A DNA stretch of 64,000 nt, taken from Paracrocinitomix mangrovi. Lineage in GTDB: Bacteria; Bacteroidota; Bacteroidia; Flavobacteriales_D; Crocinitomicaceae. Shown piece by piece: positions 1 through 64,000 of the stretch (position 1 is the stretch's first letter; each line of letters opens with the position of its first letter). Both the position numbers and the translations under genes were made by a program. Below the pieces are notes generated by a model that did no database searches, had not been told where the DNA came from, and saw only the letters and a list, made by a program, of their open reading frames with translations. The stretch lies in assembly GCF_019740355.2 (NCBI RefSeq), contig NZ_CP091819.1, positions 124,001 through 188,000 of the forward strand. Direction: 5' to 3'.

Positions 1-325
1 ATCCGCAATTTGATACTTGATTGTCGGTGTACAAATCAATTGTGTCTTTTTTTAAGTTGCCTTTGAATACCTCATTAACCACTAGTTTATAATGAGCAAT
101 TTGTAGAGTTGGTTTCCCTCTTTCTCTGATGACATCAATACCATTTATTTTGTCTCGTATTTGAACCGAATCTATTAGTTGAATTGTATCAACAGAAATG
201 ATGCGTGCAGTAAAAACATGATCCGATTGCTTAATTCCTTCTTGAACTGTAGGAATATTACCTTGTTTTGTTGAAAAGCCTATAAACGTTAAAAGGGCAA
301 ATAGTATTGATAATAAAGATTTCAT
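1..325 (-). CDS. Secreted protein of unknown function, partial (C-terminus beyond window)
   Basis: An open frame starts at the ATG complementary to 323-325 and runs off the left edge after 108 codons. The N-terminus (MKSLLSILFALLTFIGFST) looks like a Sec signal peptide. The visible mature part has the pattern QSDHVFTARIISV followed later by VVNEVFKGNLKKDTIDLYT and then a Cys. This resembles small Bacteroidota envelope proteins with an NTR/TIMP-like fold, but that likeness is only an impression. No lipobox is visible. Function unknown; the end of the gene cannot be seen. Confidence 0.6.
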   Translation of the reverse strand, partial: MKSLLSILFALLTFIGFSTKQGNIPTVQEGIKQSDHVFTARIISVDTIQLIDSVQIRDKINGIDVIRERGKPTLQIAHYKLVVNEVFKGNLKKDTIDLYTDNQVSNCG

Positions 326-345
326 GATCATTGTCAATATAATAA

Positions 346-507
346 CTATCTCACAACATATTCAAGACCTAAGTCCTGCACAAAGGCTTTTAAGTTTTCA
401 AAACCAGTTGAGGAAAGTCCATCAGAAGCATAGAATGGCTTGGTTCTAATGCCTGAACACATAAAACAAACGCTTACTTGTGCAATTAGTTTGTCATCTT
501 TAATAAA
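346..507 (-). pseudogene. Gene remnant with CxxC motif (C-terminal fragment)
   Basis: A 53-codon open stretch ends at TAG (346-348) and is closed upstream by a TGA at 508-510 with no start codon near its beginning. The translation reads like the end of a real protein: VSVCFMCSGIRTKPFYASDG, then ENLKAFVQDLGLEYVVR. The CFMC motif and compact ending suggest the last third of a small globular protein whose upstream part was lost. It lies between two minus-strand envelope genes. It could be a chance ORF, but its composition is protein-like. Confidence 0.4.
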
Positions 508-531
508 TCAAACCACAACATGCTTTGATAC

Positions 532-1014
532 CTAATTATAAATAGGGTCAAGTTCAATTGGTAATCTTTTAATCAAAGTTGATTTAACAAATAAAGTAGG
601 AATGAATAGAATTGTAAGGAAAGCAGTTAAACCCATTAGAACAAACATTATAAAAACTCCAGAATTATTGTTTAACCCGTTCTTTAATATAGCAGATATA
701 CATGCGTAAAATGACATTAGTGTAGCTACTATTCCTATAAATAAAAACAATGGACCGGGCCAAATAGATAATTTCAGAATAGTGCTATTACCTTCTTTAT
801 GTAATTTACCTCTTCCAATGCTAATAATTTGTTTTACTCCTTTTCTATTCAAAACGATATCCATTTTTAATTTTTCAGGAGTTCTTTTATGGGTCCATTC
901 TGCATAAAGAATACCTAAAAATCCAATATTGCCTATCTCGATTTTTTTCTTTTGTCTTAAACTTTCTAAGACAGTTGATTGATTTGAATCTATTGTAATA
1001 CTTACATTGTTCAT
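532..1014 (-). CDS. Hypothetical two-helix inner-membrane protein
   Basis: This is a 160-residue protein of unrecognised family. The first half is soluble and mixed in charge (it contains QKKKIEIGNIGFLGILYAEW). The second half carries two hydrophobic helices, roughly residues 82-112 and 118-145, with a short polar loop rich in Asn between them. No signal peptide or lipobox is present, so the N-terminus is probably cytoplasmic. It lies 6 nt downstream of the secreted-protein gene starting at 1470, so the two are probably co-transcribed. Function unknown. Confidence 0.75.
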   Translation of the reverse strand: MNNVSITIDSNQSTVLESLRQKKKIEIGNIGFLGILYAEWTHKRTPEKLKMDIVLNRKGVKQIISIGRGKLHKEGNSTILKLSIWPGPLFLFIGIVATLMSFYACISAILKNGLNNNSGVFIMFVLMGLTAFLTILFIPTLFVKSTLIKRLPIELDPIYN

Positions 1015-1020
1015 TTCAAC

Positions 1021-1470
1021 TTACCTATAAATCAACACCGATCCACTATTTCTAAGAATACCAAATTCGGTATAATAAAAACTTATTGCCAATCTATCAC
1101 TACTTCCATCAATAAATTTAGAGAGTGAAGTTATCTCCATGCTTTTAGGATCAATCAACTCACCATTTTCATTAATTTCCACCGGAATGTTTTCGGTTTT
1201 TTTTGAATAAACAAAACTAATTTTTGCAGTTGTCATTTGCAAATCTGTTGATTCTCCTTCTTCAGTTTTAGACATGATTTTTATAATCGAAGCATTTATC
1301 AAAAAATCTACATCAACTGTGTCCACCAATTCAATAGAAACCGTAGAGTCATATTTTTCTGAGTAAATGGTTAGGTAGTGTTCCACAGATTTTGGAGTAT
1401 TCTGAGAGAAAGAACTATTGGCTACCAAAGTGAAACACATTAAGAAGGATAATACTTTAGAAGATCTCAT
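1021..1470 (-). CDS. Secreted protein of unknown function
   Basis: This 149-residue protein has a clear signal peptide (MRSSKVLSFLMCFTLVANSS, cleavage near SFSQ) and no lipobox, so it is probably periplasmic. The mature part is beta-rich and acidic, with alternating hydrophobic residues and no Cys. No family motif is recognised. It is the first gene of a probable two-gene unit with the membrane protein ending at 532, with 6 nt between them. The product may act at the inner membrane with that partner; this is inference from arrangement alone. Confidence 0.75.
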   Translation of the reverse strand: MRSSKVLSFLMCFTLVANSSFSQNTPKSVEHYLTIYSEKYDSTVSIELVDTVDVDFLINASIIKIMSKTEEGESTDLQMTTAKISFVYSKKTENIPVEINENGELIDPKSMEITSLSKFIDGSSDRLAISFYYTEFGILRNSGSVLIYR

Positions 1471-1597
1471 AAAACTTGAGTTTTACTAAAGGTAGTTAAA
1501 ATCTGGTGTTGAATCAATTGGAAGGATTTAGTCGCTAACAAAATAATAAGTGGATATGAAATTACCTCTACGTTTTACACAAACAATAACTCAACTT

Positions 1598-1984
1598 TTA
1601 CTTGCCATTTTGAGGTAAAATGGAAGCACATATTTTTATTAGATCATTCAATAATTTTTCTTCATCAATTGGTTTGTGAATGATCTGTAGAGGATCGATT
1701 GAACGTGCGCGATTTACCGTTGCTTCATCAGAATTTCCTGTGATAAATATAATATTTGAATTAAGTTCTTCTTTTATCTTAGCAGAAGTGACAACTCCAT
1801 CTAATTCTCCTTTTATACCTATGTCCATCAATATCAAATCTGGCCTTTTTTCTAATGCCATGCTAATAGCCTTTAAACCAGATTGGGCATGTCCAACTAA
1901 TGTACAGCCAGCCCTTTTTATAATGTTTTCAATAAACATTTTTATAATAATATCGTCTTCTACTAATAGAATATTTAAGGGCAT
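1598..1984 (-). CDS. Stand-alone response regulator receiver (CheY-like)
   Basis: This 128-residue protein consists only of a receiver domain. The acidic pocket is Glu9-Asp10-Asp11, the phospho-acceptor is Asp54 in LILMDIGI, the switch Thr is Thr82 in FITGN, and the conserved Lys is Lys104 in HKPID. There is no DNA-binding or enzymatic output domain, so it should signal by protein-protein contact or serve as a phosphate sink. It follows the PAS/HisKA_2 kinase gene by 9 nt and is almost certainly its partner. Receivers of this kind with HisKA_2 kinases are common in Bacteroidota. Confidence 0.92.
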   Translation of the reverse strand: MPLNILLVEDDIIIKMFIENIIKRAGCTLVGHAQSGLKAISMALEKRPDLILMDIGIKGELDGVVTSAKIKEELNSNIIFITGNSDEATVNRARSIDPLQIIHKPIDEEKLLNDLIKICASILPQNGK

Positions 1985-1993
1985 AATTTTTTA

Positions 1994-3178
1994 TTAAAGC
2001 ATTTCATTAAAACTAATTTTATAGGATGTACCATTTTCGGTATTTAGATAATATTCTCCCTCTAATTGTTGACACAAGCTATCAATTAAAGATAGGCCGA
2101 GGGTGTTTTTTTCAAGGCAAACTTTTTCTCTGTCAAATCCTATTCCGTTGTCTTCAATTGTTAGAAGAAGTGTGGAATCTTGGTTTTGGCTTAAAGTGAT
2201 AGAAATAATAGATGATGTAATATCATTAAAAGCATATTTATAAGAATTTGTCAGGATTTCTGTGACTATAATTCCTAATGGAATGGCTGTATCCATATTA
2301 AGATGGATTTCCGGTATGGACATTTTTAATTTAACTTCTTCATTATTTCCATGAAATGACATAGCTATAGAATTAGCTAATTTTTTTATATAATCTGAAA
2401 TATTGATCTGTGATAAATTATCGGCTTGATATAACAGTTCATGGACCAAAGCCATAGAATTTATTCTGTATTGGCTTTTAACAAAAACTTCTTTAAGATG
2501 TTCGTCTTCAATTTTTGAAGCTTGTAATGACATTAAACTTGTCACAACTTGCATATTGTTTTTTACCCTGTGATGTATTTCTTTTAACATCACATTTTTT
2601 TCATGAAGTGATTGAAGGGTTTTTGATTTAATTTCCTCTTCTGCTTCTACTAAAGCAGTAATTTCATAACGCATTGATAAGTACTTTTGTACTTTGTTGT
2701 TATTAATAAAAGGTACAATTGTGGTAAATACCCAGTAAAAAGAACCATCCTTTTTTTTATTACGAATGTTTCCTTTCCAAATGTTTCCATTTCCAATTGT
2801 TTTCCACAAGTCTTTCCAAAATTCTTTTGGATGAAGATTAGAATTAACGATACTTTGATTTTGCCCTATAAGTTCATCTCTTGAGTATTGGCTTATCTCA
2901 CAAAACAGGTCATTAACATAAATGATATTTCCTTTGAGATCAGTATATGATACAATTGCAGAACTATTTAGCGCATTTTTATAATTTTCAGCAACTCTTC
3001 TTGTTTCTTCAGCTACTTGATTTCTAAGCTCTAGTTCTTCATTTAAATAAAGTAATCCGAATAATATGCCTTGAATTTCAGGATCTTTTTCAAGCAGGAT
3101 TTGTTCATCTGTTAGTTTGAAATCTCCTTGGGCAATTTCCAAAAAATATTGATTAATTATTTTTAAGAGTTTGGTCAT
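1994..3178 (-). CDS. PAS-domain sensor histidine kinase, HisKA_2 family
   Basis: This is a soluble 394-residue kinase with no transmembrane segment. An N-terminal helical stretch (1-65) leads to a PAS domain with PAC end (about 66-180), then a HisKA_2 dimerisation domain with the phospho-acceptor motif EIHHRVKNN (His203 probable), then HATPase_c with N-box IVTEILTNSYKYAF (about 304-317) and G1 box DNGIGF (343-348). HisKA_2 kinases lack the classical HisKA helix pair. Its start overlaps the preceding gene by 20-26 nt and the receiver follows at 9 nt, so the three form one cassette. The PAS ligand cannot be read from sequence. Confidence 0.92.
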   Translation of the reverse strand: MTKLLKIINQYFLEIAQGDFKLTDEQILLEKDPEIQGILFGLLYLNEELELRNQVAEETRRVAENYKNALNSSAIVSYTDLKGNIIYVNDLFCEISQYSRDELIGQNQSIVNSNLHPKEFWKDLWKTIGNGNIWKGNIRNKKKDGSFYWVFTTIVPFINNNKVQKYLSMRYEITALVEAEEEIKSKTLQSLHEKNVMLKEIHHRVKNNMQVVTSLMSLQASKIEDEHLKEVFVKSQYRINSMALVHELLYQADNLSQINISDYIKKLANSIAMSFHGNNEEVKLKMSIPEIHLNMDTAIPLGIIVTEILTNSYKYAFNDITSSIISITLSQNQDSTLLLTIEDNGIGFDREKVCLEKNTLGLSLIDSLCQQLEGEYYLNTENGTSYKISFNEML

Positions 3179-3548
3179 AAAATTTCAATAAAAAATCAAT
3201 GGATTCTTCAAATGTCGTATGAACACTGTAGTTTTTGTATCCTATAAATCCTAATAAAAAAGAAGCAGTTGTATTAGCAAATTGTTTTTTTCCTGAACAA
3301 ATTGCAATGTGATCAAACTTATCTTTTAATTCCTTCATTCTTTTTCTGATGTAGATTCTCATTTCAGTATTGGGTCTGCGTACATTTTCTGTATTAAGCA
3401 CCACACTTTGTTTGGTCTTTCTTTCTTGAAGGAGGAATTCAACTCTTGATAAATAAGCTTTGATATCTTCAAGATCACGATTAGGATTCTGGTCAACTAC
3501 TATAATGTTGTCATTAAATAAATAGACGACCTCGTCAACAGACTTCAT
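3153..3548 (-). CDS. Predicted STAS/SEC14-like (SpoIIAA-like) small protein, kinase cassette
   Basis: This cytoplasmic protein is about 131 residues from the ATG at 3548 (a TTG two codons upstream is possible). The alternating pattern suggests an alpha/beta SpoIIAA-like fold: a strand SVVLNTENV, a long charged helix, a strand with DHIAICSG, a helix with TASFLLGF, then VHTTFEESIDFLL, which resembles the ending of STAS/SEC14-type proteins. The fold is inferred from pattern only. Its 3' end overlaps the kinase start, implying translational coupling, so it may regulate or sense for the kinase. Confidence 0.6.
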   Translation of the reverse strand: MKSVDEVVYLFNDNIIVVDQNPNRDLEDIKAYLSRVEFLLQERKTKQSVVLNTENVRRPNTEMRIYIRKRMKELKDKFDHIAICSGKKQFANTTASFLLGFIGYKNYSVHTTFEESIDFLLKFYDQTLKNN

Positions 3549-3794
3549 TGGCAATTATCTAAAATTGGCATAAATTCTGGGCCTAACAAAATTACGATTA
3601 ATAAGGGGGAATGCTAGGTGATATTAGGGATTTTAGACCAATATTAAATTGTTGTAGACAAACAAATCTAAATTGCACTTTTTTAAACTCAACGATAGTT
3701 TATAAGAGCTAATTTTATAAGTAAAATATAGTGGGTCTCATTCTATTTATGTTCACAAATAACTAGATGATAAAATGTTAAATTTAGTATTGTG

Positions 3795-4682
3795 TCATCC
3801 AACAGTTGAAGCCCTATCAAATCCAACTGTTTCTCTATAAAATTGAGGGGAGACATCTACATTTTTTTTAAAAAATCTACTGAAGTAATATTCGTCATTA
3901 TAACCTAATTCATAGGCGATTTCCTTAATTGTTTTATTGGTTAAATACAATTCTCTTTTGGCTTCCAGTATGATGCGTTCAGCTATTAATTCGGTTAGTG
4001 TTTTATTAAAATGGATTTTTGTGAGTCTAGATAATGCCTTTGGTGTTATAGCAAGCATATCAGCATATTCGCTAGCCGAATGTTTTGACTTGTAATGCTT
4101 TTCAATATAATTCTTCAAATTCTGAAGAATGAAGGGTTCTTCGCTATCAGAGCTTACATTTTTTTTCGTGGTCTGCTGTTCTGTTTTTAATCTTGATGCC
4201 GTGATTAAAAAGATTTTTAAATAGGAAATCAACAATTCATACTGTGCTAAAGCTGACTTTTGCATTTCGTCCTTGAATTGTGTAATGATCATTTCAAAAT
4301 TTGTTGCAGCTTTATCTTCAATTTCAACCGTTGGTGTACTGTAAATATCATTGAATAATACTCCATCACAGGCAACCTCTTTATGATGTTTGTGAATACA
4401 AAAAAAGTCAGGATGAAAATGAATTATCACTCCACTTAATTTAGTTTGAGCTTCAATTAAAAATGGCTGGTAAGGAGAAAAGCATAACATCATATTTTCA
4501 TTAAAAATATATTCTGAAAAATCGGCTTTTAGAATGCCATTACCCTTCTGTATCCAAATAATAGAATAGTAATTTAATCTTTGAACCTGATCAAAAGGGT
4601 TTTCCTCTTCAAAATGACATACTTTAAATGCCAGCTTACCTGTTGTTGGATTCACAAGTGTGAGGTTGTTATTTTGCACCAT
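3795..4682 (-). CDS. AraC-family transcriptional regulator
   Basis: This protein is about 295 residues, taking the ATG at 4682 over a TTG two codons earlier. The N-terminal ~150 residues resemble the cupin-type sensing domain of AraC proteins (a segment with YSIIWIQKGNGILKADF). The C-terminal ~100 residues are the double helix-turn-helix: the first includes YADMLAITPKALSRLTKIHF, and the second carries the signature TIKEIAYELGYNDEYYFSRF. Two short enzyme-like genes lie upstream on the same strand (gaps of about 10 and 56 nt), so it is the last gene of the unit and may regulate its own operon. The ligand is unknown. Confidence 0.92.
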   Translation of the reverse strand: MVQNNNLTLVNPTTGKLAFKVCHFEEENPFDQVQRLNYYSIIWIQKGNGILKADFSEYIFNENMMLCFSPYQPFLIEAQTKLSGVIIHFHPDFFCIHKHHKEVACDGVLFNDIYSTPTVEIEDKAATNFEMIITQFKDEMQKSALAQYELLISYLKIFLITASRLKTEQQTTKKNVSSDSEEPFILQNLKNYIEKHYKSKHSASEYADMLAITPKALSRLTKIHFNKTLTELIAERIILEAKRELYLTNKTIKEIAYELGYNDEYYFSRFFKKNVDVSPQFYRETVGFDRASTVG

Positions 4683-4692
4683 AATCAAACAT

Positions 4693-5112
4693 TTAAAACA
4701 GTTTTCTTTCTGTTTCTTTAATTTTTAAATCGTTTATACTGGCAAATCGTTTTTGCATAAGGCCATTTTCATTAAACTCCCAAAGCTCATTTCCGTAAGC
4801 CCTATACCATTGGTCGTTTTCGTCTTGAAATTCATACTCAAACCTAACAGCCATTCTATTTTCTCTAAAGCCCCACAATTCTTTCTTTAGTTTATAATGT
4901 TTTTCTTTTTCCCATTTTTTGGTTAAAAATGCTATGATCTCTTCTCTACCATTGATAAACTGGGTTCTATTTCGCCATTCTGAGTCTACAGTATAAGCTT
5001 TTGAAACTTTAATTGGGTCTTTAGAGTTCCACGCATCTTCTGCCTTTTGAACTTTTTCAACTGCTGTTGCTAAGTTAAATGGAGGAAGCGGATAACTTTT
5101 TTCTTGATTCAT
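4693..5112 (-). CDS. NTF2-like protein, DUF1348 family
   Basis: This 139-residue soluble protein has the SnoaL/NTF2 cone fold pattern typical of DUF1348: [11 protein letters not shown] at the N-terminal helix, then [34 protein letters not shown] and a closing [18 protein letters not shown]. Family members bind small molecules, but their reactions are mostly uncharacterised. It sits between the AhpD-like gene and the AraC gene on the same strand, which suggests a small stress or detoxification operon. The specific substrate cannot be inferred. Confidence 0.85.
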
Positions 5113-5168
5113 GATTTAGTATTGAATTAATAAAGGAAATACGGAACTCCATATTTCCTTTATTTGAT

Positions 5169-5714
5169 TTATATGTTTTCGGCTAAAGGGAAATCTACAG
5201 GAACCTTTGTTAGGTTATGCAAGTAATTCATAGCAGTTTTATCACTTACCTGGAGGATTAAATCCACAAGATTTTCTTTGTTATATCCTTGCGCAAAGAA
5301 GTCATTCACATTTTCACTGCTTGCCCTTCCTCTGTTTTTAGTGATATCTGCAGCCAATTTTACTAAAGCGTTCAATTTATTGTTTTCACTTTTTCCTTTT
5401 CTGATATCCAATAATTGATCGTCATTGAATCCGTTCATTTTACCTAATACCAAATGAGCACTTTGGCAGTAAATACATCCATTTACCTGACTTACTATGA
5501 GGTTAACAGCTTCTTTTTCTTTATTATTTAATGAAGTTTTAGCGTTTTGATAGTCCAAAAATCGCTTTAAACCATTGTCAGAATAACCAATAGTGGCATA
5601 GAGATTTGGTACAAAACCTAAGGCTTTGTCTAGATTGTCAAAGATCTCTTGATTGGTTGAATTTACTTCACTTCTTGTTGGAACGTTGAATTCCGTTGCA
5701 GTTAAATTTTCCAT
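5169..5714 (-). CDS. Carboxymuconolactone decarboxylase / AhpD-like peroxidase family protein
   Basis: This 181-residue protein carries the AhpD-type redox motif NGCIYCQSAH (Cys80, Cys83, His87) in a helical context. The preceding segment NNKEKEAVNLIVSQ and the later NELNALVKLAADI-like region fit the carboxymuconolactone decarboxylase fold. Proteins with this CxxC-x3-H motif usually have alkylhydroperoxidase activity. As the first gene of the unit with the DUF1348 and AraC genes, it probably responds to a chemical or oxidative stimulus sensed by that regulator. Confidence 0.9.
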   Translation of the reverse strand: MENLTATEFNVPTRSEVNSTNQEIFDNLDKALGFVPNLYATIGYSDNGLKRFLDYQNAKTSLNNKEKEAVNLIVSQVNGCIYCQSAHLVLGKMNGFNDDQLLDIRKGKSENNKLNALVKLAADITKNRGRASSENVNDFFAQGYNKENLVDLILQVSDKTAMNYLHNLTKVPVDFPLAENI

Positions 5715-5838
5715 TTTGTATTTGTTAAATATTGTTCGTCAATATTGACAATACAAAGTTGAAGCAGAATGCAACGGATTAAAATGGATTATTGTCGTTT
5801 ATGGATGGACGATTTTCTAATTGTAATCAGCTATCCAA

Positions 5839-6822
5839 TTACATTTTTATCAATTTCATTGATTTAGATTGGTCATCTTTTGATACTCTAACAAGATAAG
5901 AGCCTGCTGCTAATGTGGAAATGTTAACAATGTCACCGAGGTAATTACTTTCACTATAAATTATTTTACCAGATAGGTCTAACAACTCCAGATTTACTGA
6001 TTCTTCAATATTTTGGATGGCAAATTCTTCTTTAACCGGATTAGGATAAATTTGAATATTATCCATGCTATTTTCAGTGATTGTCATTCCGGTCCATGGG
6101 GAGGTGTTATAACTTTCTACAAACTCAACAGAACAATCATAATAAACTTTAAAGATCCAATACCTGTGGTAATTACAACTACCCATGAAACAGTTAAAAC
6201 CTATTGAGTAAGTAAGTTGTACATAATCAGGGTATATAGTGTCTTGTATATCAACTGGATCTGGCCATGGATATGAATCTCCTTGCGCTAAATAAACCAT
6301 AGGTGCTTGCATAAAAGCATCAGCCAAAGCAGACATGTTATAACTACTGTCTGATTCAAAAATGGCATAATATGAATAGCTGTTAAAATTGGTCAAGTTA
6401 AGATAATGAGTACTTATTAAGCTATCTATGTAATTATCCCCAGTAGGGATTGAACCAATACTTAAAGAGTCCATCCATGCAAGTGATGAATCTGCTTTAA
6501 CAATTATTCTGTCCAAAATATAAGGTATGGTTGTATGCGCAAAGTAATATCCACCTGTTAGTGAATCTGCTTCCGGAATGTTTTGTGCGTTTTTTACAGC
6601 TATTAATGCATTAAGAGCCGTGTCTGCATGACTTTGAGGAATGTGAATACTGTCTTTATAAGTTAAATTTTCGGCAAAAATCTTTCTTAAAGCGAGTCGT
6701 TTGGCATCCTCCATATACAAGGCTTTAACACTATCTGATGCAAAGCAAGATGATTGTACAATTTGGGCTTGACCATTATTAATAGCAAAGCAAGCTAACA
6801 GTAGGGTTAAATAACTTTTCAT
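5839..6822 (-). CDS. T9SS-secreted protein of unknown function
   Basis: This is a 327-residue protein. A signal peptide (MKSYLTLLLACFAINNGQAQ) precedes about 230 residues of unrecognised sequence rich in Asp, Ser and Tyr. The C-terminal ~75 residues form a type A T9SS sorting domain: IQIYPNPVKEEF, then LELLDLSGKIIYS, and an ending with GSYLVRVSKDDQSKSMKLIKM-like basic residues. It is therefore exported and attached to, or released from, the cell surface. The middle has two Cys in a FNCFMGSCNY segment that could form a disulfide. It is divergent from the SprB-repeat gene at 6973. Confidence 0.85.
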   Translation of the reverse strand: MKSYLTLLLACFAINNGQAQIVQSSCFASDSVKALYMEDAKRLALRKIFAENLTYKDSIHIPQSHADTALNALIAVKNAQNIPEADSLTGGYYFAHTTIPYILDRIIVKADSSLAWMDSLSIGSIPTGDNYIDSLISTHYLNLTNFNSYSYYAIFESDSSYNMSALADAFMQAPMVYLAQGDSYPWPDPVDIQDTIYPDYVQLTYSIGFNCFMGSCNYHRYWIFKVYYDCSVEFVESYNTSPWTGMTITENSMDNIQIYPNPVKEEFAIQNIEESVNLELLDLSGKIIYSESNYLGDIVNISTLAAGSYLVRVSKDDQSKSMKLIKM

Positions 6823-6907
6823 TACAAATCAGACGGAATAAAATTGGTTTGAGTTGCTAATTAGATATGATAATCGATTGAATCAATTGAATTAAAAGTT
6901 TTTTAGT

Positions 6908-6915
6908 CCCCCCCC
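6908..6915. repeat. Homopolymeric C tract upstream of surface-protein gene
   Basis: A run of about eight C residues sits some 57 bp before the ATG at 6973 and 85 bp from the divergent start at 6822. Long C runs are unusual in this AT-rich sequence. Its place in the shared promoter region makes slipped-strand length variation possible, but no variation can be seen from one sequence. Confidence 0.6.
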
Positions 6916-6972
6916 TCTAATACAAACAATTACGTTTAGCTTAGTAAAATAGAAAAGCCTAAAACATCAATT

Positions 6973-9900
6973 ATGAAAAATCTTCGATTACTGCTATTAG
7001 TATTTACATTAGCAATTCCTTTAAATAATCTATTTAGCCAAACCATTTCCGGAACATTTGCAACTGTACCTTGTGACAATGACGGTGTTTTGGATGTGAC
7101 TACAACAGGATTAGTTCCTCCAATAGATTATACATATTATTTGGGAGGAGCTACAATTACTCACCCAGGAGTTGGTTCAACATCAGATCAATTGACCAAT
7201 ATTCCAATGTCTAGCACTGGTTCGATAGCCATTTATGCAACAGACGGAACAAATAGTGCATGGAATAATGTAAGTTATACGTCTGCGTTTGGATTCTATT
7301 TAGGTTCAACAAATGCAGTTTGTCCATCAACTATGGGAACTTTAAACGCGACTCAATTTTCTGGTGGAGCAGGACCGTTTTCATTTTTATGGACAGATAC
7401 GCTTACCTTAAATACTTTATCTGGTAACAATATATCAGCTCCTCTTGGAAATTATAGTTGTGTAATCACGGATGCCGGTTCAGGTTGTGTTTTAGATATG
7501 ACCGATTCTTCTACAGTATCAATTTCTCAAACATCTTCAGTTACAGCTACAACAAGTTCTACTGTTGCAAGTTGCACCAATGGAACTGCAACAGCCACAG
7601 GTACAGGAGGAGTAGGACCTTATACTTATCTTTGGATGAATGGAGCAACAAGTTCTACGATTAGCGGTTTGACTCAAAATAATTATTCAGTTGTAGTTAC
7701 TGATGCTCAAGGTTGTCAATCGCCAACAATTAACATTTTTGTATCACAAAACCCGCTAATTTCAGTTAATACTACAGTAACTGATGCCAGCTGTGTACAA
7801 AATGATGGAAGTATTATAGCTTTTGGTTCAGGAGGAGTTGCTCCTTATACATACGCTTGGAGTAATGGACAAAATACGAATACTGCGAGCAACTTAACAG
7901 GAGGGAGTGTATATACAGTTATTGCAACGGATGCAAATGGATGCATAGGTCAATCCACTTCAGTGGTTGGTACTAGTTCTCCAATTTCAGTAACCTATTC
8001 TTCTACACCAAGTGATTGTACAACGCCAAATGGTTCAGCAACACTTGCACCAACGGGGGGAACACCACCTTATACTTATCAATGGAATACTACACCTGTT
8101 GTAAATACAGCAACTATTTCAAATTTATCTCCAGGGACATATTCTTTTAGTGTAACAGATGCCTTAGGTTGTGTTAATAATGGTTCAGTAGTTATAAGCC
8201 CATCAAGTACAATTAACGCCAGTATTCAGTCTTCAAATGTCGTTTGTCCAAGTACAAGCGGAAATGTTTGGGTTAATGTTTCAGGAACAAATCCTCCATT
8301 TACGTATTTATGGAATAATGCGGCAACAAGTAGTCAAATTTCAACTGTTCCAACAGGTGCCTATAATTGCGTAATTACAGATGCAAATGGCTGTTCGATT
8401 ACAAAGTATAAAACACTTTCAACAACATCTCCTTTAACAATTGGAATAGCCACTACACCTGTTTCTTGTATTTATAATTCAGATGGAGGTGCAACAGCTT
8501 CAGTTTTTGGAGGAACACCTCCTTACACTTATGCATATTCAAATGGCGGAAATTCAGCAACCGTTTCAGGTTTAAGTATGGGAACTCAAACCGTAACTGT
8601 TACAGATGCTAATGGTTGTATTAAAACAGAAACATTTTATATAGGAAATGGCAATACCACAGATGATTGTTATTGTACCATTACCGGAACTGTATATCTG
8701 GATGGAAATAGTGATTGTGTATTTGATACAGGAGAACAAGGAATTCAAAATGTAATGGTGCATTGTTCAGGTTACGGCTATACTTTTACGGATGCTAATG
8801 GAGTGTATAGTTTTCAGGTTCCTACCGGGAATTTTACCATTACAGAGCAAGTTAATGCATATTATCCATTGTCTTCTTGTCAAGCAACAAGTACTAGTGT
8901 AAATGTTGTTGCCGGTTCAGGATGTACAACGGTTGTGGATATTTCTAATGATGTCAATGTGATTAATGATTTGAAAATAACAACTTGCAATTTGAATATT
9001 CCACCCGTACCCGGAAATTATTGGTCTCAGTTGATGATTGTGAAAAATATGGGGACTGTGGTTGAGAATGACATTCAATTAGGATATGAGCATGATGGTC
9101 AGTTGTTTTATGATAATTCAACAATTCCAAATTTTATACAAAGCGGAGGTCCTAATCATTTTGGTGTACAATCAGGTTTTCCGGTTTTAGATCCAAATGC
9201 ATCTACAACAAATTTGGTGTCCTATAATGTTCCTACAAATATTCCATTAGGTACAGGAATTAATCATTATGACTCTGTTGCAAATGCAGCTCCAATTGGA
9301 GTTAATTGGTTGTTGGATTTTACACCATGGAACAATGTAAATCATTTTCAAACAGTTGTAATTGGATCTTATGACCCTAATTATAAAGAAGTTTATCCTG
9401 CGGGAATAGGAACAGAAGGATATATTAGTTCAGATGTAACAGAGTTTGATTATACAATTCACTTTCAAAATGAAGGAACTTATTTTGCACAGAATGTTGT
9501 GATTACTGATCAGTTAGATGGTGATTTAGATTGGACTTCTTTAACACCAGGGTACTCTGACCACAATTATACCATGACCTTAAGTGAAAGTGGATTGATC
9601 ACATTTAATTTTGAAAATATCAATCTACCTTGGAAAAGTGTATACGGAGACGCATTAAGTTCAGGCCTTGTACAATACAGTATACGCAGATTACCGTCAA
9701 ATGCTCAGGGAACAGTTTTTGAAAATACAGCTTCCATTTATTTTGATTACAATGCGCCAATCATAACAAATACTACAGTGAATACCTTAAGTGATTCTGT
9801 TTTTAATGGGGTAGAGGAGATAGCAGTTGAAAAGGAAGATGAGAAGATAACGGTAGATATCTATCCTGTACCTGCACATGACGCTATCACATTTAAAATA

Positions 9901-10101
9901 AATAACGTTTTGCAAAATGATCAGGCAAGTCTGTACATTGTTGACATGATGGGGAATATTGTGCGGTCTGAAAGAATTTTATTGAGTGAAGGTACAACCT
10001 TTATAAGTCAAAATGTTGCTGATTTATCTCCGGGAAATTATATTACCAAAGTTCATTTTGAAAACGGACTTACTATTGTGAAGAAAATAATTCTCTTTTA
10101 A
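6973..10101 (+). CDS. Large SprB-repeat cell-surface protein with T9SS sorting domain
   Basis: This is a 1042-residue protein. After a signal peptide (MKNLRLLLLVFTLAIPLNNL) come about six SprB-type repeats (residues ~105-560). Each has a core like GGVGPYTYLW followed by VTDAQGC or VTDANGC. A Cna-B/SdrD-like segment (GTVYLDGNSDCVFDTGEQG) lies near 570-640. A conserved beta domain (PNYKEVYPAGIG ... DYTIHFQNEGT) at ~800-930 resembles the DUF7619 type. The last ~75 residues are a T9SS sorting domain (VDIYPVPAHDAITF ... KKIILF). SprB repeats occur in adhesins of gliding Flavobacteria, so this is probably a surface adhesin. A bidirectional terminator follows. Confidence 0.92.
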   Translation: MKNLRLLLLVFTLAIPLNNLFSQTISGTFATVPCDNDGVLDVTTTGLVPPIDYTYYLGGATITHPGVGSTSDQLTNIPMSSTGSIAIYATDGTNSAWNNVSYTSAFGFYLGSTNAVCPSTMGTLNATQFSGGAGPFSFLWTDTLTLNTLSGNNISAPLGNYSCVITDAGSGCVLDMTDSSTVSISQTSSVTATTSSTVASCTNGTATATGTGGVGPYTYLWMNGATSSTISGLTQNNYSVVVTDAQGCQSPTINIFVSQNPLISVNTTVTDASCVQNDGSIIAFGSGGVAPYTYAWSNGQNTNTASNLTGGSVYTVIATDANGCIGQSTSVVGTSSPISVTYSSTPSDCTTPNGSATLAPTGGTPPYTYQWNTTPVVNTATISNLSPGTYSFSVTDALGCVNNGSVVISPSSTINASIQSSNVVCPSTSGNVWVNVSGTNPPFTYLWNNAATSSQISTVPTGAYNCVITDANGCSITKYKTLSTTSPLTIGIATTPVSCIYNSDGGATASVFGGTPPYTYAYSNGGNSATVSGLSMGTQTVTVTDANGCIKTETFYIGNGNTTDDCYCTITGTVYLDGNSDCVFDTGEQGIQNVMVHCSGYGYTFTDANGVYSFQVPTGNFTITEQVNAYYPLSSCQATSTSVNVVAGSGCTTVVDISNDVNVINDLKITTCNLNIPPVPGNYWSQLMIVKNMGTVVENDIQLGYEHDGQLFYDNSTIPNFIQSGGPNHFGVQSGFPVLDPNASTTNLVSYNVPTNIPLGTGINHYDSVANAAPIGVNWLLDFTPWNNVNHFQTVVIGSYDPNYKEVYPAGIGTEGYISSDVTEFDYTIHFQNEGTYFAQNVVITDQLDGDLDWTSLTPGYSDHNYTMTLSESGLITFNFENINLPWKSVYGDALSSGLVQYSIRRLPSNAQGTVFENTASIYFDYNAPIITNTTVNTLSDSVFNGVEEIAVEKEDEKITVDIYPVPAHDAITFKINNVLQNDQASLYIVDMMGNIVRSERILLSEGTTFISQNVADLSPGNYITKVHFENGLTIVKKIILF

Positions 10102-10120
10102 TTGAGAATTTCAAATATTA

Positions 10121-10150
10121 AAAGCCGATTCATTTAAATGAGTCGGCTTT
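10121..10150. terminator. Bidirectional rho-independent terminator
   Basis: A nearly perfect 15-bp dyad (AAAGCCGA on the left, TCGGCTTT on the right, one G-T mismatch) is flanked by T on one side and A on the other. It lies between the convergent genes ending at 10101 (+) and 10155 (-) and can serve both strands. Confidence 0.88.
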
Positions 10151-10154
10151 TTTG

Positions 10155-10652
10155 TTAATTCTCCGTTCCCTTTTGCAGAAATGCTTCAAATTTGTGAAGA
10201 TCTTTGGTGTATCCAATAGGATCTACAAGTACATTTAATTCTACATTAGTGATTACGTACAATGGTTGTGTATTAAATCCAAAAGTTTCTGATTCAAGTT
10301 GGATGTTGTAATCACCTAAAGTACTACCATTAGATAATTCTGTTTTATCGTCAACATACAAAGTGCAAAACACAAAATTACTTTCAATAGTGTGCCTAAT
10401 TTCAGAGTGATCCAAAATTTCCCAGGCCAATTTAGAGTTACCGGTAGTGTTCCATCCGGTGAACATTATCAATATTGGTTTTTTGCAATTAGCTGCACAG
10501 TCCTTGGCATCACCAATCGTGTGATATGATTTATAATTTAATTCTTTGCTGTAGCCATAATTAAGATCTTCTTCAGTGAATTTACATTGGCAATCATTCT
10601 TAACGCATGATGAGAGGCTGATTATCAATTGAAGAAATATTAGTTTTCGCAT
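10155..10652 (-). CDS. Lipoprotein with thioredoxin-like fold (DsbD-gamma type) lacking the CXXC
   Basis: This is a 165-residue protein with a lipoprotein signal (FLQLIISLSSC, Cys16). The rest resembles the C-terminal thioredoxin domain of DsbD: CKKPILIMFTGWN, then FVFCTLYVDDKTEL, FGFNTQPLYVI and GYTKDLHKFEAFLQKG. At the active-site position, where relatives have a pattern like GCVNCRK, this protein has NTTGNSK, so both redox cysteines are missing. It may therefore have a non-redox role, for example in binding. The family assignment rests on the shared flanking motifs; loss of the catalytic pair is directly visible. Confidence 0.78.
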   Translation of the reverse strand: MRKLIFLQLIISLSSCVKNDCQCKFTEEDLNYGYSKELNYKSYHTIGDAKDCAANCKKPILIMFTGWNTTGNSKLAWEILDHSEIRHTIESNFVFCTLYVDDKTELSNGSTLGDYNIQLESETFGFNTQPLYVITNVELNVLVDPIGYTKDLHKFEAFLQKGTEN

Positions 10653-10719
10653 TTCATTCCTTTTAGATTAAACGACATTTCTTCATGAGTATTTCGAAAA
10701 GAATCCCTTTTATAAAGGA

Positions 10720-11172
10720 TTATAGTTCTTCTTCCAAATCAAGAACATCTTCCTGTTTTTTTATTAAAGCCTCTTTCTTTAACTTTCTATTTAAATTGAC
10801 ATAGTAGTTAATTATTAAAGCTATTCCGGCTACAATGATGAAAAAAGGATAGTAAAAAATGACGTTCATGTAAACAAAACCTCCAATTAACCAGGCAAGT
10901 CCAAGTAACAAAACTATGAACCCCGCTACGGCTCCATTTTTAATACCGATTATATGCAGTCCACCGGTTTCCATACTAAGCGATTCTTCTTTTCGTGCAG
11001 CTTCAATGTTCTCCTGTTGTTTTGCCGACACATTATCAATCGCGAAATCAGGACAATCTTCATCAAAATCAGCCCATTCATTTGTAAGAGAGCATACAAG
11101 CCCTTTTTCCATTATAAACTTGCGTTTCAAACAAATTTTGCAAGATTCTAAATGTTGTTCTCTAGTTTTCAT
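10720..11172 (-). CDS. Membrane protein with N-terminal Cys-rich motif
   Basis: This 150-residue protein begins with a cluster of four Cys: HLESCKICLKRKF, then GLVCSLTNEWADFDEDCPDF. That resembles small zinc-binding cytoplasmic heads in Bacteroidota membrane proteins. Two closely spaced hydrophobic helices follow at about 78-100 and 104-126, then a charged tail (KKEALIKKQEDVLDLEEEL). No catalytic motif is recognised. It follows the gene ending at 11174 by a single nucleotide and is probably in an operon with it and the lipoprotein gene starting at 12602. Confidence 0.78.
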   Translation of the reverse strand: MKTREQHLESCKICLKRKFIMEKGLVCSLTNEWADFDEDCPDFAIDNVSAKQQENIEAARKEESLSMETGGLHIIGIKNGAVAGFIVLLLGLAWLIGGFVYMNVIFYYPFFIIVAGIALIINYYVNLNRKLKKEALIKKQEDVLDLEEEL

Positions 11173-11173
11173 T

Positions 11174-11632
11174 TCAATTTTTTGAGTTTATTTTTCGATT
11201 CTGCTTCAAATCAAATTTTTCTCCTTCCTTAAAACCAAATGGTAGAATAGGACTCTTTATTCCAAAAGGTCCGGTACCGTTATCTTGATAATACAATTCT
11301 TCAGGTTCTGCTGAATATCTGCCTGAACAAAGTAAATTTATCACTGTGTTTGTTTCGGTAATATCTTTTACAGAAATATCTATCCAAACAGGAACTTTAT
11401 TCTTTCTGAGTAAAAGGTCAATTACTTCAGTTTTATTCAAACCATTTATAATCTTGTGATCGTCTTCTGGGTAAAGGTCAAATTGCGTTAAAGAAGGGTC
11501 ATCATAAGACATATTAAGTTGGACTTCATATACAAATGATTTAGGTAGCATATTCGATACATACCTTTGACCAAATTCAAAGGCAAATTCAGTTGCTTTT
11601 GTCAATAGATTATCGAACTCAATTACAGTCAT
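11174..11632 (-). CDS. Hypothetical cytoplasmic protein
   Basis: I place the start at the ATG at 11632 (MTVIEFDNLL). A longer reading would overlap the upstream lipoprotein gene by about 120 nt and would add a basic, atypical N-terminus. The resulting 152-residue protein has no signal peptide or membrane helix. It contains mixed alpha/beta segments (SFVYEVQLNMSYDD, VPVWIDISVKDITE) and a basic tail. Spacing is 7 nt from the gene above and 1 nt to the gene below. No family is recognised. Confidence 0.72.
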   Translation of the reverse strand: MTVIEFDNLLTKATEFAFEFGQRYVSNMLPKSFVYEVQLNMSYDDPSLTQFDLYPEDDHKIINGLNKTEVIDLLLRKNKVPVWIDISVKDITETNTVINLLCSGRYSAEPEELYYQDNGTGPFGIKSPILPFGFKEGEKFDLKQNRKINSKN

Positions 11633-11639
11633 ATATCCT

Positions 11640-12602
11640 CTACTGCTGCACGTATGCCTCGTACATTTGAGTTTTAAACTTGCGTGATAAACCAGGAAAT
11701 ACAGATTCAATTTCTTTCGCAATTTCATTTCTTTCGGCACTAATGGCTTCTGTGTCACTTGGGTCTAAAGAAGTGAAGTATTGAATCCAAGGTAGGTAAT
11801 CTAAATTGGCACTTATTTTAACTCCTAATCCTATAATTATCGGATGAGATTTTATATTGTGCATTGTATCGGGCAAAGAGATTTTACTTTCATAATCCAT
11901 TTTTACTGAATTTGAATAATCAATCATCTCTTGTCGTTTGTCATAGAAAAAAAGTCCTTCGCATGGTTCTATTGTCAATTCTGCAAAAAGAGAATAGATA
12001 TAAGCATTTACTATATCTCCCTCTTGTCTGAATTCCTGACTTGCGTAATAGAATTCGGGAGCGGTCATACCGTACGAAGTCAATGTTGAAAGGCTCAAAA
12101 AATCAAGTTTCCATTCCTCGTCATAATAGCCATATAGTGCAGTAATTAAAAGTTCAGAACTCCCAGTGTTTTTAACTAACAAACTTAAATATGATTCTTC
12201 AGCCATGCTTCTGTATCTGATTTCAAATTTGTTTGTGTCTCCACCACGATTAAATTTTTCATCAATTTTTATTTCAACTTTTGGTTCAGATGCTTTAGCA
12301 TAGTATTCACCAAAAACAGAAAATTCGTTTGTTTCCATCAATTTCCCATATGAATCTAAAATAGGAGTTCCTTCAATAAATCCTTCATCTAGCATGTATT
12401 TGGATGCAACTTTTGATATATCGCGTGAATTCTCTGCTTCAAGACATTCAACAACAAATTGGTTTTTCTCTTGAATTGTATTGCGAAGATTTTCATCAAT
12501 AGATTTGCCAGATTGTAAACTAGAACTGGTACTAGTGCTTGTTTTGACATTGAAATCACAGGCCGACAAAACCAAGAGTAAAAATGGAATGTATTTTCTC
12601 AT
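11640..12602 (-). CDS. Lipoprotein of unknown function
   Basis: This is a 320-residue protein. The signal sequence ends in a lipobox (LLLVLSAC, Cys15) followed by a Ser/Thr-rich linker, so it is anchored in the envelope. The mature region has an NTF2-like look at residues 40-180 (VVECLEAENSRDISKVASKY, then FGEYYAKASEPKVEIKI and TALYGYYDEEWKLDFL), followed by a helical region (SQEFRQEGDIVNAYIYS). It is the first gene of the probable three-gene unit down to 10720. The fold remark is tentative. Upstream on the minus strand is a TAACTTTG box near 12636, consistent with a Bacteroidota -7 element. Confidence 0.75.
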   Translation of the reverse strand: MRKYIPFLLLVLSACDFNVKTSTSTSSSLQSGKSIDENLRNTIQEKNQFVVECLEAENSRDISKVASKYMLDEGFIEGTPILDSYGKLMETNEFSVFGEYYAKASEPKVEIKIDEKFNRGGDTNKFEIRYRSMAEESYLSLLVKNTGSSELLITALYGYYDEEWKLDFLSLSTLTSYGMTAPEFYYASQEFRQEGDIVNAYIYSLFAELTIEPCEGLFFYDKRQEMIDYSNSVKMDYESKISLPDTMHNIKSHPIIIGLGVKISANLDYLPWIQYFTSLDPSDTEAISAERNEIAKEIESVFPGLSRKFKTQMYEAYVQQ

Positions 12603-12711
12603 AAGTTGAAAATTGGGTTAATGTTGTAGCAAAGTTATCAAAAGTGATTTACCCACACACAAACCAAGATAAAACCCCAACATTTTTAAACCAATTTGAT
12701 GAGCTTAATTG

Positions 12712-12719
12712 TAACTTTG
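12712..12719 (+). promoter_or_regulatory. Putative Bacteroidota -7 promoter box
   Basis: TAACTTTG matches the Bacteroidota consensus TAnnTTTG and lies 53 nt before the ATG at 12773. No TTG is found at the usual distance upstream, so support is partial. Confidence 0.4.
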
Positions 12720-12772
12720 CACCGCTTTTATTGTTTATTGTACATAACCCAAACAGCTAATCAAAACATCTT

Positions 12773-13699
12773 ATGGATAAAATTATTTTAGCATTTCTAT
12801 TGGCATTCAGTTCATTATCATTTGCTCAAGAGGGCGTTCTTAGCATTGCTATTTATGAATTTCAATCACCTGAGCTAGGGATATTAAATGCAAATAATGA
12901 TACGATAGTAAAACTTGATAAAGAAGATTTAAACCATGGATATTATGGGGGTGATTATATGTACGACGATCATGCTTTCTATTCGTACGAAGACACACTA
13001 GCTGCAGGAATTTATAAAATTTATGTAAAGCAGGGTGACAGTGTGTTTTTAGAAAGAAAGAACATATTGTTAGAAGATCAAAAGAAGAACTCAATCAATT
13101 TTAGCCTTCCCCAAATGTATGTTATGGATATAGTATTGGATACTACATCTTTTGATAAGGACGGTATGCCTTACGGAACCTATTTTGCCGGAGGATTTGA
13201 ATTGTCATCTGCTTTACCAACAACTAACAATTACTACAATTTTAACGGAGGAATCAAAGGATATTACAATTTCAACTGGATGGCCAATAATTGGTTTGGC
13301 GGTGGTTTAAACTATGGTGTCAGTTATGAGTATCACAATTTACATCAAGCGGATGTCAATGGGTCTGGCGTTGGTTTTCAACATCAGTATTATACCTATT
13401 GGAGCGGTTTTATTGGACCGCAAGCAGTATTTTCAATCCCAGAATGGAAGCCACTTGTAATTCTTGGTGCTAGATATTACCTGCCACTTTACACCAGATT
13501 AAATCAAAAGGATGACGATCTTAAACTAAAAACCAGGGATCTACACAATTGGAATGACCTGAGAGTTTCTGCTTCCATGGGATACAATTTTGTACACGTT
13601 TTTGCAGAGTACAGATTCTTTACTTTTATGAAATCTTCATTGCCTGATATTCCGTTTTTGTATTTTGGAGTAAGGTTTATTGTAGGAGATAATTTGTAA
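12773..13699 (+). CDS. Predicted outer-membrane / envelope beta-barrel protein
   Basis: This 308-residue protein has a signal peptide (MDKIILAFLLAFSSLSFAQ). An N-terminal ~100-residue beta domain (LSIAIYEFQSPELGIL) is followed by a region rich in Gly, Tyr and Phe with alternating strands (GTYFAGGFELSSALP, GGIKGYYNFNWMANNWFGGG, FAEYRFFTFMKSS, LYFGVRFIVGD). This is typical of small outer-membrane barrels in Bacteroidota. The final strand ends near the C-terminus. No substrate can be assigned. The fragment of a lipoprotein-like gene lies just downstream on the other strand. Confidence 0.75.
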   Translation: MDKIILAFLLAFSSLSFAQEGVLSIAIYEFQSPELGILNANNDTIVKLDKEDLNHGYYGGDYMYDDHAFYSYEDTLAAGIYKIYVKQGDSVFLERKNILLEDQKKNSINFSLPQMYVMDIVLDTTSFDKDGMPYGTYFAGGFELSSALPTTNNYYNFNGGIKGYYNFNWMANNWFGGGLNYGVSYEYHNLHQADVNGSGVGFQHQYYTYWSGFIGPQAVFSIPEWKPLVILGARYYLPLYTRLNQKDDDLKLKTRDLHNWNDLRVSASMGYNFVHVFAEYRFFTFMKSSLPDIPFLYFGVRFIVGDNL

Positions 13700-13700
13700 T

Positions 13701-13759
13701 GAATTTGGTAGGGAAGGGGGCTTATTTCCTTTTCAACTTTATTTTTTCTTTACCTAATA
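13701..13759. repeat. Left copy of ~59-bp direct repeat flanking the RAYT element
   Basis: This stretch matches 14461-14520 with about five mismatches and a one-base indel, in the same orientation. The right copy is the 3' end of the lipoprotein gene at 14483. Read on the minus strand, the left copy also encodes LGKEKIKLKRK and a stop, so it is a detached gene end. Confidence 0.85.
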
Positions 13760-13760
13760 C
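13719..13760 (-). pseudogene. Detached 3' end of a paralogue of the lipoprotein gene at 14483-15334
   Basis: On the minus strand this encodes VLGKEKIKLKRK followed by TAA. The neighbouring intact gene ends in ILGKEKIKLKRK with the same stop. The two differ mainly at codon positions that keep the peptide. Nothing upstream continues the frame, because the RAYT element and its REP-like hairpin begin there. It looks like the remnant of a tandem duplicate cut off by insertion or recombination. Confidence 0.65.
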
Positions 13761-13768
13761 TTTTTTTG

Positions 13769-13817
13769 CTGCCGCGCGTCCCAATTTACTGCCGCGCGAT
13801 TTTATCGCGTGGTATAT
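13769..13817. repeat. REP-like palindromic element A (downstream flank of RAYT)
   Basis: It holds two direct CTGCCGCGCG copies (13769-13778 and 13789-13798) and a hairpin, GCGCGAT facing ATCGCGT. On the minus strand it reads CACGCGATAAAATCGCGCGG, matching element B at 14433-14453 but in inverted orientation, so A and B flank the transposase as an inverted pair. Confidence 0.75.
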
Positions 13818-13823
13818 ATTTTT

Positions 13824-14384
13824 TTAATCTACGGAAACTAAAACAACATCCTCCAATAAGCCAATATTACCGGCATAGTCAGTAGCACTGCTATACTTAT
13901 AATCTTCAGCTCTATATACTAAACCAGCTTTAACTGGATTGTTATGGATGTATCTTATTTTTTCAGAAATAACTTTGTTGCTCCAAATTTCAATTGGTTT
14001 ATTATCATGTCTCCAGAATTGATAATTATCAACATTAGAAGATGTATCAGCAGCTTTCTTAAAAGTATTTAATAAAAATTCCCGTCTACTTTCTTTAGGA
14101 TTGGATTTAATTGCTCTAACAATTGCTTTACTAGTATATCTTTTAAAATCGCCTAAAATTTGTTCTGGTTTAGCTTCATTTAGTGCTCTAAAAGCTAGAT
14201 GAACGTGATTGCTCATGATACACCATGCATATATTTCCATGCCTTTGTGTTTTTGGCAATAAGCTAGACTCTCAATTAAAATTTCTTTATAATCGTTACT
14301 GGTAAAAACATCAATCCATTCTACAACAGCAAAGCTCACAAAATAAGCTCCATCTGGATTGTGGAATTTATAGTTTCTACTCAT
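13824..14384 (-). CDS. REP-associated tyrosine transposase (RAYT, Y1/IS200-like HUH family)
   Basis: This is a 186-residue protein. It has the N-terminal fold and motif of Y1 transposases: WCIMSNHVHLAF holds the HUH pair (His60, His62), the helix with FKRYTSKAI carries a candidate nucleophile Tyr83, and the C-terminal signature YIHNNPVKAGLV is typical of RAYTs. Such enzymes cut single-stranded palindromes and are thought to spread REP sequences. The gene is bordered on both sides by REP-like hairpins in inverted orientation, which strongly supports the call. All key residues look intact. The start ATG at 14384 lies 18 nt from conserved element-flank sequence. Confidence 0.9.
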   Translation of the reverse strand: MSRNYKFHNPDGAYFVSFAVVEWIDVFTSNDYKEILIESLAYCQKHKGMEIYAWCIMSNHVHLAFRALNEAKPEQILGDFKRYTSKAIVRAIKSNPKESRREFLLNTFKKAADTSSNVDNYQFWRHDNKPIEIWSNKVISEKIRYIHNNPVKAGLVYRAEDYKYSSATDYAGNIGLLEDVVLVSVD

Positions 14385-14402
14385 AGAAATTGAATATAGT
14401 TA

Positions 14403-14463
14403 GAAATCAGGAATTTGATTGAGTTTTGGATATCACGCGATATAATCGCGCGATAGCGGGGAT
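14403..14463. repeat. REP-like palindromic element B (upstream flank of RAYT)
   Basis: It comprises a conserved flank (TTAGAAATCAGGAATTTGAT) and a hairpin, CGCGAT (14436-14441) facing ATCGCG (14445-14450), then CGATAGCGGGG. Element C at 17567-17645 shares the flank and the GATAGCGGGG end. Element A is its inverted counterpart across the transposase gene. Confidence 0.78.
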
Positions 14464-14520
14464 TTTGGTAGGGGAAGAAGGCTTATTTCCTTTTCAACTT
14501 AATTTTTTCTTTACCTAATA
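14461..14520. repeat. Right copy of ~59-bp direct repeat flanking the RAYT element
   Basis: This copy covers the last 12 codons of the lipoprotein gene at 14483-15334 plus about 22 bp downstream. Its match at 13701-13759 lies on the far side of the RAYT. Confidence 0.85.
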
Positions 14521-15334
14521 TCAGATAATCTCCTTCTTGGATTTCTCCATCATAAATAACTTTCTCGTGAACAAATTCTGTTAGCAGTAATTTATCATCT
14601 TTAAATACCCAATTGTATTGCTTGTAATTTCTAGTCTCCTTATTCTTGAATGTTATGACATCAAGATTTTTGTGCATGTGCAAAGTTCCAAAATAGTTGC
14701 GCACTTCATATGAGTCATATCCTTCAAAACCACTTAATTGTCCATTTTCTCCAAAAACTACTTCATTGTTGGTAGTTGTATTTATATACTTTCCTTCAAA
14801 AAACTGCTTATTGAAATAATCAGTCACATTTTCACCAATTACATAAAAGTCCTTGTTCTCTTTTGTAAAATAACTTAGATCATCTCTCTTTCTGAAAGTA
14901 TAAAAAGTTGAGTCAACTCTTTCTGCATTTGGGTATTGAATTAGGTTTAATACTGAATCATTTAAAATGAGATACCAATTGTCTTGTGAAATATTTGAAA
15001 CCAAGGTTGATATTGTATCAGACTTAGTATTTATCAAAAATTGATCATGTTCAATTGAACCGTAAGATTTGATAGAATCATGCTCTATTTCTAAAATTAT
15101 TGCAAACCATGTAGGGATTTGAACTCGATACTTTGCAATTTCTTTGTTGGCTATAATGGTATCAAAATAATTGGTTAATCCCCAAGTTCCGTTGAGGTTA
15201 GAATCTGAAAGCTCAACAAGGCTAGAATCACTTTTACTTTCGATATTTTGATTTGCATCATTATCCTGATTCGTAGCACCGGAATTGCAAGCCACAAGTG
15301 CAATGATTCCTAATAGGTAGATTAAATGCTTCAT
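14483..15334 (-). CDS. Lipoprotein of unknown function
   Basis: This is a 283-residue protein. The signal ends with the lipobox LIALVAC (Cys16), followed by an Asn/Asp/Ser-rich linker. The mature part has alternating beta segments with repeated WxxxF/Y patterns (LNGTWGLTNYFDTIIANKEI, DNWYLILNDSVLNLIQYP, QYNWVFKDDKLLLTEFV), suggesting a lipocalin-like or META-like beta barrel. That fold is tentative. It ends in a Lys-rich tail that is duplicated on the other side of the RAYT. A degenerate REP-like copy sits just upstream of its start. Confidence 0.78.
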   Translation of the reverse strand: MKHLIYLLGIIALVACNSGATNQDNDANQNIESKSDSSLVELSDSNLNGTWGLTNYFDTIIANKEIAKYRVQIPTWFAIILEIEHDSIKSYGSIEHDQFLINTKSDTISTLVSNISQDNWYLILNDSVLNLIQYPNAERVDSTFYTFRKRDDLSYFTKENKDFYVIGENVTDYFNKQFFEGKYINTTTNNEVVFGENGQLSGFEGYDSYEVRNYFGTLHMHKNLDVITFKNKETRNYKQYNWVFKDDKLLLTEFVHEKVIYDGEIQEGDYLILGKEKIKLKRK

Positions 15335-15340
15335 TCTAAG

Positions 15341-15391
15341 TTTTGGTAATTGTTGGAATTAGTTCAAGTTTAGGATATCGCGTGATTAGGG
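15341..15391. repeat. Degenerate REP-like copy D
   Basis: Immediately upstream of the lipoprotein start at 15334. It reads GTTGGAATTAGTTCAAGTTT then GGATATCGCGTGATTAGGG. This fits element B with the central hairpin deleted. The similarity is weak but collinear. Confidence 0.45.
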
Positions 15392-15394
15392 TAA

Positions 15395-17122
15395 CTATTT
15401 CTTTATAAATTTCCGCACCATTATTTGGTCCTTTAATTGAAATTTGACCAAATAAAGGCCGGTTGGTATAGAGGATACATTTATGGTTGATTCATTGGTA
15501 GACAATTTTTTCTGCAATACCAAAGCTCCCTCCATATTGTAAACATCAACGCTAACTGTTTCTTTAAATTGAGATGTTATATTTAATAGTTGTTCGGTAG
15601 GATTTGGGAAAATTTCAAAATTATCTTCCATGAAAAACGGAGTTCCGAGTCCATTAATTTCGTTCCACATAATAATAAATGAATCATATCCCTGTACACT
15701 TGAATTCATTATATAATTGGTTGAATCAGGGTCAAAATCAATATTTCCAAAAAAGGACCCGGTTAAGTATATCTTATCATTCGGTTTGAATTGAATTTTG
15801 CAATCTATGAAAGTATTGTTATCACCACCAATTTGTCTGGCCCAACTAAAACTACCATTTTCATCAAGTTTTAATACGTAAAGATCTAATGCGCTGGCAG
15901 AAATGAAGTTGACAGCATTAGGACCCGGATCACAGTCTATTGTGTCTGAAAATCTACCTATACCATAAATCTCTCCATTTTCATTTGTTGAAACGGAGGC
16001 TCCTTCTGCATAATTATATCCGGTTATTTGTTTTGTAAATACAAAGTTTCCTGAAGCATCTAACTTGTTGATAAAAGCATCATTTGTATAAAAACCGATA
16101 GAGTTATTGGAATTCAGTACAAATGGATTTGAAGAGACCAATGGGTTAAAATCTACAACTCCGGTAAATGTTCCCATTGTTATAACATTATAATTGTAAT
16201 CTACTGTAATAGAGTTAGGTAAAACATCTCCAATTCCTTCTACAATCATTGAATTTGCCCAAATTAATTCACCATTACTTGAATATTTGCAAATAAACCC
16301 ACTGGATAATGAACTTGGACCAATCAATTCAAACGAGTTTCCACTTGGATCAAAATCAACCGTGTCAGCGAATTGCCCCGTGATATAAATACTATTCAAA
16401 TCATCATGACAAAGTGAGTTTATAAGATCGTAACCACTACTGTTACCTAAATTAAATGCCCATAAGAAATTACCTGCAGAATCTAATTTAGTAATATACA
16501 TGTTAGAAGAACCAACTCCAGAAGGGTCTAGATTGTAAACTCCAGGCCCGGGATCCATGTCAATTTGAAAATTAAATTTTCCTCCAAAGCAAATGTTGTT
16601 TTCGCTATCCAGGTGCATTGCTGATAATATAGTTCCGTAAGAATTACCAACATTTTTGACCCATACAAAATTGCCATTTCCATTCAATTTTAATACGTAT
16701 AGAGAATTTACCGGGCTACTTGTTAATATTTGGTTTTGAGGTCCCGGATCAAAGTCAACCGAGTCTTCAAAAATGCCCGCTATGTAAACGTTTTCCTCTT
16801 CATCAGTTTGGATTCCCGCTACAGATTCATTACCGGGTCCGCCAATCTGTTTGGCCCAAATAAAGTTTCCATCCGGATCTAATTTTAAAATAAATACATC
16901 ATCACCTCCATTGGAAGTCATAATAAATGTATTAGGTCCCGGATCAAAGTCGGCACTTCCTTGAAAAATGCCGGTTACATAAACATATCCTGAATCGTCA
17001 ACAAAGAGTTTTTCACTGTTATCAAATGCGCCGTTAATTTGTTTGGCCCAACCCAGTTGTGGATCCTGTGAAAAACTACAATAGCCGGATAACAATAAAA
17101 GAATTAGAAATAAATTTTTCAT
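15395..17122 (-). CDS. T9SS-secreted SBBP-type beta-propeller protein
   Basis: This is a 575-residue protein. After a signal peptide (MKNLFLILLLLSGYCSFSQ) come about eight repeats of ~55 residues, each with a core like GYVYVTGIFQGSADFDPGPN and then FILKLDPDGNFIWAKQIGG. This is the SBBP beta-propeller repeat common in Bacteroidota surface proteins. The last ~75 residues form a T9SS sorting domain (FEIFPNPTEQLLNI ... LVKFQLKDQIMVRKFIKK). The DFDPGP loops probably bind calcium. The role is likely adhesion or surface decoration; no enzymatic residues are apparent. Confidence 0.9.
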   Translation of the reverse strand: MKNLFLILLLLSGYCSFSQDPQLGWAKQINGAFDNSEKLFVDDSGYVYVTGIFQGSADFDPGPNTFIMTSNGGDDVFILKLDPDGNFIWAKQIGGPGNESVAGIQTDEEENVYIAGIFEDSVDFDPGPQNQILTSSPVNSLYVLKLNGNGNFVWVKNVGNSYGTILSAMHLDSENNICFGGKFNFQIDMDPGPGVYNLDPSGVGSSNMYITKLDSAGNFLWAFNLGNSSGYDLINSLCHDDLNSIYITGQFADTVDFDPSGNSFELIGPSSLSSGFICKYSSNGELIWANSMIVEGIGDVLPNSITVDYNYNVITMGTFTGVVDFNPLVSSNPFVLNSNNSIGFYTNDAFINKLDASGNFVFTKQITGYNYAEGASVSTNENGEIYGIGRFSDTIDCDPGPNAVNFISASALDLYVLKLDENGSFSWARQIGGDNNTFIDCKIQFKPNDKIYLTGSFFGNIDFDPDSTNYIMNSSVQGYDSFIIMWNEINGLGTPFFMEDNFEIFPNPTEQLLNITSQFKETVSVDVYNMEGALVLQKKLSTNESTINVSSIPTGLYLVKFQLKDQIMVRKFIKK

Positions 17123-17287
17123 CTTGTTTTGGGATGTATGAAAAGTTCTCTGAAAGTAAATGAAAAAATTGTAACAGCATGTATCAATTTATAGAGAATT
17201 TAAGAGAGTTTCATAGTTTACTCCTTATGACGAAATAGTAATGACAAGGAATAAAAAATTGAAATTAGGAAAAAAAATATTCAATTT

Positions 17288-17551
17288 TTATTGGTGTTTG
17301 AGTAATTCGTTTTTAACTGTGCTGTCTATTCTTGCATTTAAACTATCTCGGTTGAGTCCAAGACTGTCAACAACTTTGTCACTTTTGTTAATTAAGTTTA
17401 GAGTACGTTCTTTCAAATTTTCCATGGTATTATAGACAGAAGAATCATTTATTACTTCTTCACTCTTGAACTCTTTTTTGGTGGGATGATTATTATCGCA
17501 ACTACTACTAAGTAGGATAAGACCTAAAGCTATTATTAAATTGTTGCTCAT
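17288..17551 (-). CDS. Small lipoprotein
   Basis: This is an 87-residue protein with a lipobox (LILLSSSC, Cys18) and a short charged, helical mature part (NTMENLKERTLNLINKSDKV). It is too short for a catalytic domain and may act as a structural or inhibitory lipoprotein. Its upstream region, from the ATG through the REP-like element C, resembles the region upstream of the RAYT start, including the TTAGAAAT flank. Function unknown. Confidence 0.7.
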   Translation of the reverse strand: MSNNLIIALGLILLSSSCDNNHPTKKEFKSEEVINDSSVYNTMENLKERTLNLINKSDKVVDSLGLNRDSLNARIDSTVKNELLKHQ

Positions 17552-17566
17552 AAGAGTTGAATATTG

Positions 17567-17645
17567 TTAGAAATGAGGGATTTGATTGAGTTTTAATATC
17601 ACACGATACTCCCGATAACTATCGAGATGCGCGATAGCGGGGGTA
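17567..17645. repeat. REP-like palindromic element C, with an extra internal hairpin
   Basis: It shares the flank TTAGAAATGAGGGATTTGAT and the end GCGCGATAGCGGGG with element B. Between them it has an extra dyad, CTCCCGATA facing TATCGAG, so the element is longer. It lies just upstream of the small lipoprotein start at 17551. Confidence 0.72.
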
Positions 17646-17690
17646 TTTGAATCCAACCATTACCTCAATTAAGCCATGAAGCTTTGTGTC

Positions 17691-18605
17691 CTATTTAATC
17701 AAGATTTTGCCTCTGGCAATTTTGTTGCGACTGCGATTACTGAGTACATAACTGTATAAGCCAGATTGAAGTAAATCTGCATCTAAATTGATCATTTCTT
17801 CCTGGCAATCATCTTTCTTGAAAACTAGTTTCCCTGAAGTATCATAGATGCTCAAACTAAAAGCTTGTGCTTCTTTATTTTCAAACTTGATCACAAATAA
17901 ATCGTCTGCCGGATTTGGAATAACAGTAGATGAAATGGTAGAAGCTGAAAGTTCTTCTATCCCTTCTACATAATCAATAAATGAGAAATCATCAAACATA
18001 AGACCACCAAGTGTGTCAGGATTGTTGTCGGATATGAAAGTGAATTTATAAAGAACAGTGTCACCATATTGAATATTGAACACAGAACCTAAGCCGGCAA
18101 CATTTACGCTAAACTGTTGCCATCCATTAGAATTCCCTGTAAATGTAGGTTTCAGTGTTTCCCAACTATAATAGCTGCTATAAACAGTGTCATTGATTAA
18201 ATCAATCCAGGTGGTACCATTGTCCGGTGAAAATTCAAGATAACCGTTGTCATTCAGTGAATCAGTCTGCACCTTGTAAAAACCAGCAATTACAGCCGTA
18301 TGTTGATATTCAAATCCTCCACCGCTTTCAGTATTGGTGAAGATAAAAGAAGAAGTGTCATTTGTAGGGTAATAATTTACCGTATCTGTGATAATCACAT
18401 TAGGAACTGAATAGGCAGTAGACAATACTGCTTTTTGAGGTGGACCTATTTGCCAGATATTATTGGGATTGCTAACCGTATCAATAAATAATTGATGGTT
18501 GTGGGTAGTATCTTCAAAATCCATTATGTAAGTATCAGATAACCATTGGGCCTGTCCAATATTAAAAGAGATCAAACCAATTAGAGAGAGTATTATATTT
18601 TTCAT
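17691..18605 (-). CDS. T9SS-secreted protein, probable carbohydrate-binding beta-sandwich
   Basis: About 304 residues from the ATG at 18605 (a TTG two codons upstream is less likely). A signal peptide (MKNIILSLIGLISFNIGQAQ) leads to a ~200-residue beta domain with phrases seen in MAM/jelly-roll surface domains (YIMDFEDTTHNHQLFID, DNGYLEFSPDNGTTWIDLI, LGGLMFDDFSFID). The C-terminal ~75 residues are a T9SS sorting domain (SSTVIPNPADDLFVIKF ... KIARGKILIK). The ligand is unknown. The beta-sandwich assignment is from pattern; the sorting domain is clear. Confidence 0.85.
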   Translation of the reverse strand: MKNIILSLIGLISFNIGQAQWLSDTYIMDFEDTTHNHQLFIDTVSNPNNIWQIGPPQKAVLSTAYSVPNVIITDTVNYYPTNDTSSFIFTNTESGGGFEYQHTAVIAGFYKVQTDSLNDNGYLEFSPDNGTTWIDLINDTVYSSYYSWETLKPTFTGNSNGWQQFSVNVAGLGSVFNIQYGDTVLYKFTFISDNNPDTLGGLMFDDFSFIDYVEGIEELSASTISSTVIPNPADDLFVIKFENKEAQAFSLSIYDTSGKLVFKKDDCQEEMINLDADLLQSGLYSYVLSNRSRNKIARGKILIK

Positions 18606-18833
18606 AATCAATTAGTTAGGGTAATGATAAATGAAGTTAATAATAAGTTTTGGAATTGAGCATGAAAATAAATCATCAAAAAAGGCTTTTGATTGAACTA
18701 TTTATTCAAGTACTTATTATGTTGATTATGTGGGAGATGAGGGCTGTAGGTTTTGTATTAATATTAGTTTTCTACTTTGAGTCATATTAGTCACAAAACC
18801 AACGAAGAGATAACTATCTTCGTTCTTAGATTT

Positions 18834-19508
18834 ATGGTAAAATATCTTACACTAACTGTTTTTGGCTTTTTGTGTCTCTACTCCTGTAAAAAGGAGTGTG
18901 ACGCAAGCAATCCTGCAGTTTCAGATGTACAAACTGATACCATTTATCCGAATCAATATTTTCCTGCATATCCAGGATCATGGTGGGAGTATACAGACTC
19001 TTCAGTAATTACAATAGATGATAATTGGTTTAATCATTTAGTTGAATTGGAAGGGGAAGAAGATAAGCACGGTTGTCAAACTATAATAGAGCAACACAAC
19101 TTTGTTCCAAAAACTGATGACGATTTTGTCGTTTATGGAGGAACCATAAAGAAACTTGTATATCAAACCATTGGATCTGAATGGGGATATCAAGATACCG
19201 GTTATGAGATAATTTTATTTCCAACAACTTCAGATGGTGTTTTATTTTCTGAAGGATATGGACGAAGTTGGCGAGCATACTATGAATCGGTAGATTCAGT
19301 CATTACTCCGGCAGGTACATTTTATAACGTTTTAGGATTTACTGAACACAAAGAGGCTTATGGTTCAGATCATACCTGGCATGACGTTAGTTGGGATACC
19401 ATTTATTACGCTAAAGATGTGGGAATTGTCAAGCAAATAACAACCAAATGGTATATCAATACGCCAAGTGAAACCAGATTATTGAATTCTTATTTTATCA
19501 ATAATTAG
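18834..19508 (+). CDS. Lipoprotein of unknown function
   Basis: I place the start at the ATG at 18834, because MVKYLTLTVFGFLCLYSC gives a proper lipobox (Cys18). An upstream in-frame start would put 19 polar residues before the signal. The mature ~205 residues contain NQYFPAYPGSWWEYTDSS, a phrase frequent in Bacteroidota lipoproteins that describe the protein's first beta strands, and alternating beta segments after it (DGVLFSEGYGRSWRAYYESV). No enzymatic motif is recognised. Confidence 0.78.
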   Translation: MVKYLTLTVFGFLCLYSCKKECDASNPAVSDVQTDTIYPNQYFPAYPGSWWEYTDSSVITIDDNWFNHLVELEGEEDKHGCQTIIEQHNFVPKTDDDFVVYGGTIKKLVYQTIGSEWGYQDTGYEIILFPTTSDGVLFSEGYGRSWRAYYESVDSVITPAGTFYNVLGFTEHKEAYGSDHTWHDVSWDTIYYAKDVGIVKQITTKWYINTPSETRLLNSYFINN

Positions 19509-19525
19509 GTAAAAGAGCGTATTTA

Positions 19526-20020
19526 TCACTCAAATTCTGATTTCGAGAAGTTTTGTTGAATCAATTTGAATTTGTGGTTCAAGTCTTCACTTTTGACACT
19601 CAGATAAAAACCATCATAAGCTGGATTTTTGCGTTCATCTTTTTCAACCATTCTTTCTTCCAATTTCTTATATTCTACAGCTGCGGCGTACGCACTTATT
19701 GGCGTGTTCGAAGAAGGTTCTTTTGTTATCCAAATTTGTTCACCCGGAAGTAATTCAGCTTCCCCTCCTCCTGTATAAGGCGCCATATATGCAACCATGT
19801 ATGTAATAGTCTGCTTACATATTGATTCGTATAAGTCTCCTTTCTTCGGATATCGAATACTTTTTGATAGAAGAGACTCTTCATATTCTCTTGCCCAGGT
19901 ACTTTCTGATTCTTTTATTTCTGTCCGTTCCCCAATCTCCAATTCTTGCATTAGATCTGCAATTGTAAGATTCCATCCTTTAGGACGCTTATTCTTAAAT
20001 ATTTTACGAAGAAAAGTCAT
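19526..20020 (-). CDS. Hypothetical cytoplasmic protein
   Basis: This is a 164-residue protein with a basic N-terminus (MTFLRKIFKNKRPKGW) and no signal or membrane helix. It contains an acidic stretch (IKESESTWAREYEESLL) and a Gly-rich segment (APYTGGGEAELLPGEQIWI). No family is recognised. It is the first of a run of lineage-restricted minus-strand genes and is preceded by a 50-bp repeat shared with the gene starting at 22369. The repeat may hold a promoter. Confidence 0.72.
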   Translation of the reverse strand: MTFLRKIFKNKRPKGWNLTIADLMQELEIGERTEIKESESTWAREYEESLLSKSIRYPKKGDLYESICKQTITYMVAYMAPYTGGGEAELLPGEQIWITKEPSSNTPISAYAAAVEYKKLEERMVEKDERKNPAYDGFYLSVKSEDLNHKFKLIQQNFSKSEFE

Positions 20021-20050
20021 GCTTTAGATTACTTCACGTTTTTCTAAAAA

Positions 20051-20100
20051 TAGCAATTTACATTGTTCAACAAAAATGAATAGCTGTTGAATTGCATGCG
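20051..20100. repeat. Intergenic repeat, copy 1 (31-nt identical core)
   Basis: The first 31 nt (20051-20081) are identical to 22420-22450, and the following ~19 nt are similar. The core includes GTTCAAC facing GTTGAA, a short hairpin. Each copy sits upstream of a minus-strand gene in the accessory block. Confidence 0.8.
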
Positions 20101-20109
20101 ACAGTGGTG

Positions 20110-20814
20110 TTAGTTTTTACCACATTTATTCTTGTTCCACAGATTAAGGGATTCTAACATAACTGATCTAAGAAGTCCAACTTCATTGGTGTCAGGTATA
20201 GACAGTTTTTGCAGACATTTAATTCTCATTCTTCGTTTTTTAGTAAAGACCCCGCGTTTGGTTTTTTCCCACAAAAAAGTTTCATTCATTTTCAAAATCA
20301 AATTTTTAAAATAATCCAATGAAATTTTCAATCCTTTATCAAATATTGGATCAGAAAAGTCATTTTTTTGAATTTTGAATGTTGAGTTTTCAAATTTTGG
20401 AATTAAATCAGGAGGGATAAATAGTGAATCATTTTCTACTATAAATCTAAATTGAGGGGCATCTAAAGGCTCAGGTAAAAATGAATTTGGAGCTGTAGCT
20501 AAAACGAAGATGTATTCCCTTTCAAGTTCCAAACCCAATTCATTTTTTAAGGTAGTATATCCTTTATAGTTCGCATAAGAGTTACTACTGATTTTTATTT
20601 TGTCCTTGAGGTTTAGTTCATTCTTATACCATTCTGTAACTTCAACTAGGGCATTTTTATTTTTGATTTTAGTAATTCTTCCCTTAACAATCGTAGGATA
20701 TAAAACGACATAATTTCCAATAGAATACTGGTAATAATCTTTGAAAGAATCTTGCGCCGAGGAAAATGAATAAATAAAGAAAAGTAGCGTTGAAATTGAA
20801 ATGCGCAAAACCAT
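20110..20814 (-). CDS. Secreted protein of unknown function
   Basis: This 234-residue protein has a signal peptide (MVLRISISTLLFFIYSFSSA). A beta-rich stretch (YVVLYPTIVKGRITKIKNKN, then LKDKIKISSNSY) resembles the N-terminal part of secreted proteins with an OB-like domain; the fragment starting at 325 has a comparable layout. A basic helical tail follows (RGVFTKKRRMRIKCLQKL). Two Cys are present in that tail. No catalytic motif is evident and the fold remark is tentative. Confidence 0.7.
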   Translation of the reverse strand: MVLRISISTLLFFIYSFSSAQDSFKDYYQYSIGNYVVLYPTIVKGRITKIKNKNALVEVTEWYKNELNLKDKIKISSNSYANYKGYTTLKNELGLELEREYIFVLATAPNSFLPEPLDAPQFRFIVENDSLFIPPDLIPKFENSTFKIQKNDFSDPIFDKGLKISLDYFKNLILKMNETFLWEKTKRGVFTKKRRMRIKCLQKLSIPDTNEVGLLRSVMLESLNLWNKNKCGKN

Positions 20815-20885
20815 AAAGAAACTAATCGTTTCTATAAAGCTAGCAAATTATTGAGATTTTTAATATGCATGGAGTGAGACGTATT

Positions 20886-21338
20886 TCACATTGGAGGACG
20901 CATATTACTTTGCATTGTTTCAAAGTCTTTTTTCCTTTTAGCAGTTCTTGAGTCAGCTTTTTTCCACAATGGATCAAAATCTGAATTACCACTTTTAAGG
21001 CTTTCTTTTTCTTTCGCAAGTTTTATTTCCCAGTAGCTTCTAGTTTTTTCAATTTTAGCTTGATACTTTCCGGTAATGTCAAACTCTTCAAGTAAATTTA
21101 AAGCTGTATCACAAACAGGATATACAGGGTCATTCAAAGATTCCAAAAGAATTGATTCCAAGTTTGTAGGGTGCAAGTCATAGATTAATGGAAGTACAGC
21201 TTTTCGAATTTTATAGTCTCCAACTTCTAATGCAACTAAAAGGTGAGAAATATCTGCATTTTCAAACCATTTTAAAACCTTTTTATTTGACACTGAAAAG
21301 ATCTTTTTTCTGTAGAGATATTTTAAAATTGTATTCAA
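20886..21338 (-). CDS. HEAT-like helical protein
   Basis: This is a 150-residue cytoplasmic protein that appears to start at TTG (21338), since no ATG lies near the beginning. Residues 25-95 look like two HEAT/armadillo-type repeats (DISHLLVALEVGDYKIRKAV, then LESILLESLNDPVYPVCDTA). The tail is charged and Lys-rich. HEAT proteins usually act as binding scaffolds. The gene sits among secreted and membrane proteins, and its partner is unknown. Confidence 0.65.
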   Translation of the reverse strand: MNTILKYLYRKKIFSVSNKKVLKWFENADISHLLVALEVGDYKIRKAVLPLIYDLHPTNLESILLESLNDPVYPVCDTALNLLEEFDITGKYQAKIEKTRSYWEIKLAKEKESLKSGNSDFDPLWKKADSRTAKRKKDFETMQSNMRPPM

Positions 21339-21427
21339 TTGTTGATGTCGGTGGGGTTTGAGTAAAACTACTTATTTACTAAAGATTATTGAATTTAAGT
21401 GGTTGATGATAAAATTGTTAGATTGAA

Positions 21428-22369
21428 TTAGTTTTCAAAGTATTCATAATAATACTTGATAACAGTCTGTTGTGCAGAGTTTAAAATTTTAGATATTAAT
21501 CCGTCTTGCAAATAGTAATATTCTTCCACATAAGTTGGTTTATCATCCATATCTTCTATGATCGTGATCAACCGATTCATTTGATCATATTCGTATTTTT
21601 TTTTAATATGGACTATCTTACCTTTTTTGTCAGGGTAGGAAATATGTTTTGTTGAGAGTAATTGATCTTGATTATAGGACATACTAACTGAATACCTCTG
21701 TAATTCAATTTTATAATGGGTGGTCTGACTAAATTCGTTCACTTCAATTGCCAAAGTATCCTCACCTCCTTCGTTGTAACGATAAACTAGATTTTTTAAA
21801 GTGTCTCGGATAAAAATCACTTTATGCTCGTTTTTTTCAACTTGACCTGAAAGAGAGTTTGTTACGGTATATATATAGGTTTTTGAGATTAATTTTAATC
21901 TTTCATCATATGCATATTTGATAAGCATTAATGGATTATTACCAGCTGAATCAGCACTTAACAAAAGGGATTCTATTAAAGAATTTGAATTGTATTCAAT
22001 GTGATAGTAATCATTAGTAACTTTTTTTCCAATTGGAAGTGAGATTTTGATTTTAGAAGTTAATTCATTTCTATATGAATATTCATAATGAGTTGCTTTG
22101 TCACCTTTTAAATTGTACTTATCCTTTTGTAATAAAAAACCTTCGATATTATATTTCTTTGATTCTATAAGCGTTGAATCTTTGACTTTACCCTTTTTTG
22201 TGAGAGAGTATTCATATGTTTTTACGGTTGATACACTTTCAAAATTCCGATCAACTTTTAATTCTTCTACAATTAACTCTTGCCACGGATTCCACACATC
22301 TTCAATTTCTCTTTGCGCTTGGCAATCTTTAATAATGATAATTAGTAGAATTAAAAAGACTTTTTGCAT
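21428..22369 (-). CDS. Secreted protein with YD/RHS-like repeats
   Basis: This is a 313-residue protein with a signal peptide (MQKVFLILLIIIIKDCQAQ). The mature part contains recurring tyrosine-rich beta segments typical of YD/RHS-like lipoproteins in Bacteroidota: YNIEGFLLQKDKYN, HYEYSYRNELTSKI, YAYDERLKLISKTY and KYEYDQMNRLITIIED. It is much shorter than a true RHS toxin and has no recognisable C-terminal effector. The product is probably an envelope protein of unknown role. A 50-bp repeat lies upstream. Confidence 0.72.
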   Translation of the reverse strand: MQKVFLILLIIIIKDCQAQREIEDVWNPWQELIVEELKVDRNFESVSTVKTYEYSLTKKGKVKDSTLIESKKYNIEGFLLQKDKYNLKGDKATHYEYSYRNELTSKIKISLPIGKKVTNDYYHIEYNSNSLIESLLLSADSAGNNPLMLIKYAYDERLKLISKTYIYTVTNSLSGQVEKNEHKVIFIRDTLKNLVYRYNEGGEDTLAIEVNEFSQTTHYKIELQRYSVSMSYNQDQLLSTKHISYPDKKGKIVHIKKKYEYDQMNRLITIIEDMDDKPTYVEEYYYLQDGLISKILNSAQQTVIKYYYEYFEN

Positions 22370-22419
22370 AGTGATTTTAGATATAATTACGAAAAGGTCA
22401 ACTCTTTTTTTAACTAAAC

Positions 22420-22470
22420 TAGCAATTTACATTGTTCAACAAAAATGAATTTGCAGTTGAATTGCGTGTG
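22420..22470. repeat. Intergenic repeat, copy 2 (31-nt identical core)
   Basis: Matches 20051-20100 exactly over its first 31 nt, then diverges. It is followed at 22475-22486 by AGATAGCGAGGG, which faintly resembles the GATAGCGGGG end of the REP-like elements. It lies upstream of the gene starting at 22369. Confidence 0.8.
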
Positions 22471-22499
22471 GTCAAGATAGCGAGGGTTATTCGTTCAAG

Positions 22500-22997
22500 C
22501 TACTTCCATTTAATGAGCAGAAGCAATAATATAATCGTACCCATTAGACCAAAAGCTACATCCAAGATTGAATAACCATAAGATTCATTAACAAATTGTT
22601 TATATGCGTTTAGGTTGTCAAAGAAATTATCGTAAATATAGCCCATGATATAATACACATGCAAATATTGCAGAACATGAGTAATTAATATTGCAACACC
22701 CAATTTTATCAACAAAATTTTAGTGTTGAGCGAATTCTCTTGAGCTTTTTGCCAGTATCTTCTGGTTAATTGAAATGCAACAATTCCAATGATGACAATA
22801 GACAAAATATTTTCAATCCAAAAGATTCCATTCGGAGATAAATTGCTAATTACTCCTGCTGCTTTTATTATAAGAGAAATTAAGTAAACCAGACTACTTA
22901 AAAAGAACCATAAGAATCCTCCAACTGCTATTAAATTAACTAGAGATTTTTGTGTTTCATTTTCTCTGACCTGATCAATTGTATCTTCTGAATTCAT
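22500..22997 (-). CDS. Four-helix membrane protein of unknown function
   Basis: This 165-residue protein has four hydrophobic segments, at about 20-48, 60-80, 92-117 and 145-163, with a short charged N-terminus. There is no signal peptidase site. No transporter or enzyme motif is apparent. It is followed on the same strand by other short genes for secreted or membrane proteins. The function cannot be inferred. Confidence 0.72.
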   Translation of the reverse strand: MNSEDTIDQVRENETQKSLVNLIAVGGFLWFFLSSLVYLISLIIKAAGVISNLSPNGIFWIENILSIVIIGIVAFQLTRRYWQKAQENSLNTKILLIKLGVAILITHVLQYLHVYYIMGYIYDNFFDNLNAYKQFVNESYGYSILDVAFGLMGTIILLLLLIKWK

Positions 22998-23067
22998 TGG
23001 AATTACTTATAATTTACAGCTAAAGCTACTGATTTATTAAAAGCATAGTGTACAATTAGCACTTCCT

Positions 23068-23355
23068 TTAAACCTCCAACATCAAAATTCCCCAAATGAC
23101 ATTGAATACCAGTAATATTACATTGATTAATTTAAAACGGGTATTCTTTGACTTTGAATTTGTCTTCAAAAATGAAATTATAAAGAGGGTACAAATAATT
23201 GTGATCAATGGTATTGAGCTAATAACAACAAAAAACTCTAACCATCCTTTTGAACTAGCGGAAACATTAGCATGCATTATAAATAGCCGCAATAGTGTAA
23301 AAACAGATATGATGACATTTAATGAAGCAGAAACAAAATTAAAAACTGAATACAT
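23068..23355 (-). CDS. Small three-helix membrane protein
   Basis: This 95-residue protein has three hydrophobic segments at about 5-26, 40-63 and 74-93, with short basic connectors (SFLKTNSKSKNTRFK). No family is recognised. An opposite-strand open frame covers nearly the same interval, but hydrophobic periodicity and gene direction favour this reading. It belongs to the same-strand accessory block. Confidence 0.65.
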   Translation of the reverse strand: MYSVFNFVSASLNVIISVFTLLRLFIMHANVSASSKGWLEFFVVISSIPLITIICTLFIISFLKTNSKSKNTRFKLINVILLVFNVIWGILMLEV

Positions 23356-23403
23356 CAGAAGCTAGGTTTGGTTATAGTGTTAGGTGTAGTTTTCCATTCC
23401 TAC

Positions 23404-23811
23404 CTAACCTTTCTTTTTAAATTTTTCAGTTGCTTCAACATAATGAAGGAACATGAAGTAAGTATCTGTTTGAGTAGTGTCTTTAATTAGTTCAATTTTC
23501 CCCAGGTAATTAAACTTTAATACCTTACCAAATTTACGGTGCCACAAATAACAAGCTGCTTCGAACTCTGATTGGAAGTATTCTAAAGAGTTAGTCATAG
23601 GTTTACCACTGTATAACTCAATTACTTTTCGAATTTTTGTTTCTTGTCGTCTTTTAAGTCCTCTAAAAGAATATGTTGCTAAAGTAAACGATTGCCCTTC
23701 TTTCAATGACACTGGCGCTTTTATTTCAAATCTACATTCTCCTTCATTCGAAAAAGAGTTGAGTTGAAAAACTAAAATTGTCAACAGTAATAAATTCAAT
23801 TTGTAAAGCAT
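23404..23811 (-). CDS. Secreted protein of unknown function
   Basis: This 135-residue protein has a signal peptide (MLYKLNLLLLTILVFQLNSFS). The mature part starts with a beta segment (CRFEIKAPVSLKEGQSFTLA) and continues with a charged helix (KRRQETKIRKVIELYSGK). One Cys lies near the mature N-terminus but is not in a lipobox. Function unknown. A short dyad (GTTAGGTGTAG facing CTACCTAAC) follows its 3' end at about 23376-23409, without a T run. Confidence 0.68.
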   Translation of the reverse strand: MLYKLNLLLLTILVFQLNSFSNEGECRFEIKAPVSLKEGQSFTLATYSFRGLKRRQETKIRKVIELYSGKPMTNSLEYFQSEFEAACYLWHRKFGKVLKFNYLGKIELIKDTTQTDTYFMFLHYVEATEKFKKKG

Positions 23812-23848
23812 ACAATCTTTAATTCCGGCTATTTTTCAAACTATTTTT

Positions 23849-24256
23849 TCATTCTTTGGATTTAGCCAATACATCAGCAAACTGCCAATTTACTAATGAC
23901 TTAATGTAATAATTTACAGAAAACTTTAATACTTGATTCATTAACTGTTTAGTTAAAACAATATTAAAGATTCCCGGATTTTTATCTTTTTTTGGAATAT
24001 AAGTCTCAGAATAAAGAAGACTGTCGGATTCATTTTTGATTTCAAGAAAAGAATCAAATTCACCTCCCCAGTCTGTTCTAAACAGCACAGTTAAAGTGTC
24101 ACCTTCAACACAATTTATTTCAATAATATTATCGGAATTCGCTTTATAACTATTGAAAATTTCCTTTCCTTTAAATTCAATACTTACATAATCTACGAAG
24201 TCCGCACGACTAATTCCTGAAATCAAGACAAATGTCATTAGTATGATAGCCTTCAT
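23849..24256 (-). CDS. Secreted protein of unknown function
   Basis: About 135 residues from the ATG at 24256, preferred over a TTG two codons earlier. A signal peptide (MKAIILMTFVLISGISRA) is followed by a beta-rich domain of about 115 residues (FVDYVSIEFKGKEIFN, then TVLFRTDWGGEFDSFLEI). This layout suggests a small periplasmic immunoglobulin-like or lipocalin-like domain, but no family is recognised. Confidence 0.68.
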   Translation of the reverse strand: MKAIILMTFVLISGISRADFVDYVSIEFKGKEIFNSYKANSDNIIEINCVEGDTLTVLFRTDWGGEFDSFLEIKNESDSLLYSETYIPKKDKNPGIFNIVLTKQLMNQVLKFSVNYYIKSLVNWQFADVLAKSKE

Positions 24257-24355
24257 ATTCAAATGCTTTTGAATAAAATTAGCAATTTATTACGGCTTTA
24301 AGGCGCCGTGAGAGTCGACTTAATCATCTTTAGTTAATATGTTGTATATAGTTTT

Positions 24356-24841
24356 TTACCCTGCTAGTGCAAATATGATGTAGCCGAAGCAGCACACAGT
24401 TAGCACAAGAGCAATCAAAGACATCATTGTCTGGGAGTCAATTTTCTTTCCAAATTTATTTCTGTCAGCTTCCGTCCAGTTTTTCTCGTTGGAAGCAAAT
24501 CTGTGGATTTCCATCTGCCGAATCTCAATAATTACCAGATAGATTAAGATGATTATTGGGAATATGATCGACCACAAAGGTAAAATTGGTGAATCTGTTG
24601 GGAATGTTCCCAGAACAAGATACGCACCAATCATTATGTTATTAAAATTGAAAACCTTATCATGAATTCGATCAAAGCTGTTTTGGATTTGTTGAGTTGA
24701 ATGTTGAACACGATCTTCAACTTTTTCCATTAGCTTATTTGATTCCTGAAAAACCTCTTCAGTCTCTTGTCTGGCATTTATTTCTTTGAGAGATGCACTA
24801 ATTTCCTCTAAGAGTTTTGTTGATACTTTATTTTCTTCCAT
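24356..24841 (-). CDS. Coiled-coil membrane protein paired with HEPN-like gene
   Basis: This is a 161-residue protein. The first ~65 residues are charged and heptad-like (ISASLKEINARQETEEVFQE, then KLMEKVEDRVQHSTQQIQ), predicting a cytoplasmic coiled coil. Two hydrophobic helices follow at about 70-107 and 138-160. The gene lies 17 nt downstream of the HEPN/AbiU2-like gene on the same strand, so the two are probably co-transcribed. A soluble HEPN protein with a small membrane protein would suit a defence or toxin module, but that reading is inference from arrangement. Confidence 0.68.
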   Translation of the reverse strand: MEENKVSTKLLEEISASLKEINARQETEEVFQESNKLMEKVEDRVQHSTQQIQNSFDRIHDKVFNFNNIMIGAYLVLGTFPTDSPILPLWSIIFPIIILIYLVIIEIRQMEIHRFASNEKNWTEADRNKFGKKIDSQTMMSLIALVLTVCCFGYIIFALAG

Positions 24842-24858
24842 AAAATTCAGAAATTAAT

Positions 24859-25539
24859 TTAGGGTACTTTGGCATATTCTGCAATAGCCTTTTTAACAAA
24901 GTATGAACTTGTCAAATTCGGATGTCGGAAATAACCACCATTCATGAAAATTATATTAAAGACGTTGCAAAACTCATCTGCAAGATCGGTCAACTCTCTA
25001 ATCAAATCAATTTTCAAATTATGGCCTTCTTTGACTAGTTCGGAATGAGCAACGAATTTGTTTCTTGCATGAAAGACTTCTTCAATCATTTCCTTGTAAG
25101 GGGAGTTTTCAATTTTGTCTTTGTAATATTCACAAATACGAACACATAAATTTTTATCAGGTTTTTCAAGAAGTTTGAGGATTTCTTCAGGACAATTCAC
25201 CTTTTTTAATTTGTCTATATCAATAAATGAAATTTTTTCTCGAATGAATTCTTTTCTGTGGTGAATTAACAACGAGAATATTTTACGAAGACAACGAGTG
25301 TTTGCATTAGATGGAGTGTCGTAAATTTTTCCAAGGCTTAAAGTGAATGTGTCGGATGCAGAATATTGTAAATGAATAAACAATCGTTGAACTTGTTCTT
25401 CACATTTCTTGAGTTCTTCAATTTTATCAGCTATTAAATCCCAAATCCCTAGATTCTGACGGATTTTATCCACTTCGTTAAGGACTCCATATTCTATGAA
25501 ATCATGAATCTTTTCATTTATGGTTAAATCCTCTTCCAA
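24859..25539 (-). CDS. HEPN/AbiU2-like protein
   Basis: This is a 226-residue soluble helical protein; it appears to start at TTG (25539), as no ATG lies near the start. It contains the AbiU2-like pattern SASDTFTLSLGKIYD and then TRCLRKIFSLL. A C-terminal helix carries the HEPN motif RNKFVAHSE, with Arg159 and His165 (R-x5-H). HEPN motifs of the R-x4-6-H type form RNase active sites in many toxins and abortive-infection proteins. The call rests on motif and helical pattern only; whether it cuts RNA is unknown. Its partner gene follows at 17 nt. Confidence 0.72.
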   Translation of the reverse strand: MEEDLTINEKIHDFIEYGVLNEVDKIRQNLGIWDLIADKIEELKKCEEQVQRLFIHLQYSASDTFTLSLGKIYDTPSNANTRCLRKIFSLLIHHRKEFIREKISFIDIDKLKKVNCPEEILKLLEKPDKNLCVRICEYYKDKIENSPYKEMIEEVFHARNKFVAHSELVKEGHNLKIDLIRELTDLADEFCNVFNIIFMNGGYFRHPNLTSSYFVKKAIAEYAKVP

Positions 25540-25890
25540 TTGTCTACAACTTCCAAATAAAGTACACTGTGCACTTTACTCACCCTCAATATCGCAAATA
25601 AAATTCACAATTAAATGGCTGTACCTATTGATAGACGGATAAAACGTATTTTCCGCAATGCTTGAAAAGTACTCTGCCAGGACGGAGTTGGTTAGCTTGT
25701 AAGCACATTTTACTTAAAGCATGGCCAATTGTATGGCGAGCTTGTGAGCCCATAACAATGGCCTATTGCTTTGTGAAATGGGTGAAGCAACTATAAAACG
25801 CAGGCCGTTTAGGCAGCCGTAATTTTAAGGGATGAGTGATGAGAAGAGTAGTGATGAGTGAATGAAATTTGGGTGAATTTGCCAAAACAA
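25540..25890. other. 351-bp intergenic region holding structured repeats, no gene seen
   Basis: No convincing ORF is found. It holds a short palindrome AAAGTACACTGTGCACTTT near 25559-25577, the 107-bp dyad element at 25686-25792, and a simple repeat with GTGATGAG units at 25834-25861. The base composition is richer in G and C than the flanking genes. Confidence 0.6.
25686..25792. repeat. 107-bp imperfect dyad element
   Basis: The outer ends are AGTTG and CAACT. Arms at 25706-25736 (CATTTTACTTAAAGCA, then GGCCAATTGTATGG) and 25749-25780 (CCATAACAATGGCC, then TTGCTTTGTGAAATG) pair with small gaps. Two near-identical units AGCTTGTAAGC and AGCTTGTGAGC (about 25694-25704 and 25739-25749) lie in the left arm flank and the loop. 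This resembles a folded recombination site or structured RNA. It does not match the integron attC end consensus, and no integrase is present in the window. Confidence 0.65.
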
Positions 25891-26316
25891 CTATTTAGAA
25901 GGAGCTATGTTGTCACAATGAAAATTTAAAAAGTCTTTTAGTTTAGCTACATGATTACCATAATTAGGTAAAAGAATATTTATTGCAACCTTAGACTTGT
26001 TTTTAAACTCAAATTGTGTTACACCTATACCAGACTTGTTTATATTAAAACCTCTGATTGATTCTGTACTTAGCAACTTGTCATTAAAGGAAATCTTCCC
26101 ATCCTGAACTGTGAAAATTGTCCATTGTCTTGAAAGTAAATGCGTTAAAAAAACACAAACGATAAGTAGTAAAAAAGCTGAGACAAATGCTAAGTTCTTT
26201 GAACCTCCTTTAGCATAAACAAAAAATACAGGAATCAAAGTCCAAACCGGAATTGTTCCGCCTAGAAATAGATAATACTTCCAAGGTGTTATTGTTCTAA
26301 TTTCTAAACTATTCAA
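25891..26316 (-). CDS. Two-helix membrane protein of unknown function
   Basis: This 141-residue protein apparently starts at TTG (26316); no ATG is available nearby. Two hydrophobic segments lie at about 13-33 and 40-62, followed by a soluble ~75-residue domain (IFTVQDGKISFNDKLLST, then GIGVTQFEFKNKSKVAINIL) resembling PH-like domains of small membrane proteins. That fold is a guess. It is separated from its neighbours by the structured region upstream and 43 nt downstream. Confidence 0.65.
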   Translation of the reverse strand: MNSLEIRTITPWKYYLFLGGTIPVWTLIPVFFVYAKGGSKNLAFVSAFLLLIVCVFLTHLLSRQWTIFTVQDGKISFNDKLLSTESIRGFNINKSGIGVTQFEFKNKSKVAINILLPNYGNHVAKLKDFLNFHCDNIAPSK

Positions 26317-26359
26317 AAGTTGATGCTAATGGTTTGATTAAATATGAAGTAAAAATCAC

Positions 26360-28231
26360 CTAAATATACTTCTCAACAAACTCAGCAAATACGGCTTTAT
26401 GCTTCTCCAGATCCATTTTTGGGGAAAGTGCAACACGTGCTATATAGTCTTTGTCTCCTTCTTTGGTGGTTCCTTGGGTTGAGGTAGCCGGGATGGTCCA
26501 GTAACAGCCTTTTAACTGACCGTAACTTACACAGTACTTACTTTCAGTAGGAATTTCATTGATCATTAAGTTGATCAAATGGTTGTTTAATTCTCTTTTG
26601 TATGTTTCTCTTTCTTCATCAGTGTTTCCCTTTGTAGGTAGATCCAACGAAAAAACAGATGGTGTAAAGCCTTCATTGGCCAATTCTTCAGATACAAAGT
26701 TAATTTTAGCATCTGGCAATGTTTGGCTGATAAAGTTGACAAACTCACGTGTATTCTTGTAAGCGTCAGCAATACGTTGGTTCATAGATGGCATTTGTGC
26801 TGCCAGAATTTCCATTTGTAAGGCCGTTGCTTCATTGTCACACAACTGTAAGTGCAACTCAATCTTGTCCATTAAATCTTTTGCCTTGTCATTGGCAACG
26901 CAATATCCTGCTGTGCATTTTCCTCCGCTTGGGAACTTTGATCCACTCACGTATGAGATGGTTCTGGTGCCTGCCAAAATATCGTCTGCTCCTAAAAAGT
27001 GAACGTTTGGACAAAATGTTTGATCTAATATAAATACCGGATCAACCGCTGTTGCTCCGTTTTGCGTTTTACGCTCTTTACCTAAAGCTGCTGCCAACTT
27101 ATGCAAGTCTGGCACTTCCACTCTTGGGTTAGTAGGAATCTCTGCAATGATGTACGGAACAGCATCCATTTTGGCAATTTGTTCTAATACTATTTCAACG
27201 CTTTGCACCATGTCATTTCCGCCGTCAACCGGTAAATCCATTACCTCTACATTATCTAAACATGCTGCAACTCTTCTTGCCTGATCATTGGTTCCGCCAT
27301 AACAGTTAGGTGGTACCACAAACTTGATGTCTTTGCCAGGGTAGTGCTCTAAAGCATAATCTACCAATCCCATAGCAATTGCGTATTGAATAGAAAGTCC
27401 GCTTGAACCTACCATTGCTTTTGTGTTAGCAGTCGTAATTTCTTTAATTGAGTTCAATACCTTTTGCTTGTCTCCGGCCAGGTCAAATGAATGGCTATCC
27501 GTAGCTTGACCTACCGACATTTGCAATGCTTTTAAACAGTTTGCCGGTGTCATGGCAATGGTTTCTCTTCTGCGAACATGCTGAATTTCTGAGATGTAGT
27601 TGCTGTTTTTAGCGCCATTCACTAAAATGATGCTTCCTAAACCTTCATAAATGCTCACATAAAAGTCAATGTTTGATTGTAGCTCTGCTTTTCCCATTTT
27701 ACTTTGAGATGAAACAAAAAGGTTGGTTCCGTCAAAATCCTCAACATCTGCGGCTGCGTTTACTTGTTTTGTTTCAAACTGATATCCGTAAACTTTCTTT
27801 ACTACATCAGCATCAAAAATGGCTGCTAAATCTCCGGTATAGTTGATTCTTGTGTTTTTATGTTCCATCAAGTTCTTTCTCAAAACCGCCAAAATAGGAG
27901 TAGATTTTGATGAGAAGCTGATTACATGATCTGCCTTTAACTGATACATATTGGCAATGGCCCATTCCAATACACTTGACAATGGATGACCTAATCTGAT
28001 ATAATCAAATGCCGTTGGAAGATTGGCTAAAGCTGTAGCGTCTGCATTGTTGGAATTGTACATGTTTTCAAACTGCTCTAAAAACTCAGTTTTTGCCAAA
28101 CTTTCATTGTAAATATCCAATCTGTGCGTGGTTAAATTCAACCAGTCTGCCGGCATGTTGGCCAACACATTTTTTAAATAATTCAGCATTTTAGTGTCTT
28201 CCATGGTGTTATGTATCGATTCTTGGATCAT
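26360..28231 (-). CDS. PLP-dependent enzyme, Cys/Met metabolism-like
   Basis: About 623 residues from the ATG at 28231 (a TTG upstream and an ATG at 28204 are alternatives). The enzyme is an aminotransferase-fold-I protein, but longer than typical cystathionine-lyase family members (~400). It has GSSGLSIQYAIAMGLVDYAL (the Gly-rich part), then YIIAEIPTNPRVEVPDL, the Asp of VDPVFILDQTF near residue 403, and the probable Schiff-base lysine in YVSGSKFPSGGK (about Lys432). The substrate is likely an amino acid with a beta or gamma substituent. No pathway neighbours help, and the exact reaction is unknown. Confidence 0.8.
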   Translation of the reverse strand: MIQESIHNTMEDTKMLNYLKNVLANMPADWLNLTTHRLDIYNESLAKTEFLEQFENMYNSNNADATALANLPTAFDYIRLGHPLSSVLEWAIANMYQLKADHVISFSSKSTPILAVLRKNLMEHKNTRINYTGDLAAIFDADVVKKVYGYQFETKQVNAAADVEDFDGTNLFVSSQSKMGKAELQSNIDFYVSIYEGLGSIILVNGAKNSNYISEIQHVRRRETIAMTPANCLKALQMSVGQATDSHSFDLAGDKQKVLNSIKEITTANTKAMVGSSGLSIQYAIAMGLVDYALEHYPGKDIKFVVPPNCYGGTNDQARRVAACLDNVEVMDLPVDGGNDMVQSVEIVLEQIAKMDAVPYIIAEIPTNPRVEVPDLHKLAAALGKERKTQNGATAVDPVFILDQTFCPNVHFLGADDILAGTRTISYVSGSKFPSGGKCTAGYCVANDKAKDLMDKIELHLQLCDNEATALQMEILAAQMPSMNQRIADAYKNTREFVNFISQTLPDAKINFVSEELANEGFTPSVFSLDLPTKGNTDEERETYKRELNNHLINLMINEIPTESKYCVSYGQLKGCYWTIPATSTQGTTKEGDKDYIARVALSPKMDLEKHKAVFAEFVEKYI

Positions 28232-28352
28232 CTTAATTAGAATAAAGATCAATGACTGCTTTGCCTAAAGATCAAGGCAAAATTAATAATTTAAGATGAG
28301 TCTTAAATTGAAAATAATCGTTAGCGGTAAATATGCGAAGCTATATTTGAAA

Positions 28353-29123
28353 TTAATCATACTTCGCACAATACTCACCGCTATACCAACTGAATATTTT
28401 CCATTCATTATTTATCCATCCAACAGTTAGATATTTGATAGTTGAAAGAGATGTAGAGTTAAACGAAATGTATCCAACTTTACCATTATTCGTTATTGTT
28501 TTTATCCAGGTATTGTCCTTTTTATCAGTTAAAATTCCAGTAGAATAATTACAACAATTACAGGTATAGTAACCTCTGTTTAAATAGCTGATAGTGGAAG
28601 AAGATTGTAAAGGTTTTGATTTCAATGGTGTGCTATCTTTTAAAAGGAAGAATTCAGTTTCTAAATCCATCTCTTTGAGAAAAGAAGGCGCTTGTAAAAC
28701 TTCTGTAATACCTTTGAAATTAACAATTGCTTCGTCTATTTTTATTCTGCTAAATCCTTCTTCTTTTATAATCTTTAATTTTTTCCAATCTTCTAAACCT
28801 GATAAGTCTTTGGTAAAGTGAAATTCAAAGAATTCATCCTTCAAGCAACCGGGATAACCACATATATCACTGCTTTCAAAGATAGTGTCATACATTAGTT
28901 CTTTCAATAATATTACGCTTTGAAAATGAATTGCTTTGTCAAGTTTTTTGCTGAAGTTTTTGAATTTTGTTTCTTGAATTGTAGGTTGCTTTTTGTTGAA
29001 TGAAGGAAGTAACTTAACTCTCTGTTCATTTTGATTTTCCTCCTTATTTGATTTGGAATCAGTTCTTGATTGACAGGCAAAAAAGACAATTAAAAGAGAA
29101 AAAATTAAAAGTGATTTGTACAT
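28353..29123 (-). CDS. Lipoprotein with C-terminal SH3-like domain
   Basis: This is a 256-residue protein with a lipobox (LLIVFFAC, Cys17) and a charged linker. A helical region (KFKNFSKKLDKAIHFQSVIL) precedes a CGYPGCLKDEFFEFHF segment and a C-terminal SH3-like stretch (FFLLKDSTPLKSKPLQS, then TWIKTITNNGKVGYISFNST). Bacterial SH3 domains often bind cell-wall peptide or glycan. The CNCCNY cluster near residue 195 may bind metal or form disulfides. It is one nucleotide away from the next gene, so they are probably one transcript. Confidence 0.75.
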   Translation of the reverse strand: MYKSLLIFSLLIVFFACQSRTDSKSNKEENQNEQRVKLLPSFNKKQPTIQETKFKNFSKKLDKAIHFQSVILLKELMYDTIFESSDICGYPGCLKDEFFEFHFTKDLSGLEDWKKLKIIKEEGFSRIKIDEAIVNFKGITEVLQAPSFLKEMDLETEFFLLKDSTPLKSKPLQSSSTISYLNRGYYTCNCCNYSTGILTDKKDNTWIKTITNNGKVGYISFNSTSLSTIKYLTVGWINNEWKIFSWYSGEYCAKYD

Positions 29124-29124
29124 C

Positions 29125-29763
29125 CTATTTGCTTATAAAAAATGTGAGATACTCCTTCCATATATCTTGAACAGGACGTTTATTGAAGTCTAGGGTTTTT
29201 AAAATTGAATAATCAACAAAAATTTTATTCATGTTATTTTCTCCGTTTTTAAATACTTCAATTGAAGGTTCTTGGTTTACTATATTGGAGTCGTAACAAG
29301 CATCATAATGGATTAATCCAATTTGTTTGATGTTGCTTTTGTTCACATAAAAAAGAATCGAATTCCAGGTATCCCCACTACAACCCAAAGGATTTTGAGT
29401 ACAATAATATATGCCGGCGCTATCAACTGGTGATGAGTTTACATTCCAATCCAAACCAGTTACTGCTTCAAATCGCCTTGTAGTATTGTTAAATGAATAC
29501 CAAAATTCAAGATTTGCGTCAGCATCTGCCATAAGCAGTCTCAAATCCATTTGGCCATCATTATTGAAATCAGTTTGTACAAATGATATGAAGTCCAAGG
29601 CTTCGTCTATTCGCTGAGTATGGTAAACGGAATCATTTTTTTTGAATGTCAGTTTATAAGAAGGTTCGTTGAAATTTATCTCATTACTCTGAAGCCTTAT
29701 TTGATGCTGTCCAAATGATGAGTAATAGAATAATAATATGAAACTTAACCAAGCTGATTTCAT
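29125..29763 (-). CDS. Secreted protein with Asp-rich calcium-loop motif
   Basis: This is a 212-residue protein. A signal peptide (MKSAWLSFILLFYYSSFGQ) is followed by a beta-rich domain with an EF-hand/FG-GAP-like loop: TDFNNDGQMDLRLLMAD. Similar loops occur in XAC2610-type and VCBS-like envelope proteins and usually bind Ca2+. Two Cys (YYCTQNPLGC) may form a disulfide. It ends one nucleotide before the SH3-like lipoprotein start, suggesting co-expression. Function unknown. Confidence 0.75.
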   Translation of the reverse strand: MKSAWLSFILLFYYSSFGQHQIRLQSNEINFNEPSYKLTFKKNDSVYHTQRIDEALDFISFVQTDFNNDGQMDLRLLMADADANLEFWYSFNNTTRRFEAVTGLDWNVNSSPVDSAGIYYCTQNPLGCSGDTWNSILFYVNKSNIKQIGLIHYDACYDSNIVNQEPSIEVFKNGENNMNKIFVDYSILKTLDFNKRPVQDIWKEYLTFFISK

Positions 29764-29828
29764 GAAACCAATTTAGAAAAGGAGTTTCTATTAATTTAGT
29801 TCAAATGGAAATTTCAGGAAACGACTTA

Positions 29829-29850
29829 TTATCTGATAGAATCCAGATAA
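29829..29850 (-). terminator. Possible weak terminator hairpin
   Basis: TTATCTG (29829-29835) faces CAGATAA (29844-29850). It lies just past the end of the RluA-family gene on the minus strand. No clear T run follows, so termination is uncertain. Confidence 0.3.
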
Positions 29851-29857
29851 AATTTGC

Positions 29858-30556
29858 CTATTTAAACTGTTCTTCAAAATAGTTCCATACAGGATCGTCA
29901 GGTGTTGGCGCTACAATTTCAATCTCCTCATCCTTTACCGGATGTTTAAAAACCAGTTTGCGTGCATGCAGGTGAATTGATCCATCTTTGTTAGATCTTT
30001 TGGCACCGTATTTTAAATCGCCTTTGATGATGCAGCCAATGTTGGTAAGCTGTACCCTTATTTGGTGATGACGTCCGGTTTTAGGGTTTACCTCAATTAA
30101 ATGATAGCGCTCAGAGCTTCCAAGAAGGCGATAATCCAATTCCGCTTTTTTGGCTGCTTTTTGGTCTTCATTTTGGGTGACGTAGCTTTTGTTTTGCTTT
30201 TCATTTTTCTGTAAAAAGTTGATCAACTTTCCCGAAGGTTGTTGAGGAGCTTTTTCGGTTACTGCCCAGTACGTTTTTTGTACTTTGTTGTCCCTAAATA
30301 GGGTGTTCATTCGCCCTAAAGCTTTAGAAGTACGTGCAAATAATACAATACCCGTTGTAGGTCTGTCTAAACGGTGAACCGTTCCTAGAAAGACGTCTCC
30401 GGGCTTATTATATTTTTCTTTGATGTATTCTTTTACAAAGTCGGATAGGGGAGCATCACCTGTTTTGTCTCCCTGCACAATATCTCCTGCCCGTTTGTTA
30501 ATTACAATCAGGTGATTATCCTCATACAATACTTGTAATGGTTTAGTATTGCTCAT
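29858..30556 (-). CDS. RNA pseudouridine synthase, RluA family
   Basis: This is a 232-residue protein with the RluA catalytic motif [16 protein letters not shown]; its Asp is the nucleophile that isomerises uridine in rRNA or tRNA. The N-terminal segment [16 protein letters not shown] and the C-terminal [10 protein letters not shown] are also typical of the family. It lacks an S4 RNA-binding domain, so it resembles RluC-like short forms without S4 (the family is varied). Its start overlaps the end of panB by 14 nt, so the two are translationally coupled. The RNA target cannot be stated. Confidence 0.93.
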
Positions 30557-31358
30557 TTTCGTTAGGGAAATCTCCGGTTCTTACGTCCTTGATGTAGTTC
30601 TGAAAAGCATCCAACATTTCATCATGCAGATTGTGGTATTTTCTCAAGAATCTTGGGTTAAATTCATTGTTGATTCCCAACATATCATGCACTACTAATA
30701 CCTGGCCATCTACACCGTTTCCGGCTCCGATTCCTATTACAGGAATGGTCAACTCTTCAGCTACTTTTTTACCCAATGTGGCAGGAACTTTTTCTAATAC
30801 CAATGCAAAACATCCGGCATCTTGCAACATGATAGCGTCTTCAATCAAACGTTGTGCTTCTTCTTCTTCTTTTGCTCTTACTGTATAGGTTCCAAATTTA
30901 TAGATAGATTGAGGTGTTAATCCCAGGTGACCCATTACCGGAATTCCGGCAGATAAAATACGGTCAACAGATTCAATCACTTCACGCCCTCCTTCTAATT
31001 TAACAGCATGTCCACCGGCTTCTTTCATGATACGGATAGCTGATGTTAAGGCTTCTTTTGAGTTTCCTTGATATGATCCAAAAGGTAAATCAACTACCAC
31101 CAAAGCACGATCAATCGCTCTGATAACAGAGGCTGCGTGATAAATCATTTGATCAAGGGTAATAGGTAATGTTGTTTCGTGTCCTGCCATTACATTTGAT
31201 GCTGAATCTCCAACAAGAATTACATCTACTCCGGCTGCGTCAATAATGCGTGCCATTGAATAATCGTAACCTGTCAACATAGAGATTTTCTCATTGTTTT
31301 GCTTCATTTCCAGCAAGACATGTGTTGTTACTTTCTTTGCTTCTTTGTGTACAGACAT
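30543..31358 (-). CDS. panB: 3-methyl-2-oxobutanoate hydroxymethyltransferase
   Basis: About 271 residues, choosing the ATG at 31358 ([19 protein letters not shown]), since the upstream extension is unlike PanB. The enzyme makes ketopantoate from ketoisovalerate and methylene-THF in pantothenate (CoA) synthesis. PanB motifs are clear: [52 protein letters not shown] and [16 protein letters not shown]. It overlaps the RluA gene by 14 nt. The CoA-binding protein gene starts nearby in the opposite direction. Confidence 0.95.
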
Positions 31359-31394
31359 GGTGTCTTTAATTTTAGGGAAACAAAAGTACTTAAA

Positions 31395-31427
31395 AAGAAT
31401 CAAGAATCAGGACTCAAGAATCAAGAC
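31395..31427. repeat. Degenerate simple repeat (TCAAGAA-like)
   Basis: Three to four copies of an AAGAATCAAGA / GACTCAAGAATC unit lie upstream of panB. This is a typical low-complexity intergenic tract; more of different unit sequence follow within 2 kb. Confidence 0.6.
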
Positions 31428-31536
31428 TTTAGATGCTAGCGGTTAGATCAAAGACATTAGATTTTTAAAAGTCATTGTTCTTTACTCCTTTTTCCTTGCT
31501 CTGATTTTAATCACCTTTTAATTAGCACAACATTTC

Positions 31537-31544
31537 TAACTTTG
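31537..31544 (+). promoter_or_regulatory. Putative -7 promoter box directly before start codon
   Basis: TAACTTTG matches the Bacteroidota TAnnTTTG box and lies only 4 nt before the ATG at 31549. If used, the transcript would have almost no 5' leader. No clear TTG lies at the usual upstream spacing. Confidence 0.4.
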
Positions 31545-31548
31545 TAGT

Positions 31549-31911
31549 ATGAAAGAAAACGTACTTGTTTTTGGGGCGAGCATGAATCGCGCAAGGGCAT
31601 CCAATACAGCTGTTGAATTATTGTCTAATGCCGGACATCACGTTCGTGCATTTGGATTGAGAGAGGGTGAAATAAACGGAGTGCCTATTGAAACGGTATT
31701 GCCTGAAATAGAGAATTTAGATACTTTGACCTTGTATGTAGGTCCTCAAAATCAACCGCCTTATTACGATTACTTTTTAAAGTTAAAACCGAGAAGAGTA
31801 ATTTTTAATCCCGGAACGGAGAACAGAGAGTTTATGGATCTTTTAACAGAGAACGGGATTGCTTATGAAGCTGCCTGTACATTGGTTTTAGTAAGTACGG
31901 GGCAGTATTAG
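31549..31911 (+). CDS. CoA-binding domain protein
   Basis: This is a 120-residue single-domain protein of the CoA_binding family: a Rossmann-like fold with VLVFGASMNRARASNTAVEL, then GHHVRAFG, LTLYVGPQNQPPYYDYF and RRVIFNPGTENREFMDLL. Such domains resemble the nucleotide/CoA-binding part of succinyl-CoA synthetase alpha. It probably binds CoA or an acyl-CoA; no catalytic residue is evident. It is adjacent to panB but on the opposite strand. It may be leaderless, given the promoter box. Confidence 0.9.
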   Translation: MKENVLVFGASMNRARASNTAVELLSNAGHHVRAFGLREGEINGVPIETVLPEIENLDTLTLYVGPQNQPPYYDYFLKLKPRRVIFNPGTENREFMDLLTENGIAYEAACTLVLVSTGQY

Positions 31912-31942
31912 TATCGAGTAATATAGTATCAAGTATTTAGTA
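31905..31942. repeat. Degenerate simple repeat (AGTATC-like)
   Basis: GTATTAGTATCGAGTA and TAGTATCAAGTATTTAGTA form overlapping AGTATC/GAGTA units at the end of and just after the CoA-binding gene. Confidence 0.55.
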
Positions 31943-32043
31943 CGCACATTAAAGTTCTGATTTTGTGTGTAATTAGACATTCTTTTATAAGGATCAATTT
32001 TGGTGGAATGCAATTTGCTCATTAACTTGGTGTTCATTCTAAA

Positions 32044-33033
32044 ATGAGATTGATTTTAGCCATATTGTCCTTAGGGTGTTTTGTGTTGCAAGCACAAGAA
32101 TCAAAATCCTTTAAAGGCGTCAACTTTACTATGACCAATAGGCTAACAGCTGCCACAGATATTACACCGGTTGTGGATCTCAACGCCAACTACATTTCTA
32201 TCATTCCTTATGCATTTGTGAAGGATGATAAGATTGTTTTTGACTCAAAATTTCAATGGATCGGGGAAAAAACAGAAGGCATTAAAAAGTGTATTGAATT
32301 AGCTCAAAAGGACGGTTTAAAAGTAATGTTGAAACCTCATGTTTGGATTGGACACGGTACTTATACAGGAGACTTTAAATGCACAGATCCTGACAATTGG
32401 GCGGGATTTGAAAAGTCTTATCAAGAATATATAATGCACTTTGTGGACATTGCCGTTGAATACAATGTTCCGGCTTTTTGTATAGGAACTGAATTCGCTT
32501 CTTTTATTGAAGCACGTCCCGCTTTTTGGAAAGGCTTAATTAAGGAGATCAAGAAAAAGTATAAAGGAAAGCTCACCTATGCAGCCAACTGGGACGAGTT
32601 TGATAAAGTTCCGTTTTGGAATCAGTTGGATTACATTGGCATTGATGCTTATTTTCCTTTGAGCAGCAAGCCAAATCCTAAAATTAGCGACTTGAAGTAC
32701 GCCTGGAAAGTGGTGATAAAAGCACTTGAGAAATACAGTGCGGATATAGGAAAACCTATTGTTTTTACTGAGTTTGGATTCAAGAGTTCAACGCATTGTA
32801 CCATCAAACCCTGGGAAGATTCGGACAAGGGAAAATATTCAGAAAAAATGCAGAAGTTGGCCTTCCAAGCTTGTTTTGAAACCATCTGGAAAGAAGAATG
32901 GTTTGCTGGAGGATTCATCTGGAAATGGTATCACAATCATGATAAAGCAGGAGGAAAGGGAGATACAGATTATACACCGCAGAACAAATTAGCCGAAGAA
33001 ACCATAAAAACCTACTTTAAACAGAATGAGTAA
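32044..33033 (+). CDS. Secreted glycoside hydrolase, GH113-like (beta-mannanase family)
   Basis: This 329-residue protein has a signal peptide (MRLILAILSLGCFVLQAQ) and a TIM-barrel catalytic domain. Characteristic segments are KGVNFTMTNRL, LKVMLKPHVWIG, FCIGTEFASF (the Glu is a probable acid/base), YIGIDAYFPLSS and VFTEFGFKSS (the Glu is a probable nucleophile), and a final FIWKWYHNH. GH113 enzymes cleave beta-mannan or glucomannan. The family is assigned from motifs, not from a search. The protein would act in the periplasm or outside. Confidence 0.88.
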   Translation: MRLILAILSLGCFVLQAQESKSFKGVNFTMTNRLTAATDITPVVDLNANYISIIPYAFVKDDKIVFDSKFQWIGEKTEGIKKCIELAQKDGLKVMLKPHVWIGHGTYTGDFKCTDPDNWAGFEKSYQEYIMHFVDIAVEYNVPAFCIGTEFASFIEARPAFWKGLIKEIKKKYKGKLTYAANWDEFDKVPFWNQLDYIGIDAYFPLSSKPNPKISDLKYAWKVVIKALEKYSADIGKPIVFTEFGFKSSTHCTIKPWEDSDKGKYSEKMQKLAFQACFETIWKEEWFAGGFIWKWYHNHDKAGGKGDTDYTPQNKLAEETIKTYFKQNE

Positions 33034-33141
33034 GAGTTAGAGAATGAGTATGAGAGTGAGAATGAGTAATGATGAATTGATAATTGCAAATTGCTAATTG
33101 TTAATTGTTAATTGCTAATTGAAAATTGCTAATTGTTAATT
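33025..33141. repeat. Two adjacent simple-repeat tracts (GAATGAG-like; AATTGCTAATTG-like)
   Basis: From 33025 to 33070 there are GAGAATGAGTATGAGAGTGAG-type hexamers, some overlapping the hydrolase stop. From 33075 to 33141 there are AATTGCTAATTGTTAATTG units. The tracts separate the hydrolase from the convergent PLP decarboxylase gene. Confidence 0.75.
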
Positions 33142-33157
33142 TAATTAGTCTTTATTC

Positions 33158-34633
33158 TCAATTTCTGACTCTCTCCAAGCATCTGTCAATCATTTCTAAA
33201 CAAGTATCAATCGTATGTTTTTTCGTTCTGAATGAAAGTATTGCCATGCGAATGACGTATTTACCATTCAATCTTGTTGAGCTTAAAAAGATGCGCCCGT
33301 CTTTGTGAATTTCATCCATCAAGCGTTCGTTAAATTCACTCTCACTCTCATTCTGATTCTCATTCTCATTCTGATTCTGATTCTCATTCTCTGTCACTGG
33401 GAACCAAAAATAACTGACAGACAAGTCCGGTTCGGGGCCAACTTTGAAACCTCGTTTAACCAATTCCTCTCTAAAATAATCTGTCAAATACAACTTTTCT
33501 TCCAAACAAGCTTTAAACGGAGCAAGGCCATGGACTTTGAGTGGCAGCCACATTCTTAATCCTCTAAAATGCTTTGTTAGTTCAGGACTCACATCCGCCG
33601 GATTAAGCGGCCAATCTTCATTTAAGGCATCCTGCATATAATTAGCCGTGTAATGATGTGAGTGAAATAAGGCCTCTTTATTCTTGATCAAAACCGCTCC
33701 TAATCCATAAGGCAAAAACAAACCTTTATGCGGATCAATGCAAAGTGAATCTGCCATTTCAATACCTTCAAATTCATCTTTTGCTCTATCTGTTAAGATG
33801 AAAAATCCACCATAAGCTCCATCAATATGGTACCACAAATTGTGCTGTTGAGCAATCTTTCCAATTGCCTTTAAAGGATCAATAGCTCCAGTATCTGTAG
33901 TTCCGGCACTTGCTAAAACCACAAAAGGGTAGAGACCTTCAGCTTTATCTTGTTTTATTGTTTGCTCCAAAATAGTAGCATCCATTCGCCATTTTTCATC
34001 CAGTGGAATGTATCTGATAATTGCATCTTCTAAACCTATTATGCGCAAGGCTTTTTGGGTACAATGATGCACCTGTTCACTTAAGTAAATAACAGATGAA
34101 GTGACTTTTTCATTTTTAACTCCATGAAAATCTCTTGCTGCAGTCAAAGCAATTAAATTAGCGATTGATCCACCGGAAGTTAAGTTGCCAACAGCACTTT
34201 CAGGGAATCTGAAAACGCCTTTCATCCAATTGATCAGTTCATTTTCAATGGTCACCGCTCCGGGGCCGCCATAAAACATTCCTGCATATTCGTTAGAAAC
34301 ATCTGCAATGTAATCTGCAATGGCAGACAAGTAAATTCCTCCACCCGGAATGTAGCCAATGTGTCCGCCATGAGAAGGAACAATACCTGTTTCTGTCACT
34401 TCAGTATGATAGATATCCAACAATTCTTCAATACTGTGCTGCTTTTCATCAATAGACAATTTACTTGTGTCCGGAAGCTTGTCGTAAAATGAATCAATCT
34501 TGTCAATGTTAGCAATATAATGGTCTGACCAGTTTTTGACTTGCTGAAAATAGTGCGCTCTTTCATCTTGATTTGGTTCAAGCGGAGCGGAAAGTTTTTC
34601 TAAATCTGCCAATTTTTTCAACAATTCTGCCAT
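33158..34633 (-). CDS. Pyridoxal-dependent decarboxylase family protein
   Basis: This is a 491-residue fold-I PLP enzyme of the group II decarboxylase (glutamate/aromatic amino acid) family: LTSGGSIANLIALTAARD, WYHIDGAYGGFFILTD (Asp binds the PLP nitrogen) and the Lys-PLP motif CIDPHKGLFLPYGLGAVL. Near the C-terminus (about residues 415-430) an Asn/Glu/Gln-rich insert interrupts the usual sequence; it is encoded by a hexanucleotide repeat. The substrate is not predictable. The gene is divergent from the symporter gene (46 bp apart), which might transport the substrate or product. Confidence 0.88.
   Translation of the reverse strand: MAELLKKLADLEKLSAPLEPNQDERAHYFQQVKNWSDHYIANIDKIDSFYDKLPDTSKLSIDEKQHSIEELLDIYHTEVTETGIVPSHGGHIGYIPGGGIYLSAIADYIADVSNEYAGMFYGGPGAVTIENELINWMKGVFRFPESAVGNLTSGGSIANLIALTAARDFHGVKNEKVTSSVIYLSEQVHHCTQKALRIIGLEDAIIRYIPLDEKWRMDATILEQTIKQDKAEGLYPFVVLASAGTTDTGAIDPLKAIGKIAQQHNLWYHIDGAYGGFFILTDRAKDEFEGIEMADSLCIDPHKGLFLPYGLGAVLIKNKEALFHSHHYTANYMQDALNEDWPLNPADVSPELTKHFRGLRMWLPLKVHGLAPFKACLEEKLYLTDYFREELVKRGFKVGPEPDLSVSYFWFPVTENENQNQNENENQNESESEFNERLMDEIHKDGRIFLSSTRLNGKYVIRMAILSFRTKKHTIDTCLEMIDRCLERVRN
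33337..33392. repeat. In-frame hexanucleotide repeat inside decarboxylase gene
   Basis: About nine 6-bp units, ATTCTC or ATTCTG (minus strand GAGAAT/CAGAAT), encode an E/N/Q/S-rich insert. Because the unit is six, length changes keep the reading frame. The repeat resembles the tract at 33025-33070. Confidence 0.85.
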
Positions 34634-34678
34634 AGTTACAATTGAATGTGGATATTTGAAAGATCAAGATAATTATTT

Positions 34679-36187
34679 ATGTCTAAAGAGTTGATTCTTG
34701 CTTTACTGCTGGGCTATTTTGTTGTGCTCATTCTCATTTCGTTTTTAACGAGCAAAAAAGCAGATAACGACACATTTTATACGGGAAATAGAAACAATCC
34801 GTGGTATGTGGTTGCTTTTGGTATGATAGGGGCATCCTTGTCCGGGGTCACATTTATTTCTATTCCTGGAACTATTGCCGGAGGACAGTTTACTTATTTA
34901 CAGGTAGCGTTGGGGTATATTTTAGGATACGCAATAATCGCTTTTGTTTTATTACCACTCTATTACCGACTGAACTTAACCTCCATTTATGGCTTTTTGG
35001 AGCAACGCTTTGGTGTGTACACTTATAAGATGGGAGCCGCATTTTTCATTTTATCAAGATTAATTGGAGCGGCATTGCGCATGTATTTGGTGGCCAATGT
35101 GCTGCAAACATTTGTTTTTGACGAATTAGGCGTTCCTTTTGAATTGACAGTGGCATTTAGTATCCTCTTAATATGGGTTTACACCTTTAGGGGAGGAATC
35201 AAAACCATTATTTGGACAGATACCTTACAGACTTTATTCATGTTGATTTCAGTAGGATTAAGTATTTACTTGATCTCAGATGACTTGAACATTGCCATTG
35301 GAGATATCTACGGAAAATTAACAGATGCAGATTTAACCACCATGTGGCAAACTAAAGATCCACTGGCAGGGAATTATTGGTGGAAAGGAGTAATAGGAGG
35401 AATGTTTATTACCCTTGGAATGACCGGAGTTGATCAGGACATGATGCAGAAAAACTTGAGTTGTAAAAACATAGGTGAAGCTAAAAAGAACATGATCTCA
35501 ATGAGTTTGGTTTTGTTCTTGGTGAACGTGTTGTTTGTGGCTTTAGGAGGATTATTGGTCTTGTATATTCAATCAAATCCGGGAGTTTATGAAGAATGGG
35601 TAGCAGTATCATGTGGGGCAGGAACAGACAATGATTTATTGTTTGCTGTAACATCTTTAGAAGGAAGTCTAGGAATAGGATTAGGGATATTCTTTATGTT
35701 GGGATTAGTAGCAGCAGCTTACAGTAGTGCAGATTCTGCCTTAACATCATTAACCACATCTTTATCAATTGATTTTTTAGGAGCAGACAAAAAAGAAGAC
35801 AAAAAAGAATCTGAGAAAATTAGAAAGCGATCACATATAATCATGTCAGTAGCCTTGTTATTGACCATTGTGATATTCAAAGCAGTGAAGAGTGACAGTG
35901 TAATTTGGGAGCTTTTTAAAGCCGCTAATTATACGTACGGACCTTTATTGGGATTATTCTTGTTTGGGATTTTCTCAAAAAGAAAAGTCAAAGATATTTT
36001 AACAATTCCTGTAAGTATTTTGGTTCCATTATCCATGTATTTTGTGAATATGTATATAGGTGAATGGACTGCAAATGAGGAGGGTAAAGGCTATGCCTTT
36101 GGTAGCGAATTATTGGGTATAAATGCCGCACTTGTTTATATCTTTTTATGGATTTTTTCAAAAAAAGGAGAAACAGAAATAAATTAA
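34679..36187 (+). CDS. Sodium:solute symporter family transporter
   Basis: This is a 502-residue inner-membrane protein with about 13 hydrophobic segments. The SSS family signature is present: MIGASLSGVTFISIPGTIAGG, GYAIIAFVLLPLYYRLNLTS, and the conserved segment AAYSSADSALTSLTTSL, which carries Na+-site residues. The substrate may be a sugar, an amino acid or a small organic acid; SSS members vary widely. It is divergent from the PLP decarboxylase. A perfect 7-bp dyad (TTGGCAC facing GTGCCAA, 36188-36218) starts right after the stop. Confidence 0.9.
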   Translation: MSKELILALLLGYFVVLILISFLTSKKADNDTFYTGNRNNPWYVVAFGMIGASLSGVTFISIPGTIAGGQFTYLQVALGYILGYAIIAFVLLPLYYRLNLTSIYGFLEQRFGVYTYKMGAAFFILSRLIGAALRMYLVANVLQTFVFDELGVPFELTVAFSILLIWVYTFRGGIKTIIWTDTLQTLFMLISVGLSIYLISDDLNIAIGDIYGKLTDADLTTMWQTKDPLAGNYWWKGVIGGMFITLGMTGVDQDMMQKNLSCKNIGEAKKNMISMSLVLFLVNVLFVALGGLLVLYIQSNPGVYEEWVAVSCGAGTDNDLLFAVTSLEGSLGIGLGIFFMLGLVAAAYSSADSALTSLTTSLSIDFLGADKKEDKKESEKIRKRSHIIMSVALLLTIVIFKAVKSDSVIWELFKAANYTYGPLLGLFLFGIFSKRKVKDILTIPVSILVPLSMYFVNMYIGEWTANEEGKGYAFGSELLGINAALVYIFLWIFSKKGETEIN

Positions 36188-36324
36188 TTGGCACTTTTGT
36201 AAGACATCTTTGTGCCAATCGGTCTAAAGATTTTACTTATCGGTGTCAGTATGGCAGATTATTGCATTTGGTACCGAAATTGAATAAGGAAACAACAAAT
36301 TATTAATAGCATAAAACAAAAACT

Positions 36325-36642
36325 ATGGCAGTAGAAATTACAGATGCAAACTACGACGAAATCGTAGCAAGTGCTGACAAGCCGGTGGTTCTTGATTTCT
36401 GGGCAGCATGGTGCGGTCCTTGTAGAATGATTGGTCCATTGATTGAAGAAATGCACTCAGAGTATGAGGGTAAAGCAATTATCGGAAAAGTTGACGTAGA
36501 CAACAATCCTGGAATTGCACAAAGATTTGGAATCAGAAATATCCCTACGGTTGCATTTATCAAAAATGGAGAAGTAGTTGATAAATCTGTAGGAGCAGTT
36601 CCTAAAACTCAATTGACAACAAAACTTGACGCTATCTTATAA
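36325..36642 (+). CDS. trxA: Thioredoxin
   Basis: This 105-residue protein is a canonical cytoplasmic thioredoxin: FWAAWCGPCRMIGP with the redox Cys pair, the cis-Pro segment NIPTVAFIKNG, and the usual length. It reduces disulfides using electrons from thioredoxin reductase, whose gene (trxB) lies about 24 kb downstream. A rho-independent terminator follows immediately. It is a single-gene unit. Confidence 0.97.
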   Translation: MAVEITDANYDEIVASADKPVVLDFWAAWCGPCRMIGPLIEEMHSEYEGKAIIGKVDVDNNPGIAQRFGIRNIPTVAFIKNGEVVDKSVGAVPKTQLTTKLDAIL

Positions 36643-36668
36643 TTAGATTTCGTTAATCAAAATAAAAG

Positions 36669-36695
36669 AAGGACTCCATTTCAGGGTCCTTTTTT
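36669..36695 (+). terminator. Rho-independent terminator of trxA
   Basis: AAGGACTC faces GGGTCCTT with a short loop and is followed by a run of T. It lies 27 nt past the trxA stop, between it and the convergent glycosyltransferase gene. Confidence 0.88.
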
Positions 36696-36706
36696 TATTA
36701 CTTAAT

Positions 36707-38272
36707 TTAGGGATAATCATAGGTGAACATTTCAACGCGTTCATCTGAATATAAATTCTCCGGCGTGTTTTCATTGTCAAGCACTACGCACTTATAGCCT
36801 TCATCCAGCACTTTTTGAATGTGTTCGTCCTCAGGAAAGTAATGGTAAGCCACATAATCTGTATAAAACATAACCGGAATGTGACCAACCATGGTAACAT
36901 TGGCGTTAAAAACAACAATTTTTTCATTATCGTATTTCTCCTTTAGCTGATCAATAAAAGCCATTTCTTTGTACTCGTCCATTCTTCCTGCTCCTTCCCA
37001 ATGAATAGTAGAGTGATGCAGTTCAATCCAATCCCATTTAAACATTTTGATGGCAGGGTAAACTACAATTACTGCTCCCAGTACATATTTCAATAATCCG
37101 GATTTGATTTTTATTGTAAGTTGATCAAAGATCCATTTAGCTCCTATTACAAAAGCTATTACCACCGCAGGCATTGCAATGATTGTAAATGCCAACATTT
37201 TGGAGGCTGCCAGGGTAAAAAACAGGTATACAAAACCTATTAAAAATCCCATAAACAACTTGTGCGAAAAGGATTTGATTTGCCAAATTCCAATAATTAC
37301 AAAAGGAAGGACAATTAATATGGCATAATCCCAATAGAAATAAATTTCTTTAAAAGCATTTACAAAATGATAGTTCCATTCGCCTCCATGACCTTCAACC
37401 ACTTCATTGAAATGTTTGGCTGATGCAGCAAATTCATGAGCTGCTTCGGTTGGAAATACAACAAAGCAATATATCTGCCAGGGAAGAAATATGATTAATG
37501 AGATGGCAAAAGCTTTAAGCAAGTCAAAATAATTGCTGATTTTCCAAACTTTGAATTTCAGTTTTACAGTAATAACTACAGCCCAACAGACATATACCAA
37601 TAATCCCATTAACCATTTTACCAAAACAGCTGCTCCGGCCGATATACCCAATAAAATCAACCATTTTTTAGATCTCGATCTTTCATATTCCAACCAACAT
37701 AAAAAGCTCCAGCTGACATAAAAAAGGAAAGACATATCATTGTGATCAGTAGGAAGTCTACCTGCAACTAGTTCAAGTGGAAAATTGGCAACTGTAATAA
37801 TTACTGCAGCAATAAAACCTACTTTCTCATTTTTTACAATACTTCCAATTCTGAAAACGACTAATGTGAGCAGAGCATGTAAAAGAACTGATGGTAATCG
37901 CACTGCCAATGCATTTACACCAAAGATTTTAATGCTCAAGGCCATTTGCCATAAAAACAAGGGTTGCTTGTGTATCCATACATGATTATTGGCCCAATTT
38001 TGATAATTATAGTCTAATATTGGGTATTCATACAGTGTAGGATAGAAGGGATGTTGTGCCATGTGTTTGGCTACCAATGCATGTTGTTGTTCATCCCATA
38101 AATTGAGAAAAGGATCCAAATCTGCCATGAAATAAGCCAATACTCCACTGGCTATTACCAGTGTTAATATCCCATATTTTTTACTTCGGTAAAATATTAC
38201 AACTGAAGCCAATAACAAAAATAATCCGGTAAAAAGGATAGGGAAGTTTTGGGTATCAAGGTGTTCACTCAC
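36707..38272 (-). CDS. Glycosyltransferase family 39 / ArnT-like membrane protein
   Basis: This is a 521-residue polytopic membrane protein starting at GTG (38272). Early loop motifs LWDEQQHALVAKHMAQHP and KQPLFLWQMALSIKIFG, and then RLPSVLLHALLTLVVFRIG, are typical of GT39/PMT-like enzymes; the Asp in LWDEQ is the probable catalytic acidic residue. Such enzymes move sugars from polyprenyl-phosphate donors to lipids or proteins at the periplasmic face. Its start overlaps the end of the GT2 gene by 4 nt, so translation is coupled. Confidence 0.9.
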   Translation of the reverse strand: MSEHLDTQNFPILFTGLFLLLASVVIFYRSKKYGILTLVIASGVLAYFMADLDPFLNLWDEQQHALVAKHMAQHPFYPTLYEYPILDYNYQNWANNHVWIHKQPLFLWQMALSIKIFGVNALAVRLPSVLLHALLTLVVFRIGSIVKNEKVGFIAAVIITVANFPLELVAGRLPTDHNDMSFLFYVSWSFLCWLEYERSRSKKWLILLGISAGAAVLVKWLMGLLVYVCWAVVITVKLKFKVWKISNYFDLLKAFAISLIIFLPWQIYCFVVFPTEAAHEFAASAKHFNEVVEGHGGEWNYHFVNAFKEIYFYWDYAILIVLPFVIIGIWQIKSFSHKLFMGFLIGFVYLFFTLAASKMLAFTIIAMPAVVIAFVIGAKWIFDQLTIKIKSGLLKYVLGAVIVVYPAIKMFKWDWIELHHSTIHWEGAGRMDEYKEMAFIDQLKEKYDNEKIVVFNANVTMVGHIPVMFYTDYVAYHYFPEDEHIQKVLDEGYKCVVLDNENTPENLYSDERVEMFTYDYP

Positions 38273-39291
38273 GATTTAAAATCTGAATCTTTCAGGTCCT
38301 TAAAATACTTAACTCCTCCAAGAAATTTTTTAAAAGTGATGTTTTTATTGTAAAGACCTACAGCATTGAACGTAGAAGTAGATTGTTTTAGTGCATTTCT
38401 TTTCTTCTTTAAACTTTTAAGATTTGCATACAAACTCATATGCGCCTTAAAAACAGCCCAAAAGTGCTTGAATTGGAACTTTAACAAAAACAAACTTGCT
38501 GCTATTCCATCTAAAACCATTCTTCTGAAAAGGATTGATAAACTGCCCTCATGGTTTTTGTAAATGGTATACAAACTGTTTCTAAAGTTCAAATACGTTT
38601 TTCGCGGATGCATGTAGTTTAGCGTTCCTCCGCCTACATGATATACGGTTGAATGGCCACAGTAATAGATTTTGTATCCATGTCTTTTCAGTCTCCAGCA
38701 AAGATCAATTTCTTCCATGTGGGCAAAAAAGTCTTCATCAAATCCACCCATTTGATGAAATAGGTCAGCCTTGATAAACAAACAAGCTCCGGTAGCCCAA
38801 AATACTTCTTTGGTATCATTGAATTGACCTTTGTCTTCTTCAACTATATCAAAGATGCGGCCCCTGCAAAAAGGAAAGTAATTCTTGTCTAAAAATCCGC
38901 CTGCTGCTCCGGCATGTTCAAATTGATGTCTGTTTTGTTCAGCCAATATTTTTGGTTGCAAAGCAGCAATTTTATCATCTTGCTGAAACAATTCAATGCA
39001 AGGCTGAATCCAATTAGGAGTAACTTCAACGTCTGAATTCAGCAGCACGTAATAATCAGCCTCAATCTTTTTTAATCCGTCATTATAACCTTTGGCAAAA
39101 CCTCCATTGCTTTCGTTCTCTACCAAATGAATCTGAGGATACTCGCTTTGTAAAAATGAAACCGAATCATCTGTTGAACAATTATCAACAACCCAAATTT
39201 CAGCATCTGCCGAGTTTTGAATTACAGAAGGTAAAAACTTATCTAAATAGTCTTTTCCGTTATAGTTGAGTATGACAACAGCTATTTTCAT
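38269..39291 (-). CDS. Glycosyltransferase family 2
   Basis: This is a 340-residue cytoplasmic enzyme with GT-A fold. VVILNYNGKDYLDKFLPSV starts the nucleotide-sugar fold, the DxD-like motif is in VLLNSDVEVTPNW, and a rhamnosyl-transferase-like region with GGFDEDFFAHMEEIDLCWR marks the acceptor side. Similar enzymes build surface polysaccharide. It overlaps the GT39 gene by 4 nt; both may work on the same glycan, GT2 on the cytoplasmic side. The donor sugar is unknown. Confidence 0.92.
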   Translation of the reverse strand: MKIAVVILNYNGKDYLDKFLPSVIQNSADAEIWVVDNCSTDDSVSFLQSEYPQIHLVENESNGGFAKGYNDGLKKIEADYYVLLNSDVEVTPNWIQPCIELFQQDDKIAALQPKILAEQNRHQFEHAGAAGGFLDKNYFPFCRGRIFDIVEEDKGQFNDTKEVFWATGACLFIKADLFHQMGGFDEDFFAHMEEIDLCWRLKRHGYKIYYCGHSTVYHVGGGTLNYMHPRKTYLNFRNSLYTIYKNHEGSLSILFRRMVLDGIAASLFLLKFQFKHFWAVFKAHMSLYANLKSLKKKRNALKQSTSTFNAVGLYNKNITFKKFLGGVKYFKDLKDSDFKS

Positions 39292-39339
39292 TAATTGGAT
39301 GCTCCCTTAATAAGGGCGTGAAATTACAAAATAGATTGT

Positions 39340-40788
39340 TTAACGTCTGTCTATTTCGTTCCAATATAAGTTAGCATTTCCTCCATAATGGATAGATCCT
39401 CCCGGATCATCTACGTTGTAGCTAGGCGAATCTCGTTTATAAAGATCATTTTGCCAACGATAATTTTGTAGCTCACCTTGCATATCAGAGTGCAACAAAG
39501 GATAATCATTGGTTACCAAATCAGGATTGTAGAAAATAAAGCGAACGTCAGATCTTTGTCCAATACGGTAATAGTGCCAAATTTGATAAGGATATGCACT
39601 TGGTTCATTTGGTCTATCAATAAACTGATTTGGAGCACCATATTTTAACCACACTCTTCCACGATCTGTTTCAAAGGCATTTTTAATCTGCGTACCAAAC
39701 AGTTTCTCACAATAATAAACTGTGTTCTTGTATTTGTACCATTCAACAGTAGTGTTGTTAGGAGCTGTTTGTTGCCAAAATGCCAACAGATATTTTTGCA
39801 TACGAGTTGTGTCATCAGATTTTAACATTTTTCTGATGGTTTCATACTCATATTTAGGAGCGATAGGCATGATACTTCCTAAAAAATAAGGAATTGAATC
39901 ACGTGGAATTTCTTCAATCCATTTAGCGTCTAATACAACATCTTCAACACTAATTCCTTGAGGAATCACATCAGATCTTCTTTGAAAAAATGTGTAGTTA
40001 GAGGCAATGGTATCATTGTTTTTGTCAATGATGTTGATCAATACATTATAATCTCCTGATGGTAAGCCTGAAATAGGCAAATAGCCGATTACCGGAATAA
40101 CGGGAGCTGTAGACAATCTTTTGTGTTGGAAAATACCTTCAACTTTCTTTTGGTTATCGTTGTTGGTGATTTCATATGTCATGATAAACTGTTCGTCTTC
40201 TCCAATCACTTTTTTGGCATTATACATTTCAAAGTAAAAAGCAATTTTATCCATTTCAGGAGGAAAATAATTGGTCATGTATGGCAACAAAAAGAAACCG
40301 TTTTTTACAAAGTTGTTTTTGTCTTCAGATGGAGCTGCAGACTGAATTAAAGCTACATCTGAAAACTGCAATTTATCTGGAGTAAATGGATCAATTTTAA
40401 GGCTTTGATTTCCTTGAACCTCTTCACCGGAAACAACATCTTTGATGGTTAACTGATAATCATAGATTCCCGGATCAAGCCCATAATTTTGAATATCAAA
40501 GAAGTCATCTACAATTGAATCAATCATTTCAGGAGAATCCAAGCTGTATTTATCTACAAATACAACAGAATCACCAATACTAAAAAGGTGAGTGATTTCA
40601 ACTTTAGTTACCAGGTTTCCATTTTGATTGGTTTCATATTTAAATGTTCCTCCTGAAAATTGAAGATAGGTAGTAACATATGCTGCCTGATCTGGAGTGT
40701 AAAAAACCTTATAGTTGAAAAATGCTCTTGGTTTGGCAAAGGAAATTGCAGCAAATCCAATAAACAATATGGTAAACAGTTGCTTCAT
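39340..40788 (-). CDS. GWxTD domain protein, secreted
   Basis: This is a 482-residue protein with a signal peptide (MKQLFTILFIGFAAISFA). A long N-terminal beta region (FFNYKVFYTPDQAAYVTTYL) is followed by a C-terminal GWxTD domain (DRGRVWLKYGAPNQFIDRP and QIWHYYRIGQR). GWxTD proteins are conserved in Bacteroidota and some other phyla; their function is not established. A well-formed promoter sits upstream (40824-40853). The gene lies directly before the tRNA-Ser locus in the opposite direction. Confidence 0.88.
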   Translation of the reverse strand: MKQLFTILFIGFAAISFAKPRAFFNYKVFYTPDQAAYVTTYLQFSGGTFKYETNQNGNLVTKVEITHLFSIGDSVVFVDKYSLDSPEMIDSIVDDFFDIQNYGLDPGIYDYQLTIKDVVSGEEVQGNQSLKIDPFTPDKLQFSDVALIQSAAPSEDKNNFVKNGFFLLPYMTNYFPPEMDKIAFYFEMYNAKKVIGEDEQFIMTYEITNNDNQKKVEGIFQHKRLSTAPVIPVIGYLPISGLPSGDYNVLINIIDKNNDTIASNYTFFQRRSDVIPQGISVEDVVLDAKWIEEIPRDSIPYFLGSIMPIAPKYEYETIRKMLKSDDTTRMQKYLLAFWQQTAPNNTTVEWYKYKNTVYYCEKLFGTQIKNAFETDRGRVWLKYGAPNQFIDRPNEPSAYPYQIWHYYRIGQRSDVRFIFYNPDLVTNDYPLLHSDMQGELQNYRWQNDLYKRDSPSYNVDDPGGSIHYGGNANLYWNEIDRR

Positions 40789-40823
40789 TCTGTAAATTAA
40801 ATCATTACCAATTTAGTAAGAAA

Positions 40824-40853
40824 CAAAGTTACGGCAGTAAAAATTTGATTCAA
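40824..40853 (-). promoter_or_regulatory. Bacteroidota-type promoter of the GWxTD gene
   Basis: On the minus strand TTG (40851-40853) is separated by 19 nt from TAACTTTG (40824-40831), matching the -33/-7 consensus. The start codon is 36 nt downstream. Confidence 0.75.
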
Positions 40854-40930
40854 AGGTTCTAAACATTTATTTAACGGCAGCAGAGAATTTAAATGGTAAA
40901 AAAAAGTATTCAATTTTTTTATGTTTCATT

Positions 40931-40959
40931 TTGTGAATAGGAAAATATGACTACTTTTG
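40931..40959 (+). promoter_or_regulatory. Bacteroidota-type promoter of tRNA-Ser
   Basis: TTG (40931-40933), an 18-nt spacer and TACTTTTG (40952-40959) match the TTG / TAnnTTTG consensus. The tRNA begins 38 nt later. Confidence 0.8.
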
Positions 40960-40997
40960 CACCTGCCTAATCAAAGGCAGACTCTTTTTTGAGTCCG

Positions 40998-41082
40998 GGA
41001 GAGTTGGCAGAGTGGTCGAATGCGGCAGTCTTGAAAACTGTTGTACCGCAAGGTACCGGGGGTTCGAATCCCTCACTCTCCG
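40998..41082 (+). tRNA. tRNA-Ser(UGA)
   Basis: The acceptor stem GGAGAGT pairs with ACTCTCC. The D-arm follows GGCAGAGTGG, the anticodon stem GCAGT pairs with ACTGT with loop CTTGAAA (anticodon TGA at 41032-41034), a long variable arm (TGTACCGCAAGGTACC) marks the serine class, and the T-arm is GGTTCGAATCC. CCA is not encoded. A terminator follows at once. Confidence 0.97.
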
Positions 41083-41091
41083 CTAACCAAC

Positions 41092-41121
41092 AAAAAGTCC
41101 TGTGGAAACACAGGACTTTTT
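41092..41121 (+). terminator. Rho-independent terminator of tRNA-Ser
   Basis: AAAGTCCTGTG faces CACAGGACTTT around a GAAA loop and is followed by a T run. Very stable. Confidence 0.92.
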
Positions 41122-41530
41122 TTATGGAACAAACTCATGAGCTTGCTCAATGAGTATTGTGAACATAAAAAAAGCAAAGGCACAGCCTTTGGGACTTTTT
41201 GTAGGATAGACTTCCCCCAAAACGGGATCACGAGCGACTGAAAGGAGCGCGTAATCAGGAGAAAAACAAACTCATGAGCTTTTATATTTCAATTGACAAT
41301 TAACTTTAATTCTCTATTTATCGATAAATATTACCTCATAATCGACTTACTATTTTTATCCCCAACAATCGTGAATCTATAAAACTGATTGCTTTTCTCG
41401 TATTTTGAGGTTATTTACTAATGTTGTTTTATTCTTTTGAAAAATAGAAATTGATCCATTCATCTAAAATTCAGAATTCATCAATTCACAATAATGGGAT
41501 TATATCTACATTACTCAAAAAAACTATTTT
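41122..41530. other. 409-bp region after tRNA-Ser: second hairpin and short direct repeats, no gene
   Basis: No convincing gene is seen. AAACTCATGAGCT occurs twice (about 41131-41143 and 41268-41280). A second terminator-like hairpin, AAAGGC facing GCCTTT flanked by AAAAAG and CTTTTT, lies at about 41166-41200. The rest is AT-rich promoter-like sequence before the gene at 41531. Confidence 0.55.
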
Positions 41531-42685
41531 ATGATAACCAGTTCAAAGCACATTTTCTCAGGAATATTTATTTTATTTTTTATTCCAATTAATTCAATAT
41601 CTCAAACAACAGATCAGCAAAAACAGGAAGTACTTTATGAACAAGCAACTCCTTTAATTGAATCTGGAAATTATGCGGGTGCAGTTGCCAAAATGCAAGA
41701 AGCATATGACGCATGTCCTACATGTGCAGACGCTATGACTATAAAGTTGCAAATTGACGCCATGGGGCAGTTGACCAAATTGGATGACATGAAGTATACT
41801 TGTAGTAATATTCCTACTGATCAAGGTGTGAATTATGATTTTCATAAATCTAACGTTGGAAAAATTCTCTTTTCAAAAACTGAAATAGTAAAAGAAAAGG
41901 AAACGTCCGGAATGTTTGAAACTTCTTTTACTACAGCTGATAATATTTACAGCAGAGTTTATCTTCCACATTCTGTTCAATACGAATGTGCTAATATGGG
42001 GATGTGTTTTAACAATGCAAGTAATGTAATGTATCGTTGGACGGTTGATGGAGGATCTTATAGTTTTTCAAAAAGTTATTATTCAGACGGAACAAGCACA
42101 TTTAATGGATATGATCAAGAAGTAATTGATCAGTGGACAACATGGCAACCCGGTTTATCACCCTCTTCAGCTGAAGGTTATTCTTCTTCAGATTTGCAGT
42201 TCTTTTATTCTATGTTAGAATTTTTACCAGAAGGAAAACATCAGATAAAACTTGAAATTTATATAGACATTCCTGAAGATGAAGAACCTACTGCTTCAAG
42301 ATCTGAACAAAATTGTCATAAATACACAACAAAGTTTGGAGCAGAGAAAGTATTAGCATCAGGAGAATTCACTTTGAATGTAAAGGAGTCTGATAAGTCA
42401 AAAGTTAAAACTAAGACAGGAACTCTTTCAAAGGCTGAGTTAGATAAAAAGAATCAAGATGCATTTATTGGAACAATGGAATCTTCAGGTATTTGGTTGA
42501 TTAACAAATGTAGTGAAGCTGTTACTGTAAACACAGGCAATTGTAAAACCACAGTTAAAGGGAATAGTTCAACCAGAATTACTTTGAAAAAAGGATCTTT
42601 AATTACAACAGAATCAGGAGTTGTTTTGCAAGAAATTACTTCAGATTGCTCGTCAACTAGATTGGATGTGCCTATCTGCAATTAA
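41531..42685 (+). CDS. Secreted protein of unknown function
   Basis: This is a 384-residue protein with a signal peptide (MITSSKHIFSGIFILFFIPINS). Early residues look like a TPR-type helical pair (YEQATPLIESGNYAGAVAKM, then CPTCADAMTIKLQI). A long beta domain follows (IYSRVYLPHSVQYECANMGM) and a Cys-containing C-terminal region (NKCSEAVTVNTGNCKTTV). No T9SS sorting domain is visible, so it is probably periplasmic. The rho-independent terminator at 42723 follows. Function unknown. Confidence 0.78.
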   Translation: MITSSKHIFSGIFILFFIPINSISQTTDQQKQEVLYEQATPLIESGNYAGAVAKMQEAYDACPTCADAMTIKLQIDAMGQLTKLDDMKYTCSNIPTDQGVNYDFHKSNVGKILFSKTEIVKEKETSGMFETSFTTADNIYSRVYLPHSVQYECANMGMCFNNASNVMYRWTVDGGSYSFSKSYYSDGTSTFNGYDQEVIDQWTTWQPGLSPSSAEGYSSSDLQFFYSMLEFLPEGKHQIKLEIYIDIPEDEEPTASRSEQNCHKYTTKFGAEKVLASGEFTLNVKESDKSKVKTKTGTLSKAELDKKNQDAFIGTMESSGIWLINKCSEAVTVNTGNCKTTVKGNSSTRITLKKGSLITTESGVVLQEITSDCSSTRLDVPICN

Positions 42686-42722
42686 GGATAATCAATGATA
42701 TAATTATATACAATTTAAATTG

Positions 42723-42758
42723 TCCCGCAGACTAGTATTTAGTTTGCGGGATTTTTTT
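42723..42758 (+). terminator. Rho-independent terminator
   Basis: TCCCGCA faces TGCGGGA with extra pairing inside (ACT/AGT), followed by a T run. It ends the transcript of the gene at 41531. Confidence 0.88.
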
Positions 42759-42797
42759 ATTCATAGCAAACATTAGAACTAAATAAATGTCTTTGAT

Positions 42798-42887
42798 TTA
42801 TTGGTAAGCTTCTAATTTCTTTTTTACCGAAGAAGGAACCATGTTTTCTGCTTTAGCAAAAGCCAATCTCATTGCTCCTTGTTGTAA
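42798..42887 (-). pseudogene. Gene remnant (short C-terminal fragment)
   Basis: On the minus strand a 29-codon frame reads LQQGAMRLAFAKAENMVPSS and then VKKKLEAYQ before TAA (42798-42800). It is cut off upstream by a TGA at 42888-42890. The sequence is amphipathic and protein-like, unlike random frames. It looks like the tail of a deleted gene. Confidence 0.4.
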
Positions 42888-42915
42888 TCAAAGTAAATAA
42901 TTATATTACTCTATC

Positions 42916-43503
42916 ATGATATTAAGATCCCTCATCCTAATTTTAAGTTCAATAGCTTTTATTTCATTTGGACAAGACAATTTTAACGTAGTTGTATCCA
43001 CAGCAGTTGGTGATTTAAATAAGGATGGAATTGCTGATTTGGTGCTTGTAACTCAAGATACAGCACAGGATAACGCTCCTTACAAATTAGAAGTATTCTT
43101 CACGACAAGTAGCGGAGATAAATCACTAATTGTTTCAACAACAAAAGCAATAGATCCTCAGTATCCAAATGGAAAAGAAGGTTTTCTGAGTGGGGATGGA
43201 TTTTATCAGGTCGCTATAATAAATGGAGTTCTTTGGATAGAAATGGAACTTTTAAGAGGACACTTTGAACACAAGTTTAGATTTCAAAACAATCATTTTG
43301 AACTTATAGGATACACTTATGTTTCATCAGATGGTTTAGGTAAAATGTATTTTATTGATTATAATTTATCTACCGGCAAAAGAATTGAAAAAGTGGAGGA
43401 TTATGCATCAGATGAGATATTGGAGTATACGGAAAAAGTTGTAAAGCTCAAGGAATTACCAAAACTGGAAGATTTTCAGCCTCTTATGAATAAGCTTTAT
43501 TAG
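42916..43503 (+). CDS. Secreted protein with FG-GAP/EF-hand-like loop
   Basis: This is a 195-residue protein with a signal peptide (MILRSLILILSSIAFISFGQ). A Ca2+-loop-like motif DLNKDGIADLVLVTQDT follows, then beta segments (GDGFYQVAIINGVLWIEMEL). It resembles Bacteroidota envelope proteins that combine one FG-GAP-like repeat with a beta domain. The C-terminal half is acidic (EILEYTEKVVKLKELPKLED). Function unknown. Confidence 0.75.
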   Translation: MILRSLILILSSIAFISFGQDNFNVVVSTAVGDLNKDGIADLVLVTQDTAQDNAPYKLEVFFTTSSGDKSLIVSTTKAIDPQYPNGKEGFLSGDGFYQVAIINGVLWIEMELLRGHFEHKFRFQNNHFELIGYTYVSSDGLGKMYFIDYNLSTGKRIEKVEDYASDEILEYTEKVVKLKELPKLEDFQPLMNKLY

Positions 43504-43567
43504 GTAAAGTGATCCTCTTCAATCATTATTTTACTACATTTATTACTTCATCATTTATACCCAACTT

Positions 43568-44164
43568 ATAAGAAAAGTACAATTTATAATACTCGCATTT
43601 GCTGTAATTTTTATTTCTGCTTGTAAAAAAGAAGATCCTAAATCACTACAGCAACAATTAGATGAGAACACTTCCATTTCTGAATTATTAGTAGACTATC
43701 CGGTAGATAGTTTTTACGCCAAAAATTATGCTGGAGGATATATTTTCTATCTTGAAAATAACGGGACAGGAATGGTTGTTTGCCCTGAAGATTTAGATAC
43801 TGACGCCTGGTGGTGCAGTAGTGGAAACAATGTTTCAGGAGCTTCAGATGCCTCAATTGGTGCAGGGTTAACTAACACAAATGAAATTTTAACAGGATGT
43901 GGAGAGCCATTGAGTGCAGCAAAAATATGTGATGATGCAACGATAGGTGGATATTCAGATTGGTATTTACCATCCGAAGATGAACTTAAAGCAGTCTACT
44001 TTAAAGTGCACCAAAAAGGCCAAGGAAATTTTGCTTCTAATTTTTATTGGACTTCAACTAAAACCAATTCAACTACTGCTCAGCATGTACGTTTTGACAA
44101 CGGAACCGCCGGTTTTAGTACCATGACAAACGCCCATTACGTAAGAGGAGTGCGTAATTTTTAA
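43568..44164 (+). CDS. DUF1566-type lipoprotein, apparent start codon ATA
   Basis: The frame is open from 43508. Reading from 43568 gives I(ATA)RKVQFIILAFAVIFISAC, then KKEDPKSLQQQLDEN and a mature domain (YAGGYIFYLENNGTGMVVCP, later GGYSDWYLPSEDELKAVY and YWTSTKTN) typical of DUF1566-like lipoproteins. The lipoprotein signal and lipobox (Cys18) are intact, but the codon that should be ATG is ATA; no ATG, GTG or TTG is nearby. The first ATG (43772) would remove the signal. Either an unusual start or a start-loss mutation. Confidence 0.65.
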   Translation: MRKVQFIILAFAVIFISACKKEDPKSLQQQLDENTSISELLVDYPVDSFYAKNYAGGYIFYLENNGTGMVVCPEDLDTDAWWCSSGNNVSGASDASIGAGLTNTNEILTGCGEPLSAAKICDDATIGGYSDWYLPSEDELKAVYFKVHQKGQGNFASNFYWTSTKTNSTTAQHVRFDNGTAGFSTMTNAHYVRGVRNF

Positions 44165-44250
44165 TAAAATATAGTGAACTATATAGTAAAGTGTCATTCT
44201 CATTTATTTTAAAATTAGAGATGAAACATTAAAATTTGTAACATATTGAA

Positions 44251-44697
44251 ATGAAGAAAATTACATATGTACTTATAATATTATTGTCATTTTATTCTTG
44301 TAGAAGTGAAGAAGATTATGATATGAGCGGGAATTATCATGGAACATTCTATAAGAAGTCATATAGTGGTGATGTATTAGATACGTCCTATTTTGATTGT
44401 AATGTAACAGATTATGGATACGGAAGTATAGAAATAGATACTCTTCCATTTTGGGGAAACAATATAATGCTTTCAGTTTTCGAAGAGAATTTAACAATTG
44501 AAACGGATTCTATTCCTTTTCCTGCAGTTTCCTTAGGTGGAGCAGTTTGGGGAACTCATCATAAAGTTATCGAAGGTCAGGGTGTTTATAATCCTTCAGA
44601 TCATTCCATATTTTTACATTATATAATCTGGAATAAATTGTATACCTACGGTACTAATTACTATCTGGGTGGTGATGTTCAATTAAATCTATTCTAG
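44251..44697 (+). CDS. Small lipoprotein
   Basis: This is a 148-residue protein with a lipobox (LLSFYSC, Cys17). The mature domain is beta-rich, with alternating aromatic residues (YHGTFYKKSYSGDVLDTSYF, then FWGNNIMLSVFEENLTIE). It may be a small beta-barrel lipoprotein. No family is recognised. It follows the DUF1566-type gene by 86 nt, on the same strand. Confidence 0.74.
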   Translation: MKKITYVLIILLSFYSCRSEEDYDMSGNYHGTFYKKSYSGDVLDTSYFDCNVTDYGYGSIEIDTLPFWGNNIMLSVFEENLTIETDSIPFPAVSLGGAVWGTHHKVIEGQGVYNPSDHSIFLHYIIWNKLYTYGTNYYLGGDVQLNLF

Positions 44698-44765
44698 TTT
44701 TAATTATCTTAAGGTTACCATCAAAATTTTATGACATACACATAGTGAATGAAAAATCAATCACT

Positions 44766-45710
44766 ATGAAACATACATTACCTCTTTTAGTTTTTTTATT
44801 GTTTGGGCAGCTTTCTTTTGGGCAACAAGACAAACAATTAACGCATTATATTTTTGATAAAATGTCTTACAATCCTGCCGCAACGGGATTTAATGGCTTT
44901 TGTGGAACATTTATTTACAGAAATCAATGGGATAGAGTACAGGATGCCCCAAATACTACCTTGATTAATATTCAGGGCAATATTCCTCAACAAGGTTTTG
45001 GTGTAGGAATGTCATTCACTAATGATGCAATTGGTTTTCAAAGAAATAACACCCTAACATTGAATGGTGCTTTTCATTTAAAAACTCCTGCAGGTGTATT
45101 GAGTAGTGGAATAGGTTTAGGAATCATCAATGTAGCTTTTTCACCTAATTGGATTCCTCCACAAACTCCTTATGATCCTGTATTACCGGGTTCAGTTGCA
45201 GGAACCGGTTTTGATATGAATTTAGGCTTGTATTGGCATGGAAATAGACCTTACTATGTTGGAATTTCAACCACACATGTTGCTCCTGCTAATCTCACTA
45301 ATATCAACTTTAATATTGCCAGACATTATTATGTTTTAGCCGGATACAACTACGCACTTAATACAGATAGAAAAATTGATTTAAAACCTAGCGTATTAAT
45401 TAAAGCAGATGGTGCTACAATGGTTTTTGATGTGAATGTAATGGGAGACTTTTGGTTGAATACGCATTCTTATTTATGGGGAGGCCTTTCTTATAGAATG
45501 GCAGACGCCGTGGCTATTAGTGCAGGTTTTGCTATTTCACCAAGAAGAAATGTAAAAGTGAATATGATGAAGTTCGGTTATTCATTTGACATTATGACAA
45601 ACCCTTTAAATACTTATGGAAAAGGTACGCATGAGCTGATGTTTAACTTCTGTATTTTTCCGCCACCTAAAGGATTTGGAAGACATGGAAATCCTTTTGT
45701 GTTAGAGTAA
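44766..45710 (+). CDS. PorP/SprF family type IX secretion-associated membrane protein
   Basis: About 314 residues from the ATG at 44766, which starts a proper signal peptide (MKHTLPLLVFLLFGQLSFGQ); the longer GTG reading is rejected. The mature protein has the PorP/SprF fold: YNPAATGFNGFCGTFIYRNQW near the N-terminus and many beta strands to the end (LWGGLSYRMADAVAISAGFA). Family members help place T9SS cargo such as SprB on the cell surface. It is not next to the SprB-repeat gene (6973) but could serve it. A terminator follows. Confidence 0.92.
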   Translation: MKHTLPLLVFLLFGQLSFGQQDKQLTHYIFDKMSYNPAATGFNGFCGTFIYRNQWDRVQDAPNTTLINIQGNIPQQGFGVGMSFTNDAIGFQRNNTLTLNGAFHLKTPAGVLSSGIGLGIINVAFSPNWIPPQTPYDPVLPGSVAGTGFDMNLGLYWHGNRPYYVGISTTHVAPANLTNINFNIARHYYVLAGYNYALNTDRKIDLKPSVLIKADGATMVFDVNVMGDFWLNTHSYLWGGLSYRMADAVAISAGFAISPRRNVKVNMMKFGYSFDIMTNPLNTYGKGTHELMFNFCIFPPPKGFGRHGNPFVLE

Positions 45711-45733
45711 TTAACTATGATTGTTCAAGTTTG

Positions 45734-45766
45734 TCCGCATTGTCTTTTTGATGATGCGGATTTTTT
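45734..45766 (+). terminator. Rho-independent terminator after PorP/SprF gene
   Basis: TCCGCAT faces ATGCGGA, followed by six T residues. Confidence 0.88.
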
Positions 45767-45980
45767 ATAATAGGTTGTAAAACTTTAGGTACTAGAAGTA
45801 TAAATATATACGTGTAAACACCTAGTAAAATTGCGGCTTATACGCCTTAGGGCTGAATTGAATAAAATTTACATGTGTTTAAACACTGAATTTATCCTAA
45901 AAAAAATTAAGGTCGTCGAAAATTGTAGTTCTAGTTAAAATCAAATAGATATTTTGATTGTCAGAAACCTACTACAACCC

Positions 45981-47129
45981 ATGACTGACTATTTACTTCC
46001 TAGCCATCAGGAATTTGCACAATTTAGATTACAATCAGACCCTTTAGCTGATGAAGTAATTGCCAAAATTTTATCTGTTGGTGATCAATCAAATATTAAT
46101 GCTGTATTTAAAACATTGCGCAACAATGCGGATGTAGATCAAACTGAACTTCCAGCAGTAATTCAGGCATATTTTAGACAAACTGAGATTTTGCCTGATT
46201 GGACAGATCCTGAATTATTGAAAATTGGAGAAGACGTTTTTGCGCGATTCGGTCCACAAGTATCTATGTGTCTTTTGTGCAAATCATTACCTGAAGCATA
46301 TGCGTGTGCTAATGGTGCAAAGGTATTGTACACAACAGGGAGGATGACCGAACATCAAGGATCATTAAAGATGTTCACCAGAAGATTAATGGAAACATCT
46401 CAATTTGTTATGAATGTTTGCAGTAAAGGAGGAATGGAACCTGGTGGAAATGGAATTGTAACTGCTCAAAAGGTGAGATTGATTCATGCTTCAATTCGTT
46501 ATTTTATTTTAAAGCACGGATGGGACACTCAACAATTTGGATTGCCTATTAATCAGCAGGACATGGCAGGAACGCTTCAATCTTTTTCAACTTTAGTTTT
46601 AGAAGGATTGGAAAAATTGGATATTCAATTATCAGAAGAAGAAAAACAAGGTTATTATCACTCCTGGCGAGTGGTTGGCCATATCATGGGATTAGACGAC
46701 AGATTGAATCCTGTATCACATAAAGATGGATTTAAACTGGGCAAGGCAATTTTAGCTGATCAGGTTAAAGGCTCAGAAGAAGGAGAGGAGCTTACCAAAG
46801 CTGTGATAGATTTTATGAAAGGATTAATGCCCGGCAATTTATTTGATTATACACCAGAAGTATTAATTAGATATTTAGTAGGAGATGAGATCGCAAAGGA
46901 ATTAGGAGTAAATCATCACAATAGTTTGATTGAGTTAATTGCGCCTCGATTATTAGGTCACCTTTTTCATGAAATGTCTGAAATAGAAGATAAGGTTCAT
47001 TTCATAAAAACTTTGGCAGAAAACTTCAATGGTAAATTGCTTCAAGGAATGTTGAACCATTTTAATGAAGATAAACAAGTGAGATTTTACATCCCTCCTG
47101 ATCTCAAACATAATTGGAAATTGGCTTAA
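45981..47129 (+). CDS. MpaB/Lcp-like oxygenase family protein (DUF2236)
   Basis: About 382 residues from the ATG at 45981 (a TTG nine codons earlier is an alternative). The sequence matches the helical MpaB-type family: ARFGPQVSMCLLCKSLPEAY, then VRLIHASIRYFILKHGWDT and GYYHSWRVVGHIMGLDDRLN. Known relatives include the latex-clearing protein Lcp (a b-type heme oxygenase cleaving polyisoprene) and the fungal MpaB oxygenase. Arg and His in the VRLIHASIRYF and YHSWRVVGHIMG helices are candidate heme or cofactor ligands. The next gene starts 5 nt away, and the third follows it by 4 nt, so they form one operon. Confidence 0.85.
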   Translation: MTDYLLPSHQEFAQFRLQSDPLADEVIAKILSVGDQSNINAVFKTLRNNADVDQTELPAVIQAYFRQTEILPDWTDPELLKIGEDVFARFGPQVSMCLLCKSLPEAYACANGAKVLYTTGRMTEHQGSLKMFTRRLMETSQFVMNVCSKGGMEPGGNGIVTAQKVRLIHASIRYFILKHGWDTQQFGLPINQQDMAGTLQSFSTLVLEGLEKLDIQLSEEEKQGYYHSWRVVGHIMGLDDRLNPVSHKDGFKLGKAILADQVKGSEEGEELTKAVIDFMKGLMPGNLFDYTPEVLIRYLVGDEIAKELGVNHHNSLIELIAPRLLGHLFHEMSEIEDKVHFIKTLAENFNGKLLQGMLNHFNEDKQVRFYIPPDLKHNWKLA

Positions 47130-47134
47130 TCATT

Positions 47135-47833
47135 ATGAGAGATATAAATTATTGGATCAACTTAAAGGAGTTTTCTCCATATGAATTAATAGTTACTTCT
47201 ATTGGTTGGATATTTTGGATCACATTGTATATACTGATCATTAAAAAAATTAGAGAGGAAAAGTATGTTGAAATGCCATGGATATGTGCTTTAGGGAACA
47301 TCTCATGGGAGTTTACCTGGGGCTTCTTTTTCTATCAGACAATAAATTTGGGAGAGTTTTTCGTTTGGAGTTATAGAGCCTGGTTTTTCCTTGATATTTA
47401 TATTTTATGGGGTGTTTTTAAGTATGGAAAAAAACAAATTGACATTCCTGAAATAAAACAATATTTCAATTGGTTGGTATTGGCGGTAATAGCTATTTGG
47501 ATTGCACTTTATGCCACTTTTATTGCCTCAGGATTCGATCATAAATGGGGGAGTCAATCAGCCTACATTTCAAATGTGGTTATTTCCACATTATTTATCA
47601 CACTGTTTTTAAGACAATGGAGGCAAAGAAAATTTTCAAAGTTAATGGCTTGGTGTAAATGCTTGGGTACACTGGCTTATACGATCGTCTATTTTAATTT
47701 TGATTTTCCAAATATTTTCGTTCATGTAATTGGAGGAGTTGTATTTTTGTTGGATATAAGCTACTTAATTATGCTTTACAAAATGCAAGGGAAGAATTGG
47801 AAAGTTGAAGAGCAAATTGTAAACGCAGCATAA
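47135..47833 (+). CDS. Seven-helix membrane protein, transmembrane terpene cyclase-like
   Basis: About 232 residues from the ATG at 47135, with about seven hydrophobic helices. The second helix has GNISWEF (Trp58, Glu59), and the last helix has FLLDISYLI with Asp207. The acidic pair and helix count match the transmembrane terpene cyclase family (PaxB-like), where such Glu and Asp are thought to protonate the substrate. The similarity is judged by eye and should be treated as a hypothesis. The adjoining oxygenase gene would suit a terpenoid pathway. Confidence 0.55.
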   Translation: MRDINYWINLKEFSPYELIVTSIGWIFWITLYILIIKKIREEKYVEMPWICALGNISWEFTWGFFFYQTINLGEFFVWSYRAWFFLDIYILWGVFKYGKKQIDIPEIKQYFNWLVLAVIAIWIALYATFIASGFDHKWGSQSAYISNVVISTLFITLFLRQWRQRKFSKLMAWCKCLGTLAYTIVYFNFDFPNIFVHVIGGVVFLLDISYLIMLYKMQGKNWKVEEQIVNAA

Positions 47834-47837
47834 TAAA

Positions 47838-50741
47838 TTGAATACTCCAAACAACATAGGAACCGAATATGGATCAGGATTCACTTTTCCCAGAAATTCT
47901 TTTGGGAAAAAGGATCTAGTCCAGTATATATCATCTAAAATACGATCAAAAAATCCGGATGATATTTGCCTATTTCATGTTGAAGGAGGCTCAGGTGTTG
48001 GTAAAACCTTTTTAATAGAGGCAATTTGTGAGGAGTTAGTAGAATTTACATACTTAAAAGGAGATTATCAAATAAACGGACCCTCTGACCCATATCAGGG
48101 AATAGCCCAACTTTTTAACTCTCCATTGAGACATTTTACCGCAGAAAGTAATGAGGCATCAATTAAATGGATGCAAGAGTTAAAACATGAATTTACACAG
48201 GATGCGGCTTATCTTCAAGTAGTTTTTCCTTTGCTGAAAAATATCTTCTCTAAAGATCAATTGGATCAGGACTTGACTGATAAATCGCCTCAGTTAGTTC
48301 AGAATAAAGTCAATACGGTACTAACCAGATTTGTTAAATTTTTTATTGACCGAAGTGAATCAAAATTAATCCTCCATATTGATAACATTGAGCAGGCAGA
48401 CAGTTCTTCAATTGCATTTTTAACTTATTTATTAAGACAAAAAGTACCTGGTTTGATTTTATTCCTAACCAATGGAACAGATAATATCAACCACCCTGTT
48501 GAATTGTCAAATTTAATTTCAACAGGTGTTAAGTTTGCTGATTATAGTCACGTAAAACTTGAGAATCTAACTAAGATTCAATTGAACGATTTTCTGGATG
48601 CAATAAATGTTGAATTTGAGAACGGATCAAATTCGGTTGAATCATTTTACAATGCTACTGATGGTAATTTCAGAGCCATTAAAGAAGTTTTAGAAAGGTT
48701 ATACCTGGATAAAGAACTTGTTTACAAGAATGATAAATGGCAAGTATTATCAAAAGTTCAATTTACGCAAAGTCAGGATCAGATCTTAGCCAAATTGTTG
48801 GAATATAAAGTTCAAACGCTAGATGAAGAAGAGTTAAAGATTTTAACATTATCGGTTTGTTTTTACCCTCACATCAATGTTCCGTTTATTCATAAAATAA
48901 CTTTACATCATGAAGATGATATTCACGACATTTTTCAGAAATCTGTAAAGTTAGGAATCATGATTCCTTTAGGTGCAATGGATCAAAGCAAGGATGATGC
49001 CTTAAGGTTTACCAATTACGACTTTAAAGACGCCTATGTACAAGAATATTTGGCTACACTGATAAGTAAAAATGTTAGGGCAGAAATCCATAAGAAAATA
49101 GCGGATTATTACCTGTCGGGTTCACTTCTTGGACTTCAAGATCGAGATGTTTACCAGGCTGCTTATCATCTTAATTTGGCCATTGACAAAGGGGCATCTA
49201 AAGACGAGAAAAGAATAACAATTGAACTGAATATAAAGGCAGCAAAAAGAGCACGCATGTCAGCTTCTTTTCAAGCAGCTCTAGAATATGCAAAAAATGC
49301 CTTAAAGTATTTAGAAGATTTCAATTGGAAAGCAGATTATGAGCTTTTACATGAATTGATCAGTGAAAGCTGTCCATTGGCCAAAATAAATAATCAATCA
49401 AAGCTTTCAACAAGCTTATATGATATAGCTAAAAAAGAGCTTAAAAAAGAGCACTTGATTAGATTGGAATTAGTGAAGTTGATATTGGATATTAAAGATG
49501 GAGAACTTAAAAAGGCCTTAGAAAGAGGAGTTGAAAATATCAGAAAATCAGGAATTAGAGTTCCGAAAAATGTGAATAAGCTAGATGTTGGATTAGCTTT
49601 TGTTCGAACAAAAATGGTTTTGGGTAACAAGACAGAAGAACAAATTTTATCATTACCTGAACTAAAAAATGAAGAGGTTAAATTGGCTTTTAAATATTTC
49701 TTTTGGGTTTTTAGAACAGCACAATATCTGAATCCAATGTTGAATGGTTATTTGGCGCTTAAGAAGTTGCGTCTAACCCTAAAGCATGGAATAAATGGAG
49801 ATTCATTTAGTGGTTTGATGGCTTATGGTGTGATTGTAGGAGCCGGCACAGATGATTATAAATCTGCATACAAGTATTGTGAGTTGGGAGATAAAATAGC
49901 TCAAAAATTTGGCAACGAATCTGGTGAAGTTGAATTTGGAAGAGCCATTTATAAGGCCTTTAAATACCCTTTAAAAGATACTATTCCTTATTACGAATCA
50001 GCTAGAAGTAAATCTCATGCAGCAGGAGATTTTATTGCATCTGCAGAAACTACCATTAATGAATCACTTACCTATTTTTCTGCAGGATATTCCTTGCATG
50101 ATGTGCTTGCTAAAGTAGAACAGAATCTGACATATTGTGAGCTATTGGATACCACTGATTTTATCGAATTTCAAATTGTATTTAAGTACCAGGTAAAAGA
50201 ACTCATGCAACTTGAGCAGGATTATCAAGAAAGAGAGATCAAAGCAATTATTAATCATAGCCAAAATACTATGATTAAAGGAATGTACGGAATAATGGAA
50301 ATGGTTAAATACACTTTTAATAAGAATTGGAAAAAAACACTTCAAGTAGCTCAAGAATATGAGAGTTCAATTCAAAATTTAACCGGACTATATTTTCAAA
50401 CAGAATTTACATTTTTAAGAGGATTAGCAGCTGCAATGATGCTGAAGGAAAATCAAAATGACTTCAAAACCAGTGATCTTAACAAATGGCTAAAAACAAG
50501 CATTCAAAAAATTACTAAATGGTCTGATGCAGTAGCTGATAATCATTTACACAGACTTAGTATTTTGAATGGTGTAAATGAATTATCAAATGGTGATTAT
50601 GCTACCTTAGAAAAAGGTGCTGAATTAGCTCAAAACGGAGGTTTTAATCATTACGCCGGCTTGTCTTATGATATTCTTTCTGATTATAAAAACCAGGATG
50701 ACTATATAGACCATTACAAAAAATGGGGAATGCAAGTTTAA
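47838..50741 (+). CDS. Large AAA-type ATPase with helical repeats
   Basis: This is a 967-residue protein starting at TTG (47838), 4 nt after the previous stop. It has a P-loop GGSGVGKT (residues 50-57) and a Walker B-like KLILHIDNIEQA near residue 175, typical of the AAA_16/STAND predicted-ATPase group. The C-terminal ~550 residues are helical and contain TPR-like repeats (for example DYKSAYKYCELGDKIAQKFG). Unlike many relatives it has no kinase, HTH or other recognised output domain. It may be a regulator or a chaperone-like ATPase for the cluster. Its stop overlaps the MFS gene's stop by 4 nt, tail to tail. Confidence 0.8.
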   Translation: MNTPNNIGTEYGSGFTFPRNSFGKKDLVQYISSKIRSKNPDDICLFHVEGGSGVGKTFLIEAICEELVEFTYLKGDYQINGPSDPYQGIAQLFNSPLRHFTAESNEASIKWMQELKHEFTQDAAYLQVVFPLLKNIFSKDQLDQDLTDKSPQLVQNKVNTVLTRFVKFFIDRSESKLILHIDNIEQADSSSIAFLTYLLRQKVPGLILFLTNGTDNINHPVELSNLISTGVKFADYSHVKLENLTKIQLNDFLDAINVEFENGSNSVESFYNATDGNFRAIKEVLERLYLDKELVYKNDKWQVLSKVQFTQSQDQILAKLLEYKVQTLDEEELKILTLSVCFYPHINVPFIHKITLHHEDDIHDIFQKSVKLGIMIPLGAMDQSKDDALRFTNYDFKDAYVQEYLATLISKNVRAEIHKKIADYYLSGSLLGLQDRDVYQAAYHLNLAIDKGASKDEKRITIELNIKAAKRARMSASFQAALEYAKNALKYLEDFNWKADYELLHELISESCPLAKINNQSKLSTSLYDIAKKELKKEHLIRLELVKLILDIKDGELKKALERGVENIRKSGIRVPKNVNKLDVGLAFVRTKMVLGNKTEEQILSLPELKNEEVKLAFKYFFWVFRTAQYLNPMLNGYLALKKLRLTLKHGINGDSFSGLMAYGVIVGAGTDDYKSAYKYCELGDKIAQKFGNESGEVEFGRAIYKAFKYPLKDTIPYYESARSKSHAAGDFIASAETTINESLTYFSAGYSLHDVLAKVEQNLTYCELLDTTDFIEFQIVFKYQVKELMQLEQDYQEREIKAIINHSQNTMIKGMYGIMEMVKYTFNKNWKKTLQVAQEYESSIQNLTGLYFQTEFTFLRGLAAAMMLKENQNDFKTSDLNKWLKTSIQKITKWSDAVADNHLHRLSILNGVNELSNGDYATLEKGAELAQNGGFNHYAGLSYDILSDYKNQDDYIDHYKKWGMQV

Positions 50742-51961
50742 GCTTCCTGAAACACTTTTCTATTGGTTAATCCTACAATTAATCCAATAAAAGGTAAGGC
50801 TGCAATCGCCCAGTAAATGTGTGATCCATAATACATGTAAAGCGTAGCACCAAGTACAGGGAAAATAGCCAGAGCTAACGAATTCAAAGATTCGCTAATT
50901 CCCATAATTTCGCCTTGTTTTTGAGGGTCAGCATGAATTGATATCAATGAATTAATTGTTGGGAAACACAAAGAAATCCCCAGGTTCATGATGTAGTAGA
51001 AAGCAATGTAAGCGTAGATATTATCTGTTAAAGTGATAAAAAACAATCCGAAAGTAGAGAAGATTAACCCTAAAATCAGTGTTTTACCTGCTCCAATTTT
51101 TCTGATCACCCACTTAGAAATTACAACTTGGTTGAAGAATAAAAATACCCCAACTACCAACATGAATTGACCTAGTTGAACCTTAGTAAATTCAAATAAG
51201 TCTATTAAGAACAAGGCAATCGTTGATAAATAAAAAGCCATCATCATTGACACCAATAACTTTAAAATAAAAATGAGTTTAATGATGGGCTTAGGCTGTA
51301 TTTCTCTGATTCTTCTTAGAATAAAAATGTTGTAAATAATAGGTTTTCTTTCTCTCGGTCTTCTTTTCTCTTCAGGATGTGATTCTTTAATCCAGAAAAA
51401 GAGGGTGATCAAGGTGATAACTGAAATTCCTGCGGCTAAAATAATGGCTCCCATGCTTCCTAAACTCCCTGAAGCTGCAATTCCTCCAAGTCCCGGACCT
51501 ACTATCATACCAATTGCGGATATCCCACCTAAGTAAGAAAAGATGTAGATTTTTTCCTCACGACTTGTGATGTCTGATACGTAAGCAAAAGCTACAGATG
51601 TATTACCTCCTGTCAATCCGTCAAAAATCCTGCTAACACCAATAATGAGTAGTGGTATTGATAATCCCCAAATGCTAACATTAGGTAATGTTAGCGCTAT
51701 AATAAATACTATCCAACTCAGTAGTGTTCCAGCCTGACTGATTATTAATACCGGTTTTCTTCCTCTTGAATCTGACATGGCACCTAAATAAGGTGCCCCA
51801 AAAAATTGAAAAGCTGAATAAAGTGTCATGAACAAACCATACACCCATTCTTGTGCGCCGTAATCTTCCACAATAAATGGTAGTACAGGCATTAGAATAC
51901 TGAATCCAAGTACGTTAACAAAGGTGAGTAAATAGGCTGGTAGTAATTTTTTGTGTATCAA
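50738..51961 (-). CDS. MFS transporter, TetA/DHA1-like
   Basis: This is a 407-residue protein with 12 predicted membrane helices. It appears to start at TTG (51961), with a typical MFS opening (LLPAYLLTFVNVLGFSILMP). The motif A loop is GAMSDSRGRKPVLIIS, and the middle loop is basic. DHA1-type members usually export drugs or metabolites, so it could export a product of the adjoining cluster (tail-to-tail arrangement). The substrate is unknown. Confidence 0.9.
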   Translation of the reverse strand: MIHKKLLPAYLLTFVNVLGFSILMPVLPFIVEDYGAQEWVYGLFMTLYSAFQFFGAPYLGAMSDSRGRKPVLIISQAGTLLSWIVFIIALTLPNVSIWGLSIPLLIIGVSRIFDGLTGGNTSVAFAYVSDITSREEKIYIFSYLGGISAIGMIVGPGLGGIAASGSLGSMGAIILAAGISVITLITLFFWIKESHPEEKRRPRERKPIIYNIFILRRIREIQPKPIIKLIFILKLLVSMMMAFYLSTIALFLIDLFEFTKVQLGQFMLVVGVFLFFNQVVISKWVIRKIGAGKTLILGLIFSTFGLFFITLTDNIYAYIAFYYIMNLGISLCFPTINSLISIHADPQKQGEIMGISESLNSLALAIFPVLGATLYMYYGSHIYWAIAALPFIGLIVGLTNRKVFQEA

Positions 51962-52077
51962 TTTGAGTAGACTTGTATAGTATTGAACAATCTTAGACGG
52001 ATGGCTGGACAGAATATTTCACTAAATTTCAAGAAATAATTTTGGTATTGAGAATAAGTCTAAAAATTAAATTCAAA

Positions 52078-52470
52078 GTGAAGATTTTTAAAGTGTTAAT
52101 AATAGTGTTAACCTTGTTCGTGTTTTCATGCAACAAAGAAAGTGTAGATGCTGAAGCTCCTTCATTAATTGGAATTTGGCAACACAATATTTCACTTACC
52201 GAATCTGAAGTTATTACAATTAATCAGGATGGTACGGGTAAAGTTGAATGGTACGACAACAATAGTTTAAGAGATCATACTAAAGTTAAAACCTGGTATG
52301 TAAAAGACAACAGATTGACTCTTGGAACGATCACTTTTAGCATGCAGCCTTATGATATTGATGAATATCCGAAAAATGGATCTTCCACGATAATAGAAGG
52401 TTATGATACCATTCATACAGGACAACGATATATAAAACTCAATGCCACCGTCTACACAGAAAATCTGTAA
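52078..52470 (+). CDS. Lipoprotein of unknown function
   Basis: I take GTG at 52078, giving MKIFKVLIIVLTLFVFSC, a good lipoprotein signal (Cys18); the longer TTG reading adds a basic pre-sequence. The ~130-residue protein has a beta domain beginning SLIGIWQHNISLTESEVITI, which resembles a lipocalin-like fold common in Bacteroidota lipoproteins (starting GxW). Its end abuts the cytochrome gene (19 nt before its preferred start). Function unknown. Confidence 0.72.
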   Translation: MKIFKVLIIVLTLFVFSCNKESVDAEAPSLIGIWQHNISLTESEVITINQDGTGKVEWYDNNSLRDHTKVKTWYVKDNRLTLGTITFSMQPYDIDEYPKNGSSTIIEGYDTIHTGQRYIKLNATVYTENL

Positions 52471-52489
52471 ATTTGCCTTAAAAAACAAA

Positions 52490-52891
52490 GTGAAAGTTCT
52501 CATCTATTTAAGTCCGCTATTTTTATTGTTTGCTTGTGGTAATTCGTCTGAATATGATGAATTTTCGGATGATCCTGCAGTTTCAGTTTACCCCAAAGGA
52601 AAAGAAATTTACGACAGAAGTTGTATTGCTTGTCACATGGAAGACGGTAAGGGATTAGAAGGAACTTTTCCGCCATTAGCTGCTTCTGATTATTTGTTAG
52701 CAAATCCAAAAAGAGCGTTAAAACAAGTGTTGGAAGGAAGCAGTGAAGTAATGGTTGTGAATGGCGTAGAATATGACAATGTAATGCCTCCTCAAAGCGT
52801 TTCTGAAGAAGAAGCTGTTGAAGTTGTGAACTATATACTGAATGCTTGGGGAAATGAAGGAGGAGAAGTAAGTTCTTCTGATCTTCCGTAA
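52490..52891 (+). CDS. c-type cytochrome lipoprotein
   Basis: About 133 residues, choosing GTG at 52490 (MKVLIYLSPLFLLFAC, lipobox Cys16) over an ATG at 52442 that overlaps the upstream gene. One heme-binding motif CIACH is followed by a Met in VMPPQSVSE that may be the sixth ligand. The single-heme class I fold (KEIYDRSCIACHMEDGKG, then PPLAASDYLL) is typical of cytochrome c domains. It should carry electrons in the periplasm, tethered to a membrane. The redox partner is not in the window. Confidence 0.9.
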   Translation: MKVLIYLSPLFLLFACGNSSEYDEFSDDPAVSVYPKGKEIYDRSCIACHMEDGKGLEGTFPPLAASDYLLANPKRALKQVLEGSSEVMVVNGVEYDNVMPPQSVSEEEAVEVVNYILNAWGNEGGEVSSSDLP

Positions 52892-52943
52892 ATAATCCTT
52901 TCTTATAATTTGTTTTTTACTTTTCCGATATTAATTTTAGAGG

Positions 52944-53816
52944 ATGGAAATACTGGATGGTAAAAAAATTGCTGCCGAGATTAGAGAAGAAATCGCTCAA
53001 AAGGTAGTTGAAATCAAAAATCAGGGTAAAAAAACACCTCATTTAGTTGCAGTAATTGTAGGGAATGATGGTGCAAGTAGAACCTATGTGAATTCAAAAG
53101 TAAAGAATTGTGAAGCGGTAGGTTTTAAATCCACTTTAATTGAATTGCCTGATACAATTTCTGAAGCTGAACTACTCAACAAAGTTGATGAGTTAAACAA
53201 TGATGATGATGTAGATGGATTTATAGTTCAGTTACCATTACCAAAGCATATTGATGAAGAAAAGGTGACTTTGGCAGTTAAACCAGCTAAAGATGTTGAT
53301 GGTTTCCATCCGGAGAATCTGGGAAGAATGATTTTAGGACTTCCGGGATTTTTGCCCGCAACTCCTGCAGGAATTGTTGAACTACTTAAGCGATACAAAA
53401 TTGAAACCTCAGGAAAAAATTGCGTTGTAATAGGGAGAAGTCACATTGTTGGAACGCCAATGAGCATTTTAATGTCCCGAAACACTGAGGTAGGGAACTG
53501 TACTGTGACACTTACCCATTCACGAACGCAAAATCTTTCAGAGATTACAAAGCAAGCTGATATTTTAATTGTTGCTATTGGAAAACCTGAATTTGTTTCG
53601 GCCGATATGGTGAAAGAAGGCGCAGTAGTTGTTGATGTTGGTATTCACAGAATTCCGGATGACAGTAAAAAGTCAGGATTCAGATTGTTGGGAGATGTGA
53701 AATATGACGAAGTGGCTGCTAAAAGTTCATACATTACACCAGTGCCAGGAGGAGTAGGACCATTGACCATAGCATCTTTGATGTTAAACACACTCAAGGC
53801 CATAGACCTGAAATAA
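52944..53816 (+). CDS. folD: Methylenetetrahydrofolate dehydrogenase / cyclohydrolase
   Basis: This 290-residue enzyme interconverts methylene-THF, methenyl-THF and formyl-THF, using NADP+. FolD motifs are clear: [16 protein letters not shown] with the Tyr and Lys of the active site, [14 protein letters not shown], the Rossmann segment [16 protein letters not shown] and the C-terminal [15 protein letters not shown]. Its length is typical. The next gene starts one nucleotide after its stop, so the two are probably transcribed together although unrelated in function. Confidence 0.96.
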
Positions 53817-53817
53817 G

Positions 53818-54474
53818 ATGAAAAAAAGAACTATATACAATGCGATTTCGATACTAATTGGAATCGCATTTTTGTTTGCATGCGAGGGAAAAGGAATTTT
53901 TTCAGATGATGAAAAGAAGATAGGGATTCAACCATTTGGAGACATTGCACAAGCTGAAATTGATTCAGTAAAAAAATCAATTGAAGAGATGTATGACTTG
54001 GAAGTGGTGGTATACGAACATGTTCCATTACCTGATAGGGCTTATACTGAAATTAGGTATCCTAGATACCGTGCAGATACATTGGTTCAATGGCTGTCAG
54101 AAAGGGTGCCAGATACGGTAGATATGTTGGTGGGACTTACCAATAGAGATATTTCCATCACAAAGTATAAAGACATTTCAGGAAGGGAAATCAAAGAACC
54201 TGAATGGATGTACAAAGACTTTGGAATATTTGGATTAGGAAGAATAAAAGGTAATGCCTGTGTAGTTTCATCTAACAGATTGCACAAAGATGTCAGTGAT
54301 AAAACCTTTTTCAAAAGACTCACGCGAATATCTTGTCATGAAGTTGGACATGTGCTGGGATTACATCATTGTCCTGAGCAAAATTGTTTGATGAATGACG
54401 CCAATGAAACCATTAAGACAATTGATAATAGCACAGGCGAATTGTGTAAAGATTGTTGGAGGAAAATCCGTTAG
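53818..54474 (+). CDS. Archaemetzincin-type zinc metalloprotease lipoprotein
   Basis: This 218-residue protein has a lipobox (IAFLFAC, Cys22). The C-terminal ~45 residues match the archaemetzincin zinc signature fully: HEVGHVLGLHHC (zinc ligands His174, His178, His184; catalytic Glu175), then Cys190 and Met192 (CLM), 17 residues, and a CKDC pair (Cys210, Cys213) giving four zinc-binding cysteines. Known archaemetzincins are mostly cytoplasmic; this one has an export signal. Substrates of the family are unknown. It overlaps the SiaC-family gene by 4 nt at the stops. Confidence 0.9.
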   Translation: MKKRTIYNAISILIGIAFLFACEGKGIFSDDEKKIGIQPFGDIAQAEIDSVKKSIEEMYDLEVVVYEHVPLPDRAYTEIRYPRYRADTLVQWLSERVPDTVDMLVGLTNRDISITKYKDISGREIKEPEWMYKDFGIFGLGRIKGNACVVSSNRLHKDVSDKTFFKRLTRISCHEVGHVLGLHHCPEQNCLMNDANETIKTIDNSTGELCKDCWRKIR

Positions 54475-54863
54475 CTCCCGTAAGGATTTTGACTAATTTC
54501 AATTAAGTTGATATCAACATTTTTGAAGATGGATTTGAAGTCAACACCAAATTCTCTGATATCGTCATCATCTGCCTCAAAATGCCAGTTAACAGTTAAT
54601 TGATCATTGTTCAGTTTTGCTTCACAAGCCATTACAATTCTTCGTAAATACAAAGCAGAACTTGTATTTAGGTATTCAATGTAAAAGTCAACTGTGGTTT
54701 GTTCTTTCGGAGTATTAAGATAGCTTTCAACAACTTCCAGAATAGGCTCAAAAAATGCATTTGTATTTTCAGGCAGAGAAACTCCCGCAAACAAAAGCGA
54801 ACCTTTGTTTTCATCAATTTCTACTTTTAAAGATCTTCTTTTTCCTTCAATACTGTAAGGCAT
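54471..54863 (-). CDS. SiaC/DUF1987 family regulatory phosphoprotein
   Basis: This is a 130-residue cytoplasmic protein. DUF1987/SiaC features include GSLLFAGVSLPENTNAFFEP near the start, then DFYIEYLNTSSALYLRRI, where Thr/Ser of the NTSS segment corresponds to the phosphorylation site in SiaC. SiaC proteins act in partner-switching pathways controlling c-di-GMP or biofilm. No kinase or phosphatase partner is adjacent. A TATATTTG box on the minus strand lies at about 54885-54892. Its stop overlaps that of the convergent protease gene. Confidence 0.82.
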   Translation of the reverse strand: MPYSIEGKRRSLKVEIDENKGSLLFAGVSLPENTNAFFEPILEVVESYLNTPKEQTTVDFYIEYLNTSSALYLRRIVMACEAKLNNDQLTVNWHFEADDDDIREFGVDFKSIFKNVDINLIEISQNPYGS

Positions 54864-55020
54864 AATTGAAACTAGCGTTTAAAACAAATATAACTAAACC
54901 ACTGAAAAATGAGCTATATATTGGTGGATTTGTTTGACTAAACTTTCTAATAAATTGAATTGGTTTGAAATAAGTTTTTTCAAAATTCTCATTACTTTTA
55001 CAAAAACGCTATCAAATTCA

Positions 55021-55329
55021 ATGATCAGATCATATAAATACATTCTTGTTATTCTGATTCTGTTTTTCGCCGCAAAACCAGCATTGAAGCTTTGCTTTCA
55101 TATATTAGATGTGAAGCAAGAGCTTTGTGAGTTTGAAGGGGAAGAGGAAGAAGATGTTGAAGAGAGTGAATTAGATGATTTAGAGGAAGAGTCAGACAAG
55201 TTATTTGCTTATAACATTGAACACCTTTCTCGCCTTGAAGAACGTAATGAGTCATTCTTTCATGGACTGATACCTGACTACCAGGCATTCGATCCCGGGG
55301 TAGTACTTCCACCTCCGGAGTTAGCTTAA
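55021..55329 (+). CDS. Small membrane protein with acidic cytoplasmic or periplasmic segment
   Basis: About 102 residues from the ATG at 55021 (a TTG-like reading 29 codons earlier is less likely). A single hydrophobic helix (YILVILILFFAAKPALKL) is followed by a highly acidic segment (ELCEFEGEEEEDVEESELDD) and a Pro-rich end (DPGVVLPPPELA). No family is recognised. It precedes the SulP gene by 82 nt on the same strand and may modulate it. Confidence 0.68.
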   Translation: MIRSYKYILVILILFFAAKPALKLCFHILDVKQELCEFEGEEEEDVEESELDDLEEESDKLFAYNIEHLSRLEERNESFFHGLIPDYQAFDPGVVLPPPELA

Positions 55330-55411
55330 TCAATTATTACACATTACCATCTACACCTTTGGCTTGTATACAGCAAGCTTAAAAATAATTGTATTAAGCA
55401 CCATCTAACTT

Positions 55412-57019
55412 ATGAAAGAAGAAAAAAGTTTATTTAAAAATTTAAAGTTTGACATCACTGCCGGTTTGGTAGTGTTTTTCGTTGCTCTTCCGCTTTGTTT
55501 AGGTATATCATTAGCCTCAACTTCTTACAAAGCCACTGCTACTTTAGAAGCATTTGACGGAGTAGTAATGCCGGGAATTATAGCCGGTATTGTTGGAGGA
55601 ATTATAGTAGGAACATTTAGTGGATCAAGGTTTGGAGTAAGTGGTCCTGCAGCTGGTTTAATAACCATTGTAAGTGTTGCCATTGTAGAATTTGGAGGTT
55701 TTGCCGGAGGAGGTTTCGAAAAATTTGCTTTAGCCGTAGCTCTTGGAGGTGCATTTCAATTTATTTTTGGTTTGATTAGGGCAGGATTTGTCGCCTATTA
55801 TATTCCATTTTCTGTGATCAAGGGAATGTTGGCCGGTATTGGAATAACCATTTTTATTAAAGAATTACCTCACTTTTTTGGGTATGATAAAGACCCTGAA
55901 GGGGATATGAATTTCTTTCAAACTGATGGACATAACACCTTTTCTGAACTAGGATATATGTTGGATAATGTTCATTGGGGAGCAACACTTGTAGCTGTTA
56001 TCTCATTAGTAATACTAATTGTATGGGGATTAAAATTTATTAAAACAAATAAGTTTTTAAGTCAAATTCCAGGACCACTAATTGCTATTCTTGTTTCAAT
56101 TGCCATTGCTGTTTTGTTGCAATCAAATCCGTCTTTATTGATAGAAGGAGAACATTTGGTGAATGTGCCTCAACCTGCAAATTTTGAAGAATTTAAAGGG
56201 ATGTTATACTTTCCAAATTTTGCAGCAATCTCAGATCCTGCAGTTTGGCGGGTTGCAATTGTTATTGCCTTAGTAGCCTCTATTGAATCACTTTTGTGTG
56301 TGGAAGCTACAGATAAAATGGACCCCTTTAAAGGTAGAACTCCAATGAACAGAGAACTAAGGGCTCAAGGTATTGGAAATATGATTTCAGGTTTATTAGG
56401 AGGATTACCAATCACCCAAGTAATCGTAAGATCATCAGCAAATATTACTGCCGGTGCTAAATCAAAAATGTCAGCCATCATTCACGGAATCTTCTTGTTA
56501 GGATTTATTGTGGCTATACCGGGATTATTAAATATGATTCCTCGCGCAACATTAGCGGCAGTTCTTTTGTTAATAGGTTGGAAATTGGCCAGTCCAAAAG
56601 GCATGATTCAAATGATCAAGTCTGGTTGGGCGCAGTATGTGCCATTTTTCGTAGTAATAATTATGATGCTACTTACGGATTTATTGATTGGTGTAGGAAG
56701 TGGAATAGGGGTAGCCTTTATTATTATCCTTTATAGAAACTTTAAAATGTCATTTTTTATACAAGGTGATAAAGGAGATAATAAGGTGCATTTAACCTTT
56801 TCACAGCATACTACATTTTTAAACAAAGCCAGTATTTTGGCAAGATTAGATAAGATTGAAGATGGTTCAGAAGTAATCATAGATTTAACTAATACCATCA
56901 GTATTGATTATGATGTCAGTGAAGCAATTAGAGACTTTGTAGCAGGAGCAGAGGATAGAGACATCAAAGTAGAAATTATTCAAGAAGAAAAATTAACCCA
57001 GGTTTCAATGGGTCATTAA
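55412..57019 (+). CDS. SulP family anion transporter
   Basis: This is a 535-residue protein with about 12-14 hydrophobic segments. SulP features: GLVVFFVALPLCLGISLAS in the first helix, SRFGVSGPAAGLITIVSVAI, and a C-terminal soluble STAS-like tail (LDKIEDGSEVIIDLTNTISI). SulP proteins carry sulfate or bicarbonate. The downstream carbonic anhydrase (20 nt away) argues for bicarbonate, as in BicA-like systems. Confidence 0.92.
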   Translation: MKEEKSLFKNLKFDITAGLVVFFVALPLCLGISLASTSYKATATLEAFDGVVMPGIIAGIVGGIIVGTFSGSRFGVSGPAAGLITIVSVAIVEFGGFAGGGFEKFALAVALGGAFQFIFGLIRAGFVAYYIPFSVIKGMLAGIGITIFIKELPHFFGYDKDPEGDMNFFQTDGHNTFSELGYMLDNVHWGATLVAVISLVILIVWGLKFIKTNKFLSQIPGPLIAILVSIAIAVLLQSNPSLLIEGEHLVNVPQPANFEEFKGMLYFPNFAAISDPAVWRVAIVIALVASIESLLCVEATDKMDPFKGRTPMNRELRAQGIGNMISGLLGGLPITQVIVRSSANITAGAKSKMSAIIHGIFLLGFIVAIPGLLNMIPRATLAAVLLLIGWKLASPKGMIQMIKSGWAQYVPFFVVIIMMLLTDLLIGVGSGIGVAFIIILYRNFKMSFFIQGDKGDNKVHLTFSQHTTFLNKASILARLDKIEDGSEVIIDLTNTISIDYDVSEAIRDFVAGAEDRDIKVEIIQEEKLTQVSMGH

Positions 57020-57039
57020 ATATTATTTTAAAATAAGTA

Positions 57040-57651
57040 ATGAGAACACAAACTAAAGAAATACAAGAACATTTAACCCCAGCAGATGCCCACCGAATTT
57101 TAGTAGAAGGGAATTATAGATTTGTTCAAAATGTTAAAGCACAACGAAATTTAAAAGAGCAAGTTTTGGCTACTAGTACAGGTCAATTTCCATTTGCAGT
57201 AGTGTTGAGTTGTATTGATTCTCGAGTGCCTGCAGAATTGGTATTTGATCAGGGTATTGGAGATATTTTTAGTGTAAGAATCGCCGGAAATATTGTCAAT
57301 GAAGACATTTTAGGATCTATGGAGTTTGCATGTAAACTGGCAGGTTCAAAGATTGTTGTCGTAATGGGACATACACGTTGTGGAGCGGTAAACGGAGCTT
57401 GTAATCATGTTGAAATGGGTAATCTTACGCCACTTTTAAATAAGATTCAGCCTGCTGTACAAAAAGTAAATCCATCAGGAGGTAAAATGGAACGTGAAGC
57501 CATTGAACAAGTAACAGTAGAGAATGTTAAAATGGCCATTAATGAAATCAGAGAAAGAAGTGCTGTTTTATCGGAAATGGAAAAAAACGGAGAAATTGAA
57601 ATAGTCGGAGCTATGTATAGCGTAGAATCCGGAGAAGTAGAATTTTTATAA
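57040..57651 (+). CDS. Carbonic anhydrase, beta class
   Basis: This is a 203-residue enzyme that interconverts CO2 and bicarbonate using zinc. Ligand motifs: LSCIDSRVPAELVFD (the Cys and the Asp-Arg dyad) and GHTRCGAVNGAC (His and Cys). The usual beta-class sequence VRIAGNIV is present. It starts 20 nt after the SulP gene, so the two are probably co-transcribed and linked in bicarbonate handling. Confidence 0.95.
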   Translation: MRTQTKEIQEHLTPADAHRILVEGNYRFVQNVKAQRNLKEQVLATSTGQFPFAVVLSCIDSRVPAELVFDQGIGDIFSVRIAGNIVNEDILGSMEFACKLAGSKIVVVMGHTRCGAVNGACNHVEMGNLTPLLNKIQPAVQKVNPSGGKMEREAIEQVTVENVKMAINEIRERSAVLSEMEKNGEIEIVGAMYSVESGEVEFL

Positions 57652-57667
57652 GCCTAGCACCTGGGTT

Positions 57668-58681
57668 CTAGAGGTGATAGAGCATATCGTGCTTTATTAC
57701 CAGAGTAGATGGTGTATTGTTTGCAAACAGCAACCCCGTGCCCAATCCTTGTGGCATGGGGTTGTTTTTTGTTGAGGCATATTGTGCTATGGCGTTTAAG
57801 CCCACATTGCTCTCCAGTGCTGAAGTAATCCACCAACCAATATTTCTTTTTTCAGCTAATTCAATCCAGTTATCAGATGAAGTAAAGCCACCAACTAAAG
57901 ATGGTTTTAATATAATGTACTGAGGCTTGGCTGCATCTAACAACTGTTCCCTTATTCCATAATCACTAATCCCAATCAATTCTTCATCTAAAGCAATAGG
58001 AATTGGAGTGTTTTTGCACAATTGCTCTAAATCAATCCATTGTTTTGGTTGGATAGGTTGCTCAATGGAATGTAAATGAAAAGCACTTAGCTGTTCAAGT
58101 TTTTCCATAGCATTGTCTACAGAAAAGGCTCCGTTGGCATCTACTCTAAGTTCTAAATCTTGAGGACCAAAATGAGATCTGATATACTTTAACAATGCCA
58201 GTTCATCTTCAAAATTGATAGCACCAATTTTCAATTTCAAGCACCTGAATCCGTCAGCCATTTTTTGCTTGATCTGTTGCAACATAAATTCCTTTTCACC
58301 CATCCAAATTAAGCCGTTGATGCTTATTCCTTCCCGGCCTTGGGTAAAGGGTGTATCAAAGTAAATTTGTTTTCCGCCATTCTCTAAATCTAATAATGCA
58401 GCCTCAATACCAAATTCAATACTGGGGTACTTTTTTAAATCCAAACTGATTCTATCATGAATTGAATTCAAAAAGTCATTGAGTTTTCGTTCATATTGAA
58501 TGTTGTCCCATTCAGGTGAAAGGTTTTCAATTATTGATGCTTCGCCAATCCCTTTTATTGCAGGATTTTCTTCATTCCAAACTTCAATAATCCATGAATT
58601 CTTGCTTTTCAAAACCCCACGACTTGTGCCAGCCGGTTGATTGAACTGCAAAGTGATTTTATTTGAATTGGCTTTAAGCAT
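57668..58681 (-). CDS. menC: o-Succinylbenzoate synthase
   Basis: This is a 337-residue enolase-superfamily enzyme that dehydrates SHCHC to o-succinylbenzoate in menaquinone synthesis. Catalytic landmarks: KLKIGAINFED with the KxK pair, the metal ligands in LRVDANGAF, SIEQPIQ and ALDEELI, and the second lysine in ILKPSLVGG. The enzyme is related to dipeptide epimerases; the LKP and ALDEE motifs fit MenC. The other men genes are not in the window. It is convergent with the carbonic anhydrase gene. Confidence 0.88.
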   Translation of the reverse strand: MLKANSNKITLQFNQPAGTSRGVLKSKNSWIIEVWNEENPAIKGIGEASIIENLSPEWDNIQYERKLNDFLNSIHDRISLDLKKYPSIEFGIEAALLDLENGGKQIYFDTPFTQGREGISINGLIWMGEKEFMLQQIKQKMADGFRCLKLKIGAINFEDELALLKYIRSHFGPQDLELRVDANGAFSVDNAMEKLEQLSAFHLHSIEQPIQPKQWIDLEQLCKNTPIPIALDEELIGISDYGIREQLLDAAKPQYIILKPSLVGGFTSSDNWIELAEKRNIGWWITSALESNVGLNAIAQYASTKNNPMPQGLGTGLLFANNTPSTLVIKHDMLYHL

Positions 58682-58757
58682 TGTTTGAACAACTAAAATA
58701 ACGATCTGATGTTAATTATTCCTGAACATTGGGTGTCAATTTAACTTTATTTCATTG

Positions 58758-58765
58758 TAAATTTG
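58758..58765 (+). promoter_or_regulatory. Putative -7 box of recR
   Basis: TAAATTTG fits TAnnTTTG and lies 5 nt before the recR ATG (58771), suggesting a very short leader. Confidence 0.4.
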
Positions 58766-58770
58766 TTTTA

Positions 58771-59391
58771 ATGAATATTTCCTCAAAACATCTTGAAGAT
58801 TTGGTAGAGCATTTTGCTTCCCTTCCCGGGATAGGAAAAAAGACGGCATTACGTCTGGTTCTTAATCTGATTAAAAGAGATGAAGAAGAGTTGGCTCAAT
58901 TTGCTACTTCTTTGGGGGAAATAAAAGCTAAAGTATCTTCTTGTAAAACTTGTGGCAATATTTCAGATGCCGATTTGTGCAGTATTTGTATTCAACCTAA
59001 TAGAAAAGGAGAGATTATATGTGTGGTGGAGGATATCAGAGATATTTTAGCAATTGAATCTACTCAACAGTATTATGGAGTTTATCATGTACTTGGAGGT
59101 GTAATTTCACCAATGGAAGGAGTTGGTCCTAACGACTTAAATATAGAACAACTTGTAAATCGAGTTGAATCAGGTGAAGTAGAGGAGGTAGTATTAGCTT
59201 TAAACGCTTCAATGGAAGGAGATACTACTAATTTCTATTTGTATAGAAAACTGGCAGATTACAATGTGAAAATCACTACCTTATCTAGAGGTGTGGCTGT
59301 TGGTACCGAATTACAGTATACAGATGAATTGACGCTAGGTAGATCAATTTTAAATCGAATGCCTTTTGATTTAAATCTGGTGCGCAAATAA
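58771..59391 (+). CDS. recR: Recombination mediator protein RecR
   Basis: About 206 residues from the ATG at 58771 (a 14-codon upstream extension is rejected). RecR works with RecF/RecO in loading RecA. It has the N-terminal HhH segment (SLPGIGKKTALRLV), a zinc finger CKTCGNISDADLCSIC (four Cys) and the Toprim region (ICVVEDIRDILAIEST, later RGVAVGTELQYTDELTLGR). The length is typical. A putative promoter box precedes it. Confidence 0.95.
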   Translation: MNISSKHLEDLVEHFASLPGIGKKTALRLVLNLIKRDEEELAQFATSLGEIKAKVSSCKTCGNISDADLCSICIQPNRKGEIICVVEDIRDILAIESTQQYYGVYHVLGGVISPMEGVGPNDLNIEQLVNRVESGEVEEVVLALNASMEGDTTNFYLYRKLADYNVKITTLSRGVAVGTELQYTDELTLGRSILNRMPFDLNLVRK

Positions 59392-59440
59392 TTTCTTTTT
59401 GGTATATTACTTGTAGCTAATAAGTTACCAAGTCTTCGAA

Positions 59441-60280
59441 ATGACACGTTCACTTATATTATTATTGATATTAATTGGCGCTCACAGTTCATATTCTCAA
59501 GAACCGGGAAAAGGAGAACGTCCTCTAAAATATTTTGATTCAGGAGTATTGTTTTTTGAAAGGGTTTTTCCAGCCTGTTCAGATTATAATGCGGCCGGAG
59601 TTCCCAATTATAATGTAGTAGGAATGGAAGGAGAGTTTCTGTCTTTAAAGCTGGGAAAATGGAATTGGAGACAAAGACTAAGCGGAGACATTGGCGGAAG
59701 AAAATCTGAAGACTTAATTTCTAATATTTTGTTTGAAGGAGATTATAAAGGTGGGTTTAGTGTTTGGTCTAATCGCTTCAGTGTATCGTTGGGAACTGTA
59801 GTTTCTTTTCAACCTACTCCAAAATTGGAAATTGGATTGCCAATCATGTTTTGCACAAGAATGACTTCTGAAGTGGGAAGTTACTATTTATATGAAGGTC
59901 AAACAATAGATCCAAATGATGTAGCTTCAACTAGTGAAGTTAATAAGTCAAACAAAGTTGTGATCAATAGAAAATGGATGCCTGGACTTAAAACAGGTTT
60001 AGAATTGGTAGCATTTCCAAATAGTGCATTATCCTTGCTTTGCAGAGTAAATTACCAATATTTTGGTTGGCGGGATGTCTATGATGTTTCAACAGCAAAG
60101 TTGAATCCGGTGAACAATGAAATTACTGTAGATCATGACAGAGTATGGAGTACACCGGAATGGGGTATAACTATTGGTTTAAAATACTATTTCTATAAAG
60201 TGTCAAAGAGTGTTCAATCCAATAGGACAAAAAAAGAGGATAACCCAAAAGTTATCCTCACTCCTAAAAAAAGGCAATAA
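59441..60280 (+). CDS. Secreted beta-rich envelope protein
   Basis: This is a 279-residue protein with a signal peptide (MTRSLILLLILIGAHSSYSQ). The mature part is beta-rich with many aromatic alternations (GEFLSLKLGKWNWRQRLSGD, then YKGGFSVWSNRFSVSLGTVV), typical of outer-membrane barrels; a last strand (GITIGLKYYFYKV) precedes a basic tail. The barrel is inferred. It lies between recR and trxB and has no obvious functional link to them. Confidence 0.72.
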   Translation: MTRSLILLLILIGAHSSYSQEPGKGERPLKYFDSGVLFFERVFPACSDYNAAGVPNYNVVGMEGEFLSLKLGKWNWRQRLSGDIGGRKSEDLISNILFEGDYKGGFSVWSNRFSVSLGTVVSFQPTPKLEIGLPIMFCTRMTSEVGSYYLYEGQTIDPNDVASTSEVNKSNKVVINRKWMPGLKTGLELVAFPNSALSLLCRVNYQYFGWRDVYDVSTAKLNPVNNEITVDHDRVWSTPEWGITIGLKYYFYKVSKSVQSNRTKKEDNPKVILTPKKRQ

Positions 60281-60284
60281 GTCT

Positions 60285-61238
60285 TTAGTGAATTCCTTTA
60301 GCGGCAAGATATCTTTCAGCATCTAAAGCTGCCATACAACCTGTTCCTGCTGCTGTTACCGCTTGTCTGTAAACATGATCCGCGGCATCTCCTGAAACAA
60401 ATACACCTTCAATATTGGTTTTAGATGTTCCCGGTTTGTTGATAATATATCCTGTTTCATCAAGGTCTAACCAATCTTTGAATACATCAGTGTTTGGTTT
60501 ATGTCCGATAGCAATAAACACTCCGGTACAAGGGATTTCAGTAGTTTCTCCTGTTTTATTATTTTTTGTACGAACTTGTTGAACAACCTGTCCGTCACCC
60601 ATTACTTCATCAATTTCAGTATTGTACATGATCGTAATGTTCTCAATTCCTTTTACACGTTTTTCCATGATGTCAGAAGCTCTAAATTGCTCTCTTCTTA
60701 CAAGCATGGTAACTTTTGTACAGATGTTAGATAAGTAACTCGCTTCCTCACATGCCGAATCTCCCGCACCAACTATTACTACTTCTTGTCCTCTGTAAAA
60801 GAATCCATCACAAACTGCACAGGCAGAAACACCTCCACCATTTTTCAAATATTTTTGTTCAGATTCAATTCCTAAATATTTAGCTGAAGCTCCTGTAGCA
60901 ATAATAACACTGTCTGCATGAATTTCTTTTTCTCCATCAACCCAAACTTTATGAACAGGACCTGTGAAATCAACTTTGGTGATCCATCCACCTCTTACAT
61001 CTGTACCAAATCTCTCAGCTTGTTGCTGTAATTCGATCATCATTTCAGGTCCGGTAATTCCTTGAGGATATCCTGGGAAATTCTCAACTTCGTTTGTAGT
61101 TGTTAACTGACCTCCTGGTTGTAATCCCTGGTACATAACCGGATGCATGTTGGCACGTGATGCATAAATTGCTGCAGTGTATCCTGCAGGACCTGATCCA
61201 ATTATCAGGCATTTCACTTTTTCGATCTCTTCGCTCAT
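60285..61238 (-). CDS. trxB: Thioredoxin reductase
   Basis: This is a 317-residue FAD/NADPH flavoenzyme that reduces thioredoxin. Motifs: GSGPAGYTAAIYASRANMHP (FAD), the redox pair CAVC in GGVSACAVCDGFF, VVIVGAGDSACEEASYLS (NADPH) and the C-terminal GVFVSGDAADHVYRQAVTA. The length is typical. It is separate from trxA (36325). A TATATTTG box on the minus strand lies at about 61276-61283, upstream of the start. Confidence 0.96.
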   Translation of the reverse strand: MSEEIEKVKCLIIGSGPAGYTAAIYASRANMHPVMYQGLQPGGQLTTTNEVENFPGYPQGITGPEMMIELQQQAERFGTDVRGGWITKVDFTGPVHKVWVDGEKEIHADSVIIATGASAKYLGIESEQKYLKNGGGVSACAVCDGFFYRGQEVVIVGAGDSACEEASYLSNICTKVTMLVRREQFRASDIMEKRVKGIENITIMYNTEIDEVMGDGQVVQQVRTKNNKTGETTEIPCTGVFIAIGHKPNTDVFKDWLDLDETGYIINKPGTSKTNIEGVFVSGDAADHVYRQAVTAAGTGCMAALDAERYLAAKGIH

Positions 61239-61447
61239 TTTATTATTCTATTAATTTTTTTTGTTTGAGGGTAGACAAATATAATTGCTTTACCTTACTT
61301 CTGGGTCCTATTTCACATGAATAAAATCTATTAACTGATAGTTAAAACTGATAATTCTTGAAGACCTAAAAAAATATTCATTCTCCCAAATTTTTTTTTT
61401 CAATTTAAAGGCCGTATTTTTGCAAGAATTTTGAAGGGTTTCCCATT

Positions 61448-62962
61448 ATGATTGACAAAAGTCTTTTTAAGAAAAAAGAATTATATCCATTCCAGAAAAA
61501 GGTCGTTGACCAGATAATTTCAGAGCTTACCGAACAAGGGGAAAACTTTAACTTGCTCTTTCAGTTGCCTACTGGTGGAGGTAAAACTGTGATTTTCTCC
61601 AACATTGCCAGAGAATACATTCAAAAAAACAATAAAAAAGTTTTAATTCTTACTCACCGTATTGAGTTGTGTATTCAAACATCAAAGCAACTTACTGCTT
61701 TGAATGTTGGTAATAAAGTGATCAACAGTATGGTAAAAGAATTAGAAGATCAAAATGAGTTTGATTCTTTTACTGCAATGGTTGAAACCCTAAACAACCG
61801 TCTACAAGATGACAGTGAGTTTATTAAAAACGTTGGACTTGTAATCGTAGATGAGGCTCACAATAATTCATTTAGAAAGATTTTTCAATACTTTGAAAAT
61901 GTAAATATTTTGGGAGTTACAGCTACTCCTTTAAGTTCTAATAAATCACTTCCGCTTAAGGATAATTACGATAAATTAATCGTAGGAGAAAGTATCAAAT
62001 CATTAATTGAAGGAGGATACCTTTCTGATGCTGAAACTTACACCTATGATGTAAATCTTCATGGATTGAAAATTGGTGTCAATGGAGATTTTACCGTTAG
62101 TTCTTCTGACAAAGTGTACAGCAACTACTTTATGCAAGAAAAGCTTTTGTTTGCTTATGAAGAGGTAGCTGTAGGTAAAAAGACATTGATATTTAATTCA
62201 GGAATTGAGTCGTCTAAATCAGTATACGAATTGTTTAAAAAGAACAATTATAAAGTACGTCACCTTGATAGTACATTTAGTGATACAGATAGAAAAGACA
62301 TTCTTAAATGGTTCAAAGAAACTCCCGGAGCTGTTTTAACTTCAGTAGGAATTTTAACTACCGGATTTGACGAACCAACGGTAGAAACTATTATTCTGAA
62401 TAGAGCTACAAGATCATTGACACTTTATCACCAGATGATAGGTCGTGGATCAAGAAAATTAGAGCACAAAAGTAATTTCCAGGTGATTGATCTTGGTAAC
62501 AATGTGCGAAGATTTGGATATTGGCAAGAGTACATTGACTGGCAAGATGCTTTCAACTATCCGGATAGATTCTTAGAATCTAGATTGAGTGAAGAAGACG
62601 ATATGTTGTTTGAGGCGGATTATGAATTGTCAAGAACACTAAAAGATAGATTGAAGCATCCGGAAAAACTAGAAGAATTTTCAATGAAAGAAATCTACGA
62701 GCAATGCATTTCTGAAGGAAAGAAAGGTAAAGATGCTGTAGATATATCATTGGATAATCACTTTGAGGTAGTTGCAGAAAATTCTGAAGATATGTATGAC
62801 GGATTATTGTTGTTACAAGATCTGCAAGATGATATTGAAAGAAGATTGAAGCACTATACAAAGTGCATTACTAAGGCCACTGATAACTACTTGAACTGGT
62901 TAAAAGAAACTTATAACCGTCAATTGTCGCAAAGAATCAGGGCTGAGCTTGATGCTGAGTAA
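61448..62962 (+). CDS. DEAD/DEAH-box (SF2) helicase
   Basis: This is a 504-residue protein with two RecA-like domains. Motif I is FQLPTGGGKTVIFSNIAREY, motif II is VIVDEAHNNSF, motif III is GVTATPLSS, and the C-terminal domain has VLTSVGILTTGFDEP and motif VI IGRGSRKL. It is a compact SF2 enzyme of the ResIII/UvrB-related group without recognised extra domains, unlike large restriction subunits. Its substrate is unknown. The C-terminal ~110 residues are helical and acidic. Confidence 0.9.
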   Translation: MIDKSLFKKKELYPFQKKVVDQIISELTEQGENFNLLFQLPTGGGKTVIFSNIAREYIQKNNKKVLILTHRIELCIQTSKQLTALNVGNKVINSMVKELEDQNEFDSFTAMVETLNNRLQDDSEFIKNVGLVIVDEAHNNSFRKIFQYFENVNILGVTATPLSSNKSLPLKDNYDKLIVGESIKSLIEGGYLSDAETYTYDVNLHGLKIGVNGDFTVSSSDKVYSNYFMQEKLLFAYEEVAVGKKTLIFNSGIESSKSVYELFKKNNYKVRHLDSTFSDTDRKDILKWFKETPGAVLTSVGILTTGFDEPTVETIILNRATRSLTLYHQMIGRGSRKLEHKSNFQVIDLGNNVRRFGYWQEYIDWQDAFNYPDRFLESRLSEEDDMLFEADYELSRTLKDRLKHPEKLEEFSMKEIYEQCISEGKKGKDAVDISLDNHFEVVAENSEDMYDGLLLLQDLQDDIERRLKHYTKCITKATDNYLNWLKETYNRQLSQRIRAELDAE

Positions 62963-63122
62963 TTAGCGAGCACTTTGTTCCCTAAATTCAAATTCAATAC
63001 ACTTAAATCAGTTTAAGATACCGTAAACTCAATTGAGGAGTATGTTTAGGTTTTTGTTATGCACGCATAACCAACCTTGGTATAGTCTTTGTCGTTTATA
63101 TAATAAAGAAAGCGATATTAAA

Positions 63123-63467
63123 ATGAGCATCAGAGAACGCATAACGGCCGTATTTGTCTTGCAGAGATTTGTGAGGTTGAGCAGGGTTTTGTTGCCAATG
63201 TATATGGACCTTTCATCAAAAAAGAGTCTGTCACTTTCTGAAGAAAATAAATTAGCGGGGATTAAGCAGGTTTACGACAATTTTCAAGCAAATCCTCAAG
63301 CGTCAAACTATTTAATTAACTCAAATATCTTGAGTTTGATTCAAAAGGTTTACGAGTATTTAGTTCTTCAAAAACCACAAAACCCTGAGAGTTTTCACAA
63401 TTATAATGAGTTCATCAAAGAAAGCGATCGTCTAATTGAACTTTGGGATCGTCAATTGTTGAATTAA
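63123..63467 (+). CDS. Hypothetical helical protein
   Basis: About 114 residues from the ATG at 63123 (MSIRERITAVFVLQRFVRL). Upstream in-frame ATG 63042 or TTG 63033 would add 27-30 residues. The protein is helical and charged, with an opening resembling a membrane-proximal amphipathic helix. No family is recognised. The gene lies between the helicase and the convergent sugar-phosphate transferase gene, whose stop follows its own directly. Confidence 0.62.
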   Translation: MSIRERITAVFVLQRFVRLSRVLLPMYMDLSSKKSLSLSEENKLAGIKQVYDNFQANPQASNYLINSNILSLIQKVYEYLVLQKPQNPESFHNYNEFIKESDRLIELWDRQLLN

Positions 63468-64000
63468 TTATTTTCCTGCGCCTTTAAAGATAATGGCAAT
63501 AGTATAGAACATGATTTTAAAGTCAAGTGCTAAAGACATGTTACGAATGTAAAGTAAATCATACTTCATTCTTTGTACCATTTGTTCTACATTTTCTGCA
63601 TATCCAAACTTTACTTGTCCCCAAGATGTAATTCCAGGTCTTACTTTATGCAGATATAAGTATTGTGGATCTTTAGCAGCAATTTTATCAATGTAATATT
63701 GTCTTTCCGGTCTAGGTCCAACCAAGGACATGTCTCCAATTAAAACATTCCAAAATTGAGGGAACTCATCAAATCTGGTTTTACGTAAAAATTTTCCTAT
63801 CCCTGTGATGCGTTTGTCTTCTGAACTGGATAATTGAGGTCCGTTTTTTTCTGCATTTTGAACCATTGTCCTGAACTTAATGATATTGAATTTTTTGCCG
63901 TGTTTACCAATTCTCTCCTGCGTGAAAAATACAGGACCTTTGCTGGTTGTTTTTACAATGATTCCGACTGTTATATAAAATGGAATCAAAACGATTAAGG
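63468..64000 (-). CDS. Bacterial sugar transferase (undecaprenyl-phosphate glycosyl-1-phosphate transferase), partial
   Basis: The last ~177 residues of a larger gene; the frame is still open at the right edge. The catalytic core is clear: GPVFFTQERIGKHGKKFNII, then KFRTMVQNAE, LRKTRFDEFPQFWNVLIGD, SLVGPRPERQYY and KVRPGITSWGQV. Such enzymes start assembly of surface polysaccharide by moving a sugar phosphate to undecaprenyl phosphate. The N-terminal membrane domain lies outside the window, so whether it is a long or short form is unknown. Confidence 0.9.
   Translation of the reverse strand, partial: LIVLIPFYITVGIIVKTTSKGPVFFTQERIGKHGKKFNIIKFRTMVQNAEKNGPQLSSSEDKRITGIGKFLRKTRFDEFPQFWNVLIGDMSLVGPRPERQYYIDKIAAKDPQYLYLHKVRPGITSWGQVKFGYAENVEQMVQRMKYDLLYIRNMSLALDFKIMFYTIAIIFKGAGK

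Follow-up and report, generated by a model that had tools for sequence, protein, structure and literature searches.

The window, the whole 64,000-nucleotide stretch of Paracrocinitomix mangrovi DNA that was analysed, contains an operon of three genes with a fourth gene lying tail to tail with it (Table 1). The open reading frames and their spacing agree with a preliminary description of this DNA, which had placed an MpaB/Lcp-like oxygenase, a transmembrane terpene cyclase (TMTC)-like protein and a 967-residue ATPase 4 to 5 nt apart, next to an MFS transporter. The MpaB and TMTC genes are separated by 5 nt and the TMTC and ATPase genes by 4 nt. The ATPase gene starts with TTG, there being no ATG at 47838, and the MFS gene overlaps its stop codon by 4 nt on the opposite strand. 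MpaB, the TMTC and the ATPase have one match each within the 4.37-Mb genome. Rfam and tRNA scans found no element in the operon, and one tRNA-Ser lies elsewhere in the scanned DNA.

Table 1. Genes of the operon and the adjoining transporter gene
Feature	Position	Strand	Basis
MpaB/Lcp-family (PF09995) haem oxygenase, 382 aa	45981..47129	+	ATG start; PF09995 profile
Pyr4-like transmembrane terpene cyclase (TMTC; catalysis putative), 232 aa, seven TM helices	47135..47833	+	ATG start; PF25129
STAND-type AAA_16 ATPase, 967 aa	47838..50741	+	TTG start; AAA_16 profile
Tet(A/B/C)-like MFS transporter	50738..51961	-	MFS_1 profile; tail to tail with ATPase

Domain analysis of MpaB revealed an MPAB_Lcp_cat domain (PF09995; E 7.2e-19, 69.2 bits, cut-off 23), and the protein matches the rubber oxygenase 5o1m/5o1l at E 2e-20. 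Four haem-pocket residues, R135, T139, R166 and H169, correspond in an alignment to Arg164, Thr168, Arg195 and His198 of LcpK30 (PMC5522427) and are present in 35 of 35 TMTC-linked MpaB sequences, the window's among them. With the domain above its cut-off and the proximal haem histidine (H169) invariant, the assignment to the MpaB/Lcp-like oxygenases stands. In LcpK30, Arg164 and Thr168 are needed for activity; Lys167 is found in only 59% of Lcps (PMC5522427). The position of Lys167 is occupied by Glu in 31 linked sequences, including the window's, by Gln in 3 and by Ala in 1, and that of Glu148 by Gly in 34 of the 35, again including the window's. The window protein does not have the combination of Glu148 as base and Lys167 as distal ligand that marks an LcpK30-like rubber oxygenase. 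It also has neither a strongly hydrophobic segment nor a hydrophobic N-terminus; a hydrophobic N-terminus (19-residue hydropathy, 2.05 to 3.23) is seen in the MpaB proteins of 12 type-1 membrane kinase loci.

The second protein belongs to the Pyr4-TMTC family (PF25129; E 3.1e-14, 53.7 bits, cut-off 27), and its AlphaFold2 model predicts seven long helices (mean pLDDT 91.7, pTM 0.85). By motif and offset, without aligning DmtA1, we equated its residues Y32, N55, E59 and D207 with Y33, N56, E60 and D214 of DmtA1. Y32, N55 and E59 are kept in 34/34 linked sequences and D207 in 30 of the 33 that have a letter there. PMC6173783 reports DmtA1 mutants indicating that Y33, N56, E60 and D214 matter. 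The acidic residues that had been proposed as those of transmembrane terpene cyclases, Glu59 and Asp207, are where they were said to be, and the proposed resemblance of this seven-helix protein to such cyclases is borne out by the family score and the four retained DmtA1 residues. Its family and active-site residues mark the protein as a Pyr4-like cyclase, with catalysis putative. A sequence search for a solved TMTC structure found none. A structure search with the model returned the KDEL receptor/SWEET fold (Z 14.2, rmsd 3.3, 178 residues aligned to 6i6b), and no solved terpene cyclase was among the matches listed.

The third protein matches AAA_16 (E 1.7e-10, 42.1 bits, cut-off 32.6), and the Walker A motif GxxGxGK is invariant in five aligned ATPases. 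No further Pfam family was found at E<=0.001, nor was a recognised kinase, cyclase or DNA-binding output domain; a match to TIGR03903 is weak (30.8 bits, cut-off 706). A related ATPase occupies the equivalent place in five other loci (L016, L018, L103, L011 and L012).

Among 200 genomes of the family, MpaB is present in 8 of the 9 that bear a TMTC versus 20 of the 191 others (Fisher 4.6e-7, relatedness ignored), and it adjoins the TMTC gene in all eight genomes that have both (the window and seven of eight fetched relatives). The TMTC is patchily distributed (9/200 genomes of the family and 24/395 of the phylum); cultured genera with the operon include Algoriphagus, Jiulongibacter and Lacihabitans. 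The TMTC gene follows MpaB immediately in 30 of 35 loci, with a gap of <=34 nt in 26 of those 30. In three loci (L023, L024 and L050) a regulator lies between the two, so the gene order has changed while the content was kept. Linkage of the three genes is conserved in relatives, and neither of the findings named beforehand as grounds against the preliminary description, a membrane protein dissimilar to transmembrane cyclases or genes unlinked in relatives, was made. TMTCs also occur in other settings. Fourteen genomes of one family group have a TMTC but neither MpaB nor a constant partner, and in L090 and L092 the TMTC lies beside UbiA prenyltransferases, as in product clusters, with FAD enzymes also adjacent in L092. 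Four loci (L015, L099, L096 and L135) have no MpaB beside the TMTC, yet the TMTC precedes a signalling gene; in L135 a FAD oxidase occupies the MpaB slot.

Loci were gathered by TMTC similarity alone, the sample being one TMTC subfamily. Removal of nine duplicates before counting gave 36 non-redundant MpaB loci, of which 35 were scorable; L102 was omitted because of a contig end. The partner was defined as the first gene after MpaB, on the MpaB strand, that is neither MpaB nor TMTC and encodes >=150 aa. It was set by hand to the large ATPase in four loci: L028 and L029, where MpaB and TMTC are separated by a 216-aa gene (DUF6989 in L028); L031, where we skipped an ORF that the overlap rule had kept in the TMTC's stead; and L055, where the partner is on the convergent strand and cut by the contig end. 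The kinases of L017 and L021 are split over two ORFs, and L033, L039 and L047 are truncated or split.

Counted in this way, the partner belongs to a signal-transduction family in 35/35 scorable loci (31/34 by the strict rule). At least eight kinds were seen, comprising STAND ATPases, kinase-STAND-GAF proteins whose last domain is a histidine kinase, guanylate cyclase or SpoIIE phosphatase, and membrane sensors coupled to any of these outputs. Seven of the 35 (six STAND-only proteins, the window's among them, and L055) have no output domain, so that "signalling" there is by family; without them the count is 28/35. On the other side of the locus, the 5' neighbour is a signalling gene in at least 5 of 32 cases, a lower bound since 25 of 76 families were listed and 9 of the 32 scanned singly (Fisher 4.9e-14 for 3' partner versus 5' neighbour, rows not independent). 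For six MpaB genes without a TMTC, drawn from the 20 such genomes, signalling was found in 0/6 3' genes and 0/4 scanned 5' genes; for these six genes, MpaB as the carrier of the signalling link was rejected.

The type of regulator beside the conserved pair has changed between lineages. The regulator classes almost coincide with clades (7 classes needing 7 changes, against a minimum of 6), and a single kinase type accounts for 12 of the 35 rows, so that the number of independent cases is below 35. When the output domain was placed on the MpaB+TMTC tree, 4 states needed 6 changes (least 3), and 3 states needed 4 changes after removal of two long branches (L098 and L100). This recount supersedes an earlier one, in which 10 partner labels gave 10 changes; the latter was set aside because 9 was the least possible and three of the labels stood for truncated or single cases.

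Among the membrane partners, one six-helix sensor domain occurs fused to histidine kinases, guanylate cyclases and a SpoIIE phosphatase, and genes with each of these outputs lie directly 3' of a TMTC gene. Searched against 20 sequences, a profile of the kinase sensors picks up those of the cyclases (E 4.5e-40 and 4e-38). One universal sensor domain was considered and rejected: the type-1 kinase and cyclase sensors form one family, to which HisKA_2-linked sensors show a weak match or none, and the SpoIIE sensor of L098 has a moderate match to the HisKA_2 type. The closest structural relative of the sensor model is the membrane domain of the adenylyl cyclase Rv1625c (7yzk; Z 15.6, rmsd 3.7, 193 aligned), the next chain having Z 9.4. 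That membrane domain is replaceable by the quorum-sensing receptor CqsS, as stated in the abstract of PMC4821796. A search in which <=15 candidates were scored per genome gave at least 30 sensor matches in at least 25 of 194 genomes, so the sensor family is wider than the system. Only 4 of 30 matches, the four best-scoring, lie beside a TMTC gene (one of them, L104, is a row of the profile), and a sensor exclusive to this system was rejected. One genome has a second sensor copy (L134) with no TMTC nearby. No paper on MASE7 was found in the open-access literature.

The MFS transporter matches MFS_1 (E 1.5e-47). It scores 165 bits against tet_MFS_A_B_C_D (cut-off 475) and falls below the cut-off of every NCBIfam model among the matches listed (25 of 33 families). 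No tblastn match to it was obtained in 34 relative loci (3.9 to 20.7 kb each), and it was rejected as a component: it is probably not part of the system. Isoprenoid supply is encoded outside the operon, the genome having two SQS_PSY, four UbiA (three over the cut-off) and three polyprenyl synthase matches. Two UbiA queries gave no phmmer match in the MpaB loci, UbiA being diverse. Of the terpenoid pathway with its own regulator and exporter that had been suggested, the regulator was right and even understated, the constant partner being a signalling protein. The exporter was not supported, this MFS having no match in the 34 loci, and a self-contained pathway is unsupported, since two queries found no UbiA relative in the MpaB loci and the third protein varies while the two enzymes stay.

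On balance we favour a reading in which a lipophilic isoprenoid, made or modified by the pair, is sensed by the adjacent regulator. The MpaB-like oxygenase and the TMTC would form an active two-enzyme cassette that, in a presumed order of steps, oxidises and cyclises an isoprenoid chain, the putative substrate coming from the cell's own pool. Their product would be terpenoid-like and lipophilic, residing in the membrane or close to it. Its receptor and regulator would be the protein encoded by the adjoining gene, which would bind the product and relay the signal; we infer this direction of signalling. The cassette would be constant, with receptor and output differing between lineages: in the window a cytosolic STAND ATPase, in others a Ser/Thr-kinase-STAND-GAF protein (with a histidine kinase, guanylate cyclase or SpoIIE end) or a membrane sensor with any of these outputs. 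Several observations tell against this reading: the seven partners that show no output domain, the near-coincidence of regulator classes with clades, the wider range of the six-helix sensor family, the TMTCs that lie beside UbiA genes or lack MpaB, and the loss from MpaB of the LcpK30 residues Lys167 and Glu148. On the whole the data suggest that many Bacteroidota have a hitherto undescribed signalling system built on a terpenoid-like molecule. In its fullest form, the proposal is of a Bacteroidota terpenoid-like signal whose ligand MpaB and a Pyr4-like cyclase make from housekeeping isoprenoid, and which is read, intra- or intercellularly, by a co-encoded six-TM or STAND receptor whose output (kinase, cyclic-nucleotide or phosphatase) is exchangeable. 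This form is tentative, and we rate its chances just short of even. No link of TMTC or MpaB to signalling was found in the open-access titles and abstract openings listed, which is weak evidence of novelty.

To our knowledge, Pyr4-like cyclases and MpaB-like oxygenases are known only for natural-product making or rubber degradation. Fungi build terpenoid drugs with enzymes of both kinds; MpaB acts in mycophenolic acid biosynthesis, and its family belongs to terpenoid and meroterpenoid biosynthesis. The locus might accordingly encode a conventional natural-product pathway for a terpenoid, regulated from within the cluster and perhaps equipped with an exporter, which is how the preliminary description read it. 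Bacterial Pyr4-like TCs are presented in PMC13307353 as a terpenoid/meroterpenoid biosynthesis family, and the UbiA (L090, L092) and FAD enzyme (L092) neighbours of some TMTCs in the phylum fit this pathway. We nevertheless regard it as rather unlikely, given the lack of a UbiA relative in the MpaB loci (two queries only), the transporter's lack of conservation (0/34) and the presence among the partners of guanylate cyclases and SpoIIE phosphatases, neither being a transcription regulator. Partners lacking DNA-binding domains would fit a signalling output more readily than transcriptional control from within the cluster. It is also unlikely that the proteins form a sensor complex without biosynthesis, in which MpaB would be a haem O2 or redox sensor and the TMTC-like 7TM protein a ligand relay, feeding the partner. 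The fold of the TMTC model includes a receptor, and the absence of UbiA matches is compatible with such a complex, but the retained DmtA1 cyclase residues exceed what a binding role asks, MpaB keeps the equivalents of two LcpK30 residues (Arg164 and Thr168) needed there for activity, and the FAD oxidase in the MpaB slot of L135 suits chemistry better than haem sensing.

In membrane or quinone maintenance, the pair would modify or repair prenyl chains that have become oxidised, as in menaquinone, carotenoids or polyprenyl lipids, while the regulator reported oxidative or membrane stress. This too is unlikely: the TMTC's patchy occurrence in family and phylum would be unusual for the upkeep of a universal lipid. 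Housekeeping pools present in the genome would supply its substrates, and a 165-aa gene downstream of the L016 operon appears, by motif, to be thiol peroxidase-like. Chance placement or hitch-hiking, with signalling genes so frequent in these genomes that some fall 3' of the pair, is highly improbable. At least 5/32 of the 5' genes are also signalling, and several loci lie, by eye, in signalling-rich regions; against this, signalling is found on one side in every scorable locus (31/34 strictly), the TMTC gene directly follows MpaB in 30/35 with short gaps in 26, three loci kept their content when the order changed, and MpaB without a TMTC gave 0/6.

If the pair does supply a ligand to the adjacent regulator, terpenoid-like molecules would join the bacterial signal repertoire, and orphan six-TM sensor domains, fold-related to adenylyl cyclase membrane domains, would gain a ligand class. 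It would also account for bacterial TMTCs that genome mining aimed at products may pass over.

MpaB shares with LcpK30 (5o1l/5o1m) the PF09995 domain, the proximal His and the Arg164, Thr168 and Arg195 equivalents, and differs from it in the Lys167-to-Glu and Glu148-to-Gly replacements and the absent hydrophobic N-terminus. The TMTC is like Pyr4, DmtA1, XiaE/XiaH and TylF (PF25129) in family score, seven modelled TM helices and DmtA1 residues; those known members lie in product clusters, whereas the group described here lies beside signalling genes. In PMC13307353, the zig cluster holds a UbiA-like prenyltransferase and P450s, and a survey of bacterial TMTCs retained 264 of 1107 sequences on the strength of terpenoid genes close by, a selection that may have excluded signalling-linked loci. 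The long partners resemble TOMM kinase/cyclase-like kinase-STAND-GAF regulators in combining Pkinase, AAA_16 and GAF with one of three output ends; the ATPases of the window and five relatives differ in showing AAA_16 only. The layout of MpaB, TMTC and regulator is comparable, by analogy, to CqsA/CqsS, in which CqsA is the autoinducer synthase. In both, biosynthetic genes lie beside a receptor-type gene (here in 35/35 loci, by family names only), in some loci one with a six-TM domain and swappable output, and CqsS can drive an adenylate cyclase, as the abstract of PMC4821796 states. The enzymes here differ, being an oxygenase and a terpene cyclase, as do the receptors, some of them cytosolic STAND proteins, and the ligand is putative.

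The preliminary description had placed an oxygenase, a cyclase-like membrane protein, an ATPase and an exporter here. When the ORFs in the window were re-derived, all four genes were recovered at those positions, in a genome of 4.37 Mb in one contig. Spacers of 5 nt (MpaB-TMTC) and 4 nt (TMTC-ATPase) separate the genes of the operon. Among the relatives inspected, the PorP/SprF gene beside it did not recur consistently at this place.

Coordinates in the window and in related loci (L numbers; L146 and L147 hold MpaB without TMTC)
Locus	Feature	Coordinates	Remarks
Window	PorP/SprF (type IX secretion) gene	44745-45710	immediately 5' of operon
Window	MpaB (MpaB/Lcp-family haem oxygenase)	45981-47129	ATG start; upstream TTG at 45954 possible
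Window	TMTC (Pyr4-like transmembrane terpene cyclase)	47135-47833	
Window	AAA_16 ATPase	47838-50741	TTG start
Window	MFS transporter	50738-51961	strand opposite to operon
L028	216-aa gene between MpaB and TMTC	1359-2009	Fulvivirga; DUF6989 (this copy scanned)
L029	216-aa gene between MpaB and TMTC	9302-9952	second Fulvivirga species
L039	one MpaB, then two tandem TMTC genes	1555-2933	Saprospiraceae MAG
L135	580-aa FAD amine-oxidase-like protein in MpaB slot, TMTC, six-TM SpoIIE phosphatase	3344-7264	
L136	580-aa FAD amine-oxidase-like protein in MpaB slot, TMTC, six-TM protein	6568-10505	likened to L135 by gene layout
L146	DUF1003 gene, MpaB after it	6114-6812	same genus as L147
L147	DUF1003 gene, MpaB after it	3802-4506	

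MpaB matched PF09995 (E 7e-19), and its sole solved relative by sequence search was a rubber oxygenase. In an alignment, H169, R135, T139 and R166 correspond to His198, Arg164, Thr168 and Arg195 of LcpK30 (numbering from PMC5522427), and all four haem-pocket residues were kept in 35/35 linked MpaB sequences. Because the Lys167 position of LcpK30 is Glu in 31 of the 35 and the Glu148 position is Gly in 34, although the haem pocket is retained, MpaB is not a rubber oxygenase of the LcpK30 type. Strongly hydrophobic segments are lacking in the window MpaB; a hydrophobic N terminus (19-residue hydropathy, 2.05 to 3.23) is present in the 12 homologues whose partners are type-1 kinases (membrane histidine kinases with a six-helix sensor domain).

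By sequence, the membrane protein belongs with the Pyr4-like cyclases: its PF25129 score is 53.7 bits, over the cut-off of 27. According to PMC6173783, the bacterial member DmtA1 requires E60, makes very little product as D214A, is poorly active as N56A and is inactive as Y33F. The window counterparts are E59, D207, N55 and Y32, and the mutual spacing of Y32, N55 and E59 equals that in DmtA1, as compared by residue numbers rather than by alignment to its sequence. Y32, N55, W58, E59 and D87 were invariant in 34 MpaB-linked TMTC sequences including the window's, and at the D207 position 30 of them keep the Asp, three have Asn and one is gapped. In five TMTCs that are not in the MpaB set, Ala stands in place of the catalytic Glu. 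An AlphaFold2 model built from 31 sequences was confident (pLDDT 91.7), with seven TM helices, and Foldseek returned no match to it at E<=0.001. VIA-align gave Z 14.2 (rmsd 3.3, 178 aligned) for the KDEL receptor and Z 11.6 for SWEET, values that helical models attain more easily. The model suggests a SWEET/PQ-loop-like arrangement; the fold is uninformative on TMTC function.

The regulator beside the pair was then classified. Reduction of 45 MpaB loci, fetched by TMTC similarity, to 36 non-redundant ones left 35 with a scorable partner, and every one of these partners (35/35) matched a signal-transduction family. The count was 31/34 by the strict rule, which dispenses with hand choices, and 28/35 without the seven STAND rows that show no output domain.

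Partner genes of the MpaB-TMTC pair
Partner	Loci	Remarks
STAND AAA_16 only	window, L011, L012, L016, L018, L103, L055	L055 convergent and cut
Pkinase-AAA_16-GAF-HisKA-HATPase	L028, L029	
Pkinase-AAA_16-GAF-guanylate cyclase	L023, L024, L050, L100	
Pkinase-AAA_16-GAF-SpoIIE	L031	
Pkinase	L039	cut by contig end
Membrane histidine kinase type 1	12 loci	L027, L032, L037, L047 scanned singly; other eight by tally and homology
Membrane HisKA_2 kinase, receiver gene next	L013, L014, L017, L021, L022	L021 called on second ORF (HATPase_c) and HK profile
Membrane guanylate cyclase	L040	
Membrane SpoIIE phosphatase	L098	
7TMR-DISM	L033	cut

TMTC directly follows MpaB in 30/35 loci (29 if the second TMTC of L039 is taken), and the regulator lies between the two in L023, L024 and L050. 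The gene 5' of MpaB was a signalling gene in at least 5/32. The window ATPase contains AAA_16 only, with no Pfam family at E<=0.001 in the remainder, and has one match in its own genome. Its counterparts are 29 to 33% (L016, L018, L103) and 19 to 20% (L011, L012) identical to it.

Within the family, TMTC was present in 9/200 genomes and MpaB in 28/200. Eight of the nine TMTC genomes carry MpaB, adjoining TMTC in each (Fisher 4.6e-7, relatedness ignored); the ninth (locus L015 of genome G086) had no PF09995 match. As a control, six loci were taken from the 20 family genomes with MpaB and no TMTC. A profile of linked MpaBs scored these six lower (E 1e-34 to 1e-44) than linked loci left out of the profile (5e-53 or better), and signalling families were found at 0/6 of their 3' neighbours and 0/4 of the 5' neighbours scanned. 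L148 and L149, from another genus than L146 and L147, share a pirin gene beside the TMTC-less MpaB.

A phylum-wide draw revealed TMTC in 24/395 genomes, with MpaB adjoining in five (window, L093, L098, L100, L102). A single family group, f29 (L080-L089, L091, L094, L095, L097), which we take to be Chlorobia-like by gene content, accounts for 14 of the 24. No MpaB was present in the f29 stretches examined, nor any constant partner by eye; in L084 the gene 3' of TMTC encodes a PAS histidine kinase. The f29 TMTCs often lie near ATP synthase or FAD/geranylgeranyl-reductase-like genes. TMTCs adjoin UbiA prenyltransferases in L090 and L092, and are followed by a histidine kinase in L096 and a guanylate cyclase in L099; L101, which stops at a contig end, has a histidine kinase 5'. 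The TMTC loci of the phylum thus fall into two or more kinds, among them a biosynthetic-looking one and the signalling one. In three Chloroflexota MAGs (L052, L054, L055) a STAND ATPase gene converges on the TMTC match; the ATPases of L052 and L054 include a guanylate cyclase domain, and MpaB overlaps the TMTC frame in L055.

A maximum-likelihood tree of MpaB plus TMTC (34 rows, L031 absent) gave good support for 21/31 inner branches. Seven well-defined partner classes (31 rows) took 7 changes against a minimum of 6, and each class is therefore nearly one clade. Sensor class (three states) needed 3 changes and output domain (four states) 6, double the lowest possible number of 3. When the long branches L098 and L100 were left out, there were 5 changes for six partner classes and 4 for three outputs. 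By these parsimony counts, outputs have been swapped several times, though not freely.

The sensor domains of the type-1 kinases and guanylate cyclases form one family (E 4.5e-40 and 4e-38, 20 sequences; blastp identities between the two, 24 to 33%), and the L135 phosphatase carries the same domain (E 7.6e-26 with the sensor profile and 7e-11 for SpoIIE). A model of the sensor (pLDDT 87.3) gave Z 15.6 against the membrane domain of adenylyl cyclase Rv1625c (next chain, 9.4). According to PMC4821796, substituting the quorum-sensing receptor CqsS for the Rv1625c membrane anchor yields a ligand-regulated cyclase. The family extends beyond the MpaB-TMTC system: a search of the order gave 30 matches in 25/194 genomes, with TMTC within about 1.5 kb of four, the best-scoring ones (L104-L107; L104 is L032, itself a row of the profile). 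The genome of L040 has another copy, L134, and the 13-kb stretch examined around it contained neither TMTC nor MpaB.

Beyond the protein families, the conserved residues, the operon and the exchange of partners, all of which were observed, we infer the following chemistry and signalling. MpaB would oxidise a prenyl chain drawn from the housekeeping pool; isoprenoid genes elsewhere in the genome comprise 2 SQS_PSY, 4 UbiA (3 over cut-off) and 3 polyprenyl synthase matches. TMTC, via E59, would protonate an alkene or epoxide, leading to ring closure. The adjacent regulator would bind the lipophilic product, and its output would be phosphotransfer, a cyclic nucleotide or a phosphatase switch or, in the window, a putative partner of the STAND ATPase. 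Oxidation and cyclisation may occur in reverse order, or the pair may remove the ligand instead of making it.

The strongest rival is a non-enzymatic sensor complex. Lcp is a globin resembling globin-coupled sensors, according to PMC5522427, and the TMTC-like fold is shared by a receptor, the KDEL receptor; against this, TMTC retains the DmtA1 residue set and a flavin oxidase occupies the MpaB slot in L135. Below the sensor complex we rank a plain product cluster, a role in lipid maintenance, and hitch-hiking of the genes.

A 2026 study mapped bacterial Pyr4-like cyclases and retained those near terpenoid genes, 264/1107; its main text has no word starting "Bacteroid" or "MpaB" (PMC13307353). 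Because the enzyme families are known and no open-access paper linking them to signalling was found, judged by title and abstract start, we rate the TMTC/MpaB operon as a new form of the already known biosynthesis-plus-receptor operon, one that joins terpene-type chemistry to changing receptors.
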